Below are positions 1-64,000 of a stretch of DNA of 64,000 nucleotides, one piece after another. Origin of the DNA: Diphasiastrum complanatum (Eukaryota > Streptophyta > Lycopodiopsida > Lycopodiales > Lycopodiaceae); assembly GCA_029204225.1 (NCBI GenBank), contig CM055098.1, forward strand, positions 16,018,858 through 16,082,857. Reading direction: 5' to 3'. The notes below the pieces were generated by a model. That model saw nothing but the letters and a program-made list of their open reading frames with translations, was not told the origin of the DNA and made no database searches. The translations under genes were made by a program, and so were the position numbers. Every line of letters starts with the position of its first letter. The first letter of the stretch is position 1.

Positions 1-3000
1 CCCTGTACTCAGCCTCTGTCGATGATAAGGTAACTGTGGGCTGTTTCTTGCTACACCAAGAAATGGCCCCGGAACCAAGGTTAAAAGTGTAACTTGTGGT
101 CGACTTTCGATCATCCCTATCACCTGCCCAATCCGAATCAGTAAAGCCTCCAAGCTGAAGCTTTCCGTCATCTGTGTACTCAATCCCATAGCAGGTTGTC
201 CCTTTGACGTACCTCAAAACCCACTTGGCTGCTTTCCAATATGCTTCAGTTGGAGAACTCATGAATTGGCTTGCTACACCAACCGCATAGGAAATGTCTG
301 GTCTCGTAGTGGTGAGATAAATCAGGCTACCCACAAGCTGCCTATAAAGAGTCTCGTCCACAAAAGGAGTGCCATCATCTCTGGATGGCTTACTGCTGGT
401 ATCAATGGGCGTGGAAACGGGTTTGCAATCCTGCATGTTGAACCTGTTCAAAACTTCACGTGCATAGTTGGCTTGGGAAATAAACACACAGTTTTCCTTT
501 TTCCAAACCTCCAAACCAAGACAATAGTGGATTAAGCCCAAATCCTTCATCTCGAACTCATTTGATAAATGAGCCTTCACCTTTTCAATAAGCTGCCCAT
601 TGTTACCCGTGATGACCAAGTCATCCACATAGAGAACTATCAAAACAATGTTCCCATCTTCTTCCTTCACGAACAGGTTGCAATCCGACTGACTCTTTAT
701 GAATTGCTCCTTGGCAAAATAGTCGTCAATACGACTATACTAGGCCCTGGGTGCCTGCTTCAAACCATATAAGGCCTTCTTAAGCCTGCATACCATACTT
801 TCCTTGCCCTTAGCCTCAAAACCTTGTGGCTGTTCCATGTAGACTTCTTCAGCCAACTGTCCATTAAGAAAAGCACTCTTCACGTCCATTTGATGGACCT
901 CCCAACCAAAAAATGTAGCCAATGCTAAAACCAACCTGATAGACGTCATCTTAGCTACCGGTGCAAACGTCTCATCATAGTCCAAGCCCTCCTTCTGTGC
1001 ATAGCCTTTAGCAACCAGCGTTGCCTTATGCTTTTCGATGCTCCCATCAGATTTGTATTTGGTCCTGTAGACCCACTTACAGCCAATAGGACGCTTCCCT
1101 TTTGGTAACTTCACCAAATCCCATGTATCATTCTTGAGAATGGAGTCGTACTCCTCTTGCATAGCATGTTGCCATACCTTCTCATCTGCTGCCTCAACGA
1201 ATGTATGTGGATCTTGTGAATCCAAAATAGTAGTCATAAGTGCATAGTTTGTCTCCTGGTGTTCATGCTGCTAGGCTTGCCTTTGAGACCTCCTAGCCCC
1301 TGGATTGCTGCTCTCTCCCTCATCCAATATCAAACCATCCTGCACAGTTTGCCAATACCACTTGGGAAACTTCTTCCTTGCAGTTGGTGATGAAGACGGT
1401 GAATAGGACTCAACAGATTTGCCCCTTTCCTTCCACTTCCTAGCCTCCTCGGATTCTTCCTCTTGATCACTCATATGATCATCCTGAGGCTCCCCAATAT
1501 ATGGATGTGGGTCATCAAGTATTGGCACAAATTCACTTGTACCATCCTCCATCTCAAGTTCCTCTATAGGAGGCGTTTGATCTTCTTCAAAGATCACATC
1601 TCGACTTATGATCCTCTTCTTGCTAGTAAGATCGTAAAGTCTGTAAGCTTTGCTTTCTTCACTGTATCCCAAGAAAATACTCTTTGCTGATTTTGCATCC
1701 AGCTTCTTCCTGTTATCCTTGGGAGTATGGGCATAGGCCGTACAACCAAACACTCGCAAAGCGCCTACCTTGGGCTTAATGCCGCTAAATGCCTCTTCTG
1801 GAGTCTTGCCTTCCACAGCTTTTGTTGGACTTCTATTCAACAGAAACACTGCTGTGTGCATTGCCTCGCCCCAAAAAGAGTTGGGCAACCCCTTTGCCTT
1901 GAGCATGCACCTTGCACACTCCACAATAGTTCGGTTTTTTCTCTCTATTACGCCGTTTTGCTGAGGGGTATGAGGAGCTGTAAGCTGCCTTTTGATCCCA
2001 TTGGCCTTGCAGAATTCCACAAATTCTGTCTTAATGAACTCTCCACCACCGTCTGACCTGAGCATCTTTATCTTCTTTCCTGAATGTTCTTCTACCAAAG
2101 CTTTGAAATGCAGGAAGTACTTGAATGCTTCAGATTTTAACTTCAAGAAATAAATCCAAATCTTGCGCGAGAAGTCATCAATAAAGGTCATAAAGTAATA
2201 TGCCCCCCCTACAGTTTTTGTTTGGGTTGGCCCCCACAAATCTGAATGTATCAAGTCAAGTATGCCTGCTGCCCTGGTGGTGCTTTCCTTGGGAAACTTA
2301 TGTCTTTGCTGTTTTCCCATAGCGCAAGCCTCGCAAACTGAAGAGCTTGGCTTAACAACTGGAAGCCCCTCCACCATATGATGCTGGTTCAACACCTGCT
2401 TGCTTTGGTAGCCAAGATGTCCATACCTCTCATGCCACAACCTATCCACATCCCTTCCTTTTGTTGTATAAGCATGCTGACTAGGGATAGAAGTGTATAA
2501 CCTGTATAGATTATCTTCCTGCAATCCTTTGGCCACAACCTTCATATTATCACTCAAGTCCAACACAAGACAAGAAGTAGCATCAAATTCTACTTTCATA
2601 TTTTGTTGAGTGAGAGCTCCTACTGAAAGAAGATTTTTAGCAAGTCCTGGTACATATAAGACATTCTTAATGACTTTGACTTCTCCTGATGGAAGCTTTA
2701 CAGGTACTGTGCCCTTTCCCTTGACCTTGTGTGTTGAGTTGTCACCTAGGCACACCTCTTGTCCATCACTAATCCCCACAAAGGTATCAAACGAATCCCT
2801 ATGAGGGGTCATGTGCTTTGAAGCACCTGAGTCAATGTACCAACCACCTGTTGTAGCTTGTGAAGCCAATGCAACAGAGAATAACTCAGCTTGCCTTATG
2901 TCACTCTGCTCCTCTCTTGCAACACTCTCAACAACATTTCCTCCTTGCTTCTTTGTGCCCTTCTTTTGGTCTGCAAGCTTCTTCCTGCACTCAAAAGCAA

Positions 3001-3799
3001 AGTGTCCATATTTACCACAGTAATTGCAATTCCCCTTCCTTCGAGGTGTGGAAGAAGTATTCGAGGAGGGTTGTGCTTCTGACATCTGCAAGTTCTCCAT
3101 TCCTTGCTCAAGTGTTTGTGGTGTTCCTTTGTTCTTGCCTTTACCTTTCTTCTTATCCTTAGCTGGATTTTGCTTCTTCTTAGAAGCAAAGACATGCTCC
3201 TGGAAATCTTCCCTCTTGGAGAGATTAACTCTCCTCATCTCCTCCTGTAACAAGAGACCATAGACTTCTTCATAGGTAGGGATCTTCTCTCTCAGTGATA
3301 TCATCATCACAAAGTTCTGATAAGCATATGACAAGCTAGTCAGAACTATTGGCACCAAGTCTTTGTCAGCAATAGACTCTCCAAGTACAGAAAGCTGATA
3401 TCTAATATCCTGAATCTTAGTAAGATGATCAGTAACTGTCTCCCCTGTCTCCAATCTGAGAGTATACAACTTGTTCTTCAAGTAGAGAAACCTGGTTGTA
3501 CTTGCTGTCTCATACAATGCACAAAGAATGTGCCATGCATCCACAGGCCCTTTGGTTGACCTGATTAGAGGAATCACATTATCCCTCATTGACATGTTGA
3601 TGATTCTGTGTGCCTTTTCCCCTCTCTTGATATAGTCCTTAAGTTCAAGTTCAGATGTTGGAACAGGCTCCTCACCTGTCACAAGCTTCCAACATTCTTT
3701 GTCTTCAAGAATGTTCTTGATCTTGAATTTCGAGATGCTAAAGTTAGTGCCATCAAGCCGGCTGGCTTCACTCTGCATGCTCTCTGCAAGACTAGACAT
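1..3799 (-). pseudogene. Ty1/copia element A gag-pol, broken, 3' end outside window
   Basis: Polyprotein of a Ty1/copia retrotransposon, read leftwards. The likely start is the ATG at 3799 (MSSLAESMQ). Domains in order: UBN2-type gag; CCHC zinc knuckle (CNYCGKYGHFAFEC) near 2987-3030; aspartic protease WYIDSGASKHM near 2810-2845; integrase zinc-binding region and DDE core (HSDLWGP, FIDDFSRK, PHTPQQNGVIERKNRT) about 2450-1900; reverse transcriptase from about 1237, with LYVDD near 622-637; RNase H running off position 1 (KKQPTVTLSSTEAEY). Two in-frame TAG stops break it: one near 1271 and one at about 740, where the usual QAPRAW motif has TGG changed to TAG. Otherwise the frame is open, so decay is recent. 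The copia order integrase before RT is clear. Confidence 0.95.
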
Positions 3800-4198
3800 A
3801 GCTGGATAGAAATAAAACACAAAAGGCACTGGGGTTTTCACCCAACTAGGGTATGCAGCCACTTGCTCAATAACCCTCGGCTTCTGGATTTGAAACTATG
3901 GCTGTCCTAGCCCTTGTCCAAGATCCACTCAGAACTTTCACTGAAGTCCCCACTGTAGAAAGCGGCCTCCTACAGTCCTGGCTGTCCAAAAAGACTCAAA
4001 ATTTTTTGTCTCAAATTAGAAACTTTTTGGCTCCCTGTACTCCCCTTGCCAACAGTACTCCAACCATGCAGATAGCACAGAGATCAGATGCCCCTACAAA
4101 AAGTGCTCCCTCCTCAAAGGTAAGCTGCTCTCCAGGAATGGCAGGAATCTGATCAAAAACAGGTCCAAGCTTTCACCACACCACAGGCAACATAGCCT

Positions 4199-4210
4199 GC
4201 TCTGATACCA
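4199..4210 (-). other. Primer binding site of element A
   Basis: On the minus strand the LTR is followed directly by TGGTATCAGAGC, the usual plant primer binding site complementary to the 3' end of initiator tRNA-Met. This fixes the inner LTR edge and the direction of the element. Confidence 0.93.
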
Positions 4211-4600
4211 TGTCAAATTCCAAGGCCTAGCTATGGAGTATCATAACAGCATAGTAAGCACACTATGAAAGCTTCAGAAAACCAGCTATGGAGTAGAACA
4301 CAAAAGCAAGAGAGAGAGGACTTCAAAGCTCAGACATCATGAATGAATATTCAAAGTGTAGTAGGGCGTGGAAACCCCTCCAAAGTTTGGGCTACATATA
4401 GCATGTTATGTATAGAGGTGGTGTCTTGCTAATTCTAGCTCTAGAACCCACATGGGTCCTTAACCTACTTGATTTACTTGCCTAATTAGCACAAGTGGGG
4501 TGTACTATGTACATAAATGTTTTACCCCCATGTCTTATGCACAACTTACAAGTTACAAGTATATAAGCCTTAAGGGGCAAAATAGGCATTTATTTCAACA
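4211..4600 (-). repeat. 5' LTR of element A (390 bp)
   Basis: Begins with TG and ends with CA on both readings (TGTTGAAATA...AATTTGACA on the minus strand). It is nearly identical to the LTR at 9423-9815. The partner 3' LTR lies outside the window, so the target duplication cannot be checked. Confidence 0.93.
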
Positions 4601-5292
4601 TCTGGAACACTCGTTTAGGAGCCCTATGCCTCCGGAATGTCATTCCGATGCAACTTAGATACATAGGTACGTCCTCGACAATGTTGTATTAGAACGTGTT
4701 TCGAACGATGAAACGCGTTCGAAACACCACATCTTGAAACGTCAAACGGATGTTCGAAACGACTGGGAAAAAAACCAATTTTTTTTGTTTTAGGGCCCAA
4801 ATTAGGGCTAGGCATATAAGATAAGGGCTAGGCAATGGGCATACAAGTGTGATTGTTGACATGTTATCGAGTACCTACTACCATGTCCAAAGTTTTGAAA
4901 CATATTTAAAAAGTTCTTCAATCTTCTTAAACTACAAGTTCTGACTCTGAGCATTGAAGCCATTAATTTCAATCTTGATTCTAAGGTTCAAATACTAGGT
5001 GTCATGCTTTCATTAATCATGTACCTGCTATTGTGTTTCAAAACAATTTCTCACTCTCAGAGCTCCCCAAGTTTTAATCTTCTTAATTTATGACTTATCA
5101 CAATAAACACTAAAGCAACTAAGTTGGAGATAGAAAATGAAATTGGATATATCTACATAGTACTAGTCTTTCTATGACGTGTCTAAGCCCCAAAAACCAC
5201 CCATAAAAACACATTAAAAAATCCTAAAAAAAGTTAAAAAGTTTTTAGTTTCGAACCTGGACAACTCATGTCAAATGTGTTTCAAACGCGTT
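4601..5292. other. No gene seen
   Basis: AT-rich sequence with scattered 'gtttcgaac' / 'gaaacgcg' words but no coherent reading frame or clear repeat. Confidence 0.5.
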
Positions 5293-5514
5293 TCAAAACG
5301 ACGTACTAAATGGGATGCTAAAATATTGTTCCTCGATAATTCTTGGCAATGCCTCTCTATATCGATCAACATACTCTTGTACCGACCAATTTCCTTGCTT
5401 CATTTGCTGGTCTTGCAAATTATTCCAATGATTCATATCATTGAGTGCAATACTCAACTGCTGGCAAATTTGCATGTACAAGGGTACAATAGGATTTGCA
5501 GCTTCTTCAGTCAT
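5293..5514 (-). pseudogene. Retrotransposon gag-like fragment
   Basis: A 73-residue minus-strand frame contains NHWNNLQDQQMKQGNWSVQEY followed by a YREALPRI segment. The spacing (tryptophan, glutamine-rich stretch, SVQEYVDRYRE) resembles the retrotransposon gag domain in which a W is followed by a G-S-V-x-E-Y motif. There is no neighbouring protease or RT, so it is at most a short relic. Confidence 0.35.
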
Positions 5515-5559
5515 CTTGAAGTATCTATTAACAGGAAATAACTTTTTTCAGTTAATGAA

Positions 5560-7063
5560 TATGTCTATTCTTAACTATAGTGAAATACAGCGAACGAACT
5601 TCTACTGAACTGAATCTTAGTATGGTCATTTCATTGATCTTAGTTCATTTCATAGATAACTCCAAAAACCTGAGAAAATTGAAAACTTCGAATTTTGGGA
5701 ATTCAAATTTTTAATTTTTGTTTTACGTAATTTAAAAATTTGACGAAAAGTACTGTCAGTACAAAGGCAATCAAAATTGAAAAAATGACATACTGTTCGA
5801 TTCCTTATGTCACTAACTTAATGTGAGACTGGCATGCAAAGCATACGACATCAACTGCAAAACGTCATTATGGAATTTTTTTCCTATAAAATCCAGTTTT
5901 ACGAAAACCGTTAGCCATTATCACTAGTTTATGATAGAACTGTTAGAACACATGCATAAAACCACTCAAAACAATTGTAGGTCTATCATGCATGTCAGAA
6001 TCACTCATAGAATCACCATGCAACCAATTTCCACAAGCACAGTGCACTAAAGTTGGGAAAAAATAGACATGCATCAGAGCAATTCGTGTTTTCGGCAAAT
6101 TTTACTCACAAATTGGCAAAACTTCAGATGGTCATAACTTTAGCTATAGTACACCAAATTGGTCGCTGTAAAGCACAATACAGAGGGTAGGCATGTTTAC
6201 GAGATGATTGCCATGTCACCCAACTACCTTAGCTTCACACATGTGAGTACAGAGCAACCAAAAAATCTCTAGGAGGGCGCACTTTTCTAGGAAGTATGTT
6301 GGAAAAACACGAAGTTCACCATGATGGATCTTAGCGACATGCGAGTGAAAACACTGAGAGAACACCAACTTGGAAGCTTCGTGAGGAAAAGCTCCTCAAG
6401 ATCCTGCTTACAAGACAAACACAAAGGGAAAACAGTGGAGCAAAACTACCCAACCAATGAGAAGCTACTGATCAATCTCCAGTAGCATCACCCCTGAGCC
6501 ACGGGATATGATGCAGGTGTAGAGAGAGAAAATTGGTAATGAAAACCACACAATGGAATGGTAGTAGGGCGAGTTCCTACCTGGATATATAGCCTCAGTC
6601 TCTCTTGTGCATGTGTCTAGGCAAGCCAAGAATATTCGCAAAAGCGCTTTTCACTACTGTTGATACTCTACACATGCCTATAGGCCGTCCTAACCCATGC
6701 ACTAGCTCGACTTATGTAATTGGGCCGCCTCACAAGGTTACTAATTACATTTTTGGCCTAGTTCGGAATAACTAGGCAAAACCAATAATCTTGCGTACTG
6801 GAGTACCGTGTATCCAGTCTAGGATTATGCCAAATCCTATATGCAGCGTGGACGTAACAATGGGACATTCCAACATGGTAAGCCTTGGTGTAGTTTGCAT
6901 TTGGTTAATCAATAAAGCTTGCCTACCGTTCAATATATTTATCCTATGCAATTTTTTGTAGCTACTTGAGTGCATGTGAGTGCTATGTACCACTCTAGAT
7001 GGGGGGAGCTAAGGAATCCCCTTAGAATGCATCATCTTATTGATATCCATTATGGAGAAATGA
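5560..7063. other. No gene seen
   Basis: Non-coding in all frames. The stretch 6890-6960 contains a 'tgcatttggttaatcaataa' word that recurs near 13285-13300 in the tail of the old copia element, so part of it may be a decayed LTR of that family. Confidence 0.4.
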
Positions 7064-7129
7064 GTGTTGGATTTTAATGCTCAGGTCCAAAATCCATTCG
7101 GTAATGAGCATCCTGAAAACTTGTTGAAG

Positions 7130-7400
7130 TCTGACTCCATCGACTTCGAAGTCATCGACTTCGACTTCTCTCATGTATATACTCAACATCGACCTACTCG
7201 ACATCTCACTCCATCAAACTCGACATTGACTCCAACTCCATTCCATCACGTATTCGACATCGACGTATCTGACTTACTCGACATCAACGTACCCGACTAA
7301 CTCCATCAACTCCATCGACAACTCGACTTCGTCGACTTGCTCGACTTCATCGACTTTTTATCAACCCTCAACTAACTTGACTTCTCGACTCACTCAACTC
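7130..7400 (+). repeat. Degenerate TCGACTT-rich simple repeat
   Basis: The words TCGACTT, TCGACAT and CTCCATC recur many times over about 270 bp without fixed period, giving an open frame that is only a by-product of the repeat. Confidence 0.7.
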
Positions 7401-7419
7401 CCTCATAAGGGAAAAGTCG

Positions 7420-7900
7420 ATCCAAATACTGTCAGAAGACTTTATGGCGATTCACCTACTTGTACATAGTCTTTACTACTTAAAAGGCGGTTACCAACTA
7501 CAAGGCGGCTGTAATTTATTAAGTAGGTAGAAAGTACTGACTTGAAAGACTTGTAAATGATATCTTTTAGTTAGTTATCTATAAAAGAGATAGTTGAGTA
7601 AAGAAGAACGACGGAAGCTCTAAATATTTGCGCCTCACTGAATTGCGCTCAGCTTCACACCCATTTTACAAGAGTACATTTTTGTCACACTACTGATTTG
7701 TTCTATTGAGCATTACTACTGTTTATTCATCTTGATTATTGCTGGTAACTGTTGCACTTCCGATCTACAATCGTCCGTTGTTCTATTTCCGCTTCTATCC
7801 TACCATTATCGATATGATATAATCTGTTTTTAACCAGAGCTCCTCTGTTCTGATATCATTCGATATTCCTGATGACCCACGTATTTCCGACAATGAGGAC
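7420..7900 (+). repeat. Possible decayed LTR
   Basis: A promoter-like stretch: a TATA-like CTATAAAAGAGATAG near 7580, then a pyrimidine-rich stretch up to about 7870. This is the usual look of an LTR U3-R-U5, but no second copy or primer site was found in the window. Confidence 0.3.
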
Positions 7901-8632
7901 CATTAAGGATATATCAAATGTGCTTGTATTGGAACATAACCTAATTTGTGCTAGTAGCATAACAAACCAAAGGATAAAAGTTGTGCTTCAAGACTCAAAA
8001 TGCTAATTGAGGGATGTTGCCATTAACTTCGAAGTAGTGGCTAAGGAATATAAAGAAAGCAACATGTAGAACTTGCATGCAGGGCCCAAGCACTAATATC
8101 AACAATAATCAAATTATGGCATGAGAGGTACAAAGACTTGAACTATCAAAGCTTAGTCCTAGTACGTATGAAGATCAGAGTACTGAACAATGAACTCACC
8201 ATGTCATGAGAGAAGAGAGGAGAGAGAACATACAAATTTTATATTGCAATAGAATAGAATGATCCACGTGGTTTGCGCCCTTCACGTCTAGCCCATTGGT
8301 CCTAGGTCCTTCCTATATACATTAGGACTGGATCTCATTAATTACGGGCATGAGGCTCTTGGCCTATTTAGTCCGAGCGCATAGCAAGTATGTTCTTATA
8401 ATGAGTGCATTAAAAGAACAACTGTGTGGCGTACGCTATAATAAGTAAAGACGTTACATATAATGAAATTGTAATAACATATAAATCGTTGAAGGCACAC
8501 TCAGTTGACCACTTTTCCAAAGTCATGATGTTTTTAATATGGATGTGAAAATCATATCTCCAACATTCCCCCTTAATCGAACATCCATGATTAGCAAAAA
8601 CAGTTTCAGCTCACACATCTTACATCATTTGT
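7901..8632. other. No gene seen
   Basis: No open frame of interest. The phrase 'tggcatgagaggtacaaagacttgaac' near 8115 resembles the copia integrase words for LWHERY, so this may be a worn copia piece leading into the RNase H relic at 8820. Confidence 0.35.
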
Positions 8633-8640
8633 TGCTTCAA

Positions 8641-8727
8641 TGGGGTTGGCTCTGTTGGTTAGCTTGACATCTAGAGTTTCTTTGGTCTCAGGTTCGAGCC
8701 TCCTCTTGGAAACCAAGAAGCATTTGG
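8641..8727 (+). mobile_element. Short tRNA-derived SINE, copy 1
   Basis: The 87-bp body has an RNA polymerase III A box (TGGCTCTGTTGG) and B box (GGTTCGAGCC) at tRNA-like spacing, followed by CTTGGAAACCAAGAAGCATT. It is flanked by an 8-bp direct repeat TGCTTCAA (8633-8640 and 8728-8735), a likely target duplication. A close copy lies reversed at 35780-35869 and a 3' fragment at about 32530-32575. Confidence 0.75.
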
Positions 8728-8819
8728 TGCTTCAAACCTCGTTATATTTCAACCTAAGTATGCTCAACAAGTGTTAAAAGTGATCTAACATACAAGATTG
8801 CAAGCCTCTGTGTATCATT

Positions 8820-9417
8820 ATGGAATCTGAAAAAGAACATATCCTTTATAGACCATTGTTAAGCAGCCTGATGTATTTGACTACCGGACCAAATATTGCT
8901 TATGCAGTTGGGGAATCATGTCAAAAATCATCAAAAAGAACATTCACAAACATCAACATCACAAGAAGTTACAGAGTAGTTGACGACAACCAAGGTGAGC
9001 TGAACAGACGCAGATTGGGAGGCAACAGAGAAGACCAAAGATGTACTGCTGTATGTACAATTCACTTAAGATCTGGTGCAGTGACACGGGGCAGCAAGCA
9101 ACAACCAACAGTTGCATTATTGTCCATTGAATGAAGGTGCAATGACCAAAGCAACTTGTGAAGCATTGTGGCTACATTACTCGCTTGACGAGATCAAATG
9201 GACTGGTCCTATCATAATTCATTGAGATAATAAGCTACATCCAACTTGCAAAGAACCTAGTGCTATTTGAAAGAACAAAGTACATAGAGAATTTGACCAA
9301 CGCTTTATTAGAGAAAACAAAGTGGAGAATTGGTTGACACTCTTGTGATATGAATCTCCAAGAGCCAACATTTTTATTAAAGCTCTTCCATTGGAGAGAT
9401 TTGAAAAACTTAGAGAC
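8820..9417 (+). pseudogene. Older copia RT/RNase H remnant
   Basis: The frame YRPLLSSLMYLTTGPNIAYAV is the end of copia RT. After an unrelated or scrambled stretch (about 8930-9080) comes GSKQQPTVALLSIE, the RNase H core, then a frame-broken continuation matching the copia RNase H tail, ending in NIFIKALPLERFEKLRDIF at about 9360-9420. Element B is inserted exactly at this C-terminal end, so this is the older host element. Confidence 0.85.
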
Positions 9418-9422
9418 ATTTT

Positions 9423-9815
9423 TGTTGAAATAAATGCCTATTTTACCCCTTAAGGCTTGTATACTTGTAACTTGTAAGTTGTGCATATAAGACATGGGGG
9501 TAAAACATTTATGTACATAGTACACCCCACTTGTGCTAATTAGGCAAGTAATATGAAGTAGGTTGAGGACCCATGTGGGTTCTAGAGCTAGAATTAGCAA
9601 GACACCACCTCTATACATTACATGCTATATGTAGCCCAAACTTTGGAGGGGTTTCCACGCCCTACTACACTTCGAATAATCATTCAATTCGTGTGAGCTT
9701 TGAAGTCCTCTCTCTCTTGCTTTTGCGTTCTACTCCATAGCTGTTTTTTTGAAGCTTTCATAGTGTGCTTACTATGCTGTTATGATACTCCATAGCTAGG
9801 CCTTGGAATTTGTCA
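9423..9815 (+). repeat. 5' LTR of element B (393 bp)
   Basis: Starts TGTTGAAATA and ends ATTTGTCA; nearly identical to the reversed LTR at 4211-4600. Pyrimidine-rich CTCTCTCTCTTGC near 9708-9722 is likely part of R/U5. Confidence 0.95.
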
Positions 9816-9827
9816 TGGTATTAGAGT
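9816..9827 (+). other. Primer binding site of element B, two mismatches
   Basis: TGGTATTAGAGT directly follows the LTR. It differs from the element A site TGGTATCAGAGC at two positions, both C-to-T. Confidence 0.9.
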
Positions 9828-10240
9828 AGGTTATGTTGCCTGTGGTGTGGTGAAAGCTTGGACCTGTTTTTTGATCAGATTCTTGCCATTCCTGGAGAGC
9901 AGCTTACCTTTGAGGAGGGAGCACTTTTTGTAGGGGCATCTGATCTCTGTGCTATCTGCATGGTTGGAGTACTGTTGGCAAGGGGAGTACAGGGAGCCAA
10001 AAAGTTTTTAATTTGGGACAAATTTTTTTGAGTCTTTTTGGACAGCCAGGACTGTAGGAGGGCGCTTTCTACAGTGGGGACTTCAGTGAAAGTTCTGAGT
10101 GGATCTTGGACAAGGGCTAGGACAGCCATACAGGGGGATAGTTTCAAATCTATAAGCTGAGGGTTATTGAGCAAGTGGCTGCATACCCTAGTTGGGTGAA
10201 AACCCCAGTTTGCCTTTTGTGTTTTATTTCTATCCAGCTA

Positions 10241-12548
10241 TGTCTAGTTTTGCAGAGAGCATGCTGAGTGAAGCCAGCATATGGAAATTCAAGATCAAGA
10301 ACATTCTTGAAGACAAAGAATTTGGAAGCTTGTGACAGGTGAGGAGCCTGTTCCAACATCTGAACTTGAACTCAAGGACTATATCAAGAGAGGGGAAAAG
10401 GCACACAGAATCATCAACATGTCAGTGAGTGATAATCTGAGTCCTCTACTTGAAGAACAAGTTGTATACTCTCAGAATGGAGACAGGGGAGACAGTTACT
10501 GATCATCTTACTAAGATTCAGGATATTAGATATCAACTTCTTGTACTTGGAGAGTCTATTGCTGACAAAGACTTGGTGCCAATAGTTCTGAATAGCTTGT
10601 CATATGCTTATCAGAACTTTGTGATGATGATATCAGTGAGAGAGAAGATCCCTACCTATGAAGAAGTCTATGGTCTCTTGTTACAGGAGGAGATGAGGAG
10701 AGTTAATCTCTCCAAGAGGGAAGATTTCCAGGAGCATGCCTTTGCTTCTAAGAAGAAGCAAAATCCAGCTAAGGATAAGAAGAAAGGTAAAGGCAAGAAC
10801 AAAGGAGCACCACAATCACTTGAACAAGGAATGGAGAACTTGCAGATGTCAGAAGCACAATCCTCCTCGAATACTTCTTCCACACCTCGAAGGAAGGGGA
10901 ATTGCAATTACTGTGGTAAATATGGACATTTTGCTTTTGGGTGCAGGAAGAAGCTTGCAGACCAAAAGAAGGGCACAAAGAAGCAAGGAGGAAATGTTGT
11001 TGAGAGTGTTGCAAGAGAGGAGCAGAGTGACATAAGGCAAGCTGAGTTTTTCTCTGTTGCATTGGCCTCACAAGCTACAACAAGTGGTTGGTACATTGAC
11101 TCAGGTGCTTCAAAGCACATGACCCCTCATAGGGATTGGTTTGATACCTTTGTGGGGATTTGTGATGGACAAGAGGTGTGCCTAGGTGACAACTCAACAC
11201 ACAAGGTCAAGGGAAAGGGCACAGTACCTGTAAAGCTTCCATCAGGAGAAGTCAAAGTCATTAAGAATGTCTTATATGTACCAGGACTTGCTAAAAATCT
11301 TCTTTCAGTAGGAGCTCTCACTCAACAAAATATGAAAGTAGAATTTGATGCTACTTCTTGTCTTGTGTTGGACTTGAGTGATAATATGAAGGTTGTGGCC
11401 AAAGGATTGCAGGAAGATAATCTATACAGGTTATACACTTCTATCCCTAGTCAGCATGCTTATACAGCAAAAGGAAGTGATGTGGATAGGTTGTGGCATG
11501 AGAGGTATGGACATCTTGGCTACCAAAGCAAGCAGGTGTTGAACCAGCATCATATGGTGGAGGGGCTTCCAGTTGTTACAAGCTCTTCAGTTTGCGAGGC
11601 TTGCGCTATGGGAAAACAACAAAGACATAAGTTTCCCAAGGAGAGCACCACCAGGGCAGCAGGCATACTTGACTTGGTACATTCAGATTTGTGGGGCCAA
11701 CCCAAACAAAATCTGCAGGGGACCTTTATTGATGACTTCTCACGCAAGATTTGGATTTATTTCTTGAAGTTAAAATCTGAAGCATTCAAGTACTTCCTGC
11801 ATTTCAAAGCTTTGGTAGAAGAACATACAGGAAAGAAGATAAAGATGCCTAGGTCAGACGGTGGTGGAGAGTTCATTAAGACAAAATTTGTGGAATTTTG
11901 CAAGGCCAATGGGATCAAAAGGCAGCTTACAGCTCCTCATACCCCTCAGCAAAATGGCGTAGCAGAGAGAAAGAACCGAACTATTGTGGAGTGTGCAAGG
12001 TGCATGCTCAAGGCAAAGGGGTTGCCCAACTCTTTTTGGGGCGAGGCAATGCACACAACAATGTTTCTGTTGAATAGAAGTCCAACAAAAGCTGTGGAAG
12101 GCAAGACTCCAGAAGAGGCATTTAGCGGCATTAAGCCCAAGGTAGGCGCTTTGCGAGTGTTTGGTTGTACGGCCTATGCCCATATTCCCAAGGATAACAG
12201 GAAGAAGCTGGATGCAAAATCAGCAAAGAGTATTTTCTTGGGATACAGTGAAGGAAGCAAAGCTTACAGACTTTACGATCTTACTAGCAAGAAGAGGATC
12301 ATAAGTCGAGATGTGATCTTTGAAGAAGATCAAACGCCTCCTATAGAGGAACTTGAGATGGAGGATGGTACAAGTGAATTTGTGCCAATACTTGATGACC
12401 CACATCCATATATTGGGGAGCCTCAGGATGATCATATGAGTGATCAAGAGGAAGAATCCGAGGAGGCTAGGAAGCGGAAGGAAAGGGGCAAATCTGTTGA
12501 GTCCTATTCACCGTCTTCATCACCAACTGCAAGGAAGAAGTTTCCCAA
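10241..12548 (+). pseudogene. Element B gag-protease-integrase, truncated before RT
   Basis: Polyprotein of element B starting at the ATG at 10241 (MSSFAES). The gag N-terminus has lost a short piece after SEAS, carries a frameshift near 10320, and lacks about 80 bp near 10440 relative to element A. From 10450 the frame is open for about 700 codons: zinc knuckle CNYCGKYGHFAFGC near 10900-10945, protease WYIDSGASKHM near 11090, integrase HERYGHLGYQ, HSDLWGQ, FIDDFSRK, PHTPQQNGVAERKN. A few residues after HSDLWG are lost compared with element A. The frame ends abruptly at KKFPK, where it runs into 3' LTR sequence and stops. Without RT it could move only with help. Confidence 0.95.
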
Positions 12549-12851
12549 GTACATAGTACACCCCACTTGTGCTAATTAGGCAAGTAATATGAAGTAGGTT
12601 GAGGACCCATGTGGGTTCTAGAGCTAGAATTAGCAAGACACCACCTCTATACATTACATGCTATATGTAGCCCAAACTTTGGAGGGGTTTCCACGCCCTA
12701 CTACACTTTGAATAATCATTCAAGTTGTGTGAGCTTTGAAGTCCTCTCTCACTTGCTTTTGTGTTCTACTCCATAGCTGTTTTTTTGAAGCTTTCATAGT
12801 GTGCTTACTATGCTGTTATGATACTCCATAGCTAGGCCTTGGAATTTGTCA
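12549..12851 (+). repeat. 3' LTR of element B, lacking its first ~90 bp
   Basis: Matches the 5' LTR from the GTACATAGTACACC point (9513 onward) to the terminal TGTCA. The junction with pol shares only the dinucleotide GT with the lost ends, a microhomology-type deletion joint. Confidence 0.93.
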
Positions 12852-12856
12852 ATTTT

Positions 12857-13410
12857 AAGTGTGGTTGTTAGTCCTTACCCCATGGTTGTAGATCTATTGA
12901 TCATTCTTTATTGCCTATTGGTTCAGGATGTGTCATGTGACTCGAAACATAAAAAATCTGTGTCTATTGGTTTTGGGTTGTGACCTACATAGTTTACTTC
13001 ATGGCAAGTCATTCACGATGGTATGGTGGAGACCTAGTCAAGGAGGGGATAGGCAGGGAGACCCTCCTAGTCCAATGGAGGGGGTCAAGTATCAAAGGAG
13101 GTGGAAGAAGCTTTGTAGAAGCTTCTTACAGGGAGGTGGAAGTTGGTAAGGGAAAGAGTATAAATACCCCTCCATGCTGGCTTGTGGTATGTTGTTCAAG
13201 AGTGGCATAATTGAGATGCTTGGAGACTACAGCCAAGTTGTGGGACAGAGACAGTCCAGCCTAGCAAGCCTTATTGTATTTTGCATTTGGTTCATCAATA
13301 AGTTTTCTATTGCCTACCAATTTGTGTTCCTTGTGTGGCTGGCTTCTACTGTAAGATCAGTGGTGTACATGTGTGGCATGCCCTATCGTCATATTCCCCA
13401 CACTGCTTCC
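12857..13410 (+). repeat. Tail and probable LTR of the older copia element
   Basis: Resumes the sequence interrupted by element B. A purine-rich block (AATGGAGGGGG near 13074-13084) could be a polypurine tract. A good TATA box TATAAATA lies at 13159-13166 and a TGCATTTGGTTCATCAATAA word near 13285 recurs in altered form near 6900. LTR edges are not clear. Confidence 0.45.
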
Positions 13411-13812
13411 CTAACTTAGGTATGTATAATCAACTAAAGCAGATTGCAAATTGGCCCAATTGCATAATGTCATAAAACGTTAAAGAATTTGTCTTAAATT
13501 TAGTGGGAAATTTAAAGTATCTTTAGAGTGTGTACGGGAATCTATTTGACATCATGGGATCTATCGATAACATAATTCAAAGGAGGACTAGGTTATGTAG
13601 TGATTTCTTTTTTAAGGCCTTTTGGTGGAGCCATGCGTAGGACTTGCTGTCAACAGATTGACTGGGTGGATAAGTCTTGAAGTTTGAGGATGTTGTAACA
13701 TCTTATGATCTGTAATAACTCAAGGAAACATAAGTCAATGCTGAAGCTGCTAGTAGGCAATATTTGCAGCTCTCATCGCCATACCCCATTTGCGTTACCG
13801 AATTGTCTTAAA

Positions 13813-15346
13813 TTGTGAAACTTTTGGCATCTGAAAGTTGGATTGGAGCTGCTAGTGTTTTTGATATACTTGTCACTGCAGTTAACTTTCAATATGCTGC
13901 AATGTGCAGATTTTATCCTGGGACTGCTGATTCTCTGAAGTTTGCCACTTCAACAGTCTATATTGTGACCACAAAACAGGTATTAATCTTGAATGTTAAT
14001 CTGCTTGCTTCTTGTCCCAAGTATGGCTTTTATTGCTCAGTTGCTTCAGAATCCGGCAACAGAGCTTTCAGAGCTTGATACATAAACTCATTTGTTGACA
14101 TTCAGCTTTTTAAGTTGACTTGAAGATTCTGAAGCTGTACTACTTATTGTTTGCCCTTTTGCAGCTGTTGATCACTTTGATGGTGAACAATTATAGTTTG
14201 CAAAACTTATGTAAAAATTGTGTTCAACTCAATATGTTCTCTCACAAATTGTAGATTCATTCAATAAATGAATATACATGATGCAAAGAATGCATAAAGA
14301 GTTCGTTTTCTACTGTTTCCCATTTCAGTGGAGGATCGATGCTCTTGGTTCAGTCAAAATGTCCAAGCAACATACAGACATGTATCTTACGAAGGAGCTT
14401 GATCCAAGTTCTTAATATGATGCATGCTCTGGAATGAGTGACTGAGCTTCCTTGCATCCCAAGTGTATGCAATTACACTAATGAGATTTTTGTAGTGTTT
14501 TCAACATCATAAACATGTTCCTTCTTATGTACATGTCAGGCGCGTTTTGTTGCTGCTTTACTGAAAGAATTGGCCGGAGTAGATTTTCCAATAGAGCACA
14601 TCTATGGTTTGGGCTCAGGGTGAGTTTCAAATTTTATCAATGCTCAAGATGCTAGTAGCCCCAAGTATTGTCCTGGTTCTTAATTAGATAAAGACACCTA
14701 CATTGTTTGATGTCGTATAGCCATCCATGTTTTGATGCTGGGTACTTCATCTGTTGGTTGGTGTTTTGGCTTTTGAAAGCATAGCATATTCCAACTGATA
14801 GTGTAACTTTTTAGACCTAAAACGGAAGTGCTGAAGCAGCTACAATCACAACCCGAACACCAGGGGATGACACTTCAGTTAGTACTTGCTCCTTTTCCTA
14901 TCTTTTTTAATAGTCCTTCCAAGTTCTGGTGCATCTTTCACTCCAGTTGTTTTAGTGCAGCGATTGTTTTGTTATGCCAGACCTGAGTATTTACCTGGAT
15001 TGGGCTGTATTCCTTGCCATCATGCTGATGCTGTGGCTTACTCTGTGGAACACATTTGCAGCTTTGTTGAAGATAGGCTTGCAACTCTGCTGAACGTCAT
15101 TAAGGATCCTGAGCTGGAAACGTGGAATCTCTATCTTGGTAAGATTTCCTGAGAATGTATTGGAGCTAGAAGTACAAGCTCCGGTTGTTTGAATACTGTT
15201 GAAAGCTTTGAATGTTGAGATTTATGGGTACGGTTTCTGTTGCAGGCACTTGGGGATACAACACCTCAAGTGAGAGAAATCAAGCAGCCATCAATCCGCG
15301 TATCCATTTATTAGACCTGCCTGATTTCTGCGCAAAGCTCAAATGA
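13813..15346 (+). pseudogene. HAD-like hydrolase family gene, 3' half (At2g45990-like)
   Basis: Five linked exons encode the C-terminal half of the plant haloacid dehalogenase-like hydrolase family: about 13814-13855 (ESWIGAA), 13910-13979 (FYPGTADSLKFATSTVYIVTTKQ, in part), 14540-14619 (ARFVAALLKELAGVDFP, IYGLGSG), 14815-14877 (GPKTEVLKQLQSQPEHQG), 15062-15138 (FVEDRLATLLNVIKDPEL) and 15246-15346 (GTWGYNTSSERN to DLPDFCAKLK and stop). Exons two to five join in frame with proper GT-AG sites. HAD motif III/IV residues (TTKQ, VEDR) are kept. The first exon is followed by TG where a GT donor is expected, and no 5' exons with the DFDG nucleophile motif lie upstream, where copia elements sit. Either a pseudogene or a gene with far-upstream exons. 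Confidence 0.8.
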
Positions 15347-18300
15347 TATGCTGAGTCGACTTATTCATTCATATAAAAGCATTCTTCATCATCATTCTTA
15401 CAAAGTAGGTCCATTTGTTCCTCATAAGTTTGTTTTGTGCGACATCCAGATGGGTGACGTTCATGTTAACCATGAATGATATATGTATTTCAACTTGAGG
15501 CCCACTATCATAATCTTAAGGTCTGACTCTTCAGTATTGATTGCTATAGGCATTGTGTTGTTTAGTCTTATTCCTTTAAGAGGGTTAGGAATGTATAAAT
15601 CTTAAGACCTTTATCAGTATCAGATAAGTCTTCTAAAATTCACATGCTTGTAGAAAATAGAGCTAAAGGCTAATGCGTCACTACCAATCGAAATGGAAAA
15701 CAGAAATAAATGGATGCCTTTGATATTGTGGGCTACTGTTGTTAAGCAATCCTTATGATACAAGCTTGTTATAAAGTTTTTTTTCTTCCTATTCAGATCA
15801 TACCTAGCACACACCAGATTTGCAAGAATTGTTTGTTGTTAATGGACAGTGGAATAATATTCTTTAGCAAGATGTTGAGGATTTTTATTATAACGAGTGT
15901 CACATTTGATTAATCCTATAGAGGTTTGTTACTGGAGTGACAAAGCTTAGAATCATATATTCAAGCCAAAGAAGCATATTGACATATCTGGAGAGAGTTG
16001 AAACAACCCAAAGCTAGGATCCAACTCTAGTCTGGTGGCTGCAATGCTCCTTTGTTCATTATCTAGCTTGAAAGCTCGTGGTAAATGGACTAAGGTCCCA
16101 TTTTGATAGCATGGGCACTAACCCTAAATGAAAGGCCAGCTTAGTTATGTCCTTTGGGGATACAACATCCTGTCCCCTTGAAATAGTCAGGACTATGCGA
16201 TAAATATCTATGAACAATATATTCTGATTTACCTATTTCTGAGATTTGGATAGTTGATGCTTTAAATAATTTAATAGCCATCCTAGCTAGGCCTTTACTA
16301 GTATCCATTAATTAGCTTTGGGCTTATGATCAAGAATTAGAAGATAGTAGTATTCCATACCACTAGCATCATCACTCGTCTATCAATAACTAAAAGCAAT
16401 ATCCAGTTATTCGTCATAATACACTCTTAATTCACATCTTTTTCATGAATGAATGAATGCCATTGGAGATTATACTCATTGATAGGTTCTTAATGGAGGC
16501 TTTCCATATTCATGACTTCCAAAGATGTCTTATATGCATCAACTGAACTCATTATGGTCATGTCAATGCTCTAATAATGGAAATCTATTGATGTAAGTGA
16601 TTTTCAAGTGTGTAGTATTCCAAATACAAACATTAAGAGCATGTCAAAGATCACTTATCTCTTCATTCAATCTAGTTTTTTGAGTTCTTATTTGATAAAT
16701 TCTAGAGATTGAATGACTCCGTTTTATTGTCCAATTTTGGATAATTGTTTCATCTAAAATGAGTTTCTAATCCTCTAAAATGCAGGTGCTAAGTATTGCA
16801 CAAGTAGGAAGTATGCAATCTTTTCCTCACACGGAATTCCATCTTATAGTCATCTTAGCTAATGAATATTTTTGGGTTCTTCTAGATTGTTTACTGTCTA
16901 TTTATTCTTTTCAAAGCAAACAACATTCTTCTTGATAAGAACTTTCAGCCTAATATAGCAGATTTTGGTCTGCATTTATATTTAATGTTGGCTGGTGACT
17001 ATGGTGAAAGACTTCTGAAAACATTGTTGCTATATGCTAAAACAACGTTGATAGAGTGTCAACTATTAATATAAGAGTCCCAATTTTTTTTATTAATTGC
17101 ATTAATATGACTATTTTTGAAAATTTCCTTGAACAACATGAAATAGCCTAACTCAAAACATCTAAAACACCAATAACATAGTACTCTCTAGTTAAACTTG
17201 TACTTCCGAAAAGCTTTTGCCAAAAATTCTTAGTGTTTGACTATACAAGTTAGGTGGACCACAATTCACTTCCATTTTCAAATTCTTTGGCAAACCATTA
17301 ATGAAATTGGAGTACATTTTTGCCACATAGTCAACACTATGATAGAGCCCTTATCCCTATACATTAGGCAAATAATGTAATCATTGGAGATTCAGTATCA
17401 AACAAATTGACCACTTCTCGGGTGTACAAATTTAACATGTTGATTATATTTCCATCGGAGAAATTATTTTTTGAATTTGACTTTACCTTGTGGCCAAGTT
17501 AGACTTTGTCCTCTGGGTGCCCTATGACCAATTCTAGGCATTTAATCAATCTGTATGGTGTCATGTAATATATAATTTTAGCACACCAACTTTTCTTTTA
17601 CTAGAAGACTTGTTCTTTATTCATGATAACATCTTTGTTATCAATCTTGGATTTACCAAGATGATATTTGGGCCTAGGTTAAAACTGATGACACTATAAG
17701 GGGATGAAAATTAGACTAGATCTCATCAAATTCACTAAAGTGATTCATCTATTCATACCCAAGTCTAGAACATTAATCAAATTGACCATCCAAGTTACTA
17801 GTGTTATAGGAACTGGCAAGCATTATGGAACAAGATTGTTCCAATTCAATGAGAGATAACTACTACCTTCAATCCTTAAATGAGGTTGATGTTGATTTCT
17901 CAACAACACATTGCAATATCCGAATTCATAGCCAGACATCCAACATCAAGTGCTAATTACTCAACACCTCATTCCAATAAGTCGGAATGATCATTTCTTC
18001 GATTCTGATGATTTAAGAAAAGACGATTTCCAAATGCAAGATATTATCATTCTATTAAATTCTATGCAAAGAGTAGATAATTGTGCTTTTTCTCTCATCT
18101 CCATTCGAAATCAAACAAGAAAGTTATGTGATGACGTAGAATATCTCCACCATGCAAGCATCCACATTTTGTAAAGAAAACTTGCCTATCCTCGTGTCAT
18201 GTAGATATGCCATGTCATCAAATGTTTCTCTTGTGCTAGTAATATGGTATGAATCTTTGATTTACCATAACTTTCTTTTTTGAGCTTAGATGGAGATGAG

Positions 18301-18640
18301 GTAAAAAGTCAAATTGATCAAAATCTAATAGAATGATCATATCTTGCATAATATAAAAATCTCCATAATAGTTGTAAAGTTATTGTTATTTTAATCCTCA
18401 GCTTAATGGATGATGTTGTCGTAAATAATGTATTTGTTGTTTTGTTACTTCTTGTAGCTAGCTCATCTACAAAAATTATGGGCTGCTGATGTTTGGCAAA
18501 GCATATAGATTAATCTTTGTAATTTTTATCAAGTTTTGTGAGCACACAGCTTATGGAAAATTTAGAGGCACCTATATCAACATAAAATTGTAAGATCTAG
18601 TTTGTGTTGGAAATTAAGCCCACAGTTTTCTCCTTGGTGA
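15347..18640. other. 3' flank of the HAD gene and long non-coding stretch
   Basis: The first few hundred bases are probably the 3' UTR. The rest is AT-rich with no frame above background and no clear repeat; a short frame at 18658-18858 is not recognisable. Confidence 0.5.
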
Positions 18641-18927
18641 ATGACTAATTCTATTTCATGATTCTTCCTGCATATTTATTGATCAATGATCTAAGGTCAG
18701 GTGAAACCAACTTTGGTTCTACGTCTGCTCATCTGATACCTGCAAGAATCACAAAACTTAGACAACCAATTTATTTGAAGAACTTCTACAACGGGCTTCC
18801 GGCTGATCTCCAGCAAAGGGTAATCAATCTTGTTATAATTTCAAGTTCTAGATCTTAAGTTTAATTATTTGAAGTCATTGAAGACTTGGCCATCTTCAAG
18901 GACTTCCAAGAACTAGCATTTAGAACA

Positions 18928-19047
18928 AGTCTGCAGAATTACACTAAGTGTCGCAACAGTCTGCAGAAATACACTAAGTGTCGCAACAGTTTGCAGAATC
19001 ACTCCAAGTGTCGCCATAGTATGCAGAAATGAACTATGTTTTCCACA
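18928..19047 (+). repeat. Four tandem copies of a 30-bp unit
   Basis: Units start at 18928, 18958, 18988 and 19018 with consensus AGTCTGCAGAAATACACTAA + GTGTCGCAAC. The first two are almost identical, the fourth is worn. Further AGTGTCGC/GCGACA and CGAAG words follow to about 19340. Similar words occur in the LTR at 55522-55803. Confidence 0.85.
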
Positions 19048-22000
19048 GCTTGGCTTTTTCGCATTTCCCCGAAATGCGACACTTTCATAGTTCAAAAGTT
19101 TAATTGTTTTAAAGACACAAGTTCGGCTTTTTCACAAAATCTTGAAGAGAGAGAAAATGCTGAAGGTCATCATTTTTTTTAAGTTAAACTGTTCCAAGGG
19201 CACCTTCGCCTTTTTTAGGGCACCTTCGACTTTTTCGCAAAATCCCGAAGAGAGAGAAAAATGTCGAAGGTCGTCTATTTTTTAACAAGGAAAGTTCAGT
19301 CACTTCCCAAAATTTGCGAAGTGAGAGAAAACCACTTCACGTAAAATGTGAAGTCGTCAGTGTCAACGATGCTAAAAAGTTGACCGTATACATTATGTAC
19401 AGTCGTCACAAAAGCCATATACTTCCAAGTACAACGGCTTTCCTAATTAGGTGACAAGCATTGATTGTAATTAATACACGGATAAAATCTATAAGTAGAT
19501 CGCCCGAGCACAGATTACTGGTTGCTCCGTCCATGAGACACATTGTTTGAGCATCCTAGTTACGCCGTCATTTTGGTTGTAATTGCTATTCTGTATTGTG
19601 CTTCAGTGTAATATAGCAGCAACTTGCTTTTATTTGTGTACAACGTAGGTGAATGCTTGTTTTGATTAAATGCACTTTCATTACTGTTTGATCGCGCTTG
19701 TTTACTCACTCTGATTAGAATATGGACGTCTACGACTCCTCAGTTTTTGATCAGATAATGGCCGTCTTTGACATCTGAGGAACTCGCGTTATCATACTGC
19801 TTTTCTATTTACTTCAGAACTATACTTCACGATAAATTTGATTTCAGTAGTACCACACACAAACCATCTCTAATCTCTTCGGTGGACTGTACTCTAGTTT
19901 CAGAGTATGAATTAATTTTTAAGATCCTGTTGGGCTATTAGAACTCTTAAGGCTGTGATTACTTTTAGCATAAGCTGTCTTTTAGACTGTTTTTGCATTC
20001 TTCGTTCGCGTTCTTCTATCTCCCTTGTCCCATCAGTTTGGAGATGGTAAAATAGGTAGTTCACTCAATGCATTTACTCTTATTGAAGCTTTTCAAGAAT
20101 TATTCAATCTATTAGAGACAAATGTAAAAAATTAACAATACTTAATGTTGCATTCACCATTCAATAGCATAACAAAAAAGCATTCAAAATCAATAGAGAG
20201 ATCTCATTACTTTATACAGAAGGAATATTGATCAATAAAAGAAGCTAATTGAAGTGAGAGAAAATTGTCTCCTATATTGGGAGCAACACCTCTCCGAATT
20301 TCAGTATTGAATAGTTGAGAGAGAGTACTAATGAAAAGCCACCGAGTCAAAAGCCAAAGGTCAATAGCCAATAACTATGAAAAGCCAGTCATTGGCATCC
20401 AAAAGAAATTGGGCAATCACCCAATATTAAACTATAAATGTTGTCCTATGTTCTAGGATAGGGACCAAATATCCTTAATAATTCACAAAACCATAAAGGC
20501 CTATCAAAAAGACAATAGTCGAAAGTGTTAGTGCATGTCGTTGCCATACCCTATTATGCATTGTACTTCTCATAGAATGGAAGTCAATTCTTCACAAGAG
20601 TAGGGTGTGAAATCCACTATGATCTATTGATACTAGGTCGTTTAGAGCACAAAAATCTATGAGGCCTTTACATACAGTTTTCTATACACATATCATATCT
20701 ATCAACGAAGATGCACTTATTTTAATAGTCCACGTCACACTTTCCATAAAGTATAAGCTCTAGCATGAGAAGGGTTTTTGTTCTTTTCTAAGGGGAATCA
20801 AAGAGATTTTGTCCAATTCATAGAGCACTTCAAGTAAGCAAACCTGAAATTGGAAGGAAATAAAAGTGGTTCGATCCACGCCAATATTTCTAGCTGAGAA
20901 GAGTTTTTACCAGAAACTAACCACTATTGGCTAGAGTCTTCATTGTCTTTATTACTGATGTTATACAAAGCTTTGATTAAGGGGAGAGGAGAGGGTCCTA
21001 CAATGAAAAGGAAGAAAATTAAAATTTTTGTATTCAATGCTCAAGGGTTGGAACTTCCTTTGCTACAATCTACGATTATATAAGACAAGACAATCAAATT
21101 GAGCAACCATCATCAATGTTCCAACTAAGAAGGTAGCTTGAGGAGATCAAAGAAATTGCTTGACTATTTGGATAGAAAGTTACAAGTTTCTCACATCTTG
21201 ATGCAGGTGAACACTTCTCAGCATAAGCCAAAGGTAGAGGTTAAAAATATTTAGCTAGAACTTCTAACATTAGACTAAGCTCTAAAGTTCAAGATTTTGA
21301 AAAAATAAAGATATTGGTCTCATGAGTATTAGCAGCAAGGACTACATTGGCTACCACCTTGTTGGTGTTGCACCCATTGTGCACTTCCACACAAGTTAGC
21401 ATATCTTAAAGTTGTTTGTTGTTTATTCATGCAAGTCGCCTCCATTATATCCATTTACTTTTTGTCTATTTGGTCTCCTACTAGAATCACCAATACTATC
21501 CTCAATCTACTTCTATCTCTCATTGTTTCTTGCTAAATGTTTCACAACACTCAAAATCATAAGCCCACAATGACAACTGATTGAGAGTGTCCACCAACAT
21601 GTCTCAAGCACCTCCGACCTTCCTATGCCCACAAATGGTGGCAACCATGATTGCTTACACACTCTTTCCAAATGATATAGGAGAAGAAAGAAGTACTCTA
21701 GGCCCACTCTTATTCATGGGCGGTTGATGGAGGCTTGGTGTAGTTGGATGAAGATGCACCTAGCTTTCAACCATTCTTGGATGAGGCTAGGTGAGCAATT
21801 AATTGCCATGGTAATCATAAATGGATATAAACTCTCATAAAGTGCCAAGTTGGTAAATTTTGTTTCGAATCTTAAACAAGTCCATAAGAATTGAATTCAA
21901 GTGACAAGCACAACCCAATAACCCCACACCACCACACCTAGCGAGCAGCATATTCCACACCACTGCCACTGTGGCAATGGTGGTGTCCCACAAATCTAAG

Positions 22001-22085
22001 GGTGGAATATTATACCACCATCTTGGAGAGATGGTGGTGTCATCTACCATCTCCATTAGATGCTTGTTGCACCATCAATGTCACT
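19048..22085. other. No gene seen; possible LTR-like tract near 19360-19800
   Basis: 19200-19340 carries two similar blocks (CCGAAGAGAGAGAAAAATG and CTTGAAGAGAGAGAAAATG). 19360-19800 has an LTR-like look (AATCTATAAGTAGATCG, then pyrimidine-rich). The remainder is AT-rich with no convincing frames. Confidence 0.4.
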
Positions 22086-22157
22086 GTAGTGGTGGTGCAA
22101 AATAAGCTCACCCCACACATTGTAGTGGTGGTGCAAAACACGCTCACCCCACAACTA
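22086..22157 (+). repeat. 36-bp tandem duplication
   Basis: Two copies (22086-22121, 22122-22157) of GTAGTGGTGGTGCAAAA followed by a GCTCACCCCACA block. It lies just left of the transposon boundary. Confidence 0.8.
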
Positions 22158-22205
22158 GTTTTGGGCAATAGTACCTTGTATGTTGTAATTGTAACACTCA
22201 TTAGA

Positions 22206-22232
22206 GGAGTTACAAACATCAAAAGGGCAGTC
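22206..22232 (+). repeat. Possible left terminal inverted repeat
   Basis: GGAGTTACAAACATCAAAAG followed by GGGCAGTC. Against the reversed right end, about 20 of 27 positions match with small gaps; the GGAGTT, CAAAC and AAGGGC blocks are identical. Confidence 0.4.
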
Positions 22233-22513
22233 TAAGAAATGCCACGTAGGACAAAAAAAACGTCGGATTTTAAAACTCCAACGGACTTTCAGGTCCAGTT
22301 TAGCTTAACCTTACTAGTAATGTGTAGTTAACATGACACGATTATGACGTATGCAACTGCGACTTCAAGAACCTATGACGCTCATTAACTAACTTTTTCA
22401 AATTTGAAAATGAGATTGTGTCCCTCGTTGTAACTAGCGAGAGAATAAACATAGAATCTCAGGTACGTCATGGATGAATAATAGTGTCTATTTTCTTTTT
22501 GGTCTGTCATCTG

Positions 22514-25285
22514 ATGTTTGCGGAGATGTCTCAGTTTCATCTACACATTGTTCTCCCTGCCGAGAATGCTCCGATAGCTAAAAGAGGAGTAGTGAAAGAA
22601 TCCACAGTTTCTCCACTTGATATGATCGCTCACAGAATCAACCAAAGAAAGAATTACGATTTGTGGATTGACGGAAGTTTGTATCCATTGGATCCGAGCT
22701 CGATGCAAGCTCCACAATTCCAATCCATCACACAATTAATAAAGTTTTTGTGTGACGGAGAAGACGGTTTATTGGGTTATTGTGAAAGATTGATGACTTA
22801 TGGTCTTGCAAACTCGGTTCAGAAAATAAAGAGTTTAGAATGTATGTTAAATGGTTTGCTTGCTGACTATAGAGAAAAAGAGACCGCATTATTACAAACA
22901 AAAGAAGATAATGCACGTTTACATAATATTATGTTAAATTTGAATGCAAGTAATGGTCAATTTCGACAAGTTGTTCAGACATTACGTATATCAAATGACC
23001 AGTTAAAAGAAGAAACTCGCATACTAGATAAGAAATTAAAAAGAAACAAGCGAAAAAGAATTCTGAAGGACATTGATGAGCTTTCGCTAAATGGAGGCCA
23101 ACGGAGAAAAAAGATTCAAGCATTCAAGTAAGGATTTGATTTGAATCAGTTTTATTTTAGTTTTGTGAAGTAGCATGACATTTATTATGTGTCCTATTTG
23201 GGTTTCTTGATTTTCATAATCATTTGCAGATCAGCATTGGTTGCAAATGAGCATCTGAAGGACAATGACCTGATCGGAAAATCATTGAGTTCGGTATTGA
23301 CAACCAAGTCCACAAAGTCTTTATTGGACAATAACCAGTATTCTTGAATCAAGTCCAAGGTCACTGAGAATTTGATGAACGAGGTCGGTAAGGTAATCGA
23401 CCGAACATTAATTCAGGGAGCATGTGATTTCTCAGGTATTAGCAGGGAGGCATATGCCAGTATATTTAAAATTATTAAAGAGGATTTTGGACAATTGCAT
23501 GTAAGAAAATTTCCCATTCCTCGCCCTTTTCAGATAAGATTGGAGAGAGATGTATTGAATAAGGGTATGCAAAATGTCATTGGAATCTCTTTTCACATCA
23601 ATGAGATTTATAATTCAAACTCTGGTAATTTGTCATATAATTCTACCAACAACTTATTTGTGGATTTGAATCATTTATTGAGATTTATAGTGAAATTCTA
23701 TAATATTACAAGTGTTAGTATGAGCAAACTTATTCTGATGGTCGAGCTAGATGAATCGGAAGTTATAAAAGGACAAAAGTTGGAAAGAGTAAGTATTACT
23801 CTCATGAATGGAGCATTGAGCAATGCAACAAACTCAAGGGCTCAACTTCAGTGTGCAATCAGAAAACAACATATGGTGGCTAGCATGTTTTCAGGTAAAA
23901 AATGGTTGTTATTCATGTGCAATTTCTTTTGGTAATTGTTTTGAATACATAAAAACTTGTGATTCCATATGTTGAACAGGTTATCAAGGAGGATCACGAT
24001 GTTCTTTCCTGGATTTTTAGTAGAACAAGTTATCCAGATATCATAAAGGATCATATGAATGGCAAAGTACTTAGTGTTCCTGAAAGAGGTGAATTTTTGG
24101 TGGAATGGCATTTAGCTGGAGACTTGAAGTCATTGAAATGTATGTTCAATGTATCTCATGGAGCAAATTCGAAACATCCATGTCTATATTGTATGAAATC
24201 ATTAAATGACATTTCAAGGAACACAAAAGTTTCAAGAGATATTGAAGATCCCAACTGGAAACCAATACTACCAATCCCTTTACAAAATGTGCATATTTGC
24301 ACACTCCATGGAGAGGTGAGGATCATAGAGAAATTAATATATCTTCATATCTTGTTTGCATGGAATACTAAGCCAGAGTCAGCATCAAAACAAGCAATCG
24401 CTCGATTAGAGGAAGTGTTGTCAAAAGCAGGCCTTCATAAAGGCCATGTTGAAATACAAAAAGATGAAAAGCTTTCGGGAAAAACAGGAAATGTACCCAA
24501 TAAACCTAGCATAGGAGGAGTCAAAGCTCGTCGATTTTTATCAAATCATTCTAAAGAGTCGTCTAAGATCCAATATTCGGTTTGGAAAGATGTTATTTTT
24601 GTGACAGAAGACTTTGAAGATAAAGGAACAACAAGGGTAAAGAAGGTTGAAGTTTGGAAAAAGCTCGATAATATGATTGAAGTGCTTAGAAAAGACACAA
24701 TTTCATATGCAGATGCACTCCTATTGGAGAAAACAGTAATAGAGTTTGTAGATGCAGTTCGGGTGGCTTGGGGCTCAGATCACATCACCCACTACATGGT
24801 AAGATACATTTAAACAGTGTCTTACAATTTGATAATTTTAATATAACTTGCTTGATAGATTCTAACCAATGCATAAATCTTTGATATTGCAGCACATACT
24901 AAGGCATCATGCATCATTTTTTGCAAAAAAGTATGGCAGTTTGAGTATATGGTCTTCACAAGGAATGGAGAAATCACATTGGCAGGCAAGAGCAGCATTT
25001 CATCGAAATACGCAACATGGTGGAACATCCTCAAAAAATAGTTACATCATTCAGTTATTCCAATGGTTTTATAGACGAGCTCAAGTTCGATACACAACAA
25101 GATCAACTGAATATCAAAAATTCAAAAAAGCATGTAAATTTATAAGCCAAAATGAGATTAAGGCATTCAATAAAGATCAAACATGTGTGATAAAAAATTC
25201 TCAAATTTCACATACATTAAATGAAAAAGAGTACAATCATTTTTTTTCATTGTCTCTAAGGACAATTTTTGTTGTGTGGCCATGA
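22514..25285 (+). pseudogene. Gene 1: transposase-like protein, four exons
   Basis: Exons 22514-23127, 23230-23894, 23980-24798 and 24893-25285 with good GT-AG borders. The N-terminal part (coiled, K/R-rich, LQTKEDNARLHNIMLN) may bind DNA. Later blocks read LILMVELDESEV, EWHLAGDLKSLKCMFNVSHG, CLYCM, HICTLHGE and HILRHHASFFAKKYGSLSIW followed by SSQGMEKSHW. The order acidic residue, G-D-x-K, CxxC, HxxxH, (Q/S)xGxE resembles RAG1/Transib catalytic cores and a widespread unclassified eukaryotic transposase family; assignment is by memory of patterns. An in-frame TGA at 23345-23347 and a one-base phase mismatch at the exon 2/3 joint disable it. Confidence 0.6.
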
Positions 25286-26691
25286 TGGAACTTTTTCCTA
25301 TCATATGGATCCAAAAATCGAGTGGATTGCCTTTGCTCAAATCTATATATCCTGATAGAATTGCCAGAGCAGAGGATCTCATAGGAACATTTTCTGGCAC
25401 ATAATTAAACACTTTAAGAGCAACATCTCTTTTGACAAAAATGACTCTATATGTATTTTTTGGGTATTTATGCCCTTGGGCAAAATAAGATAGGGCCTTG
25501 ATGGCCATGATTAAAGTTCCCGCATTCACAAAAAACCTTTCATGAAGTTTTGTTATTTAAAAAATGTTTCAAATAATGAGCCAACGAGGCATCCTTCTGT
25601 CTCCTGCCTTGTCTCTCTCTCAATCCTCCATGCCTGCTAGCAAAGGCATCAACTTCAACAATATCCTACAACACATAATCAAGTGTTAGTCAAACTAGCA
25701 GATCAATCATCAATTACACGTTAAATAATAAATGATTTTCGTGAGAAGGTATACTTACCAAATCCTCCTTGTCAGCTTGGATCATACCAGCAGCATCTAA
25801 ATTGTGACCAACAATAATGGTGGATTGCTGGTCAGTTGGAATAGTATATGTGGGAGGTGGCGCATAATTTTTCTAAAAAGCCAAAAACTCCTCCTCACTG
25901 GGCATATTAGCCTCATATGCCCTACTCTTAGATAGCATCCTTTGAAAGGCATCTGTGCCACTTGCCCATTCTACCTGGTCCTCATAGTCGATGCCATCTA
26001 TGAGGTCGTCATCATCAAAGTCAATAAAATCTTTAAATTCAGAAATCATCCTTGACATAAGAGATAATATCTCATCTTCTCTGAGATCCATTACGTCTCC
26101 GATGTCGCTAATGGATAAGAATGCAATATCGTCCATATGGTACACAGGGAGGTCCATCAGGGTTCTGCTCTGGTCAATCTCGCTCGTGGTAGATAACTGA
26201 GAGATAGACAGAGAACGAGCCTTGGCAGGATCATATTGTTCTGCTTGCCTGGCCTCCGCTACATCTCCTAAAATCTCATCAGTAATGGAAACCTATGAAG
26301 CCACACGAGTGGTAGGGGCAGACAAACCAATCATGGACGACAAGCAACGTACTCGATTGTGTTCCTCACAGGGTATGACACGTTTAAACAAATCGATAAG
26401 TTTGATAAACTTACGATCATGCCTTTGCTTGGCACTTGGCTAAGCATGAGCCAAATATGTGAAATGCACAAATCTCAGGCCGTCCATCAGAAGGGTACCC
26501 TGTTGCAAGCACTCATAAAAATCCTTGTACAGTTTAGGAAAATTTTCCCTATGCCCAATAACAAATCTCTCTATGTCAAACTGAAAATTGAAATAGGACA
26601 AAAAATGGGCGTGTCTATCGTTTACCTCAGCATCAACTAGGAAAGAACTAAGAGCTTTATCATAGATCAAACTAGCAGACGAGGAGGCCAT
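25260..26691 (-). pseudogene. Gene 2: unknown acidic transposon protein
   Basis: Starts at ATG 26691 (MASSSASLIYDKALSS). One frame continues to a GT donor at 25759, interrupted by three TAG codons (26442, 26295, 25875), about 311 codons in all. The middle is strongly acidic (DFIDFDDDDLIDGIDYED). A second exon opens after an AG at 25675 (DIVEVDAFASRHGGLRERQG) and, after a frame slip, goes on to about 25260 (FFVNAGTLIMAIKALSYFAQ). It converges tail to tail with gene 1 and is divergent from the H3-like gene. I do not recognise the family; the acidic tract would suit a histone or DNA-mimic-binding role, but that is a guess prompted by its partner. Confidence 0.55.
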
Positions 26692-27513
26692 ATCGACTTG
26701 ACGCGCCGGTTAGCAAGGGGACATAAACGAGGTAAGCGCGGCCGCGTGATGGCGATAGCACTGTACGCGAATCCGAATAACAGAGCCATGCGCCAGGGAA
26801 TTAGTGCAACTATGGATGTCTTTGCTGGGCGCGAGGTAGCGATATTGTACAAACAGATTTGGAGCGGGCCAATTAATTGGACTCAATATGCAAAACTGAA
26901 TTACAGAAATGACACTCATATATATAGTCTAATACAGAGCATCTGAACCGTACACGTGTCTCAGTAACGTGCGGTCAAAATTGCCACAAGTGTGGAAACG
27001 ATGGCGAAATCATTCTGAATGACACGTGTACACTTCGGATCCTGACACGCGTCCTCGCACGTGCATGCCAACTGTACTATCGTACGTTCCAGTCATCTTC
27101 TGACACGTGTGTGGTCCATATGTCGCCACGTGTCCTCGCACGTGCATGCCAACCGTCTGATCGTACGAACCACTAATATCCTGATGCGTGTGACCACATG
27201 TGTGACCACACGTGCGGGGAGTGGAGGTGTCACATCGAACGTGCGAATATGATGGGATGTTCTACAGGTATAAAAGGACATTTTCGGGTCTTATTTCAGT
27301 TTCTTAATTCTTCGTTCTCTGGCTCTCCTTAGTTTCCTTCGTTCATTTCCGCTCCCCGTTAGATGCATATCGCTACCATGCGCCAAAGGACCCACATACC
27401 AGAACAGCTGGCCCGCCTGTGCGTCGTGGCGATATGCCATCGCTCATATCGCCATCACGCGCCTCCCCTGTCGAATACCTGCTTTCCCTACTCGTTGGCG
27501 CGTCATATCGATA
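26691..27513. promoter_or_regulatory. Bidirectional promoter with mirrored leader blocks
   Basis: Between genes 2 and 3. Likely TATA boxes are TATATATA near 26919-26927 (for gene 2, minus) and TATAAAAG at 27269-27276 (for gene 3, plus). Three blocks occur in both leaders in mirror orientation: ATATCGCTACC..GCGCC (26845-26828 minus; 27367-27384 plus), TATCGCCATCACGCG (26757-26743; 27447-27461) and GGCGCGTCA..TCGATA (26707-26691; 27497-27513). The spacing from second to third block is 50 bp on both sides. Both genes also start ATGGCC. This implies shared control or an inverted duplication of one leader. Confidence 0.8.
27046..27207 (+). repeat. 81-bp tandem duplication rich in ACGT/G-box cores
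   Basis: Two copies (27046-27126, 27127-27207) beginning CACG(C/T)GTCCTCGCACGTGCA. Each holds several CACGTG-like cores, and more (ACACGTGT) lie at 26953 and 27022. In plants such cores are bound by bHLH and bZIP factors. The repeats sit upstream of the TATA box of the H3-like gene. Confidence 0.85.
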
Positions 27514-27525
27514 CCCTACCTTGCA

Positions 27526-28209
27526 ATGGCCCGTACCAAGCAGACAACTTGCCTTACTACATTTGCCCCGCCTCCTCGCCCTCCTCTACAAAGGGCAGTG
27601 GGCACTGGTAGGAGAGTAGGTCGGCCCAGAAGACCATGGTTAAGGGATATCAGGAGACTTCAGAGGACCACGAATCTTCTGATTCCCCGTGCTCCATTCT
27701 ACAGGTCTGTGAGACTGGTAACAAGGTCCCTCTCACATGATGTTTGCTGGAACATAACAACCCTGGAAGCCCTCCATACTGCCTATGAGGACTTCCAAGT
27801 CAAATTCTTTGAGGACTCCATGCTTTGCACAGTGCACGCAAAGAGAGTTACCCTCATGCCTCAGGACATGCGTCTTGTCATGAGGCTGAGGAGTACATAC
27901 GATCAGGTTTTTAAGAGTGGCTTCACCTCTAGGCCACCACCTACAGAGAGAGGTCCTTGTCCTCAACGAAGAAGGAGGAAGCAGACCAAGCCCACCAGGC
28001 CTGCCAAGCAAAGGGTGGTATTCAGCGAATCGCCATCCCCCCCTCACATCTCTCGTGCTTTGGTTGGACCATCACACCAGTCTGCAGTGCCTTCTTCTCC
28101 TCCCACCACCCCTAACTATTCAAGTAGTTCCTCTTCCATTCCCTCCATTCCACCCCACAATAACAAGGATATGAACTCGACTATAGATAAAATAATATCG
28201 GATTTATAA
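27526..28209 (+). CDS. Gene 3: histone H3-like protein with centromeric-H3 features
   Basis: Intronless ATG-to-stop frame of 227 residues. Residues 1-7 are MARTKQT, identical to the start of H3 (K5 equals H3K4). The rest of the tail is short and unlike H3 (no ARKS, no K27 region; P- and R-rich). The histone fold spans about 39-123: LRDIRRLQRT (alpha N), TNLLIPRAPFYRSVR (alpha 1), W75 in loop 1, LEALHTAYEDFQVKF and FEDSMLCTVHAKRVTLMPQD (alpha 2 to 3). TNLL(I)P, the loop-1 W, DSML and RVTLM are typical of plant CENH3 rather than H3, but loop 1 has the H3 length. Residues 124-227 are a basic then S/P-rich extension not found in histones. The frame appears intact up to 28209, but reads on beyond the stop (next entry), so the original protein was longer. 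Confidence 0.85.
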   Translation: MARTKQTTCLTTFAPPPRPPLQRAVGTGRRVGRPRRPWLRDIRRLQRTTNLLIPRAPFYRSVRLVTRSLSHDVCWNITTLEALHTAYEDFQVKFFEDSMLCTVHAKRVTLMPQDMRLVMRLRSTYDQVFKSGFTSRPPPTERGPCPQRRRRKQTKPTRPAKQRVVFSESPSPPHISRALVGPSHQSAVPSSPPTTPNYSSSSSSIPSIPPHNNKDMNSTIDKIISDL

Positions 28210-28707
28210 GGATCTTTGTGAATTCCTATTGATCCCAAAGATTCATTTTTGGATTCTGAGAGGTATATAATTTTTTATGAGTATGTTGCCAAAGAAATTG
28301 ACAAGCTAAGAGGTCAATTTTCTTTTTGTCTAAGTTCAATTAATTATATAAATCACATAAATAAAGACTTTTGTGATGCTTAGGAGAAGACCTCAGATAT
28401 ATCAGATCTAGTTGTGGAGGCTGGTTTGAAGTATTTTGTAAATAGATGTCAATGCAATGATACTAAGGACATTGGAGTTGTGCTATCCTTTTTTTCACAC
28501 AACCTTCATAGTCGAACTAAGGCGACGAAGTATCTTCTCCATACAACCTCGGAGACCAAAGTCTTTATTATTCCATACTGCCAAAAGTAAGTGATTACAT
28601 GAAATATATTCTAGTAATATTTTTAATAGGTATTGTAATTCCTTTAGTTTAACTTATTATCTCTTGTTTGCAGTAAGCATTGGAGTATGCATATAATCTG
28701 TAAATAA
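28210..28707 (+). pseudogene. Gene 3 continuation: possible Ulp1/C48-like protease end
   Basis: The H3-like frame goes on past TAA 28207, TGA 28219 and TAG 28381 with sensible protein: IPIDPKDSFLDSERYIIFYE, then DLVVEAGLKYFVNRCQ, IGVVLSFFSHNLHSRTK and KVFIIPYCQ. A GT donor at 28587 and an AG at 28673 join in frame to NKHWSMHIICK, then stop. The FxIPxxxxxHW block resembles the catalytic-His segment of Ulp1/adenain-type cysteine proteases, which many plant DNA transposons carry; the catalytic Asp and Cys would lie downstream and are not visible. So gene 3 may have coded an H3 fold fused to a protease-like domain, or two genes fused by decay. Confidence 0.45.
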
Positions 28708-29049
28708 TAGATTAAATAGAGATATACATTTTTGATGTAATGCCCTGTGAATAATTATGGGCATATAGAAAGATAGAGACAATGAGAAAAAAACATCCAT
28801 TGTTAAATACAGGACACACATGTACATTCTCAGAAAATGAGAAATATATTGATATTTATGAGAGCTTTTACAAATCTTGTATCATGCTTGCTCTATTATC
28901 TGAACAATTCCGTCCAAATCTTTGCATTTGATTTTCTCTTCATGTCTTTTACGTATCTGCACAAACATACATTATTCAGATTACAGTTAGTGATCCGAAT
29001 ATTGACAAAAAGGATAATGAATATAAATTAATATACAAATTCATGGATT

Positions 29050-30340
29050 TCACATGCCAATTTTCAATCCAATATAAAGTTGAAATATTCGGGGATATCT
29101 TGTTGTAAAAGGTGTCAGTTCCGTTCTAATGTAGAATAAGGTCCAGTCTTGCTCAACCTCAATAGTAGTAAGTAAATCCCCATTTGCCATGATATCAATG
29201 CCTATACGATCAGTATGTCCAATGCTGACTAGATCTTGATCTAATGGGGCCCAAGTACCATTGTGTTCTTTCCATCTCTGATAATGAAACACCATACTAA
29301 GCATTTGCTTTTCTATACTGTATCTAAATGATATGGATGAATGTTTGATTCTACAAGGAAATATCTGCAGTGGATCTTATATCCCAACCTTTGTCCATGA
29401 ATTTGAATAAAAAATCATCTGAAAGATTTTTGCAAACAAACAATGTGGGAGTTTGATGCACTTCCGTGTTTGAAAAAGAGTTGACAAACAATGACATTGG
29501 AACAAACCAACTTAAGTGCACATTTCTTGATCCTGTACTAGTTTTGAGTGACTTTTGTACATCATTATATAGCTTGGAACGAAAGCATTTTATTATATTG
29601 TCGTTGACTGCAATCCACCACACGTTATCTTGAAAATTAGGTAGAGGTATATACTCTAGTTTTCCCATTCCTCCATTTGTGTCTGGAATATACATAGCAT
29701 CATAAAAAAATATTCCAGAATCTGCAAGTTCTTTTGTCGTTCATCCTCTGTATTGCAATTTGCCAATTTATGAATGGATGACATCTATAATACCAAAAAG
29801 AGACGCCATAGGTTCCCATTCATGTATATATGAAGGATATAGTTCTGCAATACAAAATCATAATAAGCTCCAATTCATAAATACGATTACGTTTTAAAAA
29901 TGACAAGCAATTCAAAAAATTAAGATACTTACAATTACACTTTCGTGTGGATTTACAGCCTCCACATTAAGTTCTGAATGCATATAAACATGTTGAATAA
30001 GCACCTCTGAAATGATTTGTCCTCCTGGAGAAACTTTGAAATCAATAATCTGCCCTTTCCAATAAGATCTATATGTATACTTGGCCTTTTTCTTTTGGCG
30101 AAAAGCCCCTCTCCTCGATGGATGCATCAGTACCCAAGAAGCCTTATGATATTCACGAGCAATCCATGTGCCATCGTCTTCCCTCATTATAAAAAATTGC
30201 AGAGCATATCAAGGATCTCGGTCTCCTTCCAATTGCCATAGCTTGAAGAGTTCACGTTTGAATTCGTCAATATGAGAGTCCACAGTATAATAGGCGCCAA
30301 ACCTATTTGTGAGTCCCAAGATAATTTTAACTTGAGGTTA
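29050..30340 (-). pseudogene. Gene 4: unknown transposon protein, at least two exons
   Basis: First part about 30335-29932: GLTNRFGAYYTVDSHIDEFK, one TGA, then MREDDGTWIAREYHKASWVL and SYWKGQIIDFKVSPGGQIIS to a GT donor (GTAAGT) at about 29931. After an intron ending TTGCAG near 29850 the frame continues LYPSYIHEWEPMASLFGIID, with a TAA and a TGA, to MYIPDTNGGMGKLEYIPLPN, FQDNVWWIAVNDNIIKCFRS and, after one more stop, DLVSIGHTDRIGIDIMANGD, ending at 29050. Splicing gives a one-base phase mismatch, so a small indel is likely. It is convergent with gene 3. I do not recognise the family; a BAH-like or transposase-partner role is only a thought. Confidence 0.5.
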
Positions 30341-30543
30341 ACCCAAGCAGTTTAGTCAACCAGTCGTCGCGAACGCTAGCCAATAGTATGCTTCCAATCT
30401 ACCGGACCGGAAATTCAAATTTGCCCAAATATGTATTGTGTTTTCCGGGTCAGGCGAGTTATGTTACATAGAAGCCACTATGTCAAGAACCGATTGGGCC
30501 ACATGGACATAAACAGAGAGGAAACAAAAAAAAACTCGTAACA

Positions 30544-30570
30544 AACGGCCCTTCTAAGTTTGAGAACTCC
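30544..30570 (-). repeat. Possible right terminal inverted repeat
   Basis: Read on the minus strand: GGAGTTCTCAAACTTAGAAG followed by GGCCGTT. It pairs with 22206-22232. A GGGCCGTTTGTTACGAG end of this sort is common among plant DNA transposons, so the true tip might instead be at the GGGC. Confidence 0.4.
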
Positions 30571-31339
30571 TGTAATGTTAGAAGTTCCATAAGTTATTTC
30601 TTGTACAAAATTGAATCCATCATCCAACCAAAACCAAACAAGAAGTCTTTTTTGTCAAGGACACTTGGACAAGTTGGGTAAGAGAGAAATTTATGCAACA
30701 AGGTTTGAATCTAACCTATGCTTGTTGGCAAGTTTGGAGCCTTGTGCTTGTTCATATGTTTGGAGGCTTGTGCATGAAATATGCTTAGTACAGTTAGGTA
30801 CGACCTAACACTATTCAATTGTGTATAGAATATGCTCAGTATAGTTAGATTAAGTTAGGCTATGCATAAAATATGCTTTATAATCTATAATGGCAGGTTA
30901 AAAAAGACAAGAAATTTTCTTGTCTAGAAAAGTCTTTATGTCAAACTCGATGGTCAAAAAAATCCAAAGAAGTTCACTAGCCAACCGGCTTATCTCATAA
31001 CTAATTGGCCTTTTTTGCAAATAGCATGAAATTGATGGTCTAGATTTGAAATGATTAGTTTTTCCTAGCTAGTTATAATGTGAAATTGATGCAGGAGAAT
31101 GAAAATTAGCCATTTAATCTTTTTTTTTTTTGAAAACAATCTATTAATAAAAAAAGAGTACAAGCGTATTCTCACCTATTTCTGTCTATTTATTTCAGAG
31201 AATATTACTTGGAGCATATATGAAGTCCAACTAGCATAATTAACCAACCTAATTTGACATAAGCTATGAGTGAGTAGTAGAAAGTCGGCACTTCATTTCC
31301 TTTCTATTGACGGTTGTTTGGTCTATGACTCTCCTACTA
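30571..31339. other. No gene seen
   Basis: AT-rich; a poly-T run near 31120-31131. Near-duplicate phrases 'tatgcttagtacagttaggt' and 'tatgctcagtatagttagat' (30778-30850) suggest a small local duplication. Confidence 0.45.
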
Positions 31340-32420
31340 TGGTTTAGGTCTTTCTTCCTCTTTCCAACATCTTCGCCAATCACACCCGCTGACCAAGATA
31401 GGTTGCTTTCCTTTTGCACCTTTGATCGTACTCTCTCCCTTGATGCCTCAACCTTGTTGGTCGCCCCTTTCACGTTGCAAGAGCTGCACCTAGCTCTTCT
31501 CTCTCTCCCTCTTGGGAAAACTCCTAATCCTGATGATGTTATTCCGCAGTTCTTTATTGAGTATTGGCCCCAACTAGGGCCTCACCTCCTTCGTTTGGCC
31601 CAAAGGGCTTCGGCCAAAGGAACCCTTCCTTGTTTCGTCTCTGAGGGGCTCATTAAACTTATTCCCAAGAAGCCCCTTCCACTTACCTTGTCTGATTTCC
31701 GTGCCCTCACCATGCTGACTTACAAGATCCTAGCTAAAGCCATGACTTTACGCCTCTCCCCTTTGTTGCCTTTCTGTGCTGTCTTCTGAATAATTGGCTT
31801 TATTAAAGGTCATAATATTATGGACTCTCTTCTTAATGTTCAATCCTTCTCACCTTCGTCATCATCCTTCTCTTTTTCCTGACTTCCTTAACATTTCTTG
31901 GTCTTGCTCTGATTCCCCTGCCCTGTGGCGCAAAAGACTCAAGACCGCATGTTCTCTCCCCATTGGCAAGCTCAGATATTTGGCCTATCGCATCCTCACC
32001 AATTCTCTTCCCCTCTTGGCTAAGTGGTTTTTTCTTTTCGACCGTCTTTGCCTACTTTGCCAATTGGAAGAGGAGACTGTTGACAACACTTGTTTTTTAG
32101 TTGTCGTAGCGACCTGTGGTTGGAAGTTAACCGTCTTCTCAGTCGCTGCCATACTTTAGCCCCGTTCATGGTTGACATTGTCTTGCTGGGCAACTCACAT
32201 TTTTGGGAACGTTCTTTACTTTACTTTTGGCATCTGTACATGCTCGCGGTTTTATGGCTTATATGGATGGCGTGCAGGTTTTTGATGGATCTTATTCACC
32301 TTTTTCGACAACGGCTTGTTTACGACTTGCGATATACTTTTCTATTGTTGTTTAGACATTTTGGACTGCCTCCCTCCGTGGTGTGTTGTGGGTCCTTTCT
32401 AGTTTTTTTATAGTGCATTC
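31340..32420 (+). pseudogene. L1-type LINE remnant (RT and zf-RVT)
   Basis: RT N-terminal half: LHLALLSLPLGKTPNPDDVI, then GLIKLIPKKPLPLTLSDFRA and TYKILAKAMTLRLSPLLP, the plant LINE pattern (GKAPGPDG; LIPKK; DFRPISL; YKILAK; RL). A stop and IGFIKGHNIMDSLLN follow (QxGFIxGRxI). The RT centre, including the YADD box, is deleted. After the joint near 31850, LRYLAYRILTNSLPLLAKW and CLLCQLEEETVDNTCF match the zinc-binding region near the end of LINE ORF2. The 3' end is probably the (AAT)n tract near 32514-32530. Confidence 0.85.
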
Positions 32421-32529
32421 TTTTTGGGGGGTTGCTTACTGCTTCGGCCTTGGACTGCCATTTTACTTTTGTGCTTGTATATTTGTGAATATATAATAGT
32501 ATTGTTAAGCTTTGCAAAAATAATAATAA

Positions 32530-32575
32530 TTCTTTGTCGAAGGTTCTAATCCCCCTTGGAAACCAAGTTGCATTA
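32530..32575 (+). mobile_element. SINE 3' fragment
   Basis: TCTTTGTCGAAGGTTCTAAT then CCCCCTTGGAAACCAAGTTG and CATT match the B box and tail of the SINE at 8641-8727. It directly follows the LINE (AAT)n tail. Confidence 0.5.
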
Positions 32576-32579
32576 TTTA

Positions 32580-33700
32580 CATAAGAAATAAGAGAATACC
32601 TTTTTCTAAATAATGTCATTTTGGGGCCTATATTATGTTGCATAATATAGGCCCCATAAATTCTTGCCCATTTTAAAGAGAAGTTTACGACATAGTAGAT
32701 GCTTGAAGATTTTTGCTAAATATAATTACATTCGATAATGTTTCATTGGTTAGGCCATCACCACATATAATTAGACCTTCGGGTAGTTCATGACCTTTGC
32801 CACTCAACTACTTAAGTCCTCAGGTATATGTGATATTGGCCCTTTGATGACCGCTACATAATACTCTATGGTAGTTACATTCAACTCTATTTGGCTCTTT
32901 GTAACTTTTCCATGTCAACTTCTTTGTACCCACCACCATGGAATGTCGTCTTCTACTTTTACTTTTTGTATTGGATGCACTCACTCACTCAAAGCAGTAA
33001 AGTTTAATATTATGTGCCTTGGAAATTTCATTCTCAAGTAAACGGCAAGTGCTCAGATTTTTTTTTTTGTATTTTGAAGGCACCTCCAAAAGCATAATGT
33101 TTATCTAAACTTAGAACCAAAAATTTTTGTGAGCACTTTTGTCATAAAGAGTTATGATGGTTGTGTGGCATCCCGTCATCGGTTGTCCACATGCACATTT
33201 CGTCAAAAAAAATTCAAAATTTTTTTAATTTTATTTTTTGTGGAAAATGACAAAATCCAAAAAAAAAATAAAAAATAAAAAAATCTGAAAAAAAAAATGA
33301 AGACTAAAAGCAAAAATATCTGGAAAGTGAATTTTTTTCGAAATAAAAACAAATTCAAAAAAAATTGGAAAAAAAAAAAAGAAACAGACCTGAGAAAAAA
33401 CATCTTCACACACATCATTACAGAGGAGAAGGTCCCTCCGCTTGCTCGGCAGGGCCGTGGGGATCTCACCCTATGGCCCTTGTGCTCATGCTACTCATGC
33501 TAGGATACGTGGGGCGTCATCTCGCTAGGTGTTAGGTGGAAGATGCATGTGAAATCTGTTTTTGGTTAGGTGGAACTTGGAAGGTGCATGTGAAATCTGT
33601 TTTTGGCAAATTTTTGCTATGAAAATTCATTCATAAAAAAAAAAAAGTCAAAAGTGAGAGTGATGGAATATTTTAGTGAGCTCTTCACTTGTGTTGTGTT
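32580..33700. other. No gene; A-rich low-complexity DNA
   Basis: 33195-33390 is almost all A/T with runs of A; the lysine-rich (plus) and phenylalanine-rich (minus) frames there are artefacts. A repeated phrase 'gtggaacttggaaggtgcatgtgaaatctgtttttgg' occurs near 33535-33610. Confidence 0.6.
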
Positions 33701-33981
33701 TGGGATATTAGGAGGAGGAGGAGGATTTGATGGGGAAGACTTGGTCCTTTGCCGACGACATTCCTTCCAGAAGGCGAAGCCTTGGAAGGCTTGGTTCTAC
33801 GCTGCCTATGCTTCTGCCTTGAATATTTCTTTTCCTCTCATCTATTCATTCTATTCTATTCCCAGCCCACCTTCCTTCTCTTGCGTGATATGCATTCCTT
33901 CCTTACCACGCTTCTCTTCCCTCCGCAATATCTACCTTCCAATTTCCATTTCTCCATCACATTTCTTGCTTCCTTGGATGC

Positions 33982-33988
33982 TATATAT
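33982..33988 (+). promoter_or_regulatory. Likely TATA box of the DUF1645 gene
   Basis: TATATAT about 420 bp before the ATG, preceded by a pyrimidine-rich stretch. The leader contains a (CAG)n-like CAGCAGCAGCAG near 34036. An AG at 34350 (TTTATAG) could be the acceptor of a 5' UTR intron. Confidence 0.45.
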
Positions 33989-34401
33989 GCCTATCTGTCT
34001 GTCTGCGCACTCTCACACACACCATTAAGTCGTCAGCAGCAGCAGAAGCTTCTATCTTGCAGCTCAAGAAACGAAGCTTTGCTTGTCACTGCCTGGCAAG
34101 CAAAACACACTGCTGATTTGCTTTGCCTTCTTCCATCTCTTTTTTTGGATCTTTTCGTGCTGGTTGAGCTGAGTATAAACTTAGCTCAGCTGTCTCAGTT
34201 GTTCACAAACTTTATTCCTCTGCAAAGACACGCCTACACTCAACGATATCCACTTTTCATTAGTATCACTCTTTTCTTTCCGATTTCTTTGCGTGGACAT
34301 CAGGAATAAGCCCTTGCTTGTGCTCTTTTCTTTTCCATATCTGTTTATAGGTGTTGGGACTCGGGAGTTAGCCATTGCTCGTGAAAGAAGGCGGAATCGG
34401 G

Positions 34402-35736
34402 ATGAGTACAATGAAGTTCTTATCACCTGACCCCATAAGATTTCCCTTTGAGTTGCCTGCTGCTGCTGGTAGCCATTACGAAGCGGAGCAAACTAGTGCA
34501 GATTCTACGCCTTTTGCAAGTGCTCCATCCAGCCCAAGCCGATCTAAGGCGCATGACCTCTTCTATAGTGTGCCACCAAGTCCTCGCCGTGGGATTGAAA
34601 GCTTCAGTGACTCAGCTGATCTGCAGGCATCTATACCATTCAGCTGGGAGGAGGCACTGGGGACAAGGAAGCAAACCAGCTTTGCTTTAGATCCTGAGTT
34701 TGAGTTTTCTGCCTTGGTCTTCGAAGATCGCCGCGCACTTAGTGCCCCAACAAGCCCTAACAGAGAGTACACCATTGGGTTGGGTATGCAGGATCAGTTG
34801 AGAGAGGCTTCTGGAAAAGTTGACCAATCAGAAAAGGTAGCGCAAGACTTGGATTCAGATTTTAGATTCAGTTCAAGTCAGTTTGATGCCCTGTCGTCGG
34901 CTCAGATGTCGTCGGCTGATGAGCTTTTCTTCAAAGGTAAAATTTTGCCCTTGAAGCAACCACCCAGGGTGCAAGGACCAACTCAGGAATTCGCATTTGA
35001 TCACTCTGAGAAGGGCCCTTCATCCATGTCTGCACCTCCGTCACGGACGTCTCCTCGTGGGAGCGGAGCTTCTGGAGCGAAGAGCGTGTTAGGTTTGAAA
35101 AGCTCCTCTACAGAATCCAAACATGAGAATATAAACCTTAGACAAGGATGGGCAAAGGGTTTCGCGCCATCGCGTCTTTTTCGAAAGGATCAGCGGCCAA
35201 ACGCAGCAATGGAAGCGACGGAAACCGCAGGAACAAGCCCCTTTTCAACTCAGCAGATGAGAAAAGGTAGTGACAGATCCAAAAAATCAGCAGAATTAAA
35301 TCTTAATCATCTGAACATCTCAGATGTGGATGATGCCTCCGTACAAATCCAGAATATCAAAGCTTTGAGCCATGTGAATGGAAGAGATGGGCAGCAATCT
35401 CATCGGTATCTACCTGATTTGCCAGAAAACATTGCTGTTAAAAGGTGGTATGACAAAGATGGAGACAAAAGGATGAAAAATGGTGCTGCAAGATCCTGGC
35501 CCAGACCATCTGCCAGATCAGTTCTTGCAACAAGGAGTTCACGGGATACGAGTTCCTCCAAGCAAGGCTCTTTGGCTGCTCCGCTTGAATTGCATTACAG
35601 GAACAATGGGGTGACGTCGGAGCAGATGAGGAGGAGAACCTTTCTTCCTTATAAGCAAAGCTTGCTGGGATGCCTGGGCTTTGGCAATATGTGGGTTCCT
35701 GCGCTTTCTTCTACCTTGGAATCAATGGGAAGATAG
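34402..35736 (+). CDS. DUF1645 family protein
   Basis: Intact 444-residue protein starting at ATG 34402 (MSTMKFLSPDP); the upstream open codons have no ATG. It has the plant DUF1645 (PF07816) order: ASAPSSPSR and YSVPPSPRRG near the start, IPFSWEEALGTRK, DPEFEFSALVF, SSADELFFKGKILPLKQPPR near the middle, and the C-terminal RRTFLPYKQSLLGCLGFGNM. The family is plant-specific; biochemical function is unknown, with reported links to growth and stress responses. The protein is serine-rich and has no membrane segment. Its nearest genic neighbour is the convergent MAKR-like gene 8 kb downstream, which shares the ADELF-x-GK-LPL motif. Confidence 0.88.
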   Translation: MSTMKFLSPDPIRFPFELPAAAGSHYEAEQTSADSTPFASAPSSPSRSKAHDLFYSVPPSPRRGIESFSDSADLQASIPFSWEEALGTRKQTSFALDPEFEFSALVFEDRRALSAPTSPNREYTIGLGMQDQLREASGKVDQSEKVAQDLDSDFRFSSSQFDALSSAQMSSADELFFKGKILPLKQPPRVQGPTQEFAFDHSEKGPSSMSAPPSRTSPRGSGASGAKSVLGLKSSSTESKHENINLRQGWAKGFAPSRLFRKDQRPNAAMEATETAGTSPFSTQQMRKGSDRSKKSAELNLNHLNISDVDDASVQIQNIKALSHVNGRDGQQSHRYLPDLPENIAVKRWYDKDGDKRMKNGAARSWPRPSARSVLATRSSRDTSSSKQGSLAAPLELHYRNNGVTSEQMRRRTFLPYKQSLLGCLGFGNMWVPALSSTLESMGR

Positions 35737-36428
35737 CTAATCAACAATCTAGATAGTGAAGGTCATTATCAAAGAAATGCTTCTCGGTTTCCAAGGGGAG
35801 GCTCGAACTTACTACCAAAGAAACATTGGATGCCAAGCAAACCAATGGAGCCAACCCCATTGCATCATCATCAAAGAAATGGGTAACTTGCTTCTGGAAC
35901 ACTTTATGTTCATTGATGAAATGCAGCTGATTTCAGCTCTGGATCCAAGCAAAGCACGGGCTATATCGAGAAGCTTACTGTTTTTGTTCCTTCACACAAG
36001 GTTAGTCACTCGAAAGCTAGAAACGGGTGTCGCCGACCAATCAAGAACAAGCCTATGAGATAGCACCAACAAAGACAACAATCATTTGAAGAGCAGAAGA
36101 GCTTGTTATCTTCCTTGATGCAGCTGTACATAATTAGCACATTATGGAGCAAAGCTGTGCAACTGAAATGCAAATTGATGGGAGAAGAACAAAATGCAAA
36201 TAGAGGCGAGAAAAATAAATGCAAATAGACAAATTCATTTCTGGCATAATGCATGGGCATTGATTTCTGTGCCACTAAAGCAGCTGCTACAGATTAGAAT
36301 TGCCTTAGGTGGATCATTGATGTTTGTGTTAGTATAGCAATCTGCTGTGCTTTGTTATGGTAAGCAGCTGCCAGGATAGCACTTTTATACTATATTTCTC
36401 TGATCAACCAACAACTTCTGCAGTCAGC
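35737..36428. other. 3' flank of the DUF1645 gene
   Basis: Probable 3' UTR and downstream DNA, with the reversed SINE at 35780-35869. No further gene seen. Confidence 0.5.
35780..35869 (-). mobile_element. Short tRNA-derived SINE, copy 2
   Basis: On the minus strand: CAATGGGGTTGGCTCCATTG then GTTTGCTTGGCATCC and AGTTCGAGCCTCCCCTTGGA with AACCGAGAAGC, closely matching 8641-8727 in A box, B box and tail. It is flanked by the 12-bp direct repeat ATCAAAGAAATG (35768-35779 and 35870-35881), a clear target duplication, extendable to about 17 bp with one mismatch. It lies 40 bp past the DUF1645 stop, so it is probably transcribed antisense within that gene's 3' UTR. Confidence 0.85.
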
Positions 36429-36505
36429 TTTTTTTTTTTTTTTTTCTGTAATGCACCCAATCTGGTAACCTCCCATCCTTAAGAAAGGGATCGAAACGCG
36501 AACTC
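36429..36505 (-). mobile_element. Possible second SINE type with poly-A
   Basis: On the minus strand, GCGTTTCGATCCCTTTCTTA (B-box-like GTTTCGATCCC) is followed within 45 bp by a run of 17 A (36445-36429). No second copy or target duplication was seen. Confidence 0.3.
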
Positions 36506-38335
36506 AATTTAAACCAAAATTTTGTACTTATAGTTAACTAACTGAAAGAAAGGATGTTTTCTTTGTTGTTGCAAGTGCAAAATCTTGCTATTTAAAAAAG
36601 GAATGGAGTATCAATTTCATCTCATGTTCTTAGTCCATTGCACTTATGTATTAGTAAAAGTCTTGATTAAGTGATGTATTTCATTGTGTCCACATATGAG
36701 CTAATGATGTCACCTTATAGCTTAGACCATTGAACTAAAACCAGAAACCTATAGGATCAACCTCCAGGACTTGCCTTTGGAGAATGCAAAATGCAAGCGT
36801 GTTTTAGTAAGAACTTATCCGAGTAGCAAATCTTCTACATTGGCAACTGATAATCCACCTTCGCATATCATCAAAACATGATCATAAAGTGGTTGAAGGA
36901 CCAAATAATGGGTGTTTGTCGGCCTATCTTAAGGATATAATAGCTCCTCCTTTTTTCAAGATTTTGTGAATGATTTTAATCATGAAGGCTAAGTACTTTT
37001 AACATTCCATCCACGAGGTCTATGAATTTTAAAAATCCTATCCATGAGGATTAACTATATTCAAGATTCCATCCATCATAAATATGTTTTTTGAGGGTTG
37101 AAAAGCTAGCCAATGAATCTGTAAAAAGAATTGAGATAAAAAATTATGCCCTAGGTAATGGTGGTCCCCAAAGTCAATCTAGACCATTGATATATGTAAG
37201 ATTTGAGTGGACACACATTATGATATGAAGATCAACCATGCCATCAAGCAAAGCACTGTAATGTTCCAAAATACAAAGAGCATTAGTATAAAAGCTAGAT
37301 AATTTTTATATACATCACAAGATATCATAGCCTCCTTGATATGCATCCCTAGTATCTTGTTCACAAATTCTATAAAAAGGTCAATGAAATTTGTATTGCA
37401 GCAAGTACCAAAAATCATTAATATTTTTGTTGTAGATATGCATCTTGGTCTCAAGATGGGGGGGGGGGGGGGACCAAAGAAACTTTGGATACTAAGCCAA
37501 CCTCGTAAGATCTTTTGTTGTAGATATGGAGAAGAAGCAAAACTCAAATTGCAATTTGTTATCTTAGTAAATTGGCAGTTTAAAAATCTCACCAATCGAA
37601 TGCTTTTGTTTGTAGTTTATAAAAATTGAGATACATAATGAGCTCATAAATGTATTTTTTTCTTAGGTGAATGGCTGTTTTTGATAGATACATGAAAGAT
37701 TTGAAAGATGTTGTGCATCAAAAGGCATGGCCAAAGGAAAGCATGTTTGAGGGGTTGTTGGTACATGAATATCTCTTTATGGTAACTAAATTTTTGCATC
37801 AACTCAATCCATATATTTATGAGAAGATATCACTCCAACTTATTGGAATGAGATTTTGACTAGTCATTACAAGTTGTTAAAACAATCCGCTTCAATTGTG
37901 AAAATGACTAGCATTCCTATATGTAATGAAATGAGCTATTGAAAAATCATCAATAGGGGATAAGTAGTCCACATCCTTGTAATTCAATGAGATGAATCAA
38001 ATAGATGTAGATAAGTGTTGTCAAATAGCTTTCACATCCATTTTGGATTAATCATTTTTCATCAAGATGTTCAAAGAGAAAATCGATTCTTTCACTTGTT
38101 AATCAACCCATTTATTTCCACCATATATTTTTTTGAAGATGATTTTCATGCATGGAACTGCTACATGAATTAAATGTGCCAACTATTCATCCCTCCATTT
38201 TGTGTGGCTCGATTTGAATTTATATTTGTAAGGAGCTTTCACATGAATCCATGTGCTAGTTGTTCTCCCTGTGTCTTTGGTGATGGAAATTTGAAAATTC
38301 ATAAACTTATCCAAGAAACCCATATTCTGGCGTGG
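36506..38335. other. No gene; contains a 15-bp poly-G
   Basis: AT-rich with short frames only. A run of 15 G lies at 37458-37472. Phrases like 'atccatccatgagga' recur near 36990-37080. Confidence 0.5.
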
Positions 38336-38339
38336 GGAT

Positions 38340-38610
38340 CTATGTGGCATAGCTCCCACCAGGACCTATGTTGGGCGTAGATTGGTTAAGGAGCTCTGCC
38401 AGGCATAGATCCCATCACGACCTATGCTCGACATAGGTGATGCCAAGAGCTATGTCAAGCATAGCTCTCACCACAACCTATACTCGAAAAAAGTGAAGGT
38501 GGGAGCTATGCCTAGTATCGCTCTCAAACTTATCCATGCTAGGCATAGGTCATCATGGGAGTTGCATAACTAGGGGTGGGAGCCATGCATAGCATAGCTC
38601 CAGTCTTCAA
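38340..38610. repeat. Degenerate CTATGC/GCATAG repeat array
   Basis: Words such as GGGAGCTATGC, GGCATAG and GCATAGCTCCCAC recur at least ten times in both orientations over about 270 bp, giving potential for many hairpins. No fixed unit length is evident. Confidence 0.7.
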
Positions 38611-38759
38611 CATAGATCGTGATTCGATTTCTACCAAAATGACATTGTGTAATTTTGCTCAGATCATTTATCTACTCATAATTTCAAATTAGAAATTTAT
38701 TGGTTTTTATATTTATCAATATAGTACCATTCTACAACTTGCTCATTGTCAGGCAATTT

Positions 38760-39290
38760 TATCATGGAGTCAACATCATTAAATTCATCTTTCATTGATA
38801 AGCTGGATGGTGATGATTGAGATGAAAGTTATTTTACTAGCCAAAAGGTTATGAGATGTCATTGAAGGCACATAGCTTAAACCTTTTATTAAGGAAGCTA
38901 CAATTACAAAACAGATGCAAAAAGATGAAAAGGCTTTTGCACTCACGACTCTCAATATCAAAGATTATCAGGTCACCTACAACCTCCAAGGAAGCATGAG
39001 ATATTTTAACCACACTCTATGGCATTAGAGATGTGACTTCCAAGCTGTATTTGAAAAAGAAAATTTACTCATTCAAACTAATGGAGATTCTATTTTGAAA
39101 CATCTACACAATTTTAAAAATTTACTTAAACAGATGTCAATAGTAGGTGTAGTCATAGATGATCTAGATGTAATTATGACTCTTCTATCAAGCCTTCATG
39201 AAGCATACAAAAGTTGGATAATGATCATTTCTACCCAACAAAGTTCAACTCTACCTAGAGTATCTTGTATGTTATTACAAAAATAAGTAA
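38760..39290 (+). pseudogene. Copia gag fragment
   Basis: Frame pieces MESTSLNSSFIDKLDGDD, then KIYSFKLMEGDSILKHLHNF in shifted frames, FKNLLKQMSIVGVVIDDLDV and IMTLLSSLHEAYKSW follow the UBN2 gag plan (short linker, LxxLxxxG, DDxDxxxxLLxSLPxSY). Many stops; no protease or pol follows. Confidence 0.7.
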
Positions 39291-40744
39291 AAGAAAAAGG
39301 CTTATCAGCTTCTTCAACTTTAGATTTGCATGCACTTTACTCAAAGAAAGACAACAAGAAAATGTTGAAAGTTTAGCCAACTGTAATATTTACTTCAAAG
39401 GAATAGCATCATTCTCCATTTGTCATTACTATTGAAAGTACAGTGTTTAGTACCCTACATGGATCTAAAAAAGATCCTCAAGAGTGATTGGGTACTTGGT
39501 TAATCAATCTATTGCAAAACTAGCACTCAAATCTTGATCTAGATTGGCAATTTTGATCTAAACAAGCAAGAACAATCAATATTGATCAAAACACTATAGA
39601 ACAACCTCACACATGTGAAGTACAATATGTAGTATGGCCTACTAATGGAGAATCAACCTCACTAAGTTTATATTGCATTCACATCAAAAAATTCCAGCAC
39701 AAATGGTGTAAAAGCTCCAAAATCATGATCTCTCTCACAATGGAATGAATGATTGATAGTACAACGGAGTACAAATTGCGGGAGACTATCGTAGAGTAGA
39801 ATGTGACATTACTTTATGGGGGTCAAGGTCAATGCAAACTTTAGGGCCTTTATGTACAACTACAAACAGATGTAATTCATTGGTTACATTTGATTAATGA
39901 TCATGTTGTTGTTGTTGTAGCAAATGAATTCGTGAGTTAGGATCACGATTTACTAAAATCAAAATAACTAAAAATGTAGTGGCCGTAGCTAACCTGTTTT
40001 ATAGACTATTCATGTTTGATATTATTTGAATATAAACAGAAGTGCATATTGCCCTATTCCAATTACTTTTTTTTGTTTTCTATATGATATGAATTCTGAG
40101 CATACATATGATCTGTCCTAAAGCTGAATTAGCTTTCAATTCCAAAATATTATTTCATAGCTCTTTCAAAGTAGGTAGATGTGTTAACAGAGTGCTATGC
40201 ATTTATCTTTTTCCAAAAAATATCATAGTGGAAAAACATGCAATTAATTTTAGTTTTTATGGTTATTACTGTTGCTAAAATATTTTTTGTTAGCATTTTT
40301 CTTTTTCAAACACAAGTTATTTATAAAAGTTCATGAGGCAATGCCTCAAAGGCCTCAACTACCAAAACTAGGAGGAGTGCCAATCTTTGTACTCAAATAG
40401 CACTAGAGATTAGGAGCTTCAACGTTTTTTTATTTTATTTAGAGATGTGGTGAATTCACCTTTGTTGTTTTAAGAACTTCAAAATCTAATGATTTCTGTC
40501 TAGTACTAATCCATGTTTAACATGAGCATCTACCTTACATGCATTTGCTTTTTCTTCACAAATCAATTTTTCATATTTTTAGTGAATGTCTTCTATGTTG
40601 AGCATAGGTTAGCACTCATCTTTCTTGAAGTTAACTCATTTTTTATTTTTTATTCCTCAATAAATTAAGAATTTTCAAATCTTGAGTGATGTTGACTATG
40701 CTAAGCATAAGTGATTGCTAAACATTCTTGATGTTTTAATTCTA
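39291..40744. other. No gene seen
   Basis: AT-rich non-coding sequence between relics. GTTGTTGTTGTTGTAG near 39906 is a short triplet repeat. Confidence 0.5.
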
Positions 40745-41758
40745 TCAGATTAATGAGGATAGGAAGAGTGGCCAACTTCCTGAACAATTCAAAACCCTTC
40801 TGCAAAAGGTCAAGGTAGAGAAGAAGCAAAGGGACCTTCAACAGAATGGGGAGGTGGTTGTTGAAGATGATTAAAAAACGACTTACACTCCCAAATTTGT
40901 TTATGACCAATCCTACCATTACACTAGTCAGGAAGGCGATGCAAATGAGATTAATAAATTTGTCACAAGAAAACCTTACACACCCTTTGCATCATAGACA
41001 TTCTATGCGGTTCAAGCTCATAGAGTCTCTAAATGATGAGAGACCATCCAAATACATGGAGGTCAAGAAAGTGGTTGCAGGTTTCTTGGAAGTCACTTTT
41101 CAAATAAAATTGTGTTTATCTGTCACTCTAAGTTCTCAAATGTTTGTAGGTATAAACCCAACATGAGAAATTGTGGTGTTGTTTGCCTTTGCAAAATGAT
41201 TAAATATATATCTATCGACTATTTTTCAACTGATGGAAAAAGATCGATGTTGCATTACCGCACCGTCGAATGTGCATATTTTTCAAATTACTTCAACTCT
41301 CCGACATTGATAAAAAAAACCTGAGAAATCTGATGATTGGTTCTGTGGCTTGTCCATACCAAAAGCCACAACAATTTGAAAATAGACTGATTGAAATATT
41401 TTCACCCCTAGCAGATTGGAATTTATATATTTTTAGTGGTATTGCCCCACCAATGCATGTGTTGTCCAAAAGGGCAAACGTCGCGCCAGTTTAATTAGAT
41501 TCTAGTTTCGTAAATTTTATTGAAATGAAATTGATTGGTATTTCAATTTTGCCTAATGAATTGCAAGAGGTTGGTAAGGTAGGACTAGATGAGAAAGGTA
41601 TTGCTCCCCTTTGCAAAGAGCCTCAGCCACTTGCTATTGGAATTGCAGGCGATGAGGGCGATTTAGCAAAGGTGGTTGAGCAAGAATATGATATTATTAT
41701 AGAGGCAGTTACTCAGGATGCAGTTGGTCCTCTAGTAGATACAAAAACTACCACGTAA
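40745..41758 (+). pseudogene. Broken gene with DNA N4/N6-methyltransferase-like domain
   Basis: Several frames in order: INEDRKSGQLPEQFKTLLQK to EVVVEDD (40748-40872), YTPKFVYDQSYHY, YTPFAS, then KRSMLHYRTVECAYFSNYFN near 41240 and, in one frame from 41318 to 41758 with a single TAA at 41492, LMIGSVACPYQKPQQFENRL, IEIFSPLADWNLYIFSGIAP, PMHVLSKRANVAPV and LDSSFVNFIEMK. The order QKP, rli..fs..gDw.LDxFsGxGttmhv, E/xLD resembles motif X and SAM-binding motif I of N4/N6-MTases (PF01555), with the GxG now GIA. Acidic tail GDEGDLAKVVEQEYDIIIEA. Such enzymes are rare in plant nuclear genomes, so a mobile or foreign origin is likely. Dead copy. Confidence 0.5.
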
Positions 41759-41759
41759 G

Positions 41760-42527
41760 TTACTATTGGCAATCCAAATAATTTAGTGGAACATTTTTTA
41801 TTGTAACTTATATAAACTTATCAAAATGATTTATATAGACATTTTTAACTCTTTTAAATAATGAATGTCTTTTGAACTTGCAAATTTAATTTTTTAGAAT
41901 ATCTTGTATCACTCATTCCAAATTCAAATTGTTTGCAAAATGCATCATTTTAGAGATAATTAATCAATTTTGAAATTCAAGATTCAAAATTTAGGTGGAC
42001 TACCAAAAATTGTAAAGAGCTTTTAAAAAACCGGTCTCTCCACCATTTCCTGTATCAAAAAAATTTGCGTTGATTGCATGTGTGTGCGTGCATTAGTGCG
42101 TCAAAGGGTACACAAAAATCGTGTAAGCATGAAGTGCAACAAATTCTAAGAAACAAAACAGATCTTAATCAAAGCTTGAAAACAAAGCAATGTGATCCAG
42201 ATAATCTAATGTACACAGAAAATCATGTAAGAAAAGGAGAGAAGCAAAATGAAAGCTTAAAATCGAATCAATATAAGTGAAATAAATGAAAGAGAAGCTT
42301 AGCTAAATGGCAAATAAAACTCTATCTTTATCACTGATTTAAGGCCTCAAGTTCGACAACAATGTTTCAAACTACTCTAATAATAAAAGTTAATTACAAA
42401 TTAAACAAAGTGACAAGAAATATCACAGGCAGCCTTGCCTTAATATGTGTGCATTCAAGAAAAACATTCAAATTGTTAAAAAATGAAAAAGCAAATACTG
42501 CTATCTAGAACTTCAAAAATAAAGTAC
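41760..42527. other. No gene seen
   Basis: AT-rich, no frame of interest. Confidence 0.5.
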
Positions 42528-42528
42528 A

Positions 42529-42702
42529 ATTTTGATGGCTCTATCTCAAAGTGGAAGGCTAGGTTTGTAGCCTAAGGTTATTCTCAGATTCAAGGTATTG
42601 ACTACAATGAGACCTTTGCTCTTGTAGTCAAAAGGCAATCAATCACAACCTTATTTGCACTTGCTACTTCAGAAGATCTTGAACTCCATCATTGTAATCC
42701 TT
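42529..42702 (+). pseudogene. Copia RT fragment
   Basis: NFDGSISKWKARFVA, a TAA, GYSQIQGIDYNETFALVVKR and SITTLFALATSEDLELHH match the start of copia RT (KARLVAKGYSQxxGIDYxETFAPV). It stops before the LDVKTAFL motif. Confidence 0.85.
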
Positions 42703-43952
42703 AAATTTACCTAGGAGCAACACCTCAGCTTTTAAGAGGTTATAGCAATAGCTTTATGCTATTTTCAAAACGTTAAGTTGTTCATTTGTCGAGTTTGATG
42801 GGTACTACCTCAATAAAAACAATGCAAATATCTCCTTAGATCTTGTTTCGAGTGTTGCTTTAGAGAAAGTTTGTATTTGCATTGACATCAAAAACTGGAG
42901 CCAAAACAATACATACAAGAATTAAAATATAAGTCACAGGGTGTTTTGATCAGAACTATACTCAGTAAACTCGGGGGCATACCACCTTTCCATAGCTGTA
43001 AGGAGTAAGGAGTTGCCACATACAGATAGACCACACAAGAGTTTGAATCTGGTCTAAACAATCATATTATGATAAAAGCATTTTTCCTTGACATCAGTAA
43101 GACTGAAAAGTTGGACATTGTTTTCAAGTTTACTGTGATCAGCATTGTTTGTTGATTTCCTGCATATTTAATCTACGCAAATCAAACACCTCACAAGAAG
43201 TTTAACTTAGCAAATAGACCCAAACAAATTGTACTAACAGTAGCCTCTATAGAATGCAGAAATGCTCTTTTCAGAGAATGTGTCAATAAGCATTCAAAGA
43301 TATTCCAGTATACGGTTTTCATAGATTCAGGGGATGATGAAGATAGTAGTAGTCTAGCAGGTCAACAGAGAGAGAAGCTGAAAGTACTTCATAATAGTGT
43401 TACTGAAAAACATGTTACTCAAGCTACAGTTGGTCTGTTAAAATAATGTGAGAACAACTCACATGGATAGAGTCAAGCTAAAGCCTCAATTATCGTGATG
43501 CTTGCAAGGTATTGCAGTAGATACAGTGCGTGCTGCGTTCTCAGATTTAAGAGGATACTTGAAGGGCTATTTTTAATCTGACCCTTCATAGCATTCCACT
43601 ATAATTGAGATCCATAAGCAGACATTTATTTATAGGACACCACCGATGGGATCAGTCTGCAGAGAAGGAATCCTTGTCAGGATTTAGATGTGTCTCCACA
43701 TCTGAAAACTGCAAAATAGTGTGCTTAGCTTATTCTAGCTTTCCACAGGTAACCCAATGGCTTAAATTCGAACTTGCAGGATCGCCATGAGCTGCATCAA
43801 AATCATGAACACAAACTGTTCAATTTGCAATGGGAATACTTCCCCATCATACAAAGAGTCCAGTAAGCCAGGACGTTGTTTCATCTACCTTTTCTCCATC
43901 AAGATTCTGATTCGGAGTGCCAAATGTTCCTCCACTAAGGAAAAGGATGGCT
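42703..43952. other. No clear gene
   Basis: A weak frame KHSKIFQYTVFIDSGDDEDSSS near 43290-43440 is unrecognised. The rest is non-coding and includes the 3' flank of the MAKR-like gene. Confidence 0.4.
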
Positions 43953-45233
43953 TCAGTCCCCCATAACATCTGACCCCAGTGAAACTTTAGGTGGATTTTC
44001 TTTCTTCAACAAAAAGAGTTCTCTAAACTTCTCCAACTTGCTTTTGGAGGATTTTCCATTCTTGATTGAGGGACTCAAGCAAGTGGGCACATTCAGGACT
44101 GGAGTTACTCTCACACTCGAACCATAGGAGCTGACCTTCTCAGGAGCTCTCCGGTATGCCAAGAGCTTCAAAACATCGCCCTCTTCTTGCAATTTGCTAC
44201 AACCTTTCTGATGACCCCTGCATCTTTCTGGGTTCTTCAAGATTATTCTGCTTGACTGCACTCTCCTGGAGTTCACTATAGAAGCTGACTCATTCTCTCT
44301 GGAAGCAGATTTTTCAGAAACAGTCTGGACTTGAGCTCTCTCAGGACTACTCCACCTTGAACTTGGCATTGAAATTGATCTCCCAGACGAACATCTCCTA
44401 TTGGATTCAACTTCCACTTCTGAGTGCCTGCATATCCTGCCACGATTCATGCCACGACTCAGGAGGCTTTCCATTGAATTGACATCAGGCAGAAACTGAT
44501 GTTCCTGTCTGTTGCTACGTGTCCTGTGATGCTGCTTTTGATGGAGGACAGTGGAGCTTGGGATGTGGCAAGAGATTGGCTGTGAAATAGGAGATGTGGG
44601 AAAGGATTTTGAGAAGGTGGGGAGTTTAGCTGCCTTCTTCTCAGCACCTGTGTTACTTCCAACAAGGAGCTTCCACAGCTTTGAGGTAGCCACGAATCTA
44701 TTAGATCCATTCCCTTGTGCCTTTTTTGCACCAAAGAAATCTCTCAGTAAAATAGAGCACCTTGGGGTTTCAGGTGAAGGAGGGGCAATGGTACCCCTCT
44801 GAGGGGATGAGCAGAAAGCCAAACAGGGATGACCCAGATCAAGTACAGAAATCGCTTCTTGCCCGGCAAGACTGTGTGGCATGAAAAGAGGGGTTGCCTC
44901 TTGATCCACTGTAGCTGCACGAGTTTGAGCATCACCCTTTTTTGGCTGGAGACAAGGCTGTAAAGGAAGAAGCTTTCCATTGTAGAAGAGCTCATCTGCA
45001 GGGAGCATAGCTGATCCACCAGATAAAGAGTCATAGACACTGAAATTGAACATACTAAACTCAAAATCAGTGGAGAAGCAACTGCGATCTTGCTTTCCCA
45101 CAGGTGCCTCATCCAACTGAGGAAAGCTATCCGAAAAAGAAACACGAGGACTCAGCCATTCCATCTGGGAGGAATCACTACTCAAAAAGTGGGGCGATGT
45201 ATCTATGCTCTGCAGTAATGATTCACAAGCCAT
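43953..45233 (-). CDS. MAKR-like (membrane-associated kinase regulator) protein
   Basis: Intact 426-residue protein with the first in-frame ATG at 45233 (MACESLLQSIDTSPHF). Key block: CFSTDFEFSMFNFSVY then AMLPADELFYNGKLLPLQP at about 75-105, the (D/E)FEF...PADELFYxGKLLPL signature of plant MAKR/BKI1 relatives, which bind acidic membranes and receptor kinases. The middle is serine- and basic-rich (RSNRQEHQFLPDVNSMESLL, RSISMPSSRWSSPERAQVQ), fitting phosphoregulated membrane association. The end reads VRVTPVLNVPTCLSPSIKNG and KLEKFRELFLLKKE. No transmembrane segment. DUF1645 proteins share the ADELF motif, so membership could be argued, but the FEF spacing and C-terminus fit MAKR better. Single-exon as seen. 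Confidence 0.62.
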   Translation of the reverse strand: MACESLLQSIDTSPHFLSSDSSQMEWLSPRVSFSDSFPQLDEAPVGKQDRSCFSTDFEFSMFNFSVYDSLSGGSAMLPADELFYNGKLLPLQPCLQPKKGDAQTRAATVDQEATPLFMPHSLAGQEAISVLDLGHPCLAFCSSPQRGTIAPPSPETPRCSILLRDFFGAKKAQGNGSNRFVATSKLWKLLVGSNTGAEKKAAKLPTFSKSFPTSPISQPISCHIPSSTVLHQKQHHRTRSNRQEHQFLPDVNSMESLLSRGMNRGRICRHSEVEVESNRRCSSGRSISMPSSRWSSPERAQVQTVSEKSASRENESASIVNSRRVQSSRIILKNPERCRGHQKGCSKLQEEGDVLKLLAYRRAPEKVSSYGSSVRVTPVLNVPTCLSPSIKNGKSSKSKLEKFRELFLLKKENPPKVSLGSDVMGD

Positions 45234-46205
45234 TTTCTGAGCAAATTGGCAACTAAAGCGAATCTTTGAGCAGGAATTCCGGGCTAGCAAAGCTTATCAC
45301 CCACGCAAAGCTGAGGCCATAATCTTTCCTGGCTAACAAATATAGCAGCAAACTTCAGTCATATCTCTCGACAGCTGCTCAATTTGCTTGGAAAACACAA
45401 TTAAGCAAAGATGGGTTCTTTGTATCTGATGGTGTCTTTTTGGTAGCTATTTGAGCCTATATCTCACTTGCAGCTGCGTGCACGCTTGTGCAGGCTAATA
45501 AGCACGCTTGTTGTTCCGTTGCGTTTCTGTTGTTCTACAGAGAAGAGACAGATCGCCTAAAATAGCTGCAAGCCGCGCATCTGAGGGAGACGCCAGGAAG
45601 ACGACAGAAATTTCAAACTTAAATGTCAGAGGCTATTTACTCTGGCCTTTAAAGAGCGAGACACCTGCTGCAGGAAATGGCGGCTCTGCTTACCCGTGAA
45701 ATTCTGGAACAACCCAAATCATTTGAAATGGAAACGTTACGCTCTAATCTTAACTATAGAGCCCATAGATATTAGATAAGAGAGAGAGAGAGAGAGATAG
45801 AGAAAGAGAGATCGATCTATGATCTGACTCCGACTGAGATTCTAAGAGAGTGTTCTCTGCAGACTGCAGTCTGAGTCTCTGTATGTAGTATGTATGTACT
45901 ATCACTATGTACAGTGAGTTGTGAGTGAGTCCTGGTGCTAGGACCCTAGGTGCTTGCAAGCTGCTGTACTATGTGCATTGTGCAGTGAGTTGTAAACTTT
46001 GCAACCCACACTGCAAGATGTGATCTGGGACCCGGGTGGTATTCTGTACTCAAACTACAGGACTGCAAATCCCAAGCACGTGAACTAAAATTTTGCAGTT
46101 TGATCGAGATCAAAAAGTTCAGTACAATGATCAATCTGGCATTTGCTTGTGTGAGAGATAAAAGATCTTAACTAGTAGCAGTATTCCACTACCAGCCAAT
46201 CAAAT

Positions 46206-46237
<32 letters not shown>

Positions 46238-46600
46238 CGAGCGAGAGCAATAATGGCCAGGCAATAAAGGATATATATCAGTTCACAACCAAGTTACCAA
46301 CCACAATTTTTGAAAAAAGACTTCAATTCTGATCCAAGAATCAATATCAAAGTTCAAAAGAACTGCTACTGCTGCTGGAGAAAACCTCTACTGTACTGTA
46401 CTGTCTGAAGCCTAAAGGTCTCGAGGAGAAAAGGGGGGAGAGAGAACGAGAGAGATAGAGAGAGAGAGAGGTGGGGGGTTGGAAAGGGTGGGTGTTAAAT
46501 ACAAGAGAGGAAAAAAGATGAGAGAATGTAATGATGAGAGGGTGCTGGTGGATCTTGGGAAATTGGAATTGGCCAACCACTTCATGGGGCCACACCTGCA
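45234..46600 (-). promoter_or_regulatory. Probable 5' UTR and promoter of the MAKR-like gene, GA/CT-rich
   Basis: (GA)n tracts at 45779-45797, 46206-46232 and 46439-46470 read as CT tracts in the gene's direction, typical of plant leaders and GAGA-type (BPC) sites. A minus-strand TATTTAA near 46495-46501 followed by CCACCC and CT tracts could be the core promoter. Transcription start is not determined. Confidence 0.35.
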
Positions 46601-46968
46601 GGCAACACTATATGATTACTATATTTTATTATTACTAGACTGGTAAAGCAAGGAGAGTAGAGACCTGTCCCTTATGCAACTTAGTCCACTTAGGCTTCTC
46701 TTTTGGCATATTTTATATATTAAGTGGTAGCAAGCTTCTTGAAAAAAAAAGGGATATTCAGCACGTTCCATCCATGAACTCTAAAAATGGGTGAATTATT
46801 GAAATCATAAATTTTGTTATACATGTAGAAGAACCACTATGGGTTGAGCTATTTTCGCCATAAAAGTTAAGGGGTAAATTGTTGGTGGTAATTTTTGTTA
46901 TCATGTATAGTGAAATTGGCACACTATAGGTCAACATTAATTTGAAAGGGGTGTGTGTGCAGCGCGCA

Positions 46969-46973
<5 letters not shown>

Positions 46974-47045
<72 letters not shown>

Positions 47046-47110
47046 GTGCGTGTTTGTGTGTGTGTGCGTGCGTGTGTGCACATGTGCGCGTGTGTGTGTG
47101 TGTGTGTGTC
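46974..47110 (+). repeat. Compound (GT)n-(GA)n-(GT)n microsatellite
   Basis: (GT)n at 46974-47012, (GA)n at 47013-47042, then interrupted GT/GC repeats to 47110. Confidence 0.95.
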
Positions 47111-48189
47111 ATTTGAGTAGGTTAGTTGAGTGTTATGAGGTTTGAGATACATGTCTCTTTGATTCCTCTAGCTAAAGGGGTGTTTAATTAACATGATGTA
47201 GTATAGCAATGCATGTTTCTCTCTTGCATTGATCTCACTCCAAGGTGAAGAATATTCTGTGACTTCAACTCTTGAAGTGTAATAGGTTTTGTCTGCGAAC
47301 CTTGCTTGTGCAATAGTGTAAGTGGAGCAATTGGGGCAAAACTGATAAAATCCAACCAACTCCAATGTGCAATATCAATCTAAACTTTTTCATTTCATTA
47401 TTTTAGAGGTTGTTTAAGTTCAAACTAATGTTGAAGTAGCTAGATACATAATTGTCATGACGATGACAACACTACGGAGAAATTATCATGAGATGTCTAG
47501 TGTCTAGACCGAATTGGGTCATGGATAAATTTATGCTTGAGATTGATCTCCATTTACAAAATCAAGGTATTGCTATTATGTGATGGCAAATTCTTAATTC
47601 AAGAGAGATTTGATTGATGGCAATTACAACAACAAAACATTCAAGTGAAATCTTGTGCAAGTTATGCACACTTGTGGCTAACATGCCTTTTTGCAACAAA
47701 TTTTGCCCACCCAACCATTTTCACAAATGGGCAGATACTATGGCAAATACAGGTTAGAGATAAAAATCAAATATAAAGGCATAGGAGCATGAAGGCTTCC
47801 AGTTGCCCCTCCTTTCTGGGACTCAAGTTTGGGTGTTGATGTCCATTTATGACATGGTTGGGACTCGTGATTGAGTCATCATGGACAAACCAAATGACTC
47901 TTAACCAATTCAACTACAAAGGTAGAGGGTTTAACACTAGAGTTGTAGCAAATTGGGACAATAAGGCGTTTTTTTTGAAAAAAAGTTGTGGGTCCCTAAA
48001 ACTTATGTTTTAGAAAGTGAGGACCATAGATTGATACTTTATCATGCTAATCTCATGAACTCAACACAGAATTTCTCTTTCAAGATTAGATCTCGAATAT
48101 GATGGTATTTCAGAGGTATGTTTTTGGTTTTTGAATGAAAAACCAGATCCTAGGCTAAATAAATAGCATTATGAGATTCCATCTTCATG
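47111..48189. other. No gene seen
   Basis: No coding signal and no strong repeat. Confidence 0.5.
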
Positions 48190-50510
48190 ATGGAGGGGTC
48201 TTGATGCGGTATGCCAATCTCTTCCAACATCATTTCCAGCCATATCACCTCATTTGCCACCTTTGAAACTGCCATATATTCTGCTTTGCATGAAGACTGA
48301 GCTACCAGTGTCTACTTCTTGCACGTCCAACTGATTGCAACTCCACACAATATCGAACAGCCACCAGTTATTGACTTGATGTCATCTTTGCAGCTAGTCC
48401 AAATTGCATCGTTGTAGTGTCGTAGGACAAAGTCATTCTCTCTTTTGTAGATTAGCCCAAAATTATAGGTGTCTTTCAGATATTGCAGGACTCGCTTCGC
48501 CATCTGCCAGTGCTGCATTCCAAGATTAGAAGAAAATTGACTGAGTGGATAGATAGAGAATGCTAAATCGGCTCTCGTGCAAACAGTAAGGTACATCAAA
48601 CTCCCAATTAGATTTTGATATGGGATCCTTTACGTTTTTTGTCTTTCCTCATTGGTGCTAGGGCAATCTTGCTTTGACAATTTGGCTCCGACCATCATTG
48701 GTGTCATCTTCTCTTTGCAATCAATCATCCCGTATTGCTTCAACACTTTCTTAGCATATTCGGAGTGCTCCCATCTTTTTGTCTCTTTTCATCTGTAGCC
48801 CCAGACACTTTGTTGCTTCTCTTAGATATGTGATCTCGTACTTAGCAAATATTTGACTCTTCGTTTCATTGATTAACGTTAGACAGTTTTCTATCATCAA
48901 AGAGTCATCCACAAATATGGTCAAAATCATGAACTTTTCTTCTATCCTTTTAATATAAACATTGCAATAAGGTTGTGTAGGGTAGAAGCCTAGAGACTTC
49001 AGAAGACTATCAAGCTTCTTATACCAAGCTTGTGAGGCCTATTTAAGATCGCAGCAACCGACAGGCATAATCTCGATTGTTCGGATCATAACCTTCAGGT
49101 TGCTTCATGGAAATTTCTTCATCTAAGTCTCCGTGGAGGAAGGCTATTTTGACATCAATTTGATATATCTCCAGATCATATTTCGTAGCATAGGCAAGAA
49201 GTAGTCGGGACGCTCGACATATTGACCATTGGGGAGTATGTATCGAAGTAGGCGATACCATATCTCTGAGTATAGCCTTTCGAGACAAGTCGAGCCTTAT
49301 ATCTTCCGACACTGCCATCTGATCCAAGCTTCTTCTTGTATACCCATTTGCAGTAAACTTTCTTCTTTCCTTCGGGTAGTGGTTCAAGTGTCCATGCCTG
49401 ATTTTGCTGCATCGATTTGATCTCTTCCAACATTGCTTGCTTCCAAAATTCACCTTCAAGATTATGGATTGCTTCTAGATATGTCGTTGGTTCCTCAATG
49501 AAGCTGCAAAATTTGGCGTCTGTGTCTTCGCTCCACTAAAGATTATCGATGAATCTGTCGGGGGGTCTTCTAATTCTTGTCGACCTTCTTGGTGGGATTT
49601 GTGGCTGTTGGTGTGTTTGTTCTTCGAATTCTTCGACAAGATGATCTTTTGTCTTCTGTTTTGGAGTTTGTGGTTTGACATTCTGATTCCACATTTGGCC
49701 TTGAACTCCCTCTTTAATTGGCAATATTGAGAATATTTCATGGCCTCTTGATTCTTTTACCCTTGGAATTGTCGATTTGTCGAACCTCACATCTCTGCTT
49801 ATAACCACCTTCTTTGAGATTGCGAGCCGTTTGAATATTTGTCTACACCGACTTTTCATCTAGTGTTTGCTTTTTCTTTTTTTTTGGTACGTGCATGTAT
49901 GATGCACATCCGAACACTCGTACATACGATAGATCGGGCTTTTCACCTCTCCACATTTTGTATGACGTCTTGTTTTCTAGTGTTGTCATAATTGATCAGT
50001 TCTGTAGATGTATTACAACTACAATTGCTTCAGCCCAAAACTAACTTGGCAATTGTGCTTGTGCCATCATGCATTTTGCTCCTTCCACAAGCATTCTATT
50101 TCATCTTTCTGCTACACCATTGTATTGCATTGTATATGCAGGCATGAATTGATGTTCTATTTCTCTCTCTTGATAGAAGCTCGGAAGTTCTTTGCTCGAA
50201 TATTCGCCTCCATTATTGGACTAAGGGTATGCAATTTCTTGGAGGTGTGTCGTTCTGCAAACATCACAAATTTCTTGAATCCATCATACACTTCGGACTT
50301 CTTTTTCAGATACTATATAGTTGTCATCCACTGAAATCATCTATGAATGTGAGGAAGTATCTTGATTCGGAAAGGGAGTCGACCTTCATAGGTCCACAGA
50401 AATCTGAGTGAACTAACTCTAGGATGTCCTTGGCTCTCCTTCCTTCATGTACAAATGAACTTCGCTTACCTTTTTGACAGGCTTTGCAAAATTTACTATA
50501 AATAGAATTC
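48190..50510 (-). pseudogene. Copia integrase-RT-RNase H remnant
   Basis: Read leftwards from about 50500: FCKACQKGKRSSFVHEGRRA, ILELVHSDFCGPMKV and FLTFIDDFSG (integrase), then the linker PPRRSTRIRRPPDRF, RT start LEEIKSMQQNQAWTLEPLPE and KKVYCKWVYKKKLGSDG, RT core IYQIDVKIAFLHGDLDEEIS, ILTIFVDDSLMIENC (FVDD in place of YVDD), and MMYLTVCTRADLAFSIYPLS with SITGGCSILCGVAISW of RNase H, ending near 48190 at the EAEY segment. Many stops and frame slips. Its gag and LTRs were not found nearby. A family different from elements A and B. Confidence 0.9.
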
Positions 50511-50986
50511 TCAAAAGATCAACGAAGGTTTTGGCAAAGGTTGCAAAAATAGGATTGTTATTTTTGCAAAAAGACCTCTTTTTGACAAAAATAGATCAAT
50601 ATGACAAATGGCCTTGACAAAAATGTTTACCCAACTCACTAATTATCAAAAGTAGTAAGTAGGACTGACACAGACTCTAGCGGAGGTTTAGGCGAAGGTT
50701 CTTCTCATAGAACTGATATTTTTGTAGAAAGTTGTAAATTTTCCACAAAAGATTACCAATAACTAGATGAAAAGTCGCTTTGGCCTTCTATATTTGGTAT
50801 TAATCTTTGCAGACTTGGTAGTAGATAGATCTGAATCACACCTATGCACAATGAATCGGATGAAGGTTCTTTTTCTATATTTTTTAGGGTTTTGATGGTT
50901 TTTTGGTGTTTTCTTATGGTTTTTCTGATGTTTTTGCACATCTGCTTGGAATTAACCTTCGCTGTGCATCTCATAGGCAAATCATT
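50511..50986. other. No gene seen
   Basis: Phrases 'cgaaggttttggcaaagg' and 'cgaaggttcttctc' recur near 50525-50700; may be leader of the following gag fragment. Confidence 0.35.
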
Positions 50987-51251
50987 CAATATGCCATCCA
51001 TGGGTGGATTCTTGTTAGAATCTTGTGAGAGACTAACATCCACAAATTATTCCGTATGGAAAGTGAGAATGGAATCACTATTTGTGATCCATGACCTCTA
51101 TGATATTGTTCTTGGAGTTGAGGAATAACCTCAAGGAGCTCAAGAACAATTGAATTACAAGAAGAAGGCTAGATTAGCCTTGCATTGCTTAAACATGGAT
51201 GTAAGCAATGGCCTATTGAAAGAGGTAGCTTCTTGTGCCTCATCCAAAGTG
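50987..51251 (+). pseudogene. Copia gag N-terminal fragment, cut by an LTR
   Basis: ERLTSTNYSVWKVRMESLF, VIHDLYDIVLGVEE, one stop, then LNYKKKARLALHCLNMDVSN and LLKEVASCASSKV match the start of gag in the next element (TSSNYAMWKIIMESLL). It ends exactly where the LTR at 51252 begins, so it was interrupted by that insertion. Confidence 0.8.
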
Positions 51252-51976
51252 TGAAGATTATTAAATTATTATCTTCCTATCTCAAGTTTGGGGCCATGTC
51301 CATGGTGATTTCCACTAAAATTCATGTTGTACATAAAAGGAGTGTGAATTGAGCACATATCCTTCTAGTGTAGCTCGGATTTGAGTTAGATAAGTTCAAT
51401 TATGATGACATGCAAATGTTTAGATAGCATGCAAAGTCTTACTGTATGCATGCAAGCCACATGCAATCAGTGCATGCAACATGCAAAGTAGTTTCAGTGA
51501 TCTACACATGTCTAGGTAGTTTTATGAGTTGACATGCAGTACATGCAACATCCATGCATGCAGTTACACATGTAGATCTCTGGTAGGTGAATTATTCAAT
51601 TAAGTGGACTTTCCATGCAACTCCACTGTAGGAATTCGAGTCTCTCTCATGTAGGGAAAGTTGGGCATGTTTTGCCATATTGTAAATATTGAGATTTTGG
51701 TGTTTTGGACTCATTCTCTCTCTACCCGAGTTTTCTATGCTTGATTTTCTCTCTCTACCCGAGAGCAGCCTCTTTTTCCCATACTGAACACTTAGAATTA
51801 TTTATGACATTCATTTCTCATAGTGAAGAGCTAGATTTTTTCATCTGATGTATGCCATTGTGCTCTTGCCTTAGATTTTTCAAGTATACTGTTCTTTGAT
51901 CAATCTTGTGCAATCACAATACCTCAATAATATCCTTTAAGGTGTGTGGTGAAGTTCACACGTGCTAAAAACTTCA
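51252..51976 (+). repeat. 5' LTR of copia element C (725 bp), CATGCA-rich
   Basis: Begins TGAAGATT and ends AAAACTTCA, a 5-bp terminal inverted repeat TGAAG/CTTCA, followed by a primer site. The U3 region 51411-51625 holds at least ten CATGCA words. Pyrimidine-rich CTCTCTCTACCCGAG occurs twice near 51713-51765. Confidence 0.85.
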
Positions 51977-51978
51977 CA

Positions 51979-51990
51979 GGGTATTAGAGC
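51979..51990 (+). other. Primer binding site of element C
   Basis: GGTATTAGAGCTTC begins just after the LTR (two extra bases), close to the tRNA-Met site TGGTATCAGAGC. Confidence 0.75.
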
Positions 51991-52662
51991 TTCATGCTTT
52001 GAAGAGGTGAGGGTGTATATATCAAATCATTCGTGTTTTTGCTTGTAGGAACTCGGATTTGGGAGAGGGATTCAAACTCACTGAGAAACAAGCAATCTGA
52101 GGACCATAAGTGGATCAAATCAAGGCTGATCTGATCCAGTAGATAGCTTGTTGGATAGGTATTTAAGAGTAGAATGTGTTGCTCTTGTTTCTAAATCAAT
52201 TTGATTTGTTTTTAGAAGAGTTCTAGGCAATCGGAGAGTTTGAGAGGGTACTCAACTCGTGGGATATGCCAAAGTGAGCACACATATGTCTTTTTCACCA
52301 TTTTCATCAATTTTCACTGTCAATCAAGTACAATTGGATAGAAGTGAGTGTTATGAGGTTTTAGACTTTTCATTTCACACATATTACTATTTTCAAGTTG
52401 AAAGTAGGTTCCTAGAGAGTTTATCAGTACTTTGAAACTCGTGGGAGAGATAGACTTCTTGCTTGCATGTGCTTCTTCTTTTGTGACTGAAGCAAGATCC
52501 AAATTCAAGATAGATTGATTTTTTGTATTGAGAATTTGTTCTCACATCTGTTGCTAGATTTCATAGGGTGGATCAACATCTATGTTAGATCCTAGATTGA
52601 GATAGCAAGCAACATCCTTTCAACTCCATTTTTTATCATTACTAGAATTTCTCATCAAGAAG

Positions 52663-55521
52663 ATGTCTTCATCTGGTTCACATTTCTTAGAGCACAGTGA
52701 CATCTTCCAATTATGCAATGTGGAAGATCATAATGGAATCATTGTTGATTCTACAGGATGTAATGGATATTGTGAGTGGAGCTGAAGAAGAACCTACTGC
52801 ACCTAATGAAGCTGCATCATTCCACAAAAGAACCAGAATTGCCCTTCATTTTATAAAAATGAATGTTACCAATGAAGTGTTAAGAGAGATCAATACATGC
52901 ACCACTGCCAAGGAAGCTTGGGATTCTCTAAAAACAATCTATGAAATCAAAAATATTTCTGTATTGCTTACACTTAGAAACCAAATATTTCTAAGTTATC
53001 AGAGAGTAGATGAGAGTGCTTCATCATATGTCATGAGAGTTAAGGATCTTCATCAAGAGTTAGCTGGTATTGGTGATGCTCTTAAAAACACTAAACATGT
53101 TCAAGTAGTCCTAAATGGACTTAGAGATGAGTATGACAATATCGTGTAGACTTATGCTGTCAGAGAGGATCTTCCATCCTTGGAGACACTGCAAGGTGTT
53201 CTCATTGCTGAAGAAACCAAGCAAGAGAACAAGATGCTGAGTATCAACAAACTTTCATTGAAAGATGGTGGAGATGACAAAGCACTCTTCATCAGAGACA
53301 AGTCAAGAGGCAAGAGCAAAGGACAACAACAGTTCAAGAAGGACAAAGCCAAAGAAGGTGGTGAGGATCAGTCCTCACAAGCTGCAACATCCAGTGGCAA
53401 GAAGAAGCTGTCAAAGATCAAGTGTTTTTTCTGTGGCAAGAAAGGACACTATGCATCAAACTGTTTCAAGAAGAAGAATCAATCTAAACAAGCTAACCTT
53501 ACTAATGAGGATGAGTACACCAAGAAGAAAGACTATTCCAAGGGCAATAATCAAGTGCAGCAGCAACAACAGTAGAAGCCTCATACTCAAGGTGAAAGCA
53601 GTGGATCGTGCAAGAAGCTCTTCTGCAGATATTGTAAGAGAGCTAATCATGACATCAAGGAATTTCGAATCCGCATCTACAAAGAGGCAAAGAAACAACA
53701 ACAACAACAGCCAGATTCCTCCAATGCGGTGGAATTCAAGGAGCAAGATTCACACCTGTTAATGGCTTAAAATAGTGTCAACGAAGACCACAACAGCTAG
53801 TACCTGAACAATGGCGCTACCCAACACATGACCTCTAGCAAGGAATGGTTTACCGAGTATGCAGCTTACAACAGAGATCAATTCATCTACCTTGGAGATT
53901 CAGGCACCATAGGCAAAGGGACAGTCAAGATCACATTCAACAATGATCTTTCTATTTGTGTTCCCAATGTTCTTTACATACCTCAACTATCAAAGAACCT
54001 GTTATCAGTCTCTAAGATAACTGATGAGGGCTACACTATTACTTTCTCTTTTGAATAGTGTATAATCTTCAATGAAGATACTACTTTGACTACATGTACT
54101 AGAGTTGGATATCCATATCTACTTACATTAGCTAGTATCTCTCATGAAAATGTAAATGATTAGCGCACCTACCTGCGAAGTTTTGGGCAGAAGCTACTGC
54201 CATAGCCTATTATGTACAGAATAGATCCAGCACTAAAGTTGTCAACAACAAAACTCCTTATGAAATATGCCATGGACACAAGCCTAGTGTCAACCATTTA
54301 AAAATCTTTGGTTGTGTATGTTTTGTTCACATTCCTAAATAACTTAGGAAGAAGCTGGATCATAGGAAAAATAAATGTATTTTCATTGGCTATTCTGATG
54401 AACATGAAGCTTACAAAGTTTATGATCTATCCACCAATGTAGCATTTGTCTCTAGGGATGTAATCTTCCAAGAACACGCATACTATGATTTTTAACAACC
54501 TTCGATAAACGATGCTATGTCATTTCATCCTATTTTACATAGCATGGAATCTTCCAACGATAATGTTTCTTCTACAGAACTTGCAGCTACAACTATAGAA
54601 GCTGAGCAACTCACAATATGTGTGAGTAGACCAGACCAAGCTACCTCGAGCAAATATAGAGAAATTCAAGAAGAAGCACCATCTTATCATGGTCAACCTA
54701 GTGTTTGCAAATCCTCATGGACTCGAACAGTTCCCGAGAGGTATAGACCTCAATCATTCTGGACTTCATCAGAAGAACCAGAGACCCTAGCTGAAGCATT
54801 AACTCCAAGGATGTTGTGAAGCGACAAAAAGCTATGAAAAGCAAGTACAACTCACTTTTAACGAATCAGACCTGCTAGACACTAGTCAACTTCCCAACTC
54901 ACAAGAGAGTTATCGACAACAAGTGGATCTTCAAGAAGAAGATCGACTCTGATGGTTCCATTGCAAAATAAAAAGTACGGCTGGTGGCTAAAGGATTCAC
55001 TCAAGTCCAATGAGTGGATTATCAAGAGATTCTTAGTCTTGTTGTCAAAATGCAGTCAATCAGAACTCCAATTGCATTAGTAGTCGCGGAAGACCTCTAA
55101 ATGCAACAGATGGATGTCAAGACAATGTTTCTCAGTGACAATGTCGAAGAGGAGCTGTATACCTTCCAACCGGAAGGATTCAAAGTTAAGGGCCAAGGGC
55201 ACAAAGTGTGCAAGCTGCACAAAGCAGTCTATGGTCTGAAATAGGCCGCTAGAGCATGGTTCAATAGAATCAAGTCTTATCTCATTCAATTGGGTTTTGC
55301 AAGCAATTCAATTGACTGTAATGTTTATTCCAAGCATATAGGTGTCCATTAAGCTCATATAGCTCTTTATGTAGATGATGCATTTATTTTGTCTAACGAC
55401 ACTTTCCTATTGCACACTACTAAGAGTGATCTGTCAAAAGGATTTGACATGACTAATCTAGGCGTTGTCCATAGGAATTCGCATTACTAGAAATAGACTT
55501 CAGAAGAAGATCTACAAAAAG
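52663..55521 (+). pseudogene. Copia element C gag-pol, broken, integrase core deleted
   Basis: Gag starts at ATG 52663 (MSSSSGSHFLEHSD) with TSSNYAMWKIIMESLLILQD; zinc knuckles CFFCGKKGHYASNC near 53430-53470 and CRYCKRANHDIKEF near 53620; protease-like YLNNGATQHM near 53800, with the usual D of DSGA changed to N. After 54160 the integrase core is missing and the sequence resumes at AKFWAEATAIAYYVQNRSST, the integrase tail FGCVCFVH and the linker WTRTVPERYRP. RT pieces follow in several frames, including ALYVDDAFILSN near 55360 and GIRITRNRLQKKIYKK at 55470-55515, where another LTR cuts it. Numerous stops. Confidence 0.92.
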
Positions 55522-55803
55522 TGTCGCTTTTCTGGAAGTGCCTAAATGGCCCAAAAACAACTTACATAAGTGTCGCTAAATACTTAGTTGCTCAAGAAGG
55601 TAAAAAAGAAGCGACAATGTCGAGTGTCGGGTTTTTTGCCTGTGGAAAAACCTGAGTAAAAATGCAGACTATAGCGACAATCAGTTCAAATATGCAGACT
55701 GTTGAAAAATAGTTCATTTTCTGCAGATTTCATTTGAGAGAGTAAAAATCAGAGAAGGAAGAAGGGTTGTTGGGATGAGTAGGAGTTAGATTAAATTCCA
55801 ACA
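55522..55803 (-). repeat. LTR of a minus-strand copia element D (282 bp)
   Basis: Minus strand begins TGTTGGAATTTAATC right after the polypurine tract AAGGGGGAG (55813-55804) and ends ...AAAGCGACA at 55522. It is inserted into the RT of element C. It holds several GTGTCGC/GCGACA and GCAGACT words shared with the repeat at 18928-19047. Confidence 0.8.
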
Positions 55804-56660
55804 CTCCCCCTTAAGCTAACTGCTACAAATCTAAACTGCAATTGAGATTTATCATATCTACTAAAGTAGAATACATTAGAGGAGTTTTGAGCTCCAAAAA
55901 GACCCTTTAAGAATTCGTGCAAGATGTAGTTTATATTATTAAAATATTATAACACTAATACTTTTGCCTTGCCATAACTTTTTAATCGTAGCTCAGATGT
56001 ATGTCATTAACATATCATTAGAAAGCCCTTGTTGAGCGCTTTCCAATGCACCAAACTCCGCTAAATTTGGACTTACCACTAAAAAGTTATGCCATTTTTA
56101 GTGTGAAATCAAAATGTGGACTCAAAAAGTTACGTTACGTAGATTTCAAATTTGAGTGTTTTAATTGGTCCATGTGGAAGAAAAAATTGAGAAAAAATAT
56201 AAAAAGAATCTTTACAAAGGGTTTTTTTTGGATTTAGAACTCCTCTAATGTTTATCTCTAGACAATCGCTTTGTCAAAATATCAGCCAACATACTGTCTA
56301 TATGATAGTAATTTAGTACAACATCTTTATTCTGAACTTTATCTTTAAGAAAATAGAATTGAACTTCTATATGCTTAGTTCTATTATGAGTTCGTGGGTT
56401 CAGACATAAAGCTATTCAGCTCTGATTGTCGCACTGGAGTATTGTTGGACCGATTTTTGGGAAATTGCAGATCTTGCAGCAGCCTCCTTAGACAAATTAT
56501 CTCCTTCACTGCTGATGTAGCTACGACATATTCGGATTCTGTAGAGGACAACGAAATGTATTTCTGCTTTCTGTTGTTCCATGAAATAGGTCCTCCTACA
56601 AGGAAACAAATATAACTTGATGTGGATTTTTTGGTATCCACCAAGTTCTAAATTGAGAGA
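55804..56660 (-). pseudogene. Element D RNase H and 3' internal part
   Basis: From about 56660 leftwards: VDTKKSTSSYICFLVGGPIS, WNNRKQKYISLSSTESEYVV, ATSAVKEIICLRRLLQDLQF, then LNPRTHNRTKHIEVQFYFLK and DVVLNYYHIDSMLADILTKR, the complete copia RNase H C-terminal half with one break near 56440. The part between the RNase H end (about 56230) and the polypurine tract is non-coding. RT and everything upstream are missing beyond 56660. Confidence 0.9.
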
Positions 56661-58455
<1,795 letters not shown>

Positions 58456-60133
58456 TGCGTGTCCTTTGAATGAATATGATGTATGATCAAACATAATAAA
58501 GCTTAACTAACATGGAAACACTAGTTCACATAGTATATTGATATCAATGAACCAATTATAACCCACATCAAAAGTCATTAAGAGTTTTTTGTGGTTTATA
58601 TTGTGTTACCTTCAATTAGCCTCTCAAATTCAACATTCATATATATAAGAATGTCCAAAACAATGCTAATTCATCATATTAATAGTTACACATTTACATA
58701 AAAATAATGTGATTCTAATGGAAAAATCATAAATCACCAATCAACATTTTCTCCTCAAAATTAAGTTGATGTTAACGTGTATGCCATCACGTTGACATGA
58801 TATTGACTTGTATGCCATCATGAAAGCAAAAAAAGTCAACAATTTCATAACAAAAATAATTGATGAATTTACCTTAACAAACAATATTTTTCGATGTAAC
58901 TATCAAAATATTGATTATTATTGAGAAAGCTTCTAGTAGATTTTAAGTCATTAAACACCATCTTTATAACCTTTGTTCATATGAGAGTTGTAGAGGTTGT
59001 ATTTTTGGATATTTTGAAATAGTCCATATCCTCATATTCAAAGTCAAGCTTGACAAAATACAAATTTCATTTTTTATGGTCAAAATCATATTTTGAATGA
59101 CATCGATCTCCTGATTGACAAGTGTTCTCCAAGTGTTGGCATGATGGTTAAAAATCTAGATTTGGGCTTCTCAAATGAGGTTATAATTATCGTCCTAGCA
59201 TGCATGTGAGGATACTCAAGGCCTTTGCTAGTACATTGAAGTCTTATGTTTGATGATTGTTGCAATTTAGACACCACAGGCTTGCCATTTGATTTTTGTT
59301 ACTATATCTTATGCCTAGCTAGAGGGCCAAATTATGTTTTGAGCTTGTTGTTTGGTAATTTGTTGTAGGACCAGTGCTTATACTATTAGATGTCTTGCAT
59401 TGAGTTGGTGGTTGGCTAAACTGTCAATATAGCATAGATTGTTGTAGAAAATTCATGGCCATTAAGCCTAGCCTCCATGTGTGGGGCACCCCATACAAGA
59501 TTAAGAAAAGTGTACTTTTCACCTGTGTGAGGACTTCTAAGGTGTGTGCAATAGCACATAGATCTATCTCAATTGATGCAAACAATCTAGCTTGAAACTT
59601 CTAAGGCAAGAGCACACAAGAAATGCATCTACCATTCAACGTTCACATTGCGAGGCAACTTTTGATGAAAAAAACTAAGTATGCAATTGGCTTGCTCTCG
59701 GTTGCCCTCGGGTAGAGAGAGAGTATGGAAAAAAATTCTAAGTGTTGGAAGCCCTCTCACCAAACTCACATAAGAAAAACTAAGTGTTGACTCAAACACA
59801 CTCACACTCATAGTAGCTCGAGATCCAAGGTAGGTGGGAACATATATCAATGATTGGACCACCCTCCTACCACCTCTTACAATGATTGGACCACTTATGG
59901 ATCATTTTGGTGCATCTCTTGCTAAGATTGGTCCAAATTGTCAAATGACATTATGAGGTGCATAGTCGCTAGCCCTCTACCATCAAGCCAAGTGTAAGCA
60001 ACCTACACTATCACGAGCTAATCCAAGTCTTAATTTGGCCTAATCACTTATTTACAAGTGTACAAGGGGTGGTTTTGACATAGAACCCCCAGAACTCAAG
60101 AGAGATAGTTTACAATTTTCACAAGAAAAAATG

Positions 60134-60136
<3 letters not shown>
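58456..60136. other. No gene seen
   Basis: AT-rich, no frame or clear repeat; 59695-59730 echoes the 'ctctctacccgag' words of the element C LTR in reverse (CTCGGGTAGAGAGAGA), so 59500-60110 may be an old LTR of that family. Confidence 0.4.

Positions 60137-60191
<55 letters not shown>
60137..60191 (+). repeat. (AT)n microsatellite
   Basis: About 27 unbroken AT units. It is followed by a GC-richer stretch with repeated GTCGTTGA and GCCGATGAT words (60205-60400). Confidence 0.97.
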
Positions 60192-60192
<1 letters not shown>

Positions 60193-60204
60193 TAGTAAAG
60201 AGTG

Positions 60205-60500
60205 CCCGTCGTTGACGGGCAATGGCGGCCGATGATTGGAAAATTTAGTATGTCGTTGACAGGTGATGATTTTTTGACCTAGCTTTTGGCCGATGATCTA
60301 GTGGGTATGCTCGTCGTTGATGGCGATCTGGGTGATGACCGATGATTTGGATGGCCGATGGTTTAAAAAGAAAGTTGATGGTCATTGACAGATGGCGGAT
60401 GAAGTCGAATGTGGCCGCACCTTTACACTGACCAATATTGGTTACAAACAATATTGAGTTTTGACCCATATTTTGGCTTGCGACCAATAGTCTATGTGGC
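60205..60500. repeat. Degenerate GCCGATGATT / CGTTGACGG repeats
   Basis: GTCGTTGACGGGC, GTCGTTGACAGG, GTCGTTGATGGC and several (G)GCCGATGAT(T/C) words recur over about 200 bp, unlike the AT-rich surroundings. Confidence 0.6.
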
Positions 60501-60578
60501 GGCCGATTCACATGGGTCAGGACGCATGTTGGGGGTGGAGTACGGGTGTGCATTATCACTCTCACACTTTACACACTT

Positions 60579-60613
60579 GAGAGAGAGAGAGAGAGAGAGA
60601 GAAATAAAATCTA

Positions 60614-60690
<77 letters not shown>
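60579..60690 (+). repeat. (GA)n and (GT)n microsatellites
   Basis: (GA)n at 60579-60601, and (GT)n at 60615-60690 followed by a poly-A of nine. Confidence 0.97.
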
Positions 60691-60696
<6 letters not shown>

Positions 60697-61368
60697 AAAG
60701 GCTTGTATGTGTTGTTGTATGAATTGGCAAACAGTAAGGTCTAGGTGTAACATAGGGGAGTGCCCGACCTTAGGTTCAACACTTGTCTAATTAATCAACT
60801 TAGAAAAGAGTGGGTTCAACACCAAATTTTAGGATATGTAAGGGCTTAGGTAGTGCGATGGGAAATTCTTAGGCAATAAGGCCACTTGGAATTCTAGATG
60901 CTTGGTAACGATAGAGCAAAGCAAGTTTTGAAATTTTATTGTATCAAAATTGTTTTCATTTTAGACAAACTATTATATTGAATTTGTAAAGTTTTTCAAA
61001 TACATTTTGAAAACCATCTTTTGTTTTGAGAATGTAGTACTCACCCCCACTTTAGATCATTTACTTCTATCTATTTTTTGTGAGCATCAAAGAAAAAGTG
61101 TTGAATTGAAATTCTATCCTGTCAAAAAGTCCTAATTTTAGACAAAATTGTCACCTAATCTCAAAAGTTCCATAAAATTCTGAAAATTTTGTCTTTGAGC
61201 ACTCCATATTTGAGCTAATTTTCATACAATCCCAAGTATAATCTAAAGTCCACGTGTATACCAAAATACCAGTGCTCGGGAAGATCAGCAAAGTATAGGA
61301 ATGGAATTGGAATAAATTCTCAAAAATAAGTATCATAAAATCTTTGACAATTCCTTACATATATATAC

Positions 61369-62176
<808 letters not shown>

Positions 62177-62697
62177 TCGCGTTTTAAAGGACCACCTCAA
62201 ACTCGCTGACCAATGCACAAAAATCTTGAAACTAATCTCTGAAAAAGAAAATGTTAATCAGAATTGCTTTGATTAACTAATTATGGATCCTAATTCAAGA
62301 AACAACATACTATTTCTTGAATATATTCGACATGACTGGAGCATTACGATTTAAAAATTTGTATTGTGGACTTAATCGCATTTACCAAAAAGATTCTGGA
62401 CAAAACTCTCGACAATTGAAAGCTATCCTAAATTTCACAACCTAGAGCATACAAAATCTAGATAAAGCGTGGCAAGGAGACATGCAATATTCAAACAATA
62501 ACTTCTTCTCTGAATAACAATAATTACCAGGAGGTGAAGAAGTTTTCGTTTGGTAAAGAATATCTGCATAATGCTCTTGCTGAGGAGATGAAGATGATTG
62601 TGGATCCTAGCTCAAGTGAGTGAAGGTAAGGGATCCAAGGATGCCATAGTGGCTGCAAAGAGGGTCGCAATGTTGTGGTCTATATTTTATAAAGGAT

Positions 62698-62988
62698 CCA
62701 ATTATTTTCAGGAATAGGGAAGCTGGTCTTCATAACACATTCAAATGGCACCCATTTCCAAAAGAGAAAAAGGAAAGTCCAACATGGTTGACGGATGCTC
62801 GTGATAATATCAATGCAGAGGACAAACTTGTACGTGCTGCTTTAAACACTTTCCGCGCACAACTTCTCATTACTGTGGACATGTTGTGTGCCTCGGAAGT
62901 TTTCCACCATACAAAGATTCGCTCACTCTCATGCAAGTACGGCGAATATGCTGTTGTCAATGCACAAAAATTAAATCAATTGTCCTAG
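62698..62988 (+). other. Unrecognised open stretch, possible exon
   Basis: DPIIFRNREAGLHNTFKWHP, FPKEKKESPTWLTDARDNIN, AEDKLVRAALNTFRAQLLIT and SLSCKYGEYAVVNAQKLNQL form one uninterrupted frame to a TAG. Codon use and composition look protein-like, but I do not recognise it. It may belong with the PHD-like exon 500 bp downstream. Confidence 0.3.
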
Positions 62989-63501
62989 ATACTCCAATTT
63001 TAGAAGATGGAACTTCAATATGCTGCAGTTAATCCAAAAAAATCAAATCATCTGCATTTGATACTCAATTTCCAAGATGTGAAGGCTCAATTCTACAACA
63101 GAGCAGTTGTTGATTTCAGAGCACCAACAATCAAATTACCCTAACACAAAAAACTATGATTATCAATAATCACTTCGTCTCGCTCAATCAAATCATCTAC
63201 ACTTAATACTTAATTTCTAGGAGGTAAAGGCTCGATTATGAAACAAAGCAGTTGTCGATTTTAGAGCACCTCAAATTACCCTAATACACAAAACTATGTA
63301 AATCACTTCGTCTCGCTAAATCCCGAAAGGGAATTGATAACCCTACGTCAAGGATCTTGTTCTTGAAAAGAAAATAAGAAAAATTGAATGCAAAAAAGAT
63401 GCGGTTCCTACTCTGTCAATAGCATCAAAACCACCAGAGAACATTATGGAATAAGCGAGAAAAGCAATCATCTATGCACAAAGAGTAAGTTGTTGTGGAT
63501 A

Positions 63502-63625
63502 AAAGACGATTCGTGAAAAGGGAAAAACCATCAAAGGAACAACATGAATGCAGAATGTGCGAAGATGTTGGTATTTCTTCGGAGTTGATTCAGTGTACGA
63601 AGTGTTGTCACAGGTTGCAACACAT
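63502..63625 (+). CDS. PHD-finger-like exon (partial)
   Basis: The frame DKRRFVKREKPSKEQ then HECRMCEDVGISSELIQCTK and CCHRLQHM has the spacing CxxCxDxG...LIxCxxCxxxxxHxxC found at the start of plant PHD-type zinc fingers (C-x2-C ... C-x2-C ... H-x2-C). It ends at a GT donor (GTAAGTAA at 63626), so the last Cys would be on the next exon. Upstream exon border is not certain. Confidence 0.4.
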
Positions 63626-64000
63626 GTAAGTAATAATCTTCAAGCATCTTACTTTTTTCTTGCACTTGAGTTTTAAGAGCAAGTAAGCTTCACTTGCAGC
63701 AAGATCAAATTACAAAAATGAACTTTCTAGTCTATGAGAATTTTTCTTGCTAGAAAATCATGTTGCCAATTTCATGTGAAACACAGTTCAACCTAATATT
63801 TCATGCTTTGTGACAAATGGGCAAAATCTTCAATACATTAAACTGTCATCATCATATAAACTAAATTTACATGATCCACCTTCAAAAGTTGAAATGTTGT
63901 TATCAAGACTGTTAGTTTTGAGCTTTTGAAGCGTGTAAAACCCAAAACACTGCAAAGTTGCCTTCCTTCTAGTGCATGATCGATGTAACATGCATAAAAT

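What the first reader, a model, noticed from the sequence alone, without database searches (positions are those of the whole stretch)
27526..28209. A histone H3 with centromeric (CENH3-like) signatures inside a DNA transposon
Seen: an ATG-to-stop frame beginning MARTKQT with a full histone fold (LRDIRR, TNLLIPRAPF, FEDSMLCTVHAKRVTLM). Known: plant CENH3 typically has TNLLIP, a Trp in loop 1, DSML and RVTLM, while canonical H3 has TELLIR, no Trp, DTNL and RVTIM; this protein has the CENH3 forms but H3-length loop 1 and a new basic, S/P-rich C-terminal extension. Inference: a mobile element captured a CENH3-type gene and may use it to load onto, or target, special chromatin such as centromeres or to shield its own DNA. 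I know of no described plant transposon with an H3 gene.
Basis: partly seen in the sequence, partly recalled or inferred. Interest (0 to 1): 0.96.

Follow-up and report, generated by a model that had tools for sequence, protein, structure and literature searches.

The report
Plant transposon carrying its own histone
A jumping gene spread through a clubmoss genome carries its own form of histone H3, the protein DNA is wound around, joined to a SUMO-removing type of protease, which suggests it may bring its own chromatin to escape being silenced.

Summary
The 227-codon H3-like frame at 27526-28209 is real. It lies inside a DNA transposon (window 22199-30577, ends CATTA...TAATG) of a genome that fits the clubmoss Diphasiastrum complanatum. 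The H3 gene has at least 150 copies here and 150 of a sister subfamily (both lists capped). Transposase and H3 of the same subfamily are linked (30 of 93 and 14 of 44 transposase matches; no cross-matches; about 0.14 expected by chance). In other copies the frame runs on into a Ulp1-type (C48) protease, so the "C-terminal extension" is the linker of a histone-protease fusion cut short here. The histone fold is under purifying selection (dN/dS 0.20). In 27 of 27 copies the tail keeps Lys at H3 position 4; the lysines of K9 and K27 are gone. The transposase family is predicted to fold like RAG1/Transib, yet two natural empty sites show insertion without target duplication. The protein does not group with the angiosperm CENH3 sampled; the host's CENH3 was not found. 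Most likely use (inferred): a chromatin-directed anti-silencing protein. My searches found no published transposon encoding a core histone. Nothing here tests function.

The parts
22199..30577 (.). the whole transposon copy, 8379 bp; C3a, C6a and C10 copies are 8.9-9.06 kb
   Evidence: interval shared by copies with unrelated flanks; lengths
22199..22228 (+). left terminal inverted repeat, CATTAGAGGAGTTACAAACATCAAAAGGGC
22514..25285 (+). transposase gene, about 4 exons (roughly 22514-23129, 23230-23894, 23980-24798, 24893-25285; borders read by eye, the exon 2/3 border uncertain), one TGA at 23345-23347
   Evidence: frames; relatives P0064-P0078, E to 5.7e-118; RAG1/Transib-like predicted fold of P0064
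25167..26691 (-). second gene, acidic protein of unknown family, opposite strand, divergent from the histone gene
   Evidence: frames; no Pfam family passes its cut-off; 150 scored copies in the genome
26692..27525 (.). G+C-rich interval between two divergent genes, with a TATA-like motif TATAAAAGG at 27269-27277
   Evidence: sequence; composition; promoter role inferred
27526..28209 (+). H3-like frame, 227 aa: tail 1-36, histone fold 37-126 (27634-27903), linker 127-218 (27904-28179)
28210..28698 (+). broken remnant of the C48 protease part of the fusion; about 610 bp at 28698/28699 that other copies have, with most of the catalytic exons, is missing here
   Evidence: Pfam Peptidase_C48 with spliced L009 exons
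29050..30208 (-). fourth gene, unknown family, convergent with the histone gene
   Evidence: frames; no Pfam family passes its cut-off; 56 of 150 scored matches are convergent with a window-type H3 within 12 kb
30548..30577 (-). right terminal inverted repeat, read inward CATTACAGGAGTTCTCAAACTTAGAAGGGC

Best explanation
Shown: the frame is the N-terminal part of an element-encoded fusion of an H3-like histone fold with a Ulp1-type (C48) protease. It belongs to a DNA transposon with four genes whose transposase has the C(2)C and H(4)H motifs of the CMCT group and, in a relative, a predicted RAG1/Transib-like fold. The fusion is present in two subfamilies in a genome that fits Diphasiastrum complanatum. 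Inferred: it works as an anti-silencing factor. The H3 part pairs with host H4 and enters nucleosomes or H3-H4 complexes, presenting a tail with K4 but without the lysines used for heterochromatin (K9, K27); the attached protease removes SUMO from the silencing machinery nearby. Together they would keep element copies transcribable and open to the transposase. The anatomy I hold at about 0.93; the confidence below is for the whole statement with its mechanism.
For: Multi-copy (sister subfamily). Linkage with subfamily matching, 30 of 93 and 14 of 44, chance about 0.14. Fusion in L013 and, with the same intron positions, in L045 of the other subfamily; Peptidase_C48 E 1.2e-6, 29 bits against a cut-off of 20.7, with L009 exons. 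Fold dN/dS 0.197 +- 0.024 over 27 copies, 0.105 against L042, 0.199 without CpG codons. K4 in 27 of 27 copies, no other Lys at tail positions 1-36 in more than 2 of 27; P0002 and L045 also have K4 alone. Precedent: VANC/KIU proteins of Vandal elements, some with a Ulp1 domain, cause hypomethylation of their own kind (PMC13317346, passages).
Against: No expression, protein or chromatin data. The tail as a whole is hardly constrained (dN/dS 0.89, or 1.0 without CpG codons), so its loss of lysines could be drift, and K4 alone in 27 related copies is weak evidence. Of three spliced protease forms scanned one by one only L009 passed the Pfam cut-off; L013 and L045 gave nothing, and the profile of four rows matched SENP2 in the PDB only at E 0.65. 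The fusion rests on introns read by eye; the first acceptor is AA in L013 and L005. The transposase exon shows mostly decay (dN/dS 0.78, 5 copies).
Confidence: 0.45

Rival explanations
1. Aid to transposition rather than to expression: the H3-like protein marks or packages element DNA, or forms K4-methylated chromatin that guides the transposase complex, with the protease freeing the complex from SUMO control.
For: The histone gene travels with a transposase of its own subfamily. In the RAG system the RAG2 PHD finger binds H3K4me3 (PMC8355894, passage), and K4 is the one tail lysine kept here.
Against: No RAG2-like or PHD domain passed a cut-off in the other genes. Packaging would not need a protease.
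Confidence: 0.2
2. Centromere or special-chromatin targeting: a captured CENH3 loads at centromeres and takes the element there.
For: CENH3-like residues TNLLIP, Trp in loop 1 and RVTLM. A dense group of sister-subfamily copies on G000:C3, 22 at 18.5-21.7 Mb and 4 near 30.0 Mb, could mark a special region.
Against: Own clade outside 8 angiosperm CENH3; H3-length loop 1 in the window type; copies lie on many chromosomes. TTNLLIP also occurs in non-CENH3-labelled relatives listed.
Confidence: 0.15
3. Passenger: a captured host histone fragment without use to the element.
For: Plant transposons often carry captured gene pieces (PMC13317346, passages); most copies here are decayed (137 of 150 rows have a stop or do not cover residues 1-227).
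Against: Purifying selection on the fold and retention with the same fusion in two subfamilies.
Confidence: 0.04
4. An ordinary H3 or CENH3 gene beside which a transposon landed.
For: None found beyond the presence of an H3 fold.
Against: The gene lies inside the interval shared by copies with unrelated flanks and is multi-copy and linked.
Confidence: 0.01

Closest known systems
CMCT group of DNA transposons: EnSpm/CACTA, Mirage, Chapaev, Transib, Plavaka, ESTA, Lanisha (PMC12730594, section 16 read)
   Same: D, D, C-x2-C, H-x4-H, E order in the transposase; 5'-CA..TG-3' ends; a RAG1-like predicted fold
   Different: no target-site duplication where CMCT makes 2-5 bp; carries a histone-protease gene
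RAG-like and Transib transposons (PMC7204232 and PMC9435367, passages); Transib-like proteins in plants are already reported there
   Same: predicted fold; Foldseek's 24 best PDB chains (E <= 0.001) are RAG, lancelet RAGL and HzTransib
   Different: ends begin CAT, not CAC; no 5-bp duplication; no RAG2-like partner found
Vandal MULEs with VANC/KIU proteins (PMC13317346, passages)
   Same: a plant DNA transposon with a Ulp1 domain in an accessory protein; in Vandal that protein acts against silencing
   Different: no histone there; Vandal are MULEs, another transposase family
DNA transposons that encode chromatin enzymes: TET/JBP in fungi, SET in oomycete Harbinger and MuDR (PMC12730594, passages)
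   Same: an epigenetic accessory gene in a DNA transposon
   Different: they carry enzymes that act on marks, not a histone
Spy transposons (PMC4482050, passages)
   Same: terminal inverted repeats, no target-site duplication
   Different: Spy insert within AAATTT and carry one Harbinger-type transposase gene; no AAATTT at the insertion points seen here
CENH3 and histone H3 of plants
   Same: histone fold; some CENH3-type residues
   Different: own clade; short tail with one lysine; fused to a protease
Multi-copy H3-like proteins of the fern Ceratopteris richardii (P0046, P0058, P0060, P0061)
   Same: MARTKQT start, several copies (P0058 stands for 22 member sequences)
   Different: N-terminal rather than C-terminal extension; apart from the element's clade in the tree; genomic context not seen

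Membership tests
Histone H3 fold | core histone domain by profile and by predicted fold | tested here: met
   PF00125 E 9e-23; model pLDDT 85-95 over residues 51-120, nearest PDB chains are nucleosomal H3
CENH3 | groups with known CENH3 in a tree | tested here: not met
   outside a 100/99 clade of 8 angiosperm CENH3; nearest row is P0019, a metagenome H3, 88/83; no lycophyte CENH3 was at hand and 17 of 31 inner branches are open
CENH3 | loop 1 longer than in canonical H3 | tested here: not met
   no gap against canonical H3 in the window type; the sister subfamily (P0002, L045) does have a longer loop
CENH3 | loading at centromeres | not testable with these tools
   needs cytology
Ulp1 (C48) protease | Pfam Peptidase_C48 above its cut-off, with catalytic His and Cys motifs | tested here: met
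   L009 exons 29 bits, cut-off 20.7; L013 and L045 forms, changed at these motifs, gave no match
[quoted passage not shown]
   D411, D508, C528-x2-C531 in P0064 (invariant or nearly so over 15 rows), then HILKVH and QGME in the rows that reach that far; same motifs in the window frames
CMCT DNA transposons | 5'-CA..TG-3' ends | tested here: met
   CATTA...TAATG
CMCT DNA transposons | 2-5 bp target-site duplication | tested here: not met
   none in 8 independent insertions; two empty sites with 0 bp
RAG/Transib | RAG1-type catalytic fold | tested here: inconclusive
   Foldseek E 9.1e-11, but a model of pLDDT 65.8 of a relative at 37% identity, query TM 0.25-0.36; profile search of PDB sequences found no RAG1
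RAG/Transib | ends begin CAC and 5-bp target duplication | tested here: not met
   ends begin CAT, no duplication; feature from PMC7204232 passages
RAG-like transposon | RAG2-like partner gene | tested here: inconclusive
   no kelch or PHD match in the pieces scanned; both other genes have no identified family

The most novel reading that the evidence does not exclude
A eukaryotic transposon that supplies its own nucleosome subunit: an H3 whose tail keeps the one lysine of active chromatin and none of those used for silencing, tethered to a deSUMOylating protease, kept by selection since before two subfamilies split, and moved by a RAG1-fold transposase that inserts with no target duplication. 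It would write a silencing-proof chromatin state on its own copies, as the first transposon-encoded core histone described.
Probability: 0.35. Interest if true: 0.95.

Novelty: new variant of a known kind. Interest (0 to 1): 0.88.

Why it matters
Transposons are known to fight silencing with DNA-binding proteins and with enzymes that act on marks. One that carries a core histone would use a different route: it changes the substrate of the marks. The kept K4 and the absent K9 and K27 make a sharp prediction about which tail residues silencing needs in plants, and the fusion hands over a ready tool to test it. Insertion with 0 bp duplicated beside a RAG1-like predicted fold also bears on how target duplication is set in the RAG/Transib/CACTA world.

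Tried and rejected
Ordinary gene beside a transposon: rejected by multi-copy linkage. Passenger: disfavoured by dN/dS. CENH3 origin: not supported by the tree, still open because the host CENH3 was not found; one search gave 13 intronless full-length hits at 51-54% that I take, unverified, for canonical H3, and then 137 further rows at 42-54% that I take for element copies. RAG2-like partner: no Pfam match. Viral origin: the transposase profile found no confirmed relative in viral contigs (11 pattern matches, 0 confirmed). LTR insertions as the cause of left-truncated copies: of 6 junctions printed only C2a ends in the CA expected of an LTR; C9 and C2b are one duplicated case. CpG decay as the cause of the raised synonymous divergence in the fold: it stays raised without CpG codons (0.18 against 0.07-0.10), unexplained. 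pdb_via was never ready, so no second structural aligner was used. Three copies fetched for duplications (C2c, C19, C289) had no right end in the stretch taken and were not counted.

Full report
Observation. The frame at 27526-28209 encodes 227 aa beginning MARTKQT. It matches the Pfam core-histone model at E 9e-23 and H3 sequences of the PDB at about 1e-21. A model of the 365-aa frame of copy L013 has a confident histone fold (block means 85-95 over residues 51-120, mean of the whole 59.5) and finds nucleosomal H3 chains first.

Source. The window is G000:C7:16018858-16082857 of a genome of 1.74 Gb. The closest database protein, P0002, is annotated Diphasiastrum complanatum O6H91_14G014700 on a contig of 52,343,242 bases, the length of G000:C14. 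I take the genome to be that clubmoss (lineage).

A mobile element. Window 15001-40000 was compared with ten 20-kb stretches around other copies. They share the interval 22199..30577 or parts of it, with unrelated flanks. Five of the ten reach the left part (C3a, C10, C6a with an inner inversion, C3b with inner gaps, C2a without the first 95 bp); the other five lack the left part but keep the right end. The ends carry an inverted repeat beginning CATTA. The window copy lacks about 70 bp at 26341/26342 and about 610 bp at 28698/28699 that others have.

Copy number and linkage. The tool scores at most 150 matches. All 150 scored matches to P0001 are at E <= 1.0e-74 and 68-100% identity; by my count of the table 13 cover residues 1-227 with no stop inside (frameshifts not counted). 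P0002 brings 150 other places (300 distinct). The transposase exon brings 137: 93 at 79% or more, 44 below. Of the 93, 30 (the window included) have a window-type H3 downstream on the same strand within 12 kb, most at 3.3-3.7 kb, and none a P0002-type. Of the 44, 14 have a P0002-type and none a window-type. Chance would give about 0.14; two opposite-strand pairs and no upstream pair were seen. The lists are capped, so an unlinked row does not show absence. The fourth gene is convergent with a window-type H3 within 12 kb in 56 of 150 scored matches, with 3 same-strand pairs. The second gene has 150 scored matches too; its linkage was not counted. The histone gene has thus been part of the element since before the two subfamilies split.

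The protein is a fusion. In L013 the frame is open for 365 aa. Two introns then lead to exons with K(H)WSMH, IVDA and QQ..GHSCGWF. All four loci printed have the GT donors; the first acceptor is AG in L009 and L018 (and in the window) and AA in L013 and L005. Exons spliced from L009 match Peptidase_C48 at E 1.2e-6, 29 bits, cut-off 20.7. The L013 form gave no match up to E 1 and the L045 form none up to E 10; both are changed at the His or Cys motif. A profile of four rows found an unrelated protease at E 0.37 and SENP2 at 0.65 in the PDB. L045, of the other subfamily, has the same order and intron positions. The search with the 463-aa fusion found two proteins of 5113 candidates, both matching the histone part only.

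Selection. Over 27 copies dN/dS is 0.197 +- 0.024 in the fold, 0.51 in the linker, 0.45 in the protease N part and 0.89 in the tail; against the divergent copy L042 the fold gives 0.105. Without CpG-bearing codons the fold stays at 0.199 and the tail is 1.0. Between L013 and L045 the fold has pN 0.18 and a saturated pS of 0.83. Decay after insertion pushes such ratios up, so the true constraint is stronger.

The tail. Lys at H3 position 4 is kept in 27 of 27 copies, and no other of residues 1-36 is Lys in more than 2 of 27. Residues that I recall as the H3-H3 interface (C110, H113, R116 of H3) are kept in 25, 27 and 27 of 27. From this I infer a histone that can enter nucleosomes but cannot take K9 or K27 marks. 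The lack of constraint on the rest of the tail is a caution.

Transposase. The window exons match 15 protein clusters of 7994 candidates, 32-42% identity, E to 5.7e-118; sources are ENA, JGI, 'lgn' and one NCBI entry, hosts not named. Whether those relatives carry a histone is unknown. A model of P0064 (pLDDT 65.8, pTM 0.56) finds RAG, lancelet RAGL and HzTransib chains in all 24 PDB matches at E <= 0.001, query TM 0.25-0.36; the next match is at E 0.35. A sequence profile finds no RAG1 in the PDB up to E 10. Motif order and CA..TG ends fit the CMCT group (PMC12730594, section 16). Transib-like proteins in plants are already reported (PMC9435367, passages), so the transposase alone would not be a surprise.

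Insertion. Five copies with both ends show no duplication; C10 has a 4-bp match offset by 2 bases, no better than 2 of 20 mixed flank pairs. Three further independent insertions (C2b, C4b, C14b with its duplicate C2993) show none either; C2b has an offset 4-bp match. Two natural empty sites settle two cases. The joined flanks of C2b read as an unbroken copia RNase H frame...SWLSKKQDTISLSSTESEYKALTS.... Those of C3b align without gap over 117 bases, across the junction, with another stretch of the same locus. In both, 0 bp were duplicated and 0 bp lost, unlike the 2-5 bp of CMCT and the 5 bp of RAG/Transib (PMC7204232, passages).

Not CENH3 on the evidence at hand. The tree of 34 rows gives the element's four H3 rows their own clade (100/100, stem 1.46), next to a metagenome H3, P0019 (88/83), outside 8 angiosperm CENH3 (100/99); 17 of 31 inner branches are open. 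The host's CENH3 was not recovered.

How it may work. The fusion joins a nucleosome part to a SUMO protease. In Vandal elements VANC proteins, some with a Ulp1 domain, cause hypomethylation of their own kind (PMC13317346, passages), and fungal transposons carry TET/JBP genes thought to remove silencing marks (PMC12730594, passages). I therefore favour an anti-silencing role. Shown: gene, fusion, selection, linkage, tail composition. Inferred: entry into chromatin, evasion of K9/K27 marks, local deSUMOylation, benefit to the element.

Novelty. Searches of the held open-access library for transposon-encoded histones brought no such report (listings only), and a 2026 review of gene capture by plant transposons holds the word histone 0 times in its main text (PMC13317346). 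Subscription papers, preprints and Repbase were not searched.

Noticed in passing
G000:C3 18.53-21.71 Mb and 29.98-30.10 Mb: A dense group of sister-subfamily (P0002-type) H3 copies, 22 and 4 of the 150 scored matches, many with a 171-aa frame: a local amplification or a special chromosome region.
   Followed up: no
P0046, P0058, P0060, P0061 (Ceratopteris richardii proteins): A multi-copy H3-like family in a fern, with MARTKQT and a long N-terminal extension; P0058 stands for 22 member sequences. Whether it is mobile is unknown.
   Followed up: partly
copies C9, C2b, C14, C20, C4 (L029-L036, L025, L026): Five of ten copies lack the left side at different points but keep the exact right end; the sample was chosen by its H3 match, so the bias may be mine.
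   Followed up: partly
window 27634-27903 and its copies: Synonymous divergence in the histone fold is about twice that of the neighbouring parts (0.21 against 0.10-0.13), also without CpG codons.
   Followed up: partly
740-3862 (-) and 10450-12579 (+): Two copia-type retroelement frames that flank the region.
   Followed up: no
34375-35736 (+) and 43953-45290 (-): A host-type frame with Pfam DUF1645 (E 3.1e-8), and a second long frame without a Pfam match that looks similar in make-up.
   Followed up: no
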